IMG/VR virus record: IMGVR_UViG_3300017726_000029
Coordinates: 1 to 34,313 of that record
Source of the DNA: a virus
Reading direction: 5' to 3' (one strand)
DNA length: 34,313 nt
In this document: positions 1-34,313 of the stretch, piece by piece
Position numbering within the stretch: position 1 is the stretch's first letter
How the letters are laid out: the number at the start of each line of letters is the position of its first letter
Position numbers and translations under genes: made by a program
Notes under the pieces: model-generated
The model's input: only the letters and a program-made list of their open reading frames with translations
Told to the model about the DNA's origin: nothing
Database searches by the model: none

Positions 1-46
1 AGGGGCTGTGCGCTTCGGGTCACTTGACCCTACTCCCTTGCGGGAT
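1..46. repeat. 46-bp terminal direct repeat (left copy)
   Basis: Bases 1-46 are identical to 34268-34313. An exact overlap of this size at both ends of a contig is the usual mark of a circular molecule, or a circularly permuted phage genome, cut at an arbitrary position. The unique circle is then 34267 bp. The overlap lies inside the capsid-gene intron and covers its P7.1, P7.2 and P3 3' strands, so it is not a dedicated terminal repeat at a gene boundary. Confidence 0.95.
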
Positions 47-176
47 AGTCGTTGCACCTTCCTCAATATGAGGCTTGGCTCAGGATTGCCCACGCCATCA
101 TGCGTTTGGGTATCCCCTGAGTTCACACAGTTCTTCATGTGCAGATTACTCTGCAATGGCCCTAGTGGTATGTATA
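1..176 (-). ncRNA. Group I intron, 5' part (P1 to P8 5' strand), in the major capsid gene
   Basis: Read on the minus strand, this begins at 176, just after exon base 177, and continues through base 1 into 34267. Helices that can be paired by eye: P1 (exon GCCU 180-177 with GGGC 162-159, giving the U-G pair at the splice site), P2 (155-150/145-140, GUAA loop), P3 (CUGUGUG 130-124 with CGCACAG 12-6), P4 (CUCAGG 121-116 with CCUGAG 84-79), P5 (about 110-107/92-89), P6/P6a (73-69/65-61), the P7 5' strand GACUAU (50-45), P7.1 (44-35, GCAA loop) and P7.2 (30-17). The string GGGCAAUCCUGAGCC is the classic group I Q-type core sequence. Two extra hairpins between P7 and P3 point to subgroup IA, the type common in phages. 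There is no internal ORF or homing endonuclease. Confidence 0.93.
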
Positions 177-1055
177 AGGCGTTACCATGGCGTCTTGGTT
201 GACGGACATCTTTGCTTCACCTGGAACGAAATCCCGTGACGCTGCTACCTCAAGACGGAGATAGTCAGTGTTCAGGAAATACATCCTGTTGGTGTTACAT
301 GCGGAATCAAAGACCACATCACTATTCAGATACTGAACGCTGGTGAAACCAGAGTTTGCCAGATCGTCACTGGTGATGCGCTGGATGGCCTGAAGGCTAC
401 CCAAGAACGCCTTGTAGGCATTGGTGCCAGCCATCACAAGGTCAGGGCTGTCAGCGCCACGAACCAGTTGCAGATAGATGTTGTTCATATCTGCCTGGAC
501 GTTTGAGGTGCTGAACGCGCTTGACGTTGCAGTGGTTTGGACGTTTTGCCAAAAGGTGTAGGTGCTTGAGTTAATCCCACCCACTGTGCCGGTGCCTGCA
601 TCAGCCACGATTAGCTGAAGACCACCAACCTCTTTACCAGATGAACCAGTGCCATCTGAATAGATTGATGTGGACAGGCTGTTCATCATCGACTTTTCAA
701 GCACATTGATGCGTGCCTCAAGCAGATTGATGATGGCCTCTGTGCCAGAGTTTTTGACTTGCTCCAAGCCAGAGATGGTGACGTTACCGGCAAGCTGCTT
801 ATACTCAAAGACAGCAGCAGACAGAACGTCTGATGGTGAGACATCAAGTGTCTCATAGCCTGAATAGAACTGCACAGTCCCATTGTCGGCATACTCAAGT
901 TCGCGGACAATATCCCGTCCTGTCACAGACGTTTGATTGCCATTCTCGCGTAGTCTACGCAGCAACGCATTGTGGTTGCTTACGTTGTCAGAAAGCGTCC
1001 GGCTACGATTCCGCAGCGTGGTCGTGACGATTTCTGAAAGATTAGGACTAGCCAT
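177..1055 (-). CDS. Major capsid protein, exon 1 (293 codons)
   Basis: This encodes the main head subunit of a short-tailed marine-type phage. The N-terminal region (VRELEYADNG, then YSGYETLDVSPSD) and the following helix-rich part match the capsid family I recognise from marine podovirus-like genomes. A good ribosome site (AGGAG, 7 nt upstream) precedes ATG 1055, and the scaffold gene ends 4 nt upstream. Without splicing, the frame runs 15 bases into the intron and stops at TAG 164-162, giving a 297-residue protein with an odd TYH ending that lacks the usual family C-terminus. Joining base 177 to 34176 gives ...DAMVTP plus MFWSGNLTCSN..., which restores the expected ending in a 313-residue protein. 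The splice-site choice rests on frame, the P1 pairing and this ending. Confidence 0.93.
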
Positions 1056-1058
1056 TTA

Positions 1059-2150
1059 CTAGCTCCTTCCATTTTCCAGTTGTCTAATTGACGCATTGAT
1101 TGTGTCACGAATAGACGCATTCGCTGGAAGCGCGGGCGCGGCTGGTGTTGCACTGCCTCTGACTTTTGACCTGGCTGCTTTCTTCGCTTTCTTGACCGCC
1201 TCTGTCTTCACATTGTCTTGCGACTGTGCGGCGGCCATTGCCTTGACTTGCTCTTGACGCAGTTCTGGATCGGCATAGACCGCCATCTCATACGCGCTGT
1301 TCAAGTCTTTGGCATTTTCAGAACTGATTAGCGTCCCCATCACGCCGCGCACTCTTTCAAAGTGCGGGTGCTTTGGATTACCGTTTGCATCAGTTTCTGC
1401 TGCGAATTGGTCAATCAGTGACTGCGTGCTGGCCTGTACCTGGCTCTGCTGCTGTGTCTGTTGATTCTGTATAAAGCCAGTTAGCTGGGCAACTTGTTGC
1501 TGCAACTGCTTTACTTGCGGGTCTGCATATTCATCCTCTAGCGCTGGGTCGTTGCCGACTGCACCCACATCCACGCCGTACTGGTTTGCAAGCCAGGCAA
1601 TGGCGTTTTGAGGGTCTTTTCGCAGATAGTCATGGGCAGCAAGCAGTTGTCTGACCGCTGCCACCTCGTCCATGCCAGCACGCTCAAAATCGCTTTTGTG
1701 CGGCTTCATGATCTCGTCGAACGCTTCCTGTCGCTTGCGATACTGCGCCAAGGCTTGCGTTTTCTTTGTGTAGTCGCCTTCCAGGTCTTTATAGCGCTCC
1801 ATGAACATATGCTGTGCAGCAGGCTCAAGCGCTTCAAACTTTTCGGCAAAATCTTTTGGCCAATGGTTGGGCGCGGCCAGCGCCTCTAGTTCAGCGGGTT
1901 CATCTTCTTCAGCTTCTGCCTCATCCGCCTCATCAACCTCTGCATCCGGCTCATCAGGCTGTTCATCTGTCTGTTCATCTGTCTCTGGAGCCTCTGGTAG
2001 CGTATCAGCCACTTCTGCTGGTTGCGCTTCATCTGCTTCACCTTCAAATGACTGGAGTGTCTTTGCCAGTGTTTCGGCTACGGTTTCGGGCCTTGCTGGC
2101 TCCGCTGCTGGGGTCGTTGCCTCAACTTCAGGAGTGCTATCAAGCTGCAT
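1059..2150 (-). CDS. Capsid scaffolding protein
   Basis: This 363-residue protein is encoded directly upstream of the capsid gene, where tailed phages keep their scaffold. Residues about 20-95 are very acidic and low in complexity (Glu, Asp, Ala and Pro rich). They are followed by a helical region with a Gln-rich coiled coil (around QQQVAQLTGFIQNQQTQQQ) and a basic C-terminus (KKAKKAARSK). An acidic start, a coiled coil and a basic capsid-binding tail are the usual build of phage scaffolds, which nucleate procapsid assembly and are then expelled. No protease motif was seen, so maturation by a fused protease is unlikely. The assignment rests on position and composition, as scaffolds diverge quickly. 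Confidence 0.85.
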   Translation of the reverse strand: MQLDSTPEVEATTPAAEPARPETVAETLAKTLQSFEGEADEAQPAEVADTLPEAPETDEQTDEQPDEPDAEVDEADEAEAEEDEPAELEALAAPNHWPKDFAEKFEALEPAAQHMFMERYKDLEGDYTKKTQALAQYRKRQEAFDEIMKPHKSDFERAGMDEVAAVRQLLAAHDYLRKDPQNAIAWLANQYGVDVGAVGNDPALEDEYADPQVKQLQQQVAQLTGFIQNQQTQQQSQVQASTQSLIDQFAAETDANGNPKHPHFERVRGVMGTLISSENAKDLNSAYEMAVYADPELRQEQVKAMAAAQSQDNVKTEAVKKAKKAARSKVRGSATPAAPALPANASIRDTINASIRQLENGRS

Positions 2151-2162
2151 TTGTTTTGTCCT

Positions 2163-2369
2163 TTAATCCAGTAAGTGATTTTGCTCGTTGCCGACCTCGA
2201 CAAAGTTGTTGCGCCGCAAAAACTCGCGGTGCTGTGAACGGCTGGTGATCCAGCCGCGATCCTTCATGTTCTGGTAGGGTTCAATGTCCCTCATAATGGA
2301 AACGCCGCCCTTGGGGGCGGCGCTTGCCTTGGGAACGATCTTGCCGTCCCGGTATACATATGTGGTCAT
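2163..2369 (-). CDS. Small conserved phage protein next to the scaffold gene
   Basis: This 68-residue protein starts MTTYVYRDGKIVPK and contains RGWITSRSQHREFLRRN followed by EVGNE. I recognise the pattern ITSRSQHREHLR...EVGN as a small protein often found in phage head modules, with no known function. The start codon overlaps the stop of the preceding gene (ATGA at 2366-2369), indicating translational coupling. It lies between virion genes, so a role in head assembly or a minor virion component is likely but unproven. Confidence 0.75.
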   Translation of the reverse strand: MTTYVYRDGKIVPKASAAPKGGVSIMRDIEPYQNMKDRGWITSRSQHREFLRRNNFVEVGNEQNHLLD

Positions 2370-2581
2370 CTCATCAGCATCCCTGCCGCCACTTGGCGCA
2401 TCTGTGCATCCATCTTCCGGCGTGGCTTGTTGAAGGTGCCGATGGCCTGCATGATTTCTGGAAATATCTTGTTCATGACGCCAGCCAAAGGACTATCCAG
2501 CGCCTCGCGAATGATTTCTTTTTCTTGCTCTGACAGCGCCTGAAAGGCTTGGTCAGCGCGATCCATATCAATTTCAATCAT
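2366..2581 (-). CDS. Small hypothetical protein, head module
   Basis: This 71-residue, mostly helical protein (MIEIDMDRADQAFQALSEQEKEII...) has a basic stretch NKPRRKMDAQMRQ near the end. It overlaps both neighbours by 4 bases, so it belongs to a tightly coupled chain between the portal and scaffold genes. I do not recognise the family. No transmembrane segment or catalytic motif is visible. Confidence 0.7.
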   Translation of the reverse strand: MIEIDMDRADQAFQALSEQEKEIIREALDSPLAGVMNKIFPEIMQAIGTFNKPRRKMDAQMRQVAAGMLMR

Positions 2582-3546
2582 GTGAAGTCCGTTGGGTTGC
2601 CAAACAGGTTGAGATTTGGTGCGGCTTGGTCAGGCATGGTCATGTTCCGCGTTTGCAACAGATCGACCAAAGTGTTCGGCGCATATCCGTATGGCTGGAA
2701 CAGGTTGCCCGCGCCGCTATAGAGGTAATACGGGTTCCGCAGATAATTGATTGCCAGATCATCAATCTGTTCTGGTGTGGTGGTGCCGGGGTCAACTGCT
2801 GGTGGCGGGGCTGATGCCTGCATCATTTGCTGAGTTTCATCACCGCTTTGCACCTCATTCTGTCCAGCAGTGCCGCGCACCAAACCTTGAAAGGCACCTT
2901 CATAGTTTGGGTCATTGACGCCGCTGTAAACAACCCCACCAAACGGATTCATGCTGAGTGTACCCCGCCCAGCCTGTGCGCCAGAAACCAAGCCGGTTTG
3001 CGGGTCACGCACCGCGCCTGGTAAAGACATCAACTGCCCTACATTAAACGCAGCCGCGTCGGCTGGGTCTGGCTGGTTGGTTAGCCCACCAAGTATGCCG
3101 CCACTCAGTATAGAGCCAATGCCCGTACCCGGCGCTGTGCCGCCATATAGGTCATCATAAGCGTCTGCAAAAAACCCACTCATTGGGTCATTTCGCCCTG
3201 GCGCACGATTAACACGATCACGCGGCGCTGGGCGGTCTGGGTTTGCAAGCGAATCTTGTGCCGCTTGGTTAATTAGCTGACGTGCGAGATCAGCCTGAGA
3301 GTCGTCGGCTGGCGGTGGCGTTTGTCGTGACGCAAGCGATTGAGATGCAGCTTGCTCCACTAGATTGAATGGGTCAGGCGAAATCTGACGAGAATCATCA
3401 ATGACGTTAGTTGTGCCTCGAACCATTGGGCGTCCACGCGCATCTGTCTGCGCGGGAGTGGCGCTCTCGCGTGCATCGTCAGCCGCGCTGCTACCGCCAT
3501 CGCTCTTGTAGCAGATGCGGTTTTCAATCAAGTAACTGCGAACCAT
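2578..3546 (-). CDS. Low-complexity virion-module protein
   Basis: This 322-residue protein is rich in Ala, Pro, Asp and Gln with long stretches likely to be disordered. Glycine-rich segments (GTAPGTGIGSILSGGILGG) are followed by a C-terminal part with repeated Asn and Tyr (NYLRNPYYLYSGAGNLFQPYG). The start overlaps the end of the HlyC-like gene, and AGGGG lies just upstream of ATG 3546. I see no known enzyme motif. Its place between the portal and scaffold genes suggests a minor head or internal virion protein, possibly one that travels with the DNA. That is an inference from position only. Confidence 0.65.
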   Translation of the reverse strand: MVRSYLIENRICYKSDGGSSAADDARESATPAQTDARGRPMVRGTTNVIDDSRQISPDPFNLVEQAASQSLASRQTPPPADDSQADLARQLINQAAQDSLANPDRPAPRDRVNRAPGRNDPMSGFFADAYDDLYGGTAPGTGIGSILSGGILGGLTNQPDPADAAAFNVGQLMSLPGAVRDPQTGLVSGAQAGRGTLSMNPFGGVVYSGVNDPNYEGAFQGLVRGTAGQNEVQSGDETQQMMQASAPPPAVDPGTTTPEQIDDLAINYLRNPYYLYSGAGNLFQPYGYAPNTLVDLLQTRNMTMPDQAAPNLNLFGNPTDFT

Positions 3547-3929
3547 CCCTTGCCCCTGCTAATGCGGTTTGCGCGTCCCAAGACGCCTTGGCCAAATATT
3601 GAACGCAGATGGTCGCGGCCTTCTCTTACCATCTGCCGCACGCCGCCATAGGGCGCGAGAAAATCAATCAGCCACAGGTTTTCACCTGCCTGCCAATCAT
3701 CTGGCTGCAACAGCCTGGTGCCGTCCCAGTATCCCTGCTGTGCCTCTTCATTCAGCATGGCCCAGGTGACAAAGCCGACAGGATTGCCTTCAGCCTCCCA
3801 GATGCGGAATTGCTGCAAGGCAATCGGCGGCAGGATTAAGCGGTGGATGTCATCAACGGTGTAATCGCAATATTCATCCGACTGGCCCATCAGCCAGGTT
3901 ATTTTGCCGACTGCTTCAGTGTTCTTCAT
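3528..3929 (-). CDS. HlyC-family (RTX toxin lysine acyltransferase-like) protein
   Basis: This 133-residue protein aligns without gaps to the core of HlyC/CyaC toxin-activating acyltransferases. Shared elements are the opening ITWLMGQS (HlyC VSWLWASS), LILPPIALQQFRIW (NVLPAIQANQYVLL), NPVGFVTWAMLNEE, the DDWQAGENLWLIDF block and APYGG. HlyC transfers an acyl chain from ACP to toxin lysines using His23 and Asp92. Asp is kept here (D89), but the position matching His23 is Tyr20. The protein is also shorter than HlyC (about 170 residues), lacking much of the C-terminal part. No RTX toxin gene is present. It sits between the portal and head genes, and homologues occur in other marine phages at similar places, so a virion-linked role is likely. 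Whether it still acylates anything is unknown. Confidence 0.85.
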   Translation of the reverse strand: MKNTEAVGKITWLMGQSDEYCDYTVDDIHRLILPPIALQQFRIWEAEGNPVGFVTWAMLNEEAQQGYWDGTRLLQPDDWQAGENLWLIDFLAPYGGVRQMVREGRDHLRSIFGQGVLGRANRISRGKGWFAVT

Positions 3930-5905
3930 CCGCTTGTCACAACCTTCGCAGCGTCAATCTCCAGCTTTTGCTGCTTGAAGGCTGCATCTTGCGCTGCCTT
4001 CTGCTGGTCAAGTTCGAGGCGTGCGACCTTCACTTGCGCGTCCGCTGCTGCCTGCTGTGTCTGCGCCTGTACCTTGGCGGCCTCTACCTCGACCAGCTTG
4101 TCTGTCGGGCTTGGGCCTGCCTGCGGTGCTTGGATGCTCTCAAGGCTTTCTTCCAGATCGCGTGCGCCAGGAAACGCCCGCGCTGCAAACAGCAGCATTT
4201 GCTTTGCCTGATCAAAGCCGACAGCGCCTGATGCCACCATTGGGCCGATTGCTTGAAGGAACTGCACGGCAGCGGTCAGGAATTCTGTGCGGCTGCGTTG
4301 CTCTGATGCGCTGTCCATCGCGCCAGATTCCTCAGTATCGACAGAGATACGATAAGAGCGCAGGCGCTCATCACGCATGACTGCGACCACCTCTGGCGAT
4401 ATGTTGATGCCTGTAATGCGTGACAGCAGTGACGGCTCAAGGTTTTCAACCATCAATTCGGCTTTCAGTTCCATAATCTGGTCTAGGAACTGTTCGACGC
4501 GCCGTTGCCGGTTGACAAGGCGCATGGCCCCGAACTGGCCCTTGATGCGCTGTGCTGTGGCTGTCTCACGGCTGGCCGACTGGCCGCGCATGATGTCGCT
4601 AATGCCGGTGATCTCATATATGGTCTGCACCACGATCTGGCGCGACTGATAAAGCTGTGCCAGCGCCTTGATTAGATTGTCCAGCGGTGCCTCTTGCATG
4701 ACGTTGGCCAGACCGCCACCGGCTTGCAGCATCGCCATGTTGTCCACCGGCACAAACTCATTGTCTGTGGCGTTAGCCAGGCGCTGCAATTCTTGGAATG
4801 ATGCGTCATATACACCGCGCCTTTTGAGCGCGTCAGTCAGGCTGGCAATCCGCTGTGTAATCAGATCAAGTTCAAATAGCTGGTCTTCATATGTCAGGAT
4901 TTCAGGCACAGGCAGCGTGGTGTCTGTCGTGCTGATGGCATATAGCGGCTCTGGCATAGGCCAGAAGCCTTCAAGATTATAGGGATCTTCAAACTCTTCT
5001 AAGATGTCATCAAAGTCAGTGGCTATGAATATCTGTTTCAGGCTGCGCTTGTCCCAGATTTCATAGACTTCAGCCATAGACGGCATCTGATTGTCATCAT
5101 AGCCGCTGTTGGTATCACCGTGATATGTGAGCGCGATTTGCTCACCCTTGGCCCCGTAATAGTCCACAAGTTCCTGGCGTGTCATCAGGTGCCGGAACGC
5201 AATCCAATGCACGTCCTCCCACGATCTGGCTGGCGACATGGTGAAATCAGCCCAATGCACATATTCACACCGGATTGATTGCTCACCGATATATTCAATC
5301 GGGTTGCCCTCCATGAACGCGCCCATGGCATCCATCTTGACCATGTCCTGATCAACGGCATTGCCCTCGCGGTCTACAAAGGACTGACCAATTGGCACCT
5401 CGCCCATCTGCCCTGGTGCCACCTCGCCAATACCCATCACATTATTGACTTGCAGGGGTATGCGCTCTGGATCGCCCTCGACCAGCAGCGGCTCATAGAC
5501 CATCCGCATGACGCCGCGCCCGACAATCAGCATGTCCTCAACCACACGCCGGACGGCTGCATCAAAGTTGTAGACATCAAGCTGATACTGCAAACCGCGT
5601 TGCAGGACAGTTGATATGATGCGCCCGATGGGGTCTTGGTCCTTGAACCGGCGTGTCACCCGCGGCTTTGGCGTCTTGAAATAGAGGCTTGATTTCAGCG
5701 TATCTACATTGCTGTAAAAGATATTCATCCGCGTTTCGCGTGTGGTGCGCTCCGGCGTGTCATCCCTGTATCTGTCAATGATGTCAAAGCAGCGGTCATG
5801 CCATGTTTCTTCAAACTTACGCGCACGCCTGATCTGATCATTCCAATACGCCGCACGATCAGCCTTTTTGGTAGGCTCACGGTCATATGTATAGGATTCA
5901 GCCAT
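3926..5905 (-). CDS. Portal protein
   Basis: This 659-residue protein forms the ring at the single head vertex through which DNA is packaged and ejected. Length, position directly after the large terminase, and content fit the large portals of short-tailed phages. The N-terminus is helical and charged (WNDQIRRARKFEETWHDRCF). The middle part has a YDDNQMPSMAEVYEIWDK block typical of these portals, and the stem/clip region carries ITGISDIMRGQSASRETATAQ. A long C-terminal coiled coil (VEVEAAKVQAQTQQAAADAQ onward) may form the barrel. The start is preceded by GGAG, and the gene abuts the terminase stop. Confidence is high for the role; the exact portal subfamily cannot be set without a profile search. 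Confidence 0.93.
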   Translation of the reverse strand: MAESYTYDREPTKKADRAAYWNDQIRRARKFEETWHDRCFDIIDRYRDDTPERTTRETRMNIFYSNVDTLKSSLYFKTPKPRVTRRFKDQDPIGRIISTVLQRGLQYQLDVYNFDAAVRRVVEDMLIVGRGVMRMVYEPLLVEGDPERIPLQVNNVMGIGEVAPGQMGEVPIGQSFVDREGNAVDQDMVKMDAMGAFMEGNPIEYIGEQSIRCEYVHWADFTMSPARSWEDVHWIAFRHLMTRQELVDYYGAKGEQIALTYHGDTNSGYDDNQMPSMAEVYEIWDKRSLKQIFIATDFDDILEEFEDPYNLEGFWPMPEPLYAISTTDTTLPVPEILTYEDQLFELDLITQRIASLTDALKRRGVYDASFQELQRLANATDNEFVPVDNMAMLQAGGGLANVMQEAPLDNLIKALAQLYQSRQIVVQTIYEITGISDIMRGQSASRETATAQRIKGQFGAMRLVNRQRRVEQFLDQIMELKAELMVENLEPSLLSRITGINISPEVVAVMRDERLRSYRISVDTEESGAMDSASEQRSRTEFLTAAVQFLQAIGPMVASGAVGFDQAKQMLLFAARAFPGARDLEESLESIQAPQAGPSPTDKLVEVEAAKVQAQTQQAAADAQVKVARLELDQQKAAQDAAFKQQKLEIDAAKVVTSG

Positions 5906-7342
5906 TTACAATCTCCAGCCTTGCGGCTTCGTCGCGTGTTCCAGCCCGGCCATCATTTCGTCAATGGTGGGTGGACGCCACGGGTCTTCATCTATTTCCG
6001 GCGCCCTGCGCTGCCACGGACGCGCCATGCAGGCATAACGGATGTCGTCAGCCGCGTGGTCTTCTTGCGTGGTGTCGATGTCTTCGAGGCGGTGCTTGTC
6101 GTGTGTGAGTACCGGCAGCGTTCTAATCGTGTCCACGCAGTCGCTAGATATAAAAAGCATTGGGATACCATCATCACCTATCAGGCGCTGGCGCACCTGA
6201 TCCCAGCCATTGATCCGGCTGTTGTCAGCACGCCGGAACTTGACGCCCATTTTGCTCAGACGTTCACCAATCGACGGCCCGCCATCAAATTTCCATATGC
6301 TTGGATCGCCCACGCTGAAATCAATGCGCTCATAGCCCTCACGGCTGCGAATACCGGCCCCGACCTCTTCTGCTGTCATCCGCAAGCCCACATTCGGCCT
6401 GCCGCTGGAGCCATACCACTCGCGGTATCTGATCAATGCGCCGTCAGGATATTCATCATGATCGTCTGCGACAGCCCACCAGCCAACACTGAATGGCGAG
6501 GCAGAACCCCAGTCAAAGCTGCGGAACCGTGTCCAGTGTTCAGGGATATCAAACGGCCTGATCACATGCAGATCGCGTTTCCACACATCGCCAAAGAAGC
6601 TGCCAACGACCAGATCCCAGTCGCCCTCACGCAACGCGCGGCCCAACTCTTCAGGCAGGGCACTAAAACTAGAGGCATATGACGGGTCAATATATTTGTT
6701 GTCGGCCATCTTGGCCGGGATATACATCGTCAGCCAGCCCTTGTCGGCGGCATTATTAGGATCACGCATGGTGTGATCGTAAAAATAACTCTCAGCCGGT
6801 GCCGGGTCGATATAGAGCGCTTTTAAGAAATTATGGCTCTGACCGCCTGGATTGGCCGTCATCACCAAGCGCGGGAGAAACTCTGCCTGTTTGGGCGCAA
6901 AGTTGCCCAGACGCATCCGGCTTTTAATGTATCCCAATTGATACGGGGTCATCTGCCCCGCCTCATCTACCAGGGCGATATGTATCTCTGTTCCCTGGAT
7001 ACGGTCACAATCACTGTCGCGCTCCAGATACTGGAACTGGATCGTGCTGCCGTTATAAAACTCATATCGTTTGCGCGTTTCATTGAAGGTGCCAAGTTCT
7101 GCTGGCATCTCCTTTTTCAACGGCTGTATGTGGTTGCTGTCCAGTTCAGGCAGTGACCGCCTGAAGATGAACGCCTGCAAGCCTGGGTTCTCCAAGCAAA
7201 AGCCGATGATGTCCCAGCGCCCACTGTGCGACTTGCCGCCGCCAGCAGCACCGCCAAACAATATCTGCTTGGCACGACACTTATGCAGCAACGCCTGCTT
7301 TGGTTGCGGCGTGTAGTCCAGCTTGATTGTTTTCTGGGCCAT
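5906..7342 (-). CDS. terL: Terminase large subunit
   Basis: This 478-residue DNA packaging motor has an ATPase and a nuclease domain. The Q-motif region (YTPQPKQALLH) precedes the Walker A motif GGAAGGGKS (residues 30-38). The Walker B motif IALVDE with catalytic Glu127 follows. The C-terminal RNase H-like nuclease shows SFDWGSASPFSV (first Asp, about residue 270), SVGDPSIWK and DDIRYACMA for later metal-binding acids. The gene overlaps the upstream 776-residue gene by one base and runs straight into the portal gene. The protein cuts and pumps concatemeric DNA into the procapsid through the portal. Which packaging mode is used (headful or cos) cannot be told from this gene alone. Confidence 0.97.
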   Translation of the reverse strand: MAQKTIKLDYTPQPKQALLHKCRAKQILFGGAAGGGKSHSGRWDIIGFCLENPGLQAFIFRRSLPELDSNHIQPLKKEMPAELGTFNETRKRYEFYNGSTIQFQYLERDSDCDRIQGTEIHIALVDEAGQMTPYQLGYIKSRMRLGNFAPKQAEFLPRLVMTANPGGQSHNFLKALYIDPAPAESYFYDHTMRDPNNAADKGWLTMYIPAKMADNKYIDPSYASSFSALPEELGRALREGDWDLVVGSFFGDVWKRDLHVIRPFDIPEHWTRFRSFDWGSASPFSVGWWAVADDHDEYPDGALIRYREWYGSSGRPNVGLRMTAEEVGAGIRSREGYERIDFSVGDPSIWKFDGGPSIGERLSKMGVKFRRADNSRINGWDQVRQRLIGDDGIPMLFISSDCVDTIRTLPVLTHDKHRLEDIDTTQEDHAADDIRYACMARPWQRRAPEIDEDPWRPPTIDEMMAGLEHATKPQGWRL

Positions 7343-9672
7343 TACCTGAACAAGCCCAAATCATCCCGCACTTGTGTAAGTCGGGACGGGTCTATGCCCA
7401 GGTTTTCGACTGCTGCGTCAGGTAGTGTTAGGAGTTCTCTTGCAACCGCTGCAAGTCGATCGGGAGCAAGTGATCCAGAACCAAGTCCTGCGCTCCCAAG
7501 ATTTCCTGCGGGGTCACCAACGCTGCGTCCCCTTTGTGCCGCTTCAAGATTCGGCCCATCGCCTGCTCGAACAAGATCGCCTGCTCCGGCGAATATTCCA
7601 GTAGCTGCTTCCCCAGCGTAGAAGCGACCTTCTTTGACAAAGCGTTTAGTTGCGTCTGCTCGAAAGCCATCGTTACCAGTCCATTTCATAATGACAATCT
7701 TTGGTGGGCCAGCACTTTCGTCCCAGCCAGTAGATCGCCAATAGTCCTCCAGGTCAGCCAATTCCGTCTGGCTGTAGAAAGATGGATCGAAATCAATTCG
7801 GCCCACTTCTTCAAACCCAAAACTACCATAGAAATCTGGTAAAAATCCATCAGGAAATCGCTCTGAAGGCACTGCAAACGCATCTAATGCTGTCGCGCCC
7901 TCTTCAATGGCCTTCAGGACTGTTGCCTTGCCTACGCCCTTTGCGCCGACCTCATTGTTTATAACGCTGACAAGCGCCTTTTCATCGCCTGTCAGTTCAG
8001 GCCCACCCTCAACCTTCACATAAGTCGGGTTGCCGCTAAGATTATAGACGTCATCGTAATTATAGGATTTTTCCAACCCAAAAAAGACTTCGCCATCGCC
8101 AAGCTGGAACACTTCAAAATTGCCGCCACGCAATTTTTTCTGGACCTCCGGCAACTCCATCATTGTCAGCGTTGACGACGCATCACTGCCTTTCAGCGCC
8201 TGAACAAACTCTGTTGGGCTTAATCCACCGGCATTTTTTGGCGTACTAGACGATTTCCAGTTGCCGGTTACAACATCAGCCGTTAATGCCGCTTGGCGTG
8301 GGCTATCAATCGATTGCGTGGCTAGGCTGCGAATATTGGCAATTTTTTCGGCTGTCAGCGTTTCAACCGGCAGAGCCAAGTCAAATGCACGCCGGACATT
8401 TTGTTTGCCTTCAGCCTCTGCCTGGGCAAAGAAATCAGGGAACATATTTCTAGCGCTGGTTACTGGTATTCGGGCAACCGGCTCACCCTTGATGCCAAAA
8501 TCATAAGAATTATGTTCAAGTGACCCCTCAGTACCAAGGCGTACCAAGTCAGCCTCCTTGTCCAGTTTCACCAACATAATTGCATCACGGCTGTTCAGCC
8601 CCAGAAGCGCTGGATCGCCAGTTGCGCGTATGATCTTGTCAATGTTTGGCGCACCCAAGGCTTGGCCACGTGAACTGCCAACCACATCTGAAATTCGACT
8701 TCTAGCCTCAAAATTCAGAGATTTAATAAAGTCAGCAGCGTCAGGGCTTGCAAAGCCTGGCCAATCCTTCAATTTCTGCAACTGTGATTGGTCTGTGCCT
8801 GTCCTGACAAACCCATCAAGCTGCGCCAAATTCTCTGGTGATATCCGGCCATCACGCACATATGCCAGCGTGTTGCCCAGTATAGAATTTACAAAGGTTG
8901 CATTGGAACGATGCGAATCTGGATTCATCGCAACTACAAGCCCGTAATCTGCATCCTTAGACAATTTTGCAGTGCCGCGACCCTTGCCCTGCACAGCCCA
9001 TACAACCCCAGCATCCCTGCTGCCCTTCAGATTTGAAAATTCTGGGCCGCCCTGTAGCAATTCAGGGGCATCCAACTTGCTGCTGTCTATGCCTTCAAAT
9101 CTACCGCCTGCCGCTGTCAAATCAGCAACAATCGGGAAGATGTTTTTACCCTCTAGATCAATGTCGTCGGTGCCGTCGAAACGCAATGTAGGCAAATCAT
9201 CCACCAACGTATTGGCAGCATCAGCCGCCTGACCGGCCACCCTAGCTGCCCGTGGTGCCTTTAATGCAGTCCCAAGCATCGTCGCAGCAGGCAAGGCAGG
9301 CGGTATGACAGCACCAGCCGCCATCATCACATCGCCAGCACCACCCAACGCCTGTAATCCAGCATCAAGATAATTGCCCTGAGTGACGTTCTGACCAAAG
9401 CTGGGCAGCATCTGACCCGGCTGCATGGGATCAGGCGCACCGCCAAAGATATCAACAACGCCAGCACCCGGCGCAAACAAGCTGGCCGTAGCGCCAGTCG
9501 TGTACGCAGGGCCAGCCATGTCGCTGAACCGCGTGGGATCAGCCATGTCCTGCACTGATGGCCTGATGCGCCCGAAAAAGGACGGACTGTCGCTGTTAGG
9601 CGTAGCACGCGCGTCAGCCATCAACTTCTGCGCCATCATGCGACGCGCAAATCCTTGTGGCTGTTCTGCCAT
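7342..9672 (-). CDS. Large polyvalent-type protein with C-terminal GNAT-like domain
   Basis: This 776-residue protein is encoded between the two terminase genes. The N-terminal ~150 residues are low-complexity and Ala/Gly/Pro rich with hydrophobic patches (AGDVMMAAGAVIPPALPAAT). A long middle region (NIFPIVADLTAAGGRFEG, then SHRSNATFVNSILGN) has no motif I can name. Residues about 580-680 look like an acetyltransferase fold: GAKGVGKATVLKAIEEGA resembles the acetyl-CoA loop, and GFLPDFYGSFGFEEVGR resembles the usual GNAT strand 5. This layout fits the polyvalent proteins that phages and conjugative elements inject with their DNA. The role could be host takeover or a virion component. Function is inferred from architecture only. 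Confidence 0.8.
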   Translation of the reverse strand: MAEQPQGFARRMMAQKLMADARATPNSDSPSFFGRIRPSVQDMADPTRFSDMAGPAYTTGATASLFAPGAGVVDIFGGAPDPMQPGQMLPSFGQNVTQGNYLDAGLQALGGAGDVMMAAGAVIPPALPAATMLGTALKAPRAARVAGQAADAANTLVDDLPTLRFDGTDDIDLEGKNIFPIVADLTAAGGRFEGIDSSKLDAPELLQGGPEFSNLKGSRDAGVVWAVQGKGRGTAKLSKDADYGLVVAMNPDSHRSNATFVNSILGNTLAYVRDGRISPENLAQLDGFVRTGTDQSQLQKLKDWPGFASPDAADFIKSLNFEARSRISDVVGSSRGQALGAPNIDKIIRATGDPALLGLNSRDAIMLVKLDKEADLVRLGTEGSLEHNSYDFGIKGEPVARIPVTSARNMFPDFFAQAEAEGKQNVRRAFDLALPVETLTAEKIANIRSLATQSIDSPRQAALTADVVTGNWKSSSTPKNAGGLSPTEFVQALKGSDASSTLTMMELPEVQKKLRGGNFEVFQLGDGEVFFGLEKSYNYDDVYNLSGNPTYVKVEGGPELTGDEKALVSVINNEVGAKGVGKATVLKAIEEGATALDAFAVPSERFPDGFLPDFYGSFGFEEVGRIDFDPSFYSQTELADLEDYWRSTGWDESAGPPKIVIMKWTGNDGFRADATKRFVKEGRFYAGEAATGIFAGAGDLVRAGDGPNLEAAQRGRSVGDPAGNLGSAGLGSGSLAPDRLAAVARELLTLPDAAVENLGIDPSRLTQVRDDLGLFR

Positions 9673-9876
9673 GCAACCTGAAACCCTGTGATTTTGTAGA
9701 AGCGGGCGTGTTTACATAACGCCTTCGTCGTCGCGCGACGGCTGGCCTGGGGGCATGCCGCGGGGGCCGTCAGAATCTGAACCGGCTTAGTAGTCCGGTG
9801 GTCTTGTGTCCTGTAACGTAGAGCCTGCAACGCTTTGCTGATGGATGGCTCACGCCCAGTCCAGATGCAGTCCAGT
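9673..9876. other. Non-coding gap between small terminase and polyvalent-protein genes
   Basis: About 204 bases separate two leftward genes inside an otherwise gap-free operon. It holds a perfect 12-bp palindrome CGTCGCGCGACG at 9729-9740, a GGCC-flanked GC-rich segment at about 9743-9769, and a small CCGG hairpin at about 9781-9797. An 87-codon frame crosses the gap but begins inside the terminase gene and ends inside the next one, and it looks like no known protein. A packaging site (pac/cos) near the terminase genes, or an mRNA element for the polyvalent gene, are possible roles. Confidence 0.4.
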
Positions 9877-9878
9877 TT
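9868..9878 (-). repeat. Isolated copy of the attP 11-bp repeat
   Basis: On the minus strand, AAACTGGACTG occurs here, the same 11-mer that is tandemly repeated beside attP. It is followed, after CAT, by a partial copy CTGGACTGG (9856-9864). The first copy spans the stop of the small terminase gene. It may be a distant binding site for the integrase or another phage protein, or chance. Confidence 0.4.
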
Positions 9879-10518
9879 AGCTGCCAGGTGTAACGTCAAT
9901 CACCTCTGTATCGCCGCCACGTTCGATGTTGATCTGGACCGCTACACCGCCACCTTTCTGGCTGTCAGAGCCGAACTCAGCCCTCTGTGTGCGTTCCAGG
10001 TACCAGCTATCAGCACGCCAGTCCTTTTCACCGGCTTTCCCGATCCGGCGCACCCTGAGAGCGACAGCAGCACTTTCTGCTGCGCGTACCTCTGAGCCAA
10101 ATCCTTCATCGTCATTGATCCATCGCAGTAGCGTGCTTTCACTCACGCCCACGCCTTGCGCTGCATGCTTCCGCGGCACGCCATCCCGCAGCAGCTCTAG
10201 TGCTGCGCCTTGCTTGTCATCTCTTGCCATTACGGCAGCGCTTGGCTCTGCCACAGCTTGCGGTTGCATGGATGCCATTGGTTGCAATGCAACCTCACTT
10301 GGTTGCACATCTGGTTGCAACTGGTTGCGCTTACGCAACTGGCGGCGCACAGCGGTTGTCACTGGCGTATGCTCTACCCAGCCTTCCTTACTGCACCGCT
10401 TCTGTATGGCCTGCCTGGACACGCTGTAATCCTTAGACACAGCGTTGAAACTCTCACCAGCCTTGATGCGTTGCTCTATCTCAGCCCAGTCCACCTGGGC
10501 TGGCTGATACTTCCTCAT
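9877..10518 (-). CDS. Terminase small subunit, putative
   Basis: This 213-residue protein from ATG 10518 is the DNA-recognition subunit candidate, encoded upstream of the large terminase. Two helix-turn-helix regions are visible: AGESFNAVSKDYSVSRQAIQ near the N-terminus and KHAAQGVGVSESTLLRWI in the middle. A Gln-rich linker joins them. The C-terminal half (EKDWRADSWYLERTQRAEFG) is a pattern I know from phage small terminases, where it helps oligomerise and contact the large subunit. The frame is open back to TTG 10626, but ATG 10518 starts a cleaner protein (MRKYQPAQVDWAEI). The alternative start would only add a segment that overlaps the cysteine-rich gene upstream. Confidence 0.85.
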   Translation of the reverse strand: MRKYQPAQVDWAEIEQRIKAGESFNAVSKDYSVSRQAIQKRCSKEGWVEHTPVTTAVRRQLRKRNQLQPDVQPSEVALQPMASMQPQAVAEPSAAVMARDDKQGAALELLRDGVPRKHAAQGVGVSESTLLRWINDDEGFGSEVRAAESAAVALRVRRIGKAGEKDWRADSWYLERTQRAEFGSDSQKGGGVAVQINIERGGDTEVIDVTPGS

Positions 10519-10660
10519 CGTTGATCTCGCTGTGTGGCCCTGGGCATGGACAGGTTGCATAGTGCTGGTTGCAACGTGGGCAAACTGGCTCACCGCAAAG
10601 TTCACAGGGCAAGCAATCAGCCGCAAATACTATTCTTTCATCAATATCTTGCGCCAGCAT
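10481..10660 (-). CDS. Small cysteine-rich (zinc-binding) phage protein
   Basis: This 59-residue frame starts at ATG 10660. Cysteines are arranged as CLPCELC, then CPRC, then CPCPGP, with NQHY between the last two, and the tail HSEINDEE is acidic. The CPxC-HY-x-CPCPGP pattern is one I recognise from short zinc-finger-like proteins that many phages encode near the terminase genes. It overlaps the start of the small terminase by 38 bases in another frame, suggesting translational coupling. No strong ribosome site is visible. Its role is unknown; zinc binding is inferred from the cysteine pairs. Confidence 0.7.
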   Translation of the reverse strand: MLAQDIDERIVFAADCLPCELCGEPVCPRCNQHYATCPCPGPHSEINDEEVSASPGGLG

Positions 10661-10795
10661 ATCGAAACGATACCAGATTTCGTGCCGTTGACAACACGCA
10701 AATCATATTTTTTGATTTTCTGTATCAATATACTTGACATTTAAAGTCAAACATAGGATATTAAATGTGTAAGGTAATTCAACCAGGAGGTAAAA
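10661..10795. promoter_or_regulatory. AT-rich divergent promoter region with operator
   Basis: This spacer separates the leftward packaging genes from a rightward gene. Rightward, TTGACA (10734-10739) with a 17-bp spacer to GATATT (10757-10762) forms a plausible promoter, followed by the strong ribosome site AGGAGG. A second TTGACA at 10688-10693 with TTTGAT may be a tandem promoter. A 17-bp palindrome with one mismatch pair, TTGAC-ATTTAAA-GTCAA (10734-10750), covers the main -35 box, as expected for a repressor site. Leftward, TATGAT-like boxes exist but their spacing is poor. Confidence 0.55.
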
Positions 10796-11098
10796 ATGGA
10801 ACTCAATTTTAAAGTCGGGGATTTAGTCGAAACGATCTGCAACATGCCGATAGACACGGGAAATGGTGATGTTGTGAAGCGTCGCCTTCGTAGTGGCAAC
10901 TTTCACATCGTTCAAACCAATCAATGGGTCGGTTACCCTAGCACCGTAGTCGCCATCGACTGCGGTAAGAACAAAAATCGGATCAAGGTTGGTTCCCTTG
11001 GATCAGATGGACGCGGCACTTGCTATCTGCCCCATCGCTTGCGCCTTTGGAAAGAAGAAAACCGCAAGGGTGAATTTGAGCCAAAAGAAAAAGCCTAA
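10796..11098 (+). CDS. Isolated rightward hypothetical protein
   Basis: This 100-residue basic protein starts MELNFKVGDLVETICNMP. It has an excellent ribosome site (AGGAGG, 6 nt upstream) and its own promoter with an overlapping palindrome. The pattern of short strands (NFKVGDLVET, STVVAIDCGKNKNRIKVGS, CYLPHRLRLW) suggests a small beta-barrel, such as an SH3-like or KOW-like fold, but I do not recognise a family. It is the only rightward gene in this part of the genome and ends facing the leftward early genes. A strongly expressed, repressor-controlled early or lysogeny-related protein is a reasonable guess. Confidence 0.8.
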   Translation: MELNFKVGDLVETICNMPIDTGNGDVVKRRLRSGNFHIVQTNQWVGYPSTVVAIDCGKNKNRIKVGSLGSDGRGTCYLPHRLRLWKEENRKGEFEPKEKA

Positions 11099-11104
11099 TC
11101 ATTT

Positions 11105-11127
11105 GGCGGCGGCCTAACGGCCCCGCC
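11105..11127. terminator. GC-rich hairpin between convergent genes
   Basis: GGCGGCGGCC-TAAC-GGCCCCGCC forms a 9-bp stem with one bulged base between the rightward gene (ends 11098) and the leftward gene (ends 11127). It has no clear T run on either side, so it may slow polymerases at a convergence point rather than act as a full intrinsic terminator. Confidence 0.45.
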
Positions 11128-11534
11128 TACACCTCATATCGATACGCCCTTGCCCTGTAGTGCAAGCGGACCAACGCATCCATGTATCTGCGTTTGACCA
11201 CCCTGCCATCCGTCCCTAACCGCAACATCCTGGCAAGGCGCGTCCACGGCGCACCTCTTGCCTTGAAGGCAGCACTGTGAGCCACAGCCCAGACCAGCTT
11301 GCGGTCATCCTCATCCATCAGAATCGTTAGTTGCATGGCCCTGTCATAATCTGTGATCTGTCTGCTTGTAGGCTTCAGAATTGTCTCGCCTTCCTGTGTC
11401 CAGCCATAGCCATGCCAGTCCAGCGGATAGTCTGGCCATGACGACAGCTTCTGCTTCCTCATGGCCGGCGGCATGCGCCTGTCCGTTTCGGCTGCTGTGA
11501 TGAACAGATCATGCAATCCATTAACGTCGCTCAT
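11127..11534 (-). CDS. DUF6362-like helix-turn-helix protein
   Basis: This 135-residue protein begins at ATG 11534 (MSDVNGLHDLF), with GGAG upstream and overlapping the previous gene. The block DYDRAMQLTILMDEDDRKLVWAVAHSAAF, followed by PWTRLARMLRLGTDGRVVKRRYMDAL, matches my memory of the DUF6362 family. These are phage proteins with a helix-turn-helix near the C-terminus. It closes the leftward early operon. A regulator of later genes is plausible, since other members often precede terminase genes, but no target is shown. Confidence 0.7.
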   Translation of the reverse strand: MSDVNGLHDLFITAAETDRRMPPAMRKQKLSSWPDYPLDWHGYGWTQEGETILKPTSRQITDYDRAMQLTILMDEDDRKLVWAVAHSAAFKARGAPWTRLARMLRLGTDGRVVKRRYMDALVRLHYRARAYRYEV

Positions 11535-11796
11535 GCGCCTTCTCCATCTGTTCAATGAACTGTCGCTGTTGAAACTGGTTCATGCGCCAATACCGCTGCC
11601 GTGCTTCCTTGAACGCCTCAACAGACCAGTCTTGCCTGCATCGACGCCACACCTTGTCCTGCCTGACTGCCCACCTGTTTGCCTTGAATTTGCCCGCGAC
11701 ACACCTGTAGTTGAAATTTGTGTGTTTCGCTGTCCGGCTAATAAGGTGTTGTATTTTATCAGCTTCGTATTTTGTGCTTGACGGATTTTCGGCCAT
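11521..11796 (-). CDS. Small basic hypothetical protein
   Basis: This 91-residue protein (from ATG 11796) is strongly basic, with many Arg, Lys, Gln and Trp residues (KVWRRCRQDWSVEAFKEARQRYWRMNQFQQRQF). It looks helical. A second ATG at 11808 adds four residues; neither start has a clear ribosome site. Its end overlaps the next gene by 14 bases. I do not recognise the family. Charge and place in the early operon fit a nucleic-acid-binding accessory protein. Confidence 0.6.
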   Translation of the reverse strand: MAENPSSTKYEADKIQHLISRTAKHTNFNYRCVAGKFKANRWAVRQDKVWRRCRQDWSVEAFKEARQRYWRMNQFQQRQFIEQMEKAHERR

Positions 11797-11820
11797 TGTT
11801 AAAATCATCTCTTAGCGCAG

Positions 11821-11854
11821 GGCTATGCTTCTCAAGCATGGCCTTTTTTGTTTT
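11821..11854 (+). terminator. Intrinsic terminator on the plus strand, inside the leftward operon
   Basis: GGCTATGCTT-CTC-AAGCATGGCC forms a 10-bp stem with one G-T pair and is followed by TTTTTTGTTTT. The orientation terminates rightward transcripts, although the genes here run leftward, and the hairpin overlaps the end of the 74-residue gene. It may block read-through from the rightward gene at 10796 into the early operon. Confidence 0.65.
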
Positions 11855-12056
11855 CACTTTTTAATTCATGTCTTGGATAGCCTTCTGGCTTAGCGTCATG
11901 GCTTAGCTTAGTAACATAAGCTAGCTGTCGCGGGCGGCTTCGCGCCGACTCCAAACCACAGATTTTGCACTCCGATTCGCTGATCGCTACAGCGCACCGC
12001 ACGCACTGGCCCAGCTTCTCACGCTTGGCCATCAGGCCATCACCTTGCTCGATCAT
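11832..12056 (-). CDS. Small zinc-ribbon-like protein
   Basis: This 74-residue protein carries CVRC and CKIC pairs separated by nine residues (CVRCAVAISESECKICG), a likely zinc knuckle. The remainder is basic (RSRPRQLAYVTK, ENKKGHA). The start at 12056 overlaps the stop of the previous gene (ATGA); an internal ATG nine codons in (MAKREK) is an alternative. It is part of the leftward early operon with the base-modification genes. The family is not recognised, and nucleic-acid binding is an inference from the metal knuckle and charge. Confidence 0.65.
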   Translation of the reverse strand: MIEQGDGLMAKREKLGQCVRCAVAISESECKICGLESARSRPRQLAYVTKLSHDAKPEGYPRHELKSENKKGHA

Positions 12057-12322
12057 GCTGCTTGCTCCAGATCCCGCACCGCTATGCCTTGCGCTATGTC
12101 TGCCAGCGCCTCACGCAGATAGCCCAGCGTCAGCGTCCCAGGCTGGCCTTGCAGATAGCCTGGCAACGCCAGATGTGCTGCATCAGTGCTGCTGAACCAG
12201 CGACTGCTGTGACGCCTGACAGGCACGCCATACAATTCTGCAATATAGAAAAGACCGCGCCCGTCTTGGATCAGGCGGCTGATCTCACGATCTGCATCAG
12301 CCAGGGCTTCAGTGCGGGTCAT
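12053..12322 (-). CDS. Hypothetical early protein
   Basis: This 89-residue protein (MTRTEALADADREISRLIQDGRGLFYIAELYGVP...) overlaps its neighbours by four bases at each end. IAELYGVPVRR looks like the end of a helix-turn-helix, but the segment is too short to be sure. I do not recognise a family. Its tight coupling to the DpdA-like gene upstream suggests the two are made together. Confidence 0.65.
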   Translation of the reverse strand: MTRTEALADADREISRLIQDGRGLFYIAELYGVPVRRHSSRWFSSTDAAHLALPGYLQGQPGTLTLGYLREALADIAQGIAVRDLEQAA

Positions 12323-12999
12323 AGCGCCAACTCCTGCGCTTCAGGCTGGCGTGACCATTTGATAGGCGTCTGCACACCGTCTAAGCGCCTTGCCATCGCT
12401 TCTGCATCCATACCGCGATCTTTGTAGTTTCTCGCGACATTCACGCTGTCAGCACTGGCAAAAGGCCAACGCTTGCCTGTCAGGGCAAGACCACGCAGCA
12501 TATGAATGTGCGGCATGTATTGATGGGCTTGTGCTAGTGCGTTGAATGCTTTGTCAGCCCGTGAAGCCCAAGCCTCACTTTCAATCTGCCAATATTGTGC
12601 TGTGCTGCCAAAACAGACCCGTGGGTATCGGTCACAAAGAAAAAGCAAATAATCAATTGGCAGCCCCATGTGCCACACAGGCGCTGCCAGCTGGTTAGGA
12701 TAGGGCCATTCAGCAAGCAGCGCTTTTTGCTGCTCAACAGGCCCGTCAATGACATCAGGAATTACAGCCCAGTGTGGATGGCCCAGACGCGGCTCCAGCC
12801 ATGCATAATAGGCGCTGCGATCAAACATCAGCCCTTGCTTAAAACTGGTGAACGCCCCGTTATCCCACATGACGCTCTGACCAATCTGCAAGCAGATGTC
12901 TGCATCGTCTGGCCGCGCAAACGACACGCAGAAATGCTTTCCGGCCATAGCTAGAAGCTCCCTGCGTGGCGTCAGCGGCGTGCCGTGATAGTGAATCAC
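12319..12999 (-). CDS. DpdA/TGT-like base-exchange protein, putative DNA 7-deazaguanine transglycosylase
   Basis: This 226-residue protein starts at GTG 12999, chosen because AAGG lies 8 nt upstream, the codon overlaps the previous stop (GTGA), and homologues I recall begin MIHYHGTP. Motifs in order: PRRELLAMAGKHFCVSF, then SVMWDNGAF (Asp46, equivalent to the catalytic Asp of tRNA-guanine transglycosylases), WAVIPDVIDG (residues 78-86), APVWHMG, CFGS, HMLRG (166-170) and PFASADSVNVARN. These fit a TIM-barrel TGT relative of the DpdA type, which swaps guanine in DNA for preQ0 or related 7-deazaguanines. It lies two genes downstream of a queuosine-precursor transporter, supporting that role. 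Activity on DNA rather than tRNA is inferred. The short length compared with bacterial TGT (about 375 residues) is typical of phage forms. Confidence 0.75.
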   Translation of the reverse strand: MIHYHGTPLTPRRELLAMAGKHFCVSFARPDDADICLQIGQSVMWDNGAFTSFKQGLMFDRSAYYAWLEPRLGHPHWAVIPDVIDGPVEQQKALLAEWPYPNQLAAPVWHMGLPIDYLLFLCDRYPRVCFGSTAQYWQIESEAWASRADKAFNALAQAHQYMPHIHMLRGLALTGKRWPFASADSVNVARNYKDRGMDAEAMARRLDGVQTPIKWSRQPEAQELAL

Positions 13000-13253
13000 T
13001 GACTTGCCTTCCAAGACGACTCAATGGTGATTGCTTTATGGATGCCTTTGAGACGACCTGATGCTTGCGGAAATTTTAAGGCAAACTGTTCTGCCAGATG
13101 TTCTTGCAAAGCAGGCTCACCCTTGTTGAACGCACAATCCACGATGTCCTCTGCCATCGTCGTATTGTCTGTTTTTAAGGTGAGCTTGTAATGAATTTCC
13201 TCACCATCAATCGGGCAAGCAGAAATGAAGCTGAGTTTATATGTGTGCTTCAT
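12996..13253 (-). CDS. Small protein with possible T-fold (QueD-like) resemblance
   Basis: This 85-residue protein lies between the transporter and the DpdA-like gene and overlaps both. By eye, FISACPIDGEEIHYKLTLKT, then PALQEHLAEQFALKFP, then HKAITIESSW resemble the strand, helix and strand order of QueD (6-carboxytetrahydropterin synthase) and related T-fold enzymes. It is shorter, and the zinc-binding histidines of QueD are absent. If the likeness is real, it would be a non-catalytic or altered T-fold subunit. Otherwise it is an unknown partner of the base-modification genes. A structure prediction would settle the fold. Confidence 0.5.
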   Translation of the reverse strand: MKHTYKLSFISACPIDGEEIHYKLTLKTDNTTMAEDIVDCAFNKGEPALQEHLAEQFALKFPQASGRLKGIHKAITIESSWKASQ

Positions 13254-13725
13254 GCTTGCGCCTCTGTAGCAAGTACATCACAACAAAAGCACCGACCATT
13301 TTGCTAAGCGTCATCAGCACGACGCCACCAATGCTGAAGTAGCCAATCATTGCAAGGAAGACAGCGCTATCAAGCGGGGTGCCAACCGCCGACGAGATCA
13401 CAATGCGCTGGTGCAAAGGCCGTTTTGACCAGGTGTAAACCAGCCAGTCAGCAGTCTCGCTAATTAAGAAGGCAACTACCGATGCGACCGCCACAAACGG
13501 ATCTGCTAAGTAGTAGCTCAACAATGCGCCGATCAGCATTGCCCCGATCACTCGATGGCCTATTTCACGCTGGCTGAAGTCCCTCAGTACGAAAATCAGG
13601 CCAACCAATAGCGACATCGGTGGCCACATTTCACCTAAAAGCGGCATCGGCGGCACATAAACAAAGCCGATATTCACAGCTAAGATGCAAGCCACATAGG
13701 CAATAGAATACTTGTATGCGTTCAT
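13237..13725 (-). CDS. Queuosine precursor transporter (YhhQ/VUT family)
   Basis: This 162-residue integral membrane protein starts at ATG 13725 behind a purine-rich GAGGGAGAAGA site and overlaps the previous stop (ATGA). About five hydrophobic helices are visible (SIAYVACILAVNIGFVYV, SLLVGLIFVL, ALLSYYLADPFVAVASVVAF and two near the C-terminus). Family marks are VLRDFSQREIGHRVI, the SETADWLVYTW segment and SSAVGTPLDSAVFL. YhhQ proteins import preQ0/preQ1, the 7-deazaguanine precursors of queuosine. A phage copy beside a DpdA-like gene suggests it feeds DNA modification by salvage. E. coli YhhQ is longer (about 220 residues), but short phage versions are known. Substrate is inferred from family and context. 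Confidence 0.82.
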   Translation of the reverse strand: MNAYKYSIAYVACILAVNIGFVYVPPMPLLGEMWPPMSLLVGLIFVLRDFSQREIGHRVIGAMLIGALLSYYLADPFVAVASVVAFLISETADWLVYTWSKRPLHQRIVISSAVGTPLDSAVFLAMIGYFSIGGVVLMTLSKMVGAFVVMYLLQRRKHEAHI

Positions 13726-13967
13726 TCTTCTTCTCCCTCTGTTAATTCGACATATCCCTGGCCATGGCACACCGGACATTCGCCATGGCGCGTGTCTATG
13801 AACCCGCTGCCAGTGCGATAGTCTGGCACCGCATATTCAACCTCACACTCGCCCTGCCCCTCGCAATGGCCACACTCTGGCAGTTCTTCCCAAAGGCCAG
13901 GCACCCTGCAAATGCGAACTAGCCGCGGCGGTATCTCACTGAAGCCCCTAGCCACCTTCGGCCTCAC
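13722..13967 (-). CDS. DnaJ-type zinc-finger protein
   Basis: This 81-residue protein has two CxxCxGxG-type repeats (CGHCEGQG and CPVCHGQG), the repeat that builds the zinc module of DnaJ, separated by about 25 residues. It has no J domain. The start given is GTG 13967; GTG 13955, with GAGG upstream, is an alternative. It ends in an acidic tail (LTEGEEE) that overlaps the transporter start. Small free-standing proteins of this type are common in phages, with unknown roles; protein or nucleic-acid binding is expected. Confidence 0.75.
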   Translation of the reverse strand: MRPKVARGFSEIPPRLVRICRVPGLWEELPECGHCEGQGECEVEYAVPDYRTGSGFIDTRHGECPVCHGQGYVELTEGEEE

Positions 13968-14364
13968 ACATCTGCCGGATCACATCAGCCTGGCCGGTGC
14001 CACGCAGATTGAGCAACGGCTTCAGATACGCCTCTACATGCCCCAGGCGCTTTGCTGTGACGCAATAGACGCCGCAACACTTCAGTCGTTCCTGGATGTC
14101 CTTCTGATTGGCTGACAAGCTGCCACCCTTGGGGCGCTTCAACTCAATCATGATCGGGCCTTGGTGCGTCGGGTCTTTCCAACCGTGTTGAGGCACAAAG
14201 ATTTCCAGATCAGGCCAGCCAGCCTGCATGCCCAGCTTCTTCAGGCGCATCTTGTAGCTAACGTGGCGCTTGCCCTCATTCGGGCTGTGATGGAACATAC
14301 TGCCCAGCGGCAGGGCCACCTGAAGCCAATGAACCACATATGTTTGCAGTTCATCCTCAGTCAT
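13948..14364 (-). CDS. VRR-NUC domain nuclease
   Basis: This 138-residue protein has the PD-(D/E)XK fold of the VRR-NUC family. GWPDLEIFVP supplies Asp52, IMIELKRPKGG supplies Glu74 and Lys76, and SANQKDIQERL holds the conserved Gln (87). Length and motif spacing match stand-alone phage VRR-NUC proteins, some of which cut Holliday junctions or flaps. It overlaps the Cro-like gene at its start and is the second gene of the leftward early operon. It may process recombination intermediates together with the exonuclease and ERF proteins encoded to the right. The exact DNA substrate is not known. Confidence 0.9.
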   Translation of the reverse strand: MTEDELQTYVVHWLQVALPLGSMFHHSPNEGKRHVSYKMRLKKLGMQAGWPDLEIFVPQHGWKDPTHQGPIMIELKRPKGGSLSANQKDIQERLKCCGVYCVTAKRLGHVEAYLKPLLNLRGTGQADVIRQMCEAEGG

Positions 14365-14566
14365 CTTGATAGAAGTCGTTGGGCGTCACCTCGCCAGCAC
14401 TTAGCTGCACGATCTTACGCATGTTGCTGGCCTTCGGTATCAAGCGCTGATCATGGCCCACAGGCAGGCACCAGCGGCGCACAACAGTCGCGTGTGCAGC
14501 CCCCACAAGCCTTGCCAACTCGCTGTAAGACCAGCCCTTACTCTCACGATATTCGTTCAATTGCAT
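14357..14566 (-). CDS. Cro-like helix-turn-helix regulator
   Basis: This 69-residue protein opens the leftward early operon, back to back with the repressor gene. SYSELARLVGAAHATVVRRW is a clear helix-turn-helix (residues about 13-32). Its position across the operator region from the repressor, in opposite orientation, is that of Cro in lambda-like switches. It would favour lytic growth by binding the shared operators. The putative leftward promoter has TATAAC at 14598-14603 as its -10 box. The next gene overlaps its end by 8 bases. Confidence 0.8.
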   Translation of the reverse strand: MQLNEYRESKGWSYSELARLVGAAHATVVRRWCLPVGHDQRLIPKASNMRKIVQLSAGEVTPNDFYQDD

Positions 14567-14576
14567 AACGCCATCC

Positions 14577-14644
14577 GTACCAAATATTTGTACTGACGTT
14601 ATATGACTTGACCTATTAAGACAATAGGCTTACCTGTATCAGGT
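14577..14644. promoter_or_regulatory. Lysogeny switch operators and divergent promoters
   Basis: Three palindromes lie in the gap between the Cro-like and repressor genes: GTACCAAATATTTGTAC (14577-14593, imperfect), CCTATT-AAGAC-AATAGG (14612-14628, perfect 6-bp arms) and ACCTG-TAT-CAGGT (14632-14644, perfect 5-bp arms). A leftward promoter can be read on the minus strand with TTGTCT (14624-14619) and TATAAC (14603-14598), spacing 15. The central palindrome covers its -35 box, so a bound repressor would block leftward early transcription. The three sites differ in sequence, so two proteins may bind. A rightward TTGACC (14608-14613) has only a weak -10 box. Confidence 0.6.
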
Positions 14645-14672
14645 GTTTGACTGAAAGCGACAAGGTGATATC

Positions 14673-15458
14673 ATGAACAGTTATTCAGCAATGGACTGTG
14701 GGCCAGTGGCACCAAACAACTTGGACAAGATGATCAGGCGCAGCGGCCTGAAGAATAACATGGTCGCTGAACTCAAAGGCATCCAGCCTGCCACCTTGTC
14801 ACGCCATAAATCTGGCGATATTGGCATTTCACTTGCCGACGCTGAAGAGTATTCAAAAATCCTGAATTGCACGCCGCAACAGATATTTTTTGCCAGCCCA
14901 CCCATCCCAGTGCTGGCCTGCGTTTTCCCGTGGGACGACGAGTGTGGTGAAAAAGCAAAAAAGATTGCACCGCACCTAATCAACTCAAACAATGGAAAAA
15001 ATCCAACATTAGTGATGGGTCATTCAGGTGGTCAAATGGAGCGCATGTCACCCTATCAAGACAAAGCGATATATATGCACGACTACTATTTGCACGACAC
15101 CATGTGCGTGTACTGGAACATGACAGATGATCTTGACCATCCATCAGCTTGGATGAACGGCAACCTTGATATCGTCAACATTGATCCGATGCAACGCGGG
15201 GTGGTGGACAAGGAATGTCTTGGCCACTACAGCATCGTGAAAACAACAAACCAACATTTGCTTTACGGTGTCGTTTATCAAACTGGAAGAAACCGATATT
15301 CACTTGAAAGCAACAATTTCGGCACGTACACAAACCTTGAACTCGAATGGGGCTGTCCGATTGTCACAATGATAATACGCCCAGAACTGCGCGAAATGCA
15401 GTGGGTTGACTATGATGTGACGAGCTATCGGGATAAAATGTTGGGTTCTGATAAGTAA
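14673..15458 (+). CDS. Phage repressor (CI-like)
   Basis: This 261-residue protein is transcribed away from the Cro-like gene and begins at ATG 14673 behind AAGGTG. The N-terminal part (KNNMVAELKGIQPATLSRHKSG, then LADAEEYSKILNCTPQQIFF) is a helix-turn-helix of the XRE type. The C-terminal half (VVDKECLGHYSIVKTTN..., LESNN, then CPIVTMIIRPEL) has the strand pattern of the LexA/CI S24 domain. I cannot find the catalytic GDSM-type Ser motif or a clear Lys partner, so it may not self-cleave on DNA damage. It probably maintains lysogeny by binding the palindromes upstream. Recombination genes lie downstream on the same strand. Confidence 0.78.
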   Translation: MNSYSAMDCGPVAPNNLDKMIRRSGLKNNMVAELKGIQPATLSRHKSGDIGISLADAEEYSKILNCTPQQIFFASPPIPVLACVFPWDDECGEKAKKIAPHLINSNNGKNPTLVMGHSGGQMERMSPYQDKAIYMHDYYLHDTMCVYWNMTDDLDHPSAWMNGNLDIVNIDPMQRGVVDKECLGHYSIVKTTNQHLLYGVVYQTGRNRYSLESNNFGTYTNLELEWGCPIVTMIIRPELREMQWVDYDVTSYRDKMLGSDK

Positions 15459-15547
15459 TTTTAAGTACTAAATAATAAAAGTATATTGACGGAATAAGTA
15501 AAGAATATTAAACCTTGGCAGGAAGCTATTTCTGTTGAGGTTTTTTT
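15459..15547 (+). promoter_or_regulatory. Possible promoter before the recombination genes
   Basis: The 89-base AT-rich gap contains TTGACG (15486-15491) and TAAACC 17 bases later, a weak promoter match, then GAGG before ATG 15548. It could give the recombination genes transcription separate from the repressor. Confidence 0.3.
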
Positions 15548-16468
15548 ATGTCGCTACCACCGTCCATCAAATGGGCTGCTGACAAGCACTATTTCCATCA
15601 CAGCAATCCGGCATCGCGTCCAATCTGCCGGACATTATTTGAAAAGTGCGTGATCCGTCCCAAGGTGTCCCAAGCCTGGGCGGTCATAAAAGGCGACCAA
15701 GTAGGCGACACAGACGCCGCCAAAGCTACTGTAAACCTATATAAAGATGACAATGCCAACATGCTGGCAGGGCGTGTCGTACAGGACTGCGCCAACCTCC
15801 ATTTGATTGACGGCCACACCATTGAGGCTGTGATCCGGCAGGGTATGAGCCGCTTGGATGAATACCAGCCGCGCACCTGGGACGACGGCAAAGACGAGCG
15901 CAAGCTGGCGGTCAACCGCGCAGAGTTTGCCGATGTGCTGACCAACGCCATTGAAGGCGTAAAAGAAGCGCACGCCCACTACGGCCTTAACCGCATCGAA
16001 GGTGAATCTGAAATTTTCACCAACTTGTCTGGCCTAGAACTGCCCTACTCCGGCTTTCCAGATTTCTCGCGCCGCATCGAACTCAAAACAAAATGGTCTA
16101 GCGCCGCTGCAAACACCGAGTCTGGCAAGCGTGCTGCCAGCCTGCCAAATCAGCCTGACTGGTCACATACAAGCCAGGTCGCAGGCTACTGGGCTGGCAC
16201 CGGCCTGATGCAGACCATCGTGTATGCCAATGCCAACAATTTCCGCGTCTTCAACGCTGACAACAGCGACAGGCTGACCAATGAGGGGCTGCAAGCTGCG
16301 CTGAACCACATCACAGCCAAGTGCGCGATCCGCGAAAACATCCTGAAATCTGCCGATTCAGTGGAGCAAATGCTGCGCCTGATTGAACCAGATTTTGCAC
16401 ATATGTGGGCGTGGGATTTGCGCCCAGAGGTTTTGACTGAGGCAAAAAAACTATGGGGGTTCAAATGA
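15548..16468 (+). CDS. PD-(D/E)XK exonuclease (recombination)
   Basis: This 306-residue nuclease is related to the YqaJ/RecB-like phage exonucleases that resect DNA ends for single-strand annealing. The catalytic core reads SGFPDFSRRIELKTKW, giving Asp172, Glu178 and Lys180. Gln and Tyr of QVAGYWA about 25 residues later fit the family's conserved helix. The N-terminal WAADKHYFHHSNPASRPICR is usual for phage members. It is encoded four genes before the ERF annealing protein... with two small genes between them, and they likely act as a pair like lambda Exo and Beta. Start ATG 15548 has GAGG 8 nt upstream. Confidence 0.87.
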   Translation: MSLPPSIKWAADKHYFHHSNPASRPICRTLFEKCVIRPKVSQAWAVIKGDQVGDTDAAKATVNLYKDDNANMLAGRVVQDCANLHLIDGHTIEAVIRQGMSRLDEYQPRTWDDGKDERKLAVNRAEFADVLTNAIEGVKEAHAHYGLNRIEGESEIFTNLSGLELPYSGFPDFSRRIELKTKWSSAAANTESGKRAASLPNQPDWSHTSQVAGYWAGTGLMQTIVYANANNFRVFNADNSDRLTNEGLQAALNHITAKCAIRENILKSADSVEQMLRLIEPDFAHMWAWDLRPEVLTEAKKLWGFK

Positions 16469-16632
16469 GAAGAAACCTGTTGTGGCTTCACGTTGATGAA
16501 GCAGGCCGACCACTGCGGCCCTACAGTGCATGGCGTGAAGCCTTGCGCGTGTGCGGCATCGTCATCGGCTCATTATTTGCTGTCTTCAGCCTGTGGTGCT
16601 TCATCGTGCTGCTTGACGTGGTGATGACATGA
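16465..16632 (+). CDS. Small single-pass membrane protein
   Basis: This 55-residue frame is joined by ATGA overlaps to both neighbours. A charged N-terminus (MRRNLLWLHVDEAGRPLRPY) precedes a hydrophobic segment (VCGIVIGSLFAVFSLWCFIVLL) long enough to cross the membrane once. There is no known family. Its tight coupling to the exonuclease gene argues that it is real despite its size. Roles such as superinfection exclusion are possible but untested. Confidence 0.65.
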   Translation: MRRNLLWLHVDEAGRPLRPYSAWREALRVCGIVIGSLFAVFSLWCFIVLLDVVMT

Positions 16633-16970
16633 ACGCCCAGCCCACGCTGTTTGAGGCCATGCAGGCACCCCGTAATGAGCGTGAAGCACGGTTCTTGGCG
16701 TTCCACCAGGCCAACCCGATGGTCTACCAGCTTTGGGATCGCTTCACCCGCGAGGCGATTGCCAAGGGCCACAAGCGCGTTGGCTCACAGATGATCATGG
16801 AACGCATCCGGTGGGAAACCACCATCAACATCATTGACGCCAGGCCAGATGGTGAGGCGCTCAAGATCAACGATCATCACAAGCCGTATTACGCGCGGCT
16901 GTGGATGAAAAACAACCCAGCCCATGACGGGCTATTCAACACGCGATCAGTAGAGGGTGATAATGAGTGA
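16629..16970 (+). CDS. Conserved phage hypothetical protein
   Basis: This 113-residue protein has the pattern ARFLAFHQANPMVYQLWDRF, then MIMERIRWETTI, then INDHHKPYYARLWM. I recognise it as a widespread phage and prophage protein of unknown function. It is found near replication or recombination genes, as here between the exonuclease and ERF. It overlaps its neighbours at both ends. No catalytic motif stands out; a DNA-recombination accessory role is inferred from context. Confidence 0.8.
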   Translation: MNAQPTLFEAMQAPRNEREARFLAFHQANPMVYQLWDRFTREAIAKGHKRVGSQMIMERIRWETTINIIDARPDGEALKINDHHKPYYARLWMKNNPAHDGLFNTRSVEGDNE

Positions 16971-17559
16971 GTTGGCGAAAGCGCTGGCGACGTTTCAGGC
17001 CGCGCAGACGGGGCTTGAATTGGACAAGACCGGCAACAGATCACAATACGCTAGTGTTGGCTCTGTGATGACCAAGGTGAAAGAGGCGGCACAACACGGC
17101 CTGTCGTTTAGCCAGTTGGTGGACTATGAAGACGGCATAGGGATGCACCTTAAAACGTACATCATGCACACCAGCGGCGATGAAAAAATCGGGCGTTACC
17201 CTATCGCTGTCGATGACATGACCAACAATCAGAAACTTGGATCGGCCATCAGTTACGCACGGCGCTACGCTTTAATGGCAGCGCTGGGCCTAGCGGCTGG
17301 CATTCAAGAGGTTGAATTTGACGACGATGACGACGGACAGGTGAACGGTGGGTTGAAAGACCCGCCCAAAAAGTCTTACGACCTGGAAGCCCTCGAAACC
17401 AAAATCAAATCATTTAAATCACTGACCGGCCTCAATGCCTGGATCGGTGAAATGAACCCTGTGTTGACTGCAATGCACAACAACAAGCCTGACGACTACA
17501 ATCGCTTTTATGCTTTCTGGAAAAAACAAGAGAAGGACATCCAAAATGGCACAACCTGA
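16963..17559 (+). CDS. erf: ERF-family single-strand annealing protein
   Basis: This 198-residue protein (from ATG 16963, with GAGGG upstream; GTG 16957 is a possible earlier start) has the ERF pattern. LAKALATFQAAQTGLELDKTGN...YASVGSVMTKVKEAAQHGLSF is followed by the signature KLGSAISYARRYALMAALGLAAG. The Asp-rich stretch DDDDDG follows the core. ERF proteins form rings that anneal complementary strands and, in P22, help circularise the genome after injection. It pairs with the exonuclease upstream. The C-terminal region (LNAWIGEMNPVLTAM) may contact an accessory protein. Confidence 0.92.
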   Translation: MSELAKALATFQAAQTGLELDKTGNRSQYASVGSVMTKVKEAAQHGLSFSQLVDYEDGIGMHLKTYIMHTSGDEKIGRYPIAVDDMTNNQKLGSAISYARRYALMAALGLAAGIQEVEFDDDDDGQVNGGLKDPPKKSYDLEALETKIKSFKSLTGLNAWIGEMNPVLTAMHNNKPDDYNRFYAFWKKQEKDIQNGTT

Positions 17560-17923
17560 ATACAAAGCTGGCAAGATTCAGTTGGTGCGAGGCGTCGAGA
17601 TTGACGACAATTTAAGCATCAGTTTCTGGTTCAACATCAGTGACCCTGATCTGAAGGCACGTCTGGACGCCTATTATCAAGCCACCAAGGACGATTTCAA
17701 GCAGCAGCCTGGTCTGGAGATACAAGTGAAGATTGGTGACACATTTCACCGTGTGGCCAGATCACGGCTCTGGCTCAATGACGGTGCCCCGCGACAGCAA
17801 GCTGCTGTCCCTGCCCCTGTGTATGCACCGCCGCCGCCCCCACCACCGGCACCGCCGCCGCATACAAGTGTGCCTGATGCACCGCCGCCACCGGCTGGCT
17901 ATGAGGCTGCAAAGAATGGCTAG
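17546..17923 (+). CDS. Recombination-linked hypothetical protein with Pro-rich tail
   Basis: This 125-residue protein starts at ATG 17546, overlapping the ERF gene by 14 bases. The N-terminal ~80 residues form mixed strands (GKIQLVRGVEIDDNLSISFW, then LEIQVKIGDTFHRVARSRLWL). A long proline run follows (about 15 Pro in 25 residues) and then a short acidic-to-neutral end. A folded N-terminal domain with a flexible C-terminal tail next to ERF suggests a single-strand-binding-like or ERF-partner protein, but no SSB signature is visible. Function is unknown. Confidence 0.7.
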   Translation: MAQPEYKAGKIQLVRGVEIDDNLSISFWFNISDPDLKARLDAYYQATKDDFKQQPGLEIQVKIGDTFHRVARSRLWLNDGAPRQQAAVPAPVYAPPPPPPPAPPPHTSVPDAPPPPAGYEAAKNG

Positions 17924-18128
17924 GCAGGCGCTACTGACGGTCAGAGAGGCGTGTGATGCACTATTCGGTGAAGGCTACAGTGAGGCCAGCCGCAAGCGCG
18001 TCAGGCGCTGGATCAAGGATGGCCAGATCGCGGCTATTCAAGATGGTTCACGGTGGTTCATACCGCGTTCTGAAATTGTGAAATTAGGTGGGATTGATGA
18101 ACAAACACAAAGCAGCATGGACGCCTGA
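17916..18128 (+). CDS. Excisionase-like MerR-type DNA-binding protein
   Basis: This 70-residue protein starts at ATG 17916, overlapping the previous gene by 8 bases. LLTVREACDALFGEGYSEASRKRVRRWIKDGQIAAIQ... then SRWFIPRSEI is the winged helix of the excisionase/MerR type that phages use as Xis. Xis binds attP arms and directs the integrase toward excision. The gene lies about 1.5 kb from attP, at the end of the recombination operon and facing the integrase gene, which supports the role. A general early regulator is the alternative. Confidence 0.72.
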   Translation: MARQALLTVREACDALFGEGYSEASRKRVRRWIKDGQIAAIQDGSRWFIPRSEIVKLGGIDEQTQSSMDA

Positions 18129-18255
18129 AAAGCGTGCCGCGCAGAGTAAAAGGATGAAACGTATATGGGCAGCAAGACGCCAAGCGGTGAGCATTGAGCC
18201 GCCGCCCAGGAACTGGGCGCAAAGAATTTGGGATGTGATGAGAGGGGCGCACTAG
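18097..18255 (+). CDS. Small basic protein at the end of the rightward operon
   Basis: This 52-residue frame begins at ATG 18097 behind AGGTGGG and overlaps the excisionase-like gene by 32 bases. It is Arg, Lys and Trp rich (HKAAWTPEKRAAQSKRMKRIW), resembling the AT-hook or NUMOD-like basic helices seen at phage gene ends. Its stop lies inside the terminator hairpin, so translation to the end may affect termination. The family is not known. Confidence 0.6.
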   Translation: MNKHKAAWTPEKRAAQSKRMKRIWAARRQAVSIEPPPRNWAQRIWDVMRGAH

Positions 18256-18269
18256 CGCCCCTTTCTTTT
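18244..18269 (+). terminator. Intrinsic terminator of the rightward operon
   Basis: GGGGCGC-ACTA-GCGCCCC forms a perfect 7-bp stem followed by TTTCTTTT. It closes the repressor and recombination operon and touches the end of the convergent integrase gene. Confidence 0.9.
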
Positions 18270-19413
18270 ATCCGAATATTGCACTGCCAGTGGCAGACCG
18301 CGCCTTTTCTTGTTTTGCCTTGTTCTTGGTATAATGGCCGTATTGACGGTAAGTGAATGACGGATTGCTGTGGCCCATTAACCCCGCTACCTCTGCCCAG
18401 TCTTCACCCAAGGCCGACAACTGAACACTTGCAAAAAAGTGTCTCATGTCACTCCAGACCATGCGCTCAATACCGGCGCGCTTTGATGCGCGTTCAATCA
18501 ATTCACGCAGTGTTTTTTTCTGCTTTGGAAAACCAGCGGCTGTGGCGAACACCAGATCGTCATCGCCTGTGTGGCGACTTTGCATTTTTAGTTCACGCAA
18601 TATTTGCATGGCTTCGCTTGGCACAGGAATGGTGCGGAAACCGCGCTTCGTTTTTGGCTTACCAAGTTCACTGGTTTCTGTCTTTACAGCTTGCTTGATT
18701 CGCACTGTGTTTTCTTTGAAATCAACACAGCGCCACGGTAGCGCACGCAGTTCACCCTGACGGATGCCAGATGACAACGCTGTCAGCACCATAGCGCGGC
18801 TCGTCAATGTCTCACCATCCAAGCCTTTTGTCACAAGTTGCTGGACAGCATGCGGCTGTATTCTAGGCGCACGATCTGCAATTTCTGTTGATAAACCAAA
18901 AGACACTTTGTCCAGCGGGTTGATGTCAATCCACCCTCTTGCCTGACAATAATTCAAAAACGCCTTTAACGACTTGATACGTTTTTCCGCAGTCGATTTG
19001 CTTTTGTTTTCGCTTTTAATTGCGCGCTTGAAAGCGCGGGCCAATCCATCTTTGTTTGCTTTTGTGACCAGCTTGTCCAGAGCGTGCTTGCTAAACATCT
19101 TGCCATCAATGCGAATGGCTAACGCAAAATCCAAACCGCGTTTCATTTCTTTATAATGCGACAATGCAATTTCCTGATCATCAACACGGTCTGTTTGTGA
19201 TTTTAAAAATGCGGCAGCAGCGTCAGCGCAACTTTTGACTTTCACGGGCTGGGCGATCATGCCCGTAAGGAACTTGGCCTTTAGCATTTCCGCTTCTGCT
19301 AACGCCTCATCCTTTGTGGCGAAACTACCATACTTGTCACTTCGACCTACGCGGCTTGCATTGATGCAATAGCAGTTGTTGTCGGCACGAAACCTAACTG
19401 GTAAATCCTTCAT
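18268..19413 (-). CDS. int: Tyrosine-family integrase
   Basis: This 381-residue site-specific recombinase starts at ATG 19413, supported by GGGAG 7 nt upstream. The frame stays open to 19791, but that extension reads through attP. An arm-binding N-terminus and a SAM-like core-binding region precede the catalytic domain. Catalytic residues: Arg218 (SGIRQGELRAL), Lys in TKRGFR, Arg324 (SDMRHFFAS), His348 (GLMGHSN) and the nucleophile Tyr358 (YRQYGHY). The first His of the usual HxxR box is Ser321 here. The gene lies beside attP, whose core copies a tRNA-Asp gene, so the target is predicted to be the host tRNA-Asp. The Xis-like protein is its expected partner. Confidence 0.93.
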   Translation of the reverse strand: MKDLPVRFRADNNCYCINASRVGRSDKYGSFATKDEALAEAEMLKAKFLTGMIAQPVKVKSCADAAAAFLKSQTDRVDDQEIALSHYKEMKRGLDFALAIRIDGKMFSKHALDKLVTKANKDGLARAFKRAIKSENKSKSTAEKRIKSLKAFLNYCQARGWIDINPLDKVSFGLSTEIADRAPRIQPHAVQQLVTKGLDGETLTSRAMVLTALSSGIRQGELRALPWRCVDFKENTVRIKQAVKTETSELGKPKTKRGFRTIPVPSEAMQILRELKMQSRHTGDDDLVFATAAGFPKQKKTLRELIERASKRAGIERMVWSDMRHFFASVQLSALGEDWAEVAGLMGHSNPSFTYRQYGHYTKNKAKQEKARSATGSAIFG

Positions 19414-19479
19414 CAATTTGCTCCCATTTTGATGTTTAACTAAGAGCAGTTTAACGGAAAAGGACAAGCACTGCAAATA

Positions 19480-19501
19480 AAACTGGACTGAAACTGGACT
19501 G
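19480..19501. repeat. attP arm repeats, integrase side (2 x 11 bp)
   Basis: Two head-to-tail copies of AAACTGGACTG (19480-19490 and 19491-19501) lie between the integrase gene and the att core. With the three copies on the other side they are good candidates for arm-type sites bound by the integrase N-terminal domain. The 11-bp period is close to one helical turn. Confidence 0.75.
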
Positions 19502-19504
19502 ACA

Positions 19505-19541
19505 CAAAAAAACAGCCCCCAGCCGGTTTTGGCCGAGGGCT
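19505..19541. terminator. Strong bidirectional intrinsic terminator beside attP
   Basis: On the minus strand AGCCCTCGGCC-AAAACC-GGCTGGGGGCT forms an 11-bp stem with two G-T pairs, followed by GTTTTTTTG. On the plus strand the same stem is followed by TTGTTTTTG. It ends the leftward late operon, and after integration it would also lie just downstream of the restored tRNA-Asp gene, giving that tRNA a terminator. Confidence 0.85.
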
Positions 19542-19571
19542 TGTTTTTGAAGCTATGCTTGGGTTTGGGGA

Positions 19572-19619
<48 letters not shown>

Positions 19620-19699
19620 CGATTTTACCGGTTTTTGACCAACAAAATTGGCTGTTTCTGGGGCATTTTGGGAAATGCTGGCTGGGGTTGGTAGCCAGA

Positions 19700-19732
19700 A
19701 AACTGGACTGAAACTGGACTGAAACTGGACTG
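19700..19732. repeat. attP arm repeats, late-operon side (3 x 11 bp)
   Basis: Three perfect tandem copies of AAACTGGACTG (19700-19710, 19711-19721, 19722-19732) lie on the far side of the att core, in the same orientation as the two copies near the integrase gene. They end three bases from the stop codon of the last late gene. Confidence 0.8.
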
Positions 19733-19735
19733 GAT

Positions 19736-19999
19736 TTAAGCCCGTGCTTTGCGCCTGTTTGCAAAGGTCGCCACATTGGTCGGCTTGCCACCCACGCCCT
19801 GCTTTTTTGACCGCTTGCGCTGCACCGCTGACCGCACCTGCGACTTGCTCATGCGCCCTGCCTTTGCGGCTGGCACACACTTGGGATAGCCACGCTTGCC
19901 ACGTTCTGAAGAGGTGCGGCCACACTTTTTGTAACCGCCACCCTTCTTTGGTGCGCTGATATCAACCCAGTCTTCTTTGAACCATTTGGTCAGGCTCAT
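19736..19999 (-). CDS. Small basic protein, DUF5872-like
   Basis: This 87-residue protein (MSLTKWFKEDWVDISAPKKGGG..., CGR, then GYPKCVPAAKAGRMS) matches the DUF5872-type pattern (WFKExWVDI...CGR...GYPxCxP) that I know from marine viruses. It is very rich in Lys and Arg. It overlaps the stop of the upstream 58-residue gene by ATGA and is the last gene of the leftward late operon. Function is unknown; DNA or RNA binding is inferred from charge. Confidence 0.8.
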   Translation of the reverse strand: MSLTKWFKEDWVDISAPKKGGGYKKCGRTSSERGKRGYPKCVPAAKAGRMSKSQVRSAVQRKRSKKQGVGGKPTNVATFANRRKARA

Positions 20000-20172
20000 G
20001 ACGGTTTTTTCCCGCTGTATTTGCCACCTCGCTTTTTGTACTCACGCACCAGCCAAGCATTGGCATAAGCAGACGGATAAACATCAAACTTGCGCTTGGC
20101 AGCAGCCTTTACGTTTGAGTACAGCTTGGGGTTGGTTGGCTTTGGACCGGACGATTTTTTGCGCGGTGCCAT
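19996..20172 (-). CDS. Small basic protein (58 residues)
   Basis: This frame starts MAPRKKSSGPKPTNPKLYSN and contains KRKFDVYPSAYANAWLVREY followed by KKRGGKY. The motif KFDVYPSAYANAWLVxEYKRRGG is one I recognise from marine phage and giant-virus small proteins that often travel with DUF5872 proteins. The start lies 3 bases after the upstream stop and the end overlaps the next start, so it is part of a four-gene coupled set. Function is unknown. Confidence 0.8.
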   Translation of the reverse strand: MAPRKKSSGPKPTNPKLYSNVKAAAKRKFDVYPSAYANAWLVREYKKRGGKYSGKKPS

Positions 20173-20175
20173 GAC

Positions 20176-20301
20176 CTACACCCTGCGTAGGCTTCGACCA
20201 CCCATGCGGCCACCTATTTTTTTCTTAGCCGCAACTTTCATCGGCTTCTTTTTCTTCGGACGGCCAACCTTGCTACCGTAAGTTCCTTTACCCATTGGCA
20301 T
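20176..20301 (-). CDS. Tiny Lys/Arg-rich protein (41 residues)
   Basis: This frame, from ATG 20301 with AAAGGAG upstream, encodes MPMGKGTYGSKVGRPKKKKP and ends with IGGRMGGRSLRRV. Nearly half the residues are Lys, Arg or Gly. The short MPMGKGTYG start is one I recall from very small phage proteins next to lysis genes. A DNA-condensing or virion role is possible; no family function is known. Confidence 0.75.
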   Translation of the reverse strand: MPMGKGTYGSKVGRPKKKKPMKVAAKKKIGGRMGGRSLRRV

Positions 20302-20314
20302 TGCATTTCTCCTT

Positions 20315-20572
20315 TTAACGGCGTGATTTTTTGCCAGCGCATTTCCAGCGCTTGCGCGATAGCCTCAACGGGCTATTAGGATTCTTTGCTGCTTTCGGAT
20401 GTTTCTTCATCTGACCGGCTGATCGGGCGCAGTAGCTGTCGCCCTTCGATGTGCCAGGGCGCACCCGTGGGCCACCACCCTTCGCCTTGCCAGCTTGGCC
20501 ATAGCTGACCCGCTTGCCGGTGGCAGTGACCTTGACCTTGGCCTTGCCCTTTGACGGCGCTGCCCTAGCCAT
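20315..20572 (-). CDS. Small basic protein, DUF6321-like
   Basis: This 85-residue protein has VSYGQAGKAKGGG, then GDSYCARSAGQMKKHP, then NSPLRLSRKRWKC. The YCARS...PNSPLRLSRKRWKC pattern resembles the small basic DUF6321-type proteins of marine phages. Two cysteines lie 29 residues apart. It overlaps the end of the lysozyme gene by 8 bases. Function is unknown; with its three basic neighbours it forms a coupled set after the lysis genes. Confidence 0.78.
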   Translation of the reverse strand: MARAAPSKGKAKVKVTATGKRVSYGQAGKAKGGGPRVRPGTSKGDSYCARSAGQMKKHPKAAKNPNSPLRLSRKRWKCAGKKSRR

Positions 20573-21014
20573 GCGCCAATGCCCTCATGCGCTTGACCAA
20601 CCTTTTCGCCCGATTTGGCACCTGATCATGCCAACGCGAATCGACCATCTCGTCAGCCGCTGCGTCAAACCGGCGTGCATCAACCTCGCGCTTCATGCCA
20701 ACAAATTTTGAAAGGCGTGGCCGACCCATGTTGAACATCATATTTGCGATGATCAATTGGCAGTCCTCTGGCAGTTCATCAAAGTTGTCATACAATGCGC
20801 GGCAGTCTTCAATGGTGACAGCAAGGTCAAGGGCAAAAACCTGACGCACTCGCTCATCTTCAACAGGTGTGCCAACCGGCTGGCCATGTTCTGGGTCGTC
20901 TTCTTTGACTAAATGGCCAATGCCAAATGTAGGCAAACCAAGGTGGTCAAGATAGATTTCAAACTTGCACCCTTCATCTTCTGCAAGTTCTTCGCGCAGT
21001 TTATCTTTGTTCAT
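20565..21014 (-). CDS. Endolysin, T4-type lysozyme (GH24)
   Basis: This 149-residue muramidase cleaves the peptidoglycan sugar backbone at the end of infection. The catalytic triad is visible with T4 spacing: Glu14 (AEDEGCK), Asp23 (YLDHLG) and Thr29 (LPTFGIGH). The later helix LIIANMMFNMGRPRLSKF is the usual GH24 core. There is no signal or anchor segment, so it needs the holin to cross the inner membrane. Its start overlaps the holin stop (ATGA). Confidence 0.95.
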   Translation of the reverse strand: MNKDKLREELAEDEGCKFEIYLDHLGLPTFGIGHLVKEDDPEHGQPVGTPVEDERVRQVFALDLAVTIEDCRALYDNFDELPEDCQLIIANMMFNMGRPRLSKFVGMKREVDARRFDAAADEMVDSRWHDQVPNRAKRLVKRMRALAHG

Positions 21015-21406
21015 TTCGCGATGCCCTTGGCCTTTTCAAACGTGCGTAGTCCACCAAGGCCCAGCATGCCCATTAGAACGGTAAGCAATGACGACATATC
21101 AAAGGTGGGCAGATCCGGGATCGTGACGCCGATGTAGGCGCACACAAACATGGTCAGGGGTGCCAGCACGAAATGCCAAGCCAAGGCAATGCCGCATGTC
21201 CAGCCCACGAAAGGACGCCAGCCAGCGACAAAGATGCTGCGGTGCTGTGCTTCAGCCTTGTTGATTTCAAGCTGGCCCTTGGCCAACTCTTGAGCGTGGT
21301 TCTGTGCCATCGTGGCGACTTCATGCGCCAGCTTCGCTTTCTGGTCTTTGTCCTCAATGAACTTATCCAGCAAGCCGGTGACCGGCCCTATCAATGCTTG
21401 GATCAT
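21011..21406 (-). CDS. Holin, GTA-type three-helix family
   Basis: This 131-residue protein has an N-terminal charged helix (LLDKFIEDKDQKAKLAHEVA), then the family mark RSIFVAGWRPFVGWTCGIALAW, then hydrophobic segments HFVLAPLTMFVCAYIGVTI and LLTVLMGMLGLGGL. This is the layout of the holin family found in gene transfer agents and many alphaproteobacterial phages. It would form the membrane hole that releases the lysozyme. It overlaps the EF-hand gene upstream and the lysozyme gene downstream. Confidence 0.9.
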   Translation of the reverse strand: MIQALIGPVTGLLDKFIEDKDQKAKLAHEVATMAQNHAQELAKGQLEINKAEAQHRSIFVAGWRPFVGWTCGIALAWHFVLAPLTMFVCAYIGVTIPDLPTFDMSSLLTVLMGMLGLGGLRTFEKAKGIAK

Positions 21407-21723
21407 TTCTTATCCCCCATTTGCGTGAAGCCCATGTAGGCACCCACCACACCAGACAAGCTGATGTAGAGCAGTGGGCTGACCTCACTTAGTAGTTTGA
21501 TGCGTGCGTCTGGTATGAACGGCATAAACAGCAGGACTGTATAAACGCCCATGCCTATGAGCGCGTAGCGTGCTAGGCGTAGCTGTGCCAGGTGCTTGCG
21601 GCTCTTGTCTTCTGTCTCACGGATTTCACGGGCGCGTTCAATTTCTGCGTCAGTGACCACGCCGTCATTGTCGAGATCGTAGCGCTCAAACTCGCTCGAC
21701 CTCTCCAGCTTTTTCTGGGCCAC
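21403..21723 (-). CDS. Membrane protein with an EF-hand, lysis cassette
   Basis: This 106-residue protein has a textbook calcium-binding loop at residues 16-27 (DLDNDGVVTDAE; ligands Asp16, Asp18, Asp20, Thr24 and Glu27). A charged helix and two hydrophobic segments follow (LARYALIGMGVYTVLLFMPF and LLYISLSGVVGAYMGF). It lies directly upstream of the holin and overlaps it by four bases. A role in lysis timing is suggested by position: an antiholin, a second holin or a calcium-responsive regulator. Only one EF-hand is present, although these usually pair, so it may dimerise. Confidence 0.8.
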   Translation of the reverse strand: MAQKKLERSSEFERYDLDNDGVVTDAEIERAREIRETEDKSRKHLAQLRLARYALIGMGVYTVLLFMPFIPDARIKLLSEVSPLLYISLSGVVGAYMGFTQMGDKK

Positions 21724-23322
21724 TTATCGCCGCAAAAGATCAGCTAAAGCCTGACGACTAAGCTCTGTCGTGTTTGCCGCTGCTACCGGCACCGCTGCCC
21801 TCAAGGCACGACCTGATCCAGCCACAACGTTTCTGGCGATTGGCACGCCAAATGTGGAGTATGCCGCTGGCGAGGCTAAAGTCGCCCCTATGGTTATAGG
21901 ATCTGCTTGTGATAAAGCACCACCGCCCGCTGACGCTACACCCATACCAGTGGGTGACATCAATCTTGCCGCTGTGCCGCTGTCTGGCGTCTTGTTGCCC
22001 ATTACTTGTTGAGCCTCACGCGCAAGGTTTTGCATCCGGGCTTCCCCAGCAGTAAATTTTGACTGCCTCTTTGTGACATCGCCTTTTGCCACCGATTGCA
22101 GCAAATCACCGGGTAAAAACCCTTCACTGGTTTTGCGGCGCAGTTCTGCGTTTCGCACAATCTCAAACTGACCATAGGCTTTATCAATTTGGTTTAGTTT
22201 TGGGCCTTGAACCGGGTTTGCTTTTTGCAACTCTGCACTGAATACGTTGCGAATATCTTCGAGCGCATCAGCTTTACGCGCTCCAATTTCACTGCCCTCA
22301 CGGCGCAAACGCAAAATATCTTTACGCAAAAGTGTTTGGGCTTTTTTGATATCTTGCCCAGACATACCGCCGTTTTTAAATTTTTTGGTAATGTAGCGGG
22401 AAACGCGGCCTTGAACGTCTTTTGCAATGTCGTCTGATAAATCTTTAGTTATGGTGTCCATTTCTGATGCAAGAGGCATTACATTTTCTATTTTCATTTT
22501 GCTCAAGGTAGCGTTGTAAGCGTTGCTTATCAGCCGCTGGCCGTAGCCAATTAGTTCTTTGCCTTCAAGATTTTTTGGCACTTTTGTTTGAAGTGGCGCA
22601 AGCGCTTCCGTAACCGCAGCGCGATTGAAGCCAGCCGTTGCGCGGTCAAATGCGCCCCTAATTGCGTCACCCAAAAGTGGCACAGTGTCAGCCGCACGTT
22701 CTTCTGCACGTTGCAATGCCGTGCCAAGCAGGCTTGAGCCGCCAACAGCCTGCCCAGGTGTAAGCGCTACACCTTTTTTTATTAGATCAGCCGCCCCTGC
22801 CGTGATCGCTGGCGCTACCTTGTCCACCACTGGGCCTGCAACAGCGCCAATTGCGCCTGATGCTGCTGCACTAGGTAAACGCTCTGCAATACCGCCTTCA
22901 GCCGCCCCTGCGCCATAGATCGCGCTTTGTGCGCCACTTGTGCCTGCAACTCTGGCAACCCTTTGACTACCGGCTCCCATGCCAGCGGAACGCATTAGTT
23001 GCGTTGCTCTGCCAGCCGTTGCAGCTTGACCTACCCCAGGAATAAACTGTGCGACTATAGTTGGCAGTATTGCACCAGCTATCTCTGTGCCATAGGCAGC
23101 GGCTGGGTTGCGTTGTCGAAAGCTGTCAATTTGGCCTCTGACATCCTTCACCACTTCTGCATATGTTTTGCCGCTGTCAAAAGCCGCCCTTACAGCCGCC
23201 TCTATCTCATCCGCAAATCCAAACGAAACACCTTGTGCGGCAGCACGCCCAAAATCCATTGCAACATCGCCGGTTGTGCGTTCCCCAACAGGCGCTGTTT
23301 TTGACTCTCGCGGTAAAGGCAT
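21724..23322 (-). CDS. Internal virion (ejection) protein, putative
   Basis: This 532-residue protein starts with a conserved segment seen in such proteins (VAMDFGRAAAQGVSFGFADEIEAA). Long Ala/Gly-rich, mildly hydrophobic helices follow (GTEIAGAILPTIVAQFIPG and SAAASGAIGAVAGPVVDK). The helical middle is charged (DIKKAQTLLRKDILRLRREG). This mix is typical of proteins stored inside short-tailed heads and ejected to form a channel across the cell envelope. It is one of three consecutive large genes of this kind. No lytic transglycosylase motif was seen. Confidence 0.72.
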   Translation of the reverse strand: MPLPRESKTAPVGERTTGDVAMDFGRAAAQGVSFGFADEIEAAVRAAFDSGKTYAEVVKDVRGQIDSFRQRNPAAAYGTEIAGAILPTIVAQFIPGVGQAATAGRATQLMRSAGMGAGSQRVARVAGTSGAQSAIYGAGAAEGGIAERLPSAAASGAIGAVAGPVVDKVAPAITAGAADLIKKGVALTPGQAVGGSSLLGTALQRAEERAADTVPLLGDAIRGAFDRATAGFNRAAVTEALAPLQTKVPKNLEGKELIGYGQRLISNAYNATLSKMKIENVMPLASEMDTITKDLSDDIAKDVQGRVSRYITKKFKNGGMSGQDIKKAQTLLRKDILRLRREGSEIGARKADALEDIRNVFSAELQKANPVQGPKLNQIDKAYGQFEIVRNAELRRKTSEGFLPGDLLQSVAKGDVTKRQSKFTAGEARMQNLAREAQQVMGNKTPDSGTAARLMSPTGMGVASAGGGALSQADPITIGATLASPAAYSTFGVPIARNVVAGSGRALRAAVPVAAANTTELSRQALADLLRR

Positions 23323-24608
23323 TAGGCATCCCCCTCATAAATTTCAAATGTGCCGGTGATGCCGTTGAAATATAAATCCCCGTTTTTCAATTCACCGTTT
23401 TCAACAGCCGCGTCATACTCTCCGTCCGTCATGTACGCTTGTAAGGCTGGCGGCACGTTCTCATCTGCAAATTCTGCAAATCCAATCAAACTGTTATTTT
23501 TCTTGGCGAATTTTTCCATCGCTTTCAAAATATCTGCTCGACGCTGTACAAGTGCTTGCATTGATTTCACCAAGGCTTTGTTTGCCTCTGGCGTGTTGCT
23601 CATATTAGCAGTGGCACTTGAAAACAATCGGGCTTCAAAGTCGGATGTTGCCCCCGATCCGACCACTCTCATGCGTGGAATTATAAAGTTGAACGCCGCT
23701 GTCAAAACTTGTTGGTTGTTTAAATCGCGGATTTGCTCATCGTTTAAAAATCCAAATTCCTTTCCAAGGTTTCTGATGGGCATCGTTATATTGGTAATTG
23801 GCCCTGTTTCGGTGCCAATCTCAAGCAATTGATCGGCAATATTTAGCCTTGTGATCAAATCAGACTCGCTTTGCACTTGTTTACTCAAGTCCTCTATTCG
23901 TTTGGCTGCTGACGTTGCAGCGGCTTTCATGAACTCTGATTGCTGTTCGTTGCCCATCGCAATGGTTGGGTTGACTGAAACGGACGTGCCACCGCCTTGT
24001 CGCTCCACATAACCGGCATCAATCAAGGTTTGTGTTTTTGCGGCAAATTGCGGGTCAGTGCTTAAAATTGATTGTACGTCTGACGGGTCATTCGGATTCA
24101 CAAAATTAAACACATCCGGCTTTGCTGGCGCACGGCGCTGCACGGGGTTGCCAAGTGAACTGCTGGTGGCTCCCGTCAATGGATTAGTCGTGGTTGTTTC
24201 AACCGCTGAAAAGTCGCCTAGGTTTGTTATTTGTGAGGTGGTTGTTGGCGCGAACTGTGCGGTCAGTAATGCTGGCATAGCCGCTGATGGATTGGCAGCA
24301 ACAGCAGCGCGAACACCTGGAGCCACATTCGGCCCCAGCATTCCCATGATCTGATTTGTCATTTCAGTCTCACGCTCGACTTGTGCATCACCAGCCTTGC
24401 GCTGTAGGTATGCGCCCACCAGTGCGCTAGACAGCCTGCCAAGCCCTTGTAAGGGCGTCCTAACAGGCGCAGAACTTGCACCCTGCCCCATCAGCGCTTG
24501 GCCAAGGATGCGCCGCGGATCGGACTGATACGCCTGATTAAGCTGCTGAAACTGCATTGACGGGCGTTGGCCTGGTTGCATCAGACCGTGGAATGGTGTG
24601 TGTGCCAT
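23322..24608 (-). CDS. Internal virion protein, putative
   Basis: This 428-residue protein has a Gln/Pro-rich start (QPGQRPSMQFQQLNQAYQ), a Thr-rich linker and a long helical region (AAATSAAKRIEDLSKQVQSESDLITRL). It ends with a small strand-rich part (DGEYDAAVENGELKNGDLYF) resembling the short repeats at the C-termini of phage internal proteins. It is coupled to the gene before and after. Position and build suggest ejection-protein status; no enzyme motif is visible. Confidence 0.7.
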   Translation of the reverse strand: MAHTPFHGLMQPGQRPSMQFQQLNQAYQSDPRRILGQALMGQGASSAPVRTPLQGLGRLSSALVGAYLQRKAGDAQVERETEMTNQIMGMLGPNVAPGVRAAVAANPSAAMPALLTAQFAPTTTSQITNLGDFSAVETTTTNPLTGATSSSLGNPVQRRAPAKPDVFNFVNPNDPSDVQSILSTDPQFAAKTQTLIDAGYVERQGGGTSVSVNPTIAMGNEQQSEFMKAAATSAAKRIEDLSKQVQSESDLITRLNIADQLLEIGTETGPITNITMPIRNLGKEFGFLNDEQIRDLNNQQVLTAAFNFIIPRMRVVGSGATSDFEARLFSSATANMSNTPEANKALVKSMQALVQRRADILKAMEKFAKKNNSLIGFAEFADENVPPALQAYMTDGEYDAAVENGELKNGDLYFNGITGTFEIYEGDA

Positions 24609-24611
24609 CGT

Positions 24612-25784
24612 CTACCTCAACAAGTAAGCTGCGCCAAGATTGCCAGCCAATCCGAAAAGTCCGCCAAGATTTGCTGAACGATTTTGCATCGCCTGTGAAT
24701 AGGCGTTCTGCTGCGCCGCCATCTGTGCGCCAAACGCACCCTGCGTATCGACGCCGCCAGGTGCAAAGAAGCTGCCTTGTTGGATTTGTGGGCCACCCAG
24801 CAGTGCTGCCAGTTCGTTGAAGTTTTGACCGCGCAGCGCATTGCGCTCTGCAATTTGGCGACTGCGTGCTTGATTAGCGATCTGGTTTGACAGCAGTTGA
24901 TTGGCCACAGTGTCTTGGCGTGCCGCGTTGGCAAGCTGCGTGTTAGCAGCCGCTTGACTAAAGCCTTGGCCCTGCGCCGCCAGTCCAAACTCACCGCTGG
25001 CCGCACGCTCACCAAACTGCTGCGCTCTGATGTTACGTGCCTGGTTGACCAGCCGGTCAGATTCCTGCCCTGCCGCCAGTGTCGCCTGCTGTGCCAGACG
25101 CCCTAGCTGTTCGCCTTGCTGTGTCTCAAGACGGTTCACAGCGTCATTGTAGCCTTGTGATGTTATGGGAATGCCACGATCTGCGAGGTTCTGTTCAAGC
25201 GCCTCACGCTGCTGGGTAAACTCTGGCTGCAACAGCCCTAGCTGCCGATTGAACAGTGTTTGCTCAATGTTGCTGCGAAACGCCACTGGATCGCTCTGTA
25301 GGGCTGTCAAACCGGCAGTGTCAATGCTTGTAGGCATTGGCGTGGTCGTGCTGATCTGGCTTTGGAACGCAGGCAGGCCGGTAGTCGGGTCAATGTCTTG
25401 CGCCTGCTGCACGCCAGCCAATGTCGGGGCCGTTCTGAACGGGTTCTGGAAATCAGGGTCGTCAGCAAAAATCGGTGAGCCATCAGGGTTCTGGCCGATG
25501 ACTTGTCGGCCTGTCACACGGTTGAATGCCAGATTGCCCAGCCCCAGGCCGGTGCCTTCAGTCGCCGCACGCAACTGTGCCTGAAACGGTGTTTCTTGGG
25601 TGAACGCTGCCGCTTGTCCATCGTCCGGCACTGGACCCTGAACAAACTGCCCCTGATCGCCCACAGATCCGAACAGCAGATTGCCATACGGCGTAAACTG
25701 AGTGATGCGATTTGCATTGCTTTGAGCGTTGATCAGTTCGTTTGGATCAGGAACTGGTGGTGGTGAAGGCGCTGACTTGCCCAT
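24612..25784 (-). CDS. Internal virion protein, Gln/Ala-rich
   Basis: This 390-residue protein begins MGKSAPSPPPVPDPNELINA, an opening I recognise from podovirus internal or tail-needle-region proteins. It then runs as Gln- and Ala-rich helices (QQREALEQNLADRGIPITSQ and similar) that could form a coiled coil. The C-terminus ends in a hydrophobic stretch (NLGGLFGLAGNLGAAYLL). It overlaps the GNAT gene upstream by 38 bases. It probably travels with DNA in the ejection assembly. Confidence 0.75.
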   Translation of the reverse strand: MGKSAPSPPPVPDPNELINAQSNANRITQFTPYGNLLFGSVGDQGQFVQGPVPDDGQAAAFTQETPFQAQLRAATEGTGLGLGNLAFNRVTGRQVIGQNPDGSPIFADDPDFQNPFRTAPTLAGVQQAQDIDPTTGLPAFQSQISTTTPMPTSIDTAGLTALQSDPVAFRSNIEQTLFNRQLGLLQPEFTQQREALEQNLADRGIPITSQGYNDAVNRLETQQGEQLGRLAQQATLAAGQESDRLVNQARNIRAQQFGERAASGEFGLAAQGQGFSQAAANTQLANAARQDTVANQLLSNQIANQARSRQIAERNALRGQNFNELAALLGGPQIQQGSFFAPGGVDTQGAFGAQMAAQQNAYSQAMQNRSANLGGLFGLAGNLGAAYLLR

Positions 25785-26199
25785 TACTTTGACCCTTTAT
25801 CCATTTACATTCATCCCTCAACATGCCCCACAGAATGCCATCATCTGGCCCATGCAGATGCCGCAGCCTGCCCTCTTGCGTAAAGCCTAGCTGCCTGTTC
25901 ATCTTCATTGCCTTGGCGTTGGCCTCGCTGCACTGCACTAGCAGCCGGTGCGCCCCGACTTGTTTGAACGGATAGGCGAACAATGTATGCAGGACAGATC
26001 GGGACGCCCAGCGCCGGGAGGAAGCAGCTATAGACGCCTCGATCTGCCCTTCTCTCAAGTCATGGTAAATGGCGGCGCAAATGATCTGATCGTCACGCTG
26101 CACACCAATCGCCACGCTTGGCCCAAACTGGTTGATGCCAATGCGCTTTGCTGCCCATGATTTTAGATAGTCGTCTGCGCCAAAAATGATGCGGTTCAA
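25747..26199 (-). CDS. GNAT-family acetyltransferase
   Basis: This 150-residue protein has the GNAT order of elements: an early strand and helix, IICAAIYHDLREGQIEASIA (strands 2 to 4), a helix with HTLFAYPFKQVGAHRLLVQCSE, and NAKAMKMNRQLGFTQEGRLR (strand 5 region). Similar proteins are common among phage internal-virion genes. It overlaps neighbouring genes on both sides. The target is unknown; acetylation of a host protein, a virion protein or an antibiotic-like compound cannot be told apart. Confidence 0.88.
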   Translation of the reverse strand: MNRIIFGADDYLKSWAAKRIGINQFGPSVAIGVQRDDQIICAAIYHDLREGQIEASIAASSRRWASRSVLHTLFAYPFKQVGAHRLLVQCSEANAKAMKMNRQLGFTQEGRLRHLHGPDDGILWGMLRDECKWIKGQSNGQVSAFTTTSS

Positions 26200-26891
26200 T
26201 TTTGGCTGTCCCTGATGCCTTTTAACGTCTCGTAAATGTCAGGCGGTGGCGGCTGGTCAATGTCCCACTGGCACAGGTATTCGCGTGGCCGGAACTCACG
26301 CGGCGAGAACATCATGGTTTCTTGTGTGTTGTGAGCGCCCCTATAGACGCACGCTGTGGTGTCCTTGTCGATCTTCATACACTTGACCAAGCGGCAGACC
26401 GTCAGGTCGTTTGCTGCCTGCGCTGTGTGCGCCTTGAGCAGCAGAACAAAGGCTGTCAGAACAGCCAAGCCAGCGCCGATTGTGATTGTCCAGGCAACGA
26501 TCTCAATGAACTTGCGACGGCTTTCACGCTGCGCGTATAGCGTTTCCTGCCGTTTCTTCCGTATGCGTCCCTCAAGCCGAATCAAATCGTCAACAGCAGA
26601 CTTGCCCAAGGTCAGCCCGATGTAATTTAACAACTCGCGTCTGTCGCTTTCCGCTTTGCGCTTGGCCGCGAACACTTGAATGGCTTCTGCTTCAACCGAC
26701 TGTCCACCAAAAAGCTTTTTGAAAATCGGCGGGTTCTTGGCCTCGCGCTCAAGCTGGTCAAGGTCACTGACACAAGAAACCCACTTCGACACGCTGCCGA
26801 TCATTTGCTCAAGTTCCTGACCCGCCATGATAGCTTTGCGGACGGCTGAATAAGCAGTAGCAGCGCCAGCAGCAATCGTGACTGGGTCCAT
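26196..26891 (-). CDS. Virion-module membrane protein
   Basis: This 231-residue protein is read from ATG 26891 behind GAGGG; the frame stays open to 26990. It opens MDPVTIAAGAATAYSAVRKA, then EQMIGSVSKWVS and a Lys/Glu-rich helix. One transmembrane segment (IVAWTITIGAGLAVLTAFVLLL) is followed by a Cys-containing C-terminal domain likely outside the cytoplasm. I recognise this architecture from marine phages, where it is a conserved hypothetical near the tail genes. Its role is unknown. It starts inside the previous stop (overlapping at 26891). Confidence 0.78.
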   Translation of the reverse strand: MDPVTIAAGAATAYSAVRKAIMAGQELEQMIGSVSKWVSCVSDLDQLEREAKNPPIFKKLFGGQSVEAEAIQVFAAKRKAESDRRELLNYIGLTLGKSAVDDLIRLEGRIRKKRQETLYAQRESRRKFIEIVAWTITIGAGLAVLTAFVLLLKAHTAQAANDLTVCRLVKCMKIDKDTTACVYRGAHNTQETMMFSPREFRPREYLCQWDIDQPPPPDIYETLKGIRDSQN

Positions 26892-27070
26892 TAGTACACC
26901 CTCACTTGTTCTGGATTGACATATTTGGGCAGGCAGTACGATGTCAGGTTCTTTCCCTGGCGGCTTATACGCACAGAGAAAAAAAGACACTCATCAAGAT
27001 TTCTGAAATACAGATCGTTTGAAACCAGCCTGCCGTCCAGAAACACGAACAGCAGAAAAGCGTGGATCAC
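26891..27070 (-). CDS. Small exported or membrane-linked protein, GTG start
   Basis: This 59-residue frame starts at GTG 27070, overlapping the previous stop (GTGA). It encodes MIHAFLLFVFLDGRLVSNDL, then FRNLDECLFFSVRISRQG, then KYVNPEQVRVY. The hydrophobic N-terminus followed by an NLDECLFF...CLPKYVNP pattern is one I recall from small marine phage proteins beside tail genes. The reading frame is open upstream to 27169, but the GTG start fits the gene chain best. Confidence 0.7.
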   Translation of the reverse strand: MIHAFLLFVFLDGRLVSNDLYFRNLDECLFFSVRISRQGKNLTSYCLPKYVNPEQVRVY

Positions 27071-27237
27071 TGCCCCAGCAAAACGCCTACAAGCAGGACA
27101 ATGGTTGTGCCAGCAGTGCCAATCATGATGTGTTCGATGCGCTTGATCCGCAGGATGGTTTCTTTCCACCGCTCAGCGCACACTGCCTCATGTGTATCTA
27201 TCTGGGCCTGTACAGATGCGGCTGTGGGCTTGCTCAT
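27067..27237 (-). CDS. Small anchored protein with N-terminal coiled coil
   Basis: This 56-residue frame begins at ATG 27237. It has a helical N-terminus (VQAQIDTHEAVCAERWKETIL) and a C-terminal transmembrane helix (IMIGTAGTTIVLLVGVLLGQ). This is the layout of XhlA-like or Rz-accessory small phage proteins. It overlaps neighbours by 1 and 4 bases. A membrane role in lysis or entry is possible. Confidence 0.75.
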   Translation of the reverse strand: MSKPTAASVQAQIDTHEAVCAERWKETILRIKRIEHIMIGTAGTTIVLLVGVLLGQ

Positions 27238-27422
27238 CAGTCAGCATCCTGAATGGTCAGCAGTCCTTCCGACTGCTGTCGCATGATTTCGTCGTAGTGG
27301 CGGTTGCCGGGGGCCAGCGGCACCCATATCTTATCTCCAGCTACAACAATCTCTATTGATGCGTTTTCAGACGTATCTGCATCTGCGATGTATTTAGCTG
27401 ACGTGATATTTAATTCACCCAT
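27237..27422 (-). CDS. Small tail-fibre-linked protein
   Basis: This 61-residue protein contains ITSAKYIADADTSENASIEI and VPLAPGNRHYDEIMRQQSEG, ending LTIQDAD. I recognise the pattern SIxxxxxGxxxxVPxxPGNRHYxEIxRQ as a small protein encoded next to phage fibres. It may help fibre folding or assembly. It overlaps the next gene by one base and lies two bases after the fibre stop. Confidence 0.8.
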   Translation of the reverse strand: MGELNITSAKYIADADTSENASIEIVVAGDKIWVPLAPGNRHYDEIMRQQSEGLLTIQDAD

Positions 27423-27424
27423 AA

Positions 27425-28501
27425 TTACAACTCCGCATCGGAAATAATCGTAGAGGTGTTTGTGCCGTCTGCCTGTAACTGCCCAACACTACTCGTTATA
27501 GAAGATGTTGCTACAATCGCACGTAAGCTATGCGTGGTTTGCCTGTCAAACGTGAAAGAGGTGTGGGTGTTGTTGCCAGTATCTACCCTAAAAGTTCCGG
27601 TGATGCTGTTAGACGGCGCTGCCCTCATTGTTGTAATGTGAGGAATAGTGAAATACGAAACATTACTATCCACCAGACCACCACCAGCAAAGACTCCATA
27701 ATTAACGCCCTCACTAGACCGCACTTGGCAGTACCTCTGTGCTTTCTGAAGCGTGACCGAATAGGGTTCATGCTCGAACGGCGTGGCCTGTTCGCCAACC
27801 TCAAGCTGGACGCCGGTGATGTACCATTCGTTGCTGGTGCTGTCGGCAAGGTTGACCACACCAGCCGCACGGTTTGCGTTGGTAGTGTGCCAGCTTGTTC
27901 CGATTGAACCAGATGAAAAGGTAGAGCCAGCAGCACACCAAAAATTCATATTCAGACCCTGACCGTTATCGTTATTGATTGTGCCGCTTACGTCACCGGG
28001 AAAAGTGAGGGTCTTGTATTCCCAAGTATTTGCCGCATCAATCGTATAAGTCTTGCTATATAAGCGACCAGAATCGGGCTGGCGTAACTCAAGAACGTAT
28101 GTGCCTGTCTTGTTAGACTTAACGTAAAAAGAAGCGGTAACAGTCTTTGCGGAGGAGTCGCCGTACCTCAAATGCTGTACGTTCTGCGCCTCAATCTTTG
28201 TCTCCACGATTACAAAATCACTTGCGCCAAGAGAAGCATCTGCTGTGGTGCAGTCAATTCTGAAAGAGTTGCTAAAGCCGTCTGGTGCATCTGTTGACTG
28301 AGTAACTGTCCACGTTCCCGCTGGGCCGAAAGGTGAAAACATAAAACGGTCACAGGTGCGGTATCCACCAGATGTTATGCCAGTGACACTCGTACCCCGC
28401 TGCGCCACGCGCATACATCCCCCAATGACAAGATTCTTGCCGGTAATGCCACCAGCATCAGCCGAACCGGCGAGGTCCGCGAAATCTCTTGCTCTGCTCA
28501 T
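27425..28501 (-). CDS. Tail fibre or receptor-binding protein
   Basis: This 358-residue protein has an N-terminal linker (MSRARDFADLAGSADAGGIT) of the kind that attaches fibres. The beta-rich body resembles a carbohydrate-binding module (TASFYVKSNKTGTYVLELRQ, then YKTLTFPGDVSG and WYITGVQLEVGEQATPFE). The QLEVGxxATPFE motif is frequent in phage fibres. The variable C-terminal ~100 residues probably contact the receptor. The gene overlaps the S74 fibre gene by four bases, so the two may form one complex. Confidence 0.87.
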   Translation of the reverse strand: MSRARDFADLAGSADAGGITGKNLVIGGCMRVAQRGTSVTGITSGGYRTCDRFMFSPFGPAGTWTVTQSTDAPDGFSNSFRIDCTTADASLGASDFVIVETKIEAQNVQHLRYGDSSAKTVTASFYVKSNKTGTYVLELRQPDSGRLYSKTYTIDAANTWEYKTLTFPGDVSGTINNDNGQGLNMNFWCAAGSTFSSGSIGTSWHTTNANRAAGVVNLADSTSNEWYITGVQLEVGEQATPFEHEPYSVTLQKAQRYCQVRSSEGVNYGVFAGGGLVDSNVSYFTIPHITTMRAAPSNSITGTFRVDTGNNTHTSFTFDRQTTHSLRAIVATSSITSSVGQLQADGTNTSTIISDAEL

Positions 28502-29574
28502 GATGCGTTCTCCAGTGCGGTCAGTCGGGCCTCAAGGTCGGTAATTGTCGCATTTTGCTCTTGAATTGCTTTAGTCAACACAGCCACAAGTTTTTCATAA
28601 TTAACGCCACCAGCAACCAAAGCTGTGTCGGCCTCATCGCCACTAAATACACTTTCTGCGACGAGCGGGACGAACTCTGGCATAACGCTAGAAACTTCAT
28701 CAGCAACAAAGCCAATCTCTAACTTATCGCCGTCATCATTGCGATTGTATTGTCTTGGCTGTAACTGCAAAATTTCTGATAGGCCATAAGAACAATCAAC
28801 AATATTGTCTTTCACCTGTCTTGCAGATGTGTCAAATGTTATGGCACCAGTAGAGGCGTTCCATTTCAAAGGATAGGTTCCCGCACCACTAGCAATGCCA
28901 GAATATTTCCAGTTACCATTGCTTTCGATACGCATACGTTCTGTGCCATTTGTCGCAAAAAGCATAGGATGATTCGTTCTGCCATCAATTGCCACAGCAC
29001 CCACTGCTGCTTTTATTTCAATGGCTGTGCTGTCAGTTGAGTCATCTAGCCTTATGGTTGAAATGCCTGCTCTTTCAATCTCCAAACCAGAACCGCTACC
29101 GAATGTTGGCGAAGTCGTCCCGATGCCCACGTTGCCCGACGCAACAATCGTGTCGCCTGTCCCATCCGGGTCGAGGGTGATGTCGCCATTCGTGTTAGTG
29201 CTGCTGATGGTGTTGCCGTCGATGCGGATGTTGTCCACGTTAAGCAACGCATTGACAGTCACATTTCCGCTGAACGTACCGCCTGACGACGCAGACACAG
29301 TGTCAGCCACAGTGAAGCTCTTGAAGGCATAGATGTTCACAAGACTGCCAGTCGCTGCGCCAGTGGCCAGCACGACGCTGGTGCCGTTGGTGGCTGTAAA
29401 GTCAGACGGGTCGAGAACAATACCGTTCATTACCACTTGCAGGTTGTCTGCCGTATATGACAAGGTGGCGCTGTTGTCGTCAGAGCCGCTGAACGTGGTC
29501 TGCCCAGAGGTGGCTGTGTATTCGTACAGTATCAGGCTGACAAGCCGATTTGGGTCAACACCGATGTAAGCCAT
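28498..29574 (-). CDS. Tail fibre with C-terminal peptidase S74 chaperone domain
   Basis: This 358-residue protein from ATG 29574 (GGAG upstream) has an attachment domain (residues 1-90), then repeated beta strands (TFSGNVTVNALLNVDNIRID and NVGIGTTSP). The C-terminal intramolecular chaperone starts near 245: SARQVKDNI gives the catalytic Ser250 and Lys255 with the five-residue spacing seen in endosialidase S74 domains. LQPRQYN and EIGFVADEV follow. The chaperone trimerises the fibre and then cuts itself off. The last part (ILTKAIQEQNATITDLEARL in essence) is a trimeric coiled coil. Confidence 0.92.
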   Translation of the reverse strand: MAYIGVDPNRLVSLILYEYTATSGQTTFSGSDDNSATLSYTADNLQVVMNGIVLDPSDFTATNGTSVVLATGAATGSLVNIYAFKSFTVADTVSASSGGTFSGNVTVNALLNVDNIRIDGNTISSTNTNGDITLDPDGTGDTIVASGNVGIGTTSPTFGSGSGLEIERAGISTIRLDDSTDSTAIEIKAAVGAVAIDGRTNHPMLFATNGTERMRIESNGNWKYSGIASGAGTYPLKWNASTGAITFDTSARQVKDNIVDCSYGLSEILQLQPRQYNRNDDGDKLEIGFVADEVSSVMPEFVPLVAESVFSGDEADTALVAGGVNYEKLVAVLTKAIQEQNATITDLEARLTALENAS

Positions 29575-29933
29575 TAGGTGATCTCCATAATCGTCATCGA
29601 CACGCTGACTTTGTCGGCAACTGAGCAATCAATCTGGATTTTGTCGGTTGTCTCAAGCACGACCTTGTTGCCACTTAGAAATTCCAAACTGGACCCCACA
29701 GGAATGGGTGCGTCTTTCAACAAAAACGTTGTGGTATTTGTCGCAGCCCTGCCGCCGCCAGATGTGTCGCTGACCAGCTTCACACTGGCCGTCACCTGGC
29801 TCGTGTGTACGTTGGCAAGCACCATGCCCAGCACGATGGTGGTGGTGCTGCCAGGCGTGGTGTAAAGGTCTTCAGGCGTGCCAGAACTGGCTGGCATCAC
29901 ATCATGTGACACCACTTTGAATGTGTTAGCCAT
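29574..29933 (-). CDS. Small structural protein (tail region)
   Basis: This 119-residue beta-rich protein (MANTFKVVSHDVMPASSGTP, then TTIVLGMVLANVHTSQVTAS, then SLEFLSGNKVVLETTDKIQI) matches a conserved marine phage virion protein encoded before fibres. Such proteins often form the base or collar to which fibres attach. The role is inferred from location. It overlaps the next gene by one base. Confidence 0.8.
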   Translation of the reverse strand: MANTFKVVSHDVMPASSGTPEDLYTTPGSTTTIVLGMVLANVHTSQVTASVKLVSDTSGGGRAATNTTTFLLKDAPIPVGSSLEFLSGNKVVLETTDKIQIDCSVADKVSVSMTIMEIT

Positions 29934-29945
29934 TCGTTTTCTCCT

Positions 29946-30884
29946 TTAGCCCAAGGCTATCGCTAACGCGGTGGCCTCGTTGGCCGCCTCATTGGCTGTA
30001 GTGGCACCGATATCCGACAACACTTCTGATGCAGACCGTCCTTCAATAGCCGTGCCAGCCACACGCAGGAAATCATCATCAGTCACGCCGCTGGTGAATT
30101 TTGGAACATTGTTGTTAGATATGCCTGTGTCCAACGTGGCTGTGGCTGTGATGGCTGTGCCGTTCAGCGTCATGGCATCGGCTTCGAGCGTGCCGTCAAT
30201 GTCGGCATCGCCGCTAATGTCCAGTGACCCAGCGTCCAACTCGCCGGTCAGAGTCACGTTGCGGAAACTGGCAATGTCCTTGTTGCTGTCAACGATTACA
30301 GCCTTGGATGCTGCTACCGTGCCTGCTGTAACGCCGTCAATCGCCTCTAACTCAGCCTCGCTGATGACAGCGCCAGATCCTAGCGTCAGATCACCGCCGA
30401 CAGTCAGATTGCCTGCAACAGCCGTTGTGCTGCTGGCGACAGTGCTATTTGGCGTGTGGGTGAGGTAGCTGACAAAGCTGCCGCTGATCTTGCTTCCAAG
30501 CGTCAGCACGCCGCCGTCAGCGATGTTCAGCTTGTGCTGGTCTGCATTGTCGTCGCCCTGGTCAGCCTTCAGCACGATGCCAAGTGCCGCGCCCTCTACA
30601 TTGGCTGCAATCTCAAGGCTGTCGTTTGTGCTTTCATCATACTGAATGGTGATGTCACTATTTGTGCCAAGAACGATGGTCTTGTTGTCAGGCACAGTCA
30701 GACCTTCTGCAAACGGGATTGCAGCAGTGCATGTCTGTGTGCCGTCTTTAAGTATGCAAGTGGACAGGCCCGTTGCGAACCCGTCTAGTTCTGTGTCGAA
30801 CTTGGATGCAAGGATTTTGACGCCATTGTCACGATCTGTCGTGCAGTCAAATGTGCGTGAAAACGTACCGCCGCTGAATGCCAT
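29946..30884 (-). CDS. Virion fibre-like protein with repeated beta motifs
   Basis: This 312-residue protein starts MAFSGGTFSRTFDCTTDRDN and continues with Thr/Asn/Gly-rich repeats (GNLTVGGDLTLGSGAVISEA, LDAGSLDISGDADIDGTLEA) typical of beta-helical fibre shafts. The end is helical (ATTANEAANEATALAIALG). It is probably a tail spike or fibre shaft; no enzyme motif was seen. It shares its first base with the stop of the hub gene. Confidence 0.82.
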   Translation of the reverse strand: MAFSGGTFSRTFDCTTDRDNGVKILASKFDTELDGFATGLSTCILKDGTQTCTAAIPFAEGLTVPDNKTIVLGTNSDITIQYDESTNDSLEIAANVEGAALGIVLKADQGDDNADQHKLNIADGGVLTLGSKISGSFVSYLTHTPNSTVASSTTAVAGNLTVGGDLTLGSGAVISEAELEAIDGVTAGTVAASKAVIVDSNKDIASFRNVTLTGELDAGSLDISGDADIDGTLEADAMTLNGTAITATATLDTGISNNNVPKFTSGVTDDDFLRVAGTAIEGRSASEVLSDIGATTANEAANEATALAIALG

Positions 30885-32428
30885 TAGAGTGGCCCTCCTG
30901 GTGCGAATGTATAGTGAGCGCTGATGAACGAGATTGTCTGCGTGCTGGTTGCAACCTTGATCCGCAATGCACTGGAGTAGCCTAGCCGGTTGACCGCCTT
31001 GCGCCGCTTGGTAACGCCAGCGCCAGCCGTGTCAGCATAGAAAAAGTCATCATAGGTGGCGGTATCCCACGCTGCCAGATTTGATTGAAAGGTCACAGGC
31101 GAGACATCAATCGCCGCAACGGGTGACTGATCAACGCCTACGCCGAAACTGAACACAACGTCTGTTTCACCCTCAAGCATGGGCTGCACGCTACTGAAGC
31201 GCTTCACACCGCCTCTGTCGCCGAAATAATTGTAGGCCGTAGCCAGATCACCAACAATGTTTTCGCCATTATCAGCATCACCAGTCACCTTGAATACAAC
31301 GCCGGATGCGCTGCCAAAAAACGTATCGCCATTGAACTGGCCCCAGACATGGGCTGGCAAATTTTCAAAAATGCACCACGCCCTGATAATCGGGTTGAAC
31401 ACATGCTGGTTGAAAGGGTCAGGCTCACCAGTTGGGTAGTTGAAATAGACCTTGTCACCGTCAGGGCTAACAAAGACTTGCCAGCCGGTTGATGTGCCGG
31501 TGGCCTTGACCTGACTGATGACGGTGCCGCGGATCTTCTCTGAAATGGCTGCTGCCTTGTTGCCCACAATGTCCTGGCGCACGACCTGGCTCAAAGGCAA
31601 ATAGCCCTCTTTGGTCATCACGATGACATCGCCGCCCAGCTTGGCAATGGCGCGTTTTTCATTGATCGGCTCTGCAATCCGAAACGTACCAACCAAGCTG
31701 AAATCACTGGCAGGGTTAGAACCTGAATATAGCAGCACCTCGCCGCTGGTCATTATGATGCACAGAAGGTCATCAACGCCCTCACCGCCATCAATGGTGA
31801 GCGTGTTTATCATAATGATGTTGCCGCCAAATGTGCCGACCAAGCCGACAGGGAACTTGGTAAAGTTGCCCTGAAAGGTGTCAACGGTGGCGCTGTGGTA
31901 AAAGTTCTGGCTGTCGCCAGTCCAGTAATAGACGCGGTTTTTGTGCGCGTGTACGCCGGTCAGCGTGTTTGCGTTGACGCTATCAGACAGCGTGATCGAC
32001 AAATCGCTGGCGCTTGACCCGTCCCAGCTAAAAGGCACGTTCGCCCCTGACGGCACAAAGATGGTGTGGTTGTTGAACTCAATGCTTTCTGCCCTGCCGT
32101 TGGCAAGGCCGGTTTTCTTGCTGACGGCTGTCCCGCTGTCAATCTGGTACAGCGTGCCGTTGCTGCCGATTGCCAAAAGCTGCCGGTTTGCGCCAGCATT
32201 GTGTTCCACCAGTGTTTCAACATTGCCTGTGCCAATCCCTGTGCAAAAACTGGTGTAGCCGTCGCGCAGGGTGACTTTCTCCACAGTCGGGAAAAAGTTG
32301 GACATGATCAGTGCGTCAGTCGGTGCCATTGCATCAATGCTGTCACGGCTGTTCAGACCACCCACAGGGGCTGGCACGCTGACCGCCTTGACGCGGTAGC
32401 CTCTGGAAGTTGGCAGCGCTTGCAGCAT
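30884..32428 (-). CDS. Tail stabilisation / hub protein (P22 gp10-like)
   Basis: This 514-residue protein is beta-rich with propeller-like repeats (NRQLLAIGSNGTLYQIDSGT, GVVFKVTGDAD and others). The N-terminal PAPVGGLNSRDSIDAMAPTD and NFFPTVEKVTLRDGYTSF are marks I associate with phage stabilisation proteins that close the head-tail connector, like P22 gp10 or the T7 nozzle. It follows the adaptor gene with a one-base overlap. The exact family needs a profile search. Confidence 0.8.
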   Translation of the reverse strand: MLQALPTSRGYRVKAVSVPAPVGGLNSRDSIDAMAPTDALIMSNFFPTVEKVTLRDGYTSFCTGIGTGNVETLVEHNAGANRQLLAIGSNGTLYQIDSGTAVSKKTGLANGRAESIEFNNHTIFVPSGANVPFSWDGSSASDLSITLSDSVNANTLTGVHAHKNRVYYWTGDSQNFYHSATVDTFQGNFTKFPVGLVGTFGGNIIMINTLTIDGGEGVDDLLCIIMTSGEVLLYSGSNPASDFSLVGTFRIAEPINEKRAIAKLGGDVIVMTKEGYLPLSQVVRQDIVGNKAAAISEKIRGTVISQVKATGTSTGWQVFVSPDGDKVYFNYPTGEPDPFNQHVFNPIIRAWCIFENLPAHVWGQFNGDTFFGSASGVVFKVTGDADNGENIVGDLATAYNYFGDRGGVKRFSSVQPMLEGETDVVFSFGVGVDQSPVAAIDVSPVTFQSNLAAWDTATYDDFFYADTAGAGVTKRRKAVNRLGYSSALRIKVATSTQTISFISAHYTFAPGGPL

Positions 32429-33147
32429 CAGACGGCCCCGTATCCGCTGTCAGGCAGATTGTAGCTGTATGGGCTGACCAGCAGGCGTCTGGCATCATCC
32501 AGACTGATGACCGGCGCACCGCCTGCGCGGCTGATGGCCTGCCGCAATTCAAGCTGGTACTGCCTGAAATCCTCATCATATGTCAGGCCGTGGTTCTGCT
32601 TGAAACGCCAGGTGACGCCCATCTCAATCAGTGTTTCATCAAGGATGCCAACATCTGTATCTGCTGCCATGGCGGCTTGTGAGGTGCCGCCGCTGCTTTG
32701 ATTCCAATGGCTGCTGACATACTCAAAGCCGATGCTTTCGGCTGATGTTGGTGTTGGCGTGATGTCAAACTTCAGAACATTGCTGGAAGGCTTGAAGCGG
32801 AACTTTTGCGTGATGCCTGCGCTGGCTGTGCCATACCGATCCTGCTGGAACTGCTGGGGCGTTATAGGCCCGACCATCTGATCCAGATCGGTGCGGTTAT
32901 ACATGGTGCTGCCCACAGATCGGTCATAATCAGTCGGCAGATCGTAACTCTGTGTGCCGTTGACCGTGTTGAAAGTGTGTTCCTTCAGCAGCACCGGCCA
33001 GTTGTTTGAGCGCATCAGTTGCTTGCCCTCACGGTTTATGAAGGCAAATAGCTGGCGTGCAATGGGGTCTGTGTTGCCAACAACGGTTGACGGACGTTCA
33101 AACCCTGTAAAGTCAGCTACTGCTTGGGCTATCGTCAGCAGGCTCAT
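32428..33147 (-). CDS. Head-tail adaptor protein (P22 gp4-like)
   Basis: This 239-residue protein from ATG 33147 (GAGG upstream) lies before the hub gene. Motifs: IAQAVADFTGFERPSTVVGN, LFAFINREGKQLMRSNNWPV, SYDLPTDYDRSVGSTMYN and GVTWRFKQNHGLTYDEDFRQ. This is the usual pattern of the short-tailed phage adaptor or tail tubular A protein that extends the portal. The frame is open to 33192, but the upstream bases overlap the preceding gene. Confidence 0.87.
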   Translation of the reverse strand: MSLLTIAQAVADFTGFERPSTVVGNTDPIARQLFAFINREGKQLMRSNNWPVLLKEHTFNTVNGTQSYDLPTDYDRSVGSTMYNRTDLDQMVGPITPQQFQQDRYGTASAGITQKFRFKPSSNVLKFDITPTPTSAESIGFEYVSSHWNQSSGGTSQAAMAADTDVGILDETLIEMGVTWRFKQNHGLTYDEDFRQYQLELRQAISRAGGAPVISLDDARRLLVSPYSYNLPDSGYGAV

Positions 33148-33562
33148 CTGGCACCTCTGTCTTGGTTTTTGCAGCAGCCACCTCTTTAACAAGTGATGCC
33201 TTCTGCTTGTCAGCAGCCACTTGCAGGCTGGCTATCTTGGCCAGTTCCACATACGGCTCACCGATGTTTCTAAGGGTTGTTTCTTCAGCAGCGGCAAGCT
33301 GCTCAACAGTTTCAATGTCGTTCAATTCCAACTCACAGCGGCGCGGCTCAGTCATGCCTGGTAATTCTGTGAGCGCCTTGCCCTTGGGCTTTTTCTTCTT
33401 CGCCTTCTTCTTATAAGCGGCCCAGTCGTCTGGAAAACGTGCGATATCTTCAGGCCGAACCGGCCCTTCCCACACATCGCGCACGCCAGCAATGGAAATG
33501 CGGCAAAAGTCACGCATGTCGCCATTAAGTTCGCGCGGAAAAAAAGTGCCTTTAACAGACAT
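33113..33562 (-). CDS. Head-module protein with helix-hairpin-helix-like repeat
   Basis: This 149-residue protein has a short N-terminal domain (GTFFPRELNGDMRDFCRISI, then RPEDIARFPDDWAAYKKKAK). A Lys-rich linker and a helical region follow (ELPGMTEPRRCELELNDIET and VEQLAAAEETTLRNIGEPYV) that resembles a helix-hairpin-helix/SAM-like unit (LPG...GIxTVEQLA). It lies between the decoration and adaptor genes and overlaps the latter. Related proteins are known in phage head modules, without defined function. Confidence 0.75.
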   Translation of the reverse strand: MSVKGTFFPRELNGDMRDFCRISIAGVRDVWEGPVRPEDIARFPDDWAAYKKKAKKKKPKGKALTELPGMTEPRRCELELNDIETVEQLAAAEETTLRNIGEPYVELAKIASLQVAADKQKASLVKEVAAAKTKTEVPDEPADDSPSSS

Positions 33563-33581
33563 TATAAAACTCCCGTTTGTT

Positions 33582-33617
33582 CAAAAAGAATGGGGGCAAG
33601 GCCGTCGCCCTGCCCCC
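33582..33617 (-). terminator. Intrinsic terminator after the decoration gene
   Basis: On the minus strand a 9- to 10-bp GC stem (GGGGGCA...TGCCCCC, hairpin 33617-33592) is followed by ATTCTTTTTG. It could separate the highly expressed capsid and decoration genes from the lower-demand connector genes. Confidence 0.7.
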
Positions 33618-33624
33618 TTTGTGC

Positions 33625-34098
33625 TTACAGTGGGAATGTGCAGATAATTTCCTTATCTGAAATATCCCCAGCAATAGCGCAGATGTTATCGGTGGCTGCT
33701 GATGCAACATCTAGTGTGCCATCAGCGCTGCCTGTTGGTGTCAACGGATCACCGTCAGCACCAGCCGTGAGCGCAATGGTCAGCGTTGCTACTCCAGTCA
33801 CCTGGAACCAGCCATATTGACCATCCGTCATTACTGCCTGAATTACACCCGCGCCGACCTCTACGGAATCGGACAGATCGCTAGTGGCCTTAAAGGTCTT
33901 GTAGCCATCATTTGTGTAATAATAGGCAACCTCACCAGCGACAGCCGCCGTACCAGCAGAACCAGTATCATACTGAAGATACTTATACATTCTGGTGCCA
34001 TTGGTGTCGTCAATGATCGCACCAAGCTGACCCAACTGAAACTCAGGAGTGTCAGCGACTGCTGTAGGGTCAATACCCATTACTGCTGCAATAGCCAT
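33625..34098 (-). CDS. Capsid decoration protein, putative
   Basis: This 157-residue beta-rich, acidic protein (MAIAAVMGIDPTAVADTPEF, then GTRMYKYLQYD and GEVAYYYTNDGYKTFKATSD) is encoded directly after the capsid gene, with a strong AGGAGA site. Composition and place are those of head decoration or cement proteins that bind the capsid shell. The C-terminus ends DISDKEIICTFPL. It is followed by a terminator. Confidence 0.8.
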   Translation of the reverse strand: MAIAAVMGIDPTAVADTPEFQLGQLGAIIDDTNGTRMYKYLQYDTGSAGTAAVAGEVAYYYTNDGYKTFKATSDLSDSVEVGAGVIQAVMTDGQYGWFQVTGVATLTIALTAGADGDPLTPTGSADGTLDVASAATDNICAIAGDISDKEIICTFPL

Positions 34099-34113
34099 AA
34101 CAGTTCTCCTTTC

Positions 34114-34176
34114 TTATGTATGGATCACGCCTTGGAGAGCGCGGTTTGAACAGGTCAGATTTCCTGACCAGAACAT
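34114..34176 (-). CDS. Major capsid protein, exon 2 (20 codons plus stop)
   Basis: Reading from 34176 on the minus strand gives MFWSGNLTCSNRALQGVIHT and then TAA (34116-34114). The pattern W(A/S)GNLTCSN-R-LQGV is the standard C-terminus of this capsid family and is missing from exon 1. Joining 177 to 34176 keeps the frame. The intron's last base is then G (34177), as group I introns require. This short piece would be missed by any gene caller and, on the linear contig, lies at the far end from exon 1. Confidence 0.9.
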   Translation of the reverse strand: MFWSGNLTCSNRALQGVIHT

Positions 34177-34313
34177 CGTGATGTTCGCCTTGGTTCGTTA
34201 GGCCAAGACCGCCTTGCGGCTGCTTATGCTTTCACATAAGACCAGACTATATCATCACCCTGATTACAGGGGCTGTGCGCTTCGGGTCACTTGACCCTAC
34301 TCCCTTGCGGGAT
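34177..34313 (-). ncRNA. Group I intron, 3' part (P8 to P9, 3' splice site)
   Basis: On the circle this continues from base 1 at 34267; 34268-34313 duplicates 1-46. P8 is CCCUG (4-1 and 34267) with CAGGG (34262-34258) around a UAAU loop. The P7 3' strand AUAGUC (34250-34245), within the S-type string GAUAUAGUC, pairs perfectly with GACUAU at 50-45. P9 is the CUUAUG/CAUAAG hairpin near 34240-34222, followed by a CCGC/GCGG hairpin and a CUUGG/CCAAG hairpin. The terminal G is 34177. The total intron length is 267 nt on the circle. Confidence 0.92.
34268..34313. repeat. 46-bp terminal direct repeat (right copy)
   Basis: This is identical to bases 1-46 and joins the contig into a circle. The duplicated piece belongs to the intron P7.1, P7.2 and P3 strands and should be counted once. 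Confidence 0.95.

Follow-up and report, generated by a model that had tools for sequence, protein, structure and literature searches.

The window (the whole stretch of DNA analysed, 34,313 nt) begins and ends with the same 46 bases, identical in the terminal comparison, and because of this exact overlap is taken to be a circular IMG/VR phage record of 34,267 bp. Across the join runs a major capsid gene whose frame, on the minus strand, starts at 1055 and comes to an abnormal stop at TAG 164-162 with the end PYTYH, the protein matching phrog_9953 'major head protein' (E 8.9e-90). The features of the locus, with exon limits set from intronless relatives, are these.

1059..2150, minus strand: gene upstream of the capsid gene, a scaffold candidate from its position
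177..1055, minus strand: first capsid exon (293 codons), ending in DAMVTP, final base U177
1..176, minus strand: 5' part of the intron, with the 3' strand of P1, P2, P3 to P7.2 and the start of the P8 region; the in-frame stop TAG 164-162 lies within P1
34177..34267, minus strand: 3' part of the intron, with P8, the P7 3' strand inside GAUAUAGUC, P9, later hairpins and the terminal G34177
34114..34176, minus strand: exon 2, 20 codons and a stop, encoding MFWSGNLTCSNRALQGVIHT
33625..34098, minus strand: gene downstream of exon 2, a small protein with family unassigned, whose counterpart in locus L062 holds an intron
34268..34313, no strand assigned: terminal direct repeat of 46 bp, a copy of 1-46 that closes the circle

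The gene at 1059..2150 probably encodes the scaffold, its counterpart in phage C72C1 being annotated as a head scaffolding protein. AlphaFold2 gave a mean pLDDT of 39 for the capsid protein of an intronless relative (L002), and this model was set aside. No tRNA genes were found in the window, and a scan of genome contigs turned up nothing nearer than distant relatives, which came from three alphaproteobacterial genomes, for which reason no close host is named. Elsewhere on the minus strand, at 12319-13014 and 13237-13779, a queuine tRNA-ribosyltransferase-like gene (phrog_887, E 3.3e-42) adjoins a Vut_1-type transporter gene (PF02592); together they may serve the modification of DNA with 7-deazaguanine, with the assignment of the former as DpdA putative.

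A sequence-only reading had proposed that the capsid gene is split by a 267-nt group I intron, and that the missing family C-terminus follows in frame behind the 3' splice site; it named the Rfam model RF00028 as a check. This has stood up well. Removal in silico of 267 nt without an ORF (176..1 plus 34267..34177, boundaries 177/176 and 34177/34176) gives a 313-residue capsid ORF, in which VTP is followed directly by MFWSGNLTCSNRALQGVIHT, as in the intronless relatives; the uninterrupted C-terminus is present as an exact empty site in about 75 of the 80 related loci. Rfam, covariation, these empty sites and phrog_9953 are in agreement, and a group I intron splitting the gene at these boundaries is strongly supported. 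The span of 1-176 given earlier does belong to the intron but is only its 5' two thirds, the remainder being at 34177-34267.

On the linear window the halves match RF00028 at 33.3 bits (E 5.6e-5) and 22.2 bits (E 0.11), below the curated gathering cut-off of 50 bits because the record ends split the intron. Contiguous full-length copies in five other loci (L024, L054, L106, L113 and L139), each with 1-3 mismatches to the window over the 267 bases, score 66.7-71.4 bits. These copies lie inside their contigs, and match each other and the window at 263-267 of the 267 positions. That the join arose by misassembly was considered, and rejected on the ground that the intron is contiguous in all five.

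The helices listed from the letters, P3 (7 bp), P4 (6 bp), P5, P6, P7 (6 bp), P7.1, P7.2, P8 and P9, are all present and most covary. P1 is formed by GCC-U177 with G162-GGC, with extra pairs 176-163 and 175-164, so that both group I hallmarks, the U177.G162 pair at the end of the 5' exon (also foreseen) and an intron-terminal G (G34177), are in place. P10, already thought weak, amounts to about 2 pairs as judged by eye. The GAACAU ahead of the terminal G can pair with the start of exon 2, AUGUUC, which might slow exon joining. In an alignment of 31 related introns, 90.9% of the cells of the pairing scheme are paired and 269 cells show double changes, versus 92 in shuffles, with slid controls all far below the true scheme. 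P4 and P7 are essentially invariant and the core residues likewise kept, while P3, P5, P6a, P7.1, P7.2 and P9 covary and the support for P8 is weak. What emerges is a group I core, P3-P8 with the P7 pseudoknot, backed by covariation, and the two covarying hairpins that separate P7 from the 3' strand of P3, P7.1 and P7.2, suggest an IA-like subgroup.

Introns are found at four places in this capsid family:

within codon 14: L054, L058, L061, L062, L063
between codons 59 and 60: L106, L139
within codon 290: L063
between codons 293 and 294: the window, L024, L054, L106, L113, L139

Four capsid genes (L054, L063, L106 and L139) thus have two introns each. The introns at codons 59/60 (L106:2660-2845 and L139:9567-9752, minus strand) are identical to each other with differing exons, have a low Rfam score of 51.5 and are without the GATATAGTC string. 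The intron of L062 in the small gene directly downstream of its capsid gene (3514-3766, plus strand) scores 82.7 bits.

With very high confidence the locus is read as a self-splicing, ORF-less, IA-like group I intron that interrupts the gene for the major capsid protein in a temperate phage, and that probably spread at the DNA level, most likely with help from a nuclease acting in trans. The precursor RNA would fold into the ribozyme core, guanosine-dependent cutting would occur after U177, and joining of U177 to A34176 would yield the full 313-residue capsid protein, an exact restoration if the intronless relatives are the guide. Since the stop codon is inside P1, translation of the unspliced message would end after 297 residues, with PYTYH at the C-terminus. 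We infer splicing in cells from the structure, the boundaries and the empty sites. Among the intron-bearing loci exon 2 has synonymous differences only, which indicates that the spliced frame is under selection, with exon 2 still translated in frame; this is the strongest indirect evidence for splicing. It is very improbable that the intron is inactive, with the phage genome defective or a truncated capsid in use. Such a view could draw on the weakness of P10 and on splicing being here a prediction from sequence, but it has to contend with core residues and P4/P7 that are invariant with those of the relatives, and with the retention of intron and synonymous-only exon 2 in six contigs. Still less credible is a gene truly in two parts, translated with no splicing into a 297-aa protein and, from a start of its own, a 20-residue peptide: exon 2 does begin with ATG and there is an AAGG stretch slightly upstream, but that ATG is the conserved family Met, the insert is a covarying ribozyme, and relatives with introns at codons 14, 59/60 and 290 resume at no such start.

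How did the self-splicing intron come to be in these phages? Its identity is 98.5-100% between phages with far more diverged exons. Mean 5' exon identity among the intron-bearing loci declines with distance, from 98% (0-60 nt) through 93% (60-240) and 82% (240-480) to 79% (480-780), whereas for intronless pairs of comparable far-region distance the identity stays at about 80-82% throughout. Every intron-bearing gene has T at base -1; of the 76 intronless ones, 53 have A there, 13 have T and 10 have G, a further sign that the flank arrived with the intron. Sporadic presence together with such flanks is what is expected of a mobile intron, and the gradient resembles co-conversion, a picture that recombination and subsequent selection could also produce. 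A homing endonuclease was found neither in the intron, which is without an ORF, nor among the window genes scanned (small ORFs in part). As neither encodes a nuclease, one acting in trans most likely helps spread. By the route so inferred the intron would move among related phages as DNA, via recombination or homing, and co-convert the flanking exon.

Contrary to the earlier impression that a capsid location is unusual, published capsid introns exist (PMC3706429) and in IMG/VR this intron subtype is found most often in capsid genes. The core of the window's intron, taken as DNA free of exon sequence (pattern A), returned 82 IMG/VR stretches of which 80 were usable loci, and major capsid genes host 55 of these (33/51 without near-duplicates). 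The capsid families include SU10, T7 gp10A-like, HK97, phrog_1357, phrog_3437, phrog_334 and the window's own. With the core of the codon-14 intron type (pattern B), capsid genes account for 30/80 among the matches listed (25/67 without near-duplicates), and with a core near the Rfam consensus (pattern C) for 8/80 (8/64), the remainder there being DNA and RNA polymerases, terminase and others. The difference between A and C (Fisher, p = 5.5e-9) is to be read with the derivation of patterns A and B from capsid introns, and the differing habitats of the scans, in mind. A locus was called capsid if it resembled validated seeds no more than 450 nt from the core, and the counts are accordingly likely to be lower bounds. 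Relatives of the intron occupy capsid genes across a wide range of unrelated aquatic phages, far in excess of expectation. Most introns of the window's subtype have no ORF, and the enrichment in capsid genes is specific to that subtype. Beside a second intron subtype in scan B (L182 and relatives), at least 7 exon peptides match photosystem II D1 (psbA), a gene in which cyanophage introns are known.

The closest introns outside the window's family are in SU10-type capsid genes. Those of L124, L134 and L144 are about 85% identical and have the same P1 target and guide, yet their capsid family (PF17236 / phrog_1328) is unrelated. Another SU10-type capsid gene (L145, minus strand) has three group I (Rfam) matches over about 1 kb, at 4496-4699, 4798-5017 and 5256-5467. 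L063 carries its codon-290 intron 11 nt from the window's site; this intron groups with those of SU10-type L086/L117 (support 98/97, with the bootstrap not fully settled) rather than with the window's, and therefore the two insertions look independent.

There is a rather unlikely further proposition about the route of spread which does not conflict with the self-splicing reading: that a capsid-associated lineage moved by guide-directed reverse splicing into abundant late capsid mRNA, then reverse transcription and recombination, and not by nuclease homing alone. Six unrelated sites, spread over four capsid families, have the P1 target GCC-U and guide GGGC in common, which is compatible with guide-directed insertion, short of proof; the cross-family grouping of the L063 codon-290 intron, and a subtype that is mostly ORF-less with an enrichment of its own, point the same way. 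Against this, the flank gradient and altered base -1 at the window's site indicate DNA recombination, a source of reverse transcriptase would be needed, and the common guide may be plain inheritance. That move was not carried by a fixed guide, as L086/L117 and L063 differ in theirs. It is put forward tentatively, as a possibility, that aquatic-phage major capsid genes are the target of one tiny, mostly ORF-less lineage crossing unrelated capsid families, with 2-3 introns per gene, perhaps via reverse splicing into abundant mRNA.

In kind the window's intron is ordinary, a known type of element. Mycobacteriophage LittleE has an intron in its major capsid gene, the splicing of which was demonstrated by RT-PCR and by N-terminal sequencing of the protein, and like the window's phage is temperate; however, it is a Mycobacterium siphovirus and its intron, 'most likely group I', is 819 bp with a LAGLIDADG-like ORF, in contrast to 267 nt and no ORF (PMC3706429). 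Lactococcal phage Tuc2009, as cited in that source, also has a capsid-gene group I intron, in a different host and phage (PMC3706429). For Jug phages, thousands of small group I introns (~206 nt) in essential genes are described, part of them confirmed by metatranscriptomes; these are huge gut phages, and the intron hosts named there are terL, nrdD and DNA polymerase (PMC12363816). In the phage collection the best match to the window's intron is the one in phage C72C1 (OQ984150.1), which is 81.8% identical over the aligned part, has an Rfam score of 81.8 bits and also splits the major head gene, with capsid families perhaps distinct and no intron annotated in the record. In that record (L524:1152-2353) 'major head protein' is divided between two CDSs, and the stretch separating them, in which the unannotated group I intron lies, has been given small reverse CDSs.

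In the literature searched, most subscription journals lying outside it, no survey was found that identifies capsid genes as the chief host of a group I subtype, and the capsid-associated lineage of small introns seems undescribed so far. The capsid-biased lineage is the part worth follow-up. Small introns make capsid genes liable to be called as truncated or split, with skewing of capsid annotation and of marine-virus marker-gene surveys, and the capsid bias of one subtype affords a direct test of reverse splicing into abundant messages versus nucleases acting in trans.

Follow-up and report, generated by a model that had tools for sequence, protein, structure and literature searches.

Capsid gene introns, and several introns per capsid gene, have already been published in phages. 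The capsid gene of LittleE, a mycobacteriophage of Cluster J, contains an 820 bp intron with an endonuclease frame, which is spliced in infected cells, and the intron of the BAKA tail gene, from the same cluster, is 265 bp long, has no ORF, and splices (PMC3706429). In a crAss-like phage of the Zeta group, the major capsid protein (MCP) gene is distributed over five fragments (PMC7886860). Twort orf142 has three introns, and Bastillevirinae have introns in their DNA polymerase genes (up to three) and terminase genes, with a mean intron length of about 802 nt (PMC11878797).

The window studied here, i.e. the whole 34,313-nt stretch of DNA that was analysed, is a temperate, marine-type tailed phage of about 34.3 kb. 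Its minus-strand ORF 1055..162 hits the major head protein family PHROG 9953 (E 8.9e-90). To judge from sequence comparisons, this capsid gene is very probably interrupted after codon 293 by an ORF-less, 267-nt group I intron of the td type, whose excision would restore a 313-residue protein. The features concerned are listed below, together with one protein match from the structural gene region; a slash marks a splice site, here and in the text.

177..1055, minus strand: exon 1 of the major capsid gene (PHROG 9953), 293 codons ending in ...GTAACGCCT; splice position set from intron-less relatives and intron extraction.
1..176, minus strand: 5' part of the predicted group I intron, running from the 3' strand of P1 past the 5' strand of P7; partial match to RF00028.
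34177..34313, minus strand: 3' part of the predicted intron (34177-34267) and second copy of the 46-bp repeat; partial match to RF00028.
34114..34176, minus strand: exon 2 of the capsid gene, 63 nt, 20 codons and a stop, encoding MFWSGNLTCSNRALQGVIHT.
1..46, no strand: terminal direct repeat, left copy, inside the intron core; point at which the assembly of a circular or permuted genome closes.
34268..34313, no strand: terminal direct repeat, right copy, identical to 1-46.
175..180, minus strand: predicted P1 5' strand, GCCU/UA across the 5' splice site, from the minimum-free-energy fold; last exon base U at 177.
159..164, minus strand: putative internal guide sequence UAGGGC, pairing with GCCU/UA, with a U.G pair at the splice site; from the minimum-free-energy fold and inspection.
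46..50, minus strand: predicted P7 5' strand GACUA, from compensatory changes in related introns.
34245..34249, minus strand: predicted P7 3' strand UAGUC, from compensatory changes in related introns.
3531..3929, minus strand: protein with a Pfam hit to HlyC, the RTX toxin acyltransferase family (E 9.3e-34), located among the structural genes.

Elsewhere in the window, a match to Vut_1 (putative vitamin uptake transporter) was observed at 13240-13779 on the minus strand, possibly an auxiliary gene carried by the phage.

Read in spliced order on the minus strand, the gene runs from 1055 to 177, through the intron (176..1, then 34267..34177, 267 nt in all), and then from 34176 to 34114. Over this last segment exon 2 reads ATGTTCTGG...CATACATAA, exactly 63 nt, so that the first-pass annotation, which had placed a hidden 20-codon second exon at 34114-34176 at the far end of the contig, had its coordinates right; its distance from exon 1, however, only reflects where the circular assembly was opened. 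The truncated 297-residue capsid protein predicted by the same annotation is indeed present as the unspliced frame 1055..162, made of 293 genuine codons followed by YTYH and a stop (C-terminus MVTPYTYH). The split is real, but exon 1 ends at 177 and not at the 297-codon stop. The spliced frame encodes a 313-residue major capsid protein ending in ...SNRALQGVIHT, with TPMFWSGNL as exon junction residues, ...GTAACGCCT-ATGTTCTGG... as the junction at the nucleotide level, and TPMFWSGNLTCSNR as a peptide that would mark the spliced product. An AlphaFold model of an intron-less capsid protein (L001, 13 sequences) had a mean pLDDT of 37, too low for placing the last 20 residues within the structure, and a search among sequences of solved structures gave weak matches to major capsid proteins only, the best being 7f38 (E 2.6e-05).

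We fetched 80 capsid relatives from IMG/VR, all of them metagenomic assemblies. An uninterrupted capsid frame reached ...TPMFWSGNLTCSNRALQGVIHT, or a near variant, in 76 of the 80, and in these the 20 residues encoded by exon 2 followed ...TP directly in a single frame, with few changes. Their recurrence in so many independently fetched relatives shows that exon 2 is not a chance frame. The capsid gene of intron-less relatives is in one piece of 311-313 aa, and the protein spliced in silico equals theirs, the junction falling inside a continuous alignment: excision would give a continuous product. Among the 4 other relatives, one contig (L017) ends too early, and three (L023, L053 and L062) stop early like the window, around 295-297. 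In each of these three, the sequence just downstream is a group I intron and, after it, the same exon 2; capsid genes stopping at the end of exon 1 without the C-terminus were not encountered among the relatives. The earlier reading of a split capsid gene is therefore supported. When homologues from alphaproteobacteria were aligned (44-48% identity to the first sequence), P293, W296, G298, S303, N304, R305, A306, Q308 and G309 were invariant. A prophage search of bacterial genomes returned only alphaproteobacterial loci of 42-46% identity, in which the capsid tail was conserved.

On primary sequence and predicted fold, the intervening 267-nt element is very probably a group I intron with the architecture of a working ribozyme, and it would be self-splicing. 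Against the Rfam model RF00028 (Intron_gpI, gathering threshold 50 bits), fragment 6-130 of the window matched model positions 50-157 (E 9.8e-07, 33.3 bits) and fragment 34223-34313 matched positions 193-253 (22.2 bits), both halves remaining below threshold because the contig ends cut the intron. The contiguous homologue in L104 gave a full-length match of 71.4 bits; contiguous introns identical or nearly identical to that of the window were found in L053, L087 and L104, and 17 matches of at least 50 bits were obtained in 8 loci. The minimum-free-energy fold of the exon-intron-exon sequence of the window recovered P1 (z = -3.5). Across 13 related capsid introns from six positions, standard pairs occupied 99.1% of the pair cells, versus 77% in shuffles, double-sided changes were found in 37 of 52 pairs, and the covariation score was matched by no shuffle. 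P7 itself covaries, as GACUA with UAGUC, GACCA with UGGUC and GAUCA with UGAUC (C-G to U-A, U-A to C-G). The window intron ends in ...ATCACG, with a terminal G, and every occupied allele has T as last exon base and G as last intron base; at site 293, the T before the splice is conserved in 18/18 occupied alleles. Window-type introns have a GAACAT-CACG-ATGTTC hairpin across the 3' splice site (window 34171-34186, minus strand), which is missing from L081-type copies, ending GGTAACG/ATGTTC.

We propose that an ORF-less, 267-nt group I intron of the T4 td type interrupts the capsid gene after codon 293, and that the transcript would fold into P1 (exon GCCU with guide UAGGGC), P2-P9 and a P3/P7 core. 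The intron would then excise itself and join exon 1 to the 20-codon exon 2, giving the 313-residue capsid protein; without splicing, translation would end four codons past the 5' splice site, and the protein would not have its conserved C-terminus. The intron is polymorphic among close relatives, and would be an optional one, spreading between capsid alleles by a putative route discussed below.

Among relatives, group I introns were found at nt 40, 153, 177, 405, 473, 640, 868 and 879 of the spliced capsid gene, i.e. at codons 13, 51, 59, 135, 157-158, 213, 289 and 293, respectively. The site in the window belongs to this set of at least eight used in the group, a wider picture absent from the first-pass annotation. 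With boundaries set by anchored patterns, we extracted 32 distinct capsid introns, all of 205-281 nt and ORF-less; read in frame from exon 1, every one of them stops within 0-11 codons. Their distribution is patchy, with up to three introns detected per capsid gene: L081 and L086 have introns at nt 40, 640 and 879, L082 at 40, 153 and 879, L090 at 473, 640 and 879, L096 at 177, 473 and 879, L153 at 40, 473 and 640, and L154 at 40, 177 and 473. For site 293 (nt 879), 48 contigs were selected by exon 2 alone; 15 were occupied (12 with the intron spanned, plus L091, L099 and L151, in which intron sequence directly precedes exon 2), and 33 were empty. Both empty and occupied alleles occur among close relatives, as for mobile introns.

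The 205-nt insertion at codon 59 does not contain the ATATAGTC string, and was considered as a possible unrelated element; this was rejected, its score against RF00028 being 51.5 bits, above the Rfam threshold. Window proteins were not matched in most of the other contigs with the core motif (L108-L147). In L061, another group I intron, of 82.7 bits, at 3514-3766, interrupts the gene that follows the capsid gene, a homologue of the 157-aa ORF of the window (33625-34098).

How do these introns pass between alleles at one site? One route would be homologous recombination, copying the intron and its flanking exon into empty alleles of the same site, perhaps set off by a trans-acting endonuclease (collaborative homing). 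On the exon tree, carriers are scattered: at site 293, 10 carriers required 9 changes (mean of 9.6 with shuffled labels), and at nt 177, 5 carriers required 5 changes, no better than shuffled labels. This tree was built from capsid exons only, with site-flanking bases removed, and recombination within exons would also scatter labels on it. In addition, occupied alleles share distinctive synonymous bases beside the site. At nt 879, all 18 occupied alleles read CGCCT/ATGT and most empty ones CCA/ or CCG/, a synonymous difference, and at positions 40, 868, 879 and 177 the last exon base of empty alleles is usually not T. Such a target pattern is compatible with introns entering the rare alleles that match and then spreading along with a short piece of exon, or with a later adaptation of the exon to the guide. 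Co-conversion is the known signature left by td homing (PMC2988022), and an ORF-less intron served by an endonuclease in trans has been described (PMC3984707). The window intron (267 nt without ORF) encodes no homing endonuclease of its own. Against this route, no family of such endonucleases was found in a Pfam scan of 29 of the window proteins, and exon differences, as a sign of co-conversion, showed no clear excess next to the site, apart from site 40 and the last bases. Overall, we give recombination between alleles an even chance of being the route.

A second question is how new positions are reached. Near-identical 205-nt introns are located at codon 59 in L085, L093, L096, L154 and L176, and at codon 135 in L170. 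The codon 59 copy of L085 and the codon 135 copy of L170 are identical at 201 of 205 positions (98.0%), so that the L085 copy is closer to that of L170 than to those at its own site in L096 (94.1%) and L154 (92.2%). The sequence at both sites is CGGT/ACAG, an 8-mer present at no other position in 126 capsid alleles; written as RNA, the target of this intron is CGGTACAG. The codon 59 position of L170 itself is empty, and long codon-59-derived flanking tracts were not seen around its codon 135 copy. By sequence, this pair looks like a recent ectopic transposition; a short-read misassembly is unlikely, as it would need two exact misjoins, with some four shared bases on each side. Shared targets and similarity were also found between introns at codons 51 and 157-158 (CCGT/, 73% identical), and among those at codons 213, 289 and 293 (GCCT/, 55-67% identical).

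These observations are those expected if introns reach new positions by reverse splicing at guide matches, followed by reverse transcription and recombination back into DNA. In rDNA, patterns like that of codons 59 and 135 have been taken as circumstantial support for reverse splicing (PMC3984707, PMC1299323), although direct experimental support for this route of spread is lacking, according to a review. However, no group I intron can function at a new site unless the exon there matches, so that a shared target alone is no proof; moreover, there is one near-identical pair only, and DNA-level routes could also have produced it. We hold reverse splicing to be possible, with somewhat less than even confidence. 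It may tentatively be suggested that small, endonuclease-free introns are still moving within the capsid gene by this means, which would make these phages a natural system for RNA-level transposition.

Two other explanations concern the window itself. In the first, the element, a dead intron or some other insertion, is not excised, the 297-residue capsid protein is functional, and exon 2 is a mere remnant. In line with this, the frame stays open without splicing and stops four codons past exon 1, but exon 2 is still an intact 20-codon frame with conserved residues, compensatory changes preserve the intron helices, and the residues lost without splicing are invariant down to 44% identity; we consider it very unlikely.

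The second bears on the contig ends. The first and last 46 bases of the window are identical (1-46 = 34268-34313) and this repeat lies within the intron. The ends are physically adjacent, since another metagenome record (L087), 99.99% identical to 24117-34313 (10.2 kb), runs through the junction and the intron into window 224..1, and L085, L093, L094 and L104 have the same gene order across it, at 92-95% identity. The repeat is therefore where a circular or permuted assembly closes; the contig was opened within the intron, which left one P7 strand near each end. With these five contigs at hand, an assembly artefact, with ends wrongly brought together or an exon 2 taken from a different phage, is extremely improbable, even if the repeat is only 46 bp long, the same core 46-mer is present in the introns of many relatives and could in principle misjoin, and several of their contigs end in or near the intron.

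Returning to the spliced capsid gene, automatic gene calling would yield a truncated capsid protein for the window and a more fragmented one for relatives; when these phages are surveyed or placed in trees by their capsid genes, such genes will be missed or broken up. In phage C72C1 (L102, OQ984150.1), two "major head protein" CDS are annotated at 2652-3853, around an unrecognised group I intron core similar to that of the window; spurious small ORFs are annotated inside this intron. We also observed that DSS3_VP1 (L103, MN602266.1) has two "putative terminase large subunit" CDS at 1643-3663, likely a split gene, with a group I intron core matching that of the window at the end of the first one.

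Compared with known systems, the window intron is of the td type. Its core is identical at 75 of 101 positions to the td intron core in the thymidylate synthase gene of the T4-like phage L098. It shares with the T4 td intron (subgroup IA2) the ACGACTATCCC...GGGAGTAGGGTCAAGTGAC stretch and ATATAGTC in the core, the U at the end of exon 1 and the G at the end of the intron; td, however, encodes the homing endonuclease I-TevI and sits in the thymidylate synthase gene, whereas the window intron is a capsid gene intron of 267 nt without ORF. LittleE likewise has a group I type intron in its major capsid gene, but with an endonuclease frame, in another phage and at another site, and the BAKA intron is similarly small (265 bp) and free of endonuclease, but in a tail gene of another phage. 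As many as three group I introns per gene are also known from Twort and the Bastillevirinae, in other genes and other phages. In the crAss-like Zeta group, one major capsid gene also has several introns, but these contain endonuclease-type domains and belong to large gut phages, whereas the group described here has small ORF-less introns at eight alternative positions, with empty alleles among near-identical phages. Multi-position, ORF-less, polymorphic introns in one capsid gene were not found in the openly licensed papers searched. Beyond a single intron, it is this intron-dense capsid gene, together with a likely recent transposition within it, that is more unusual, and of moderate interest.
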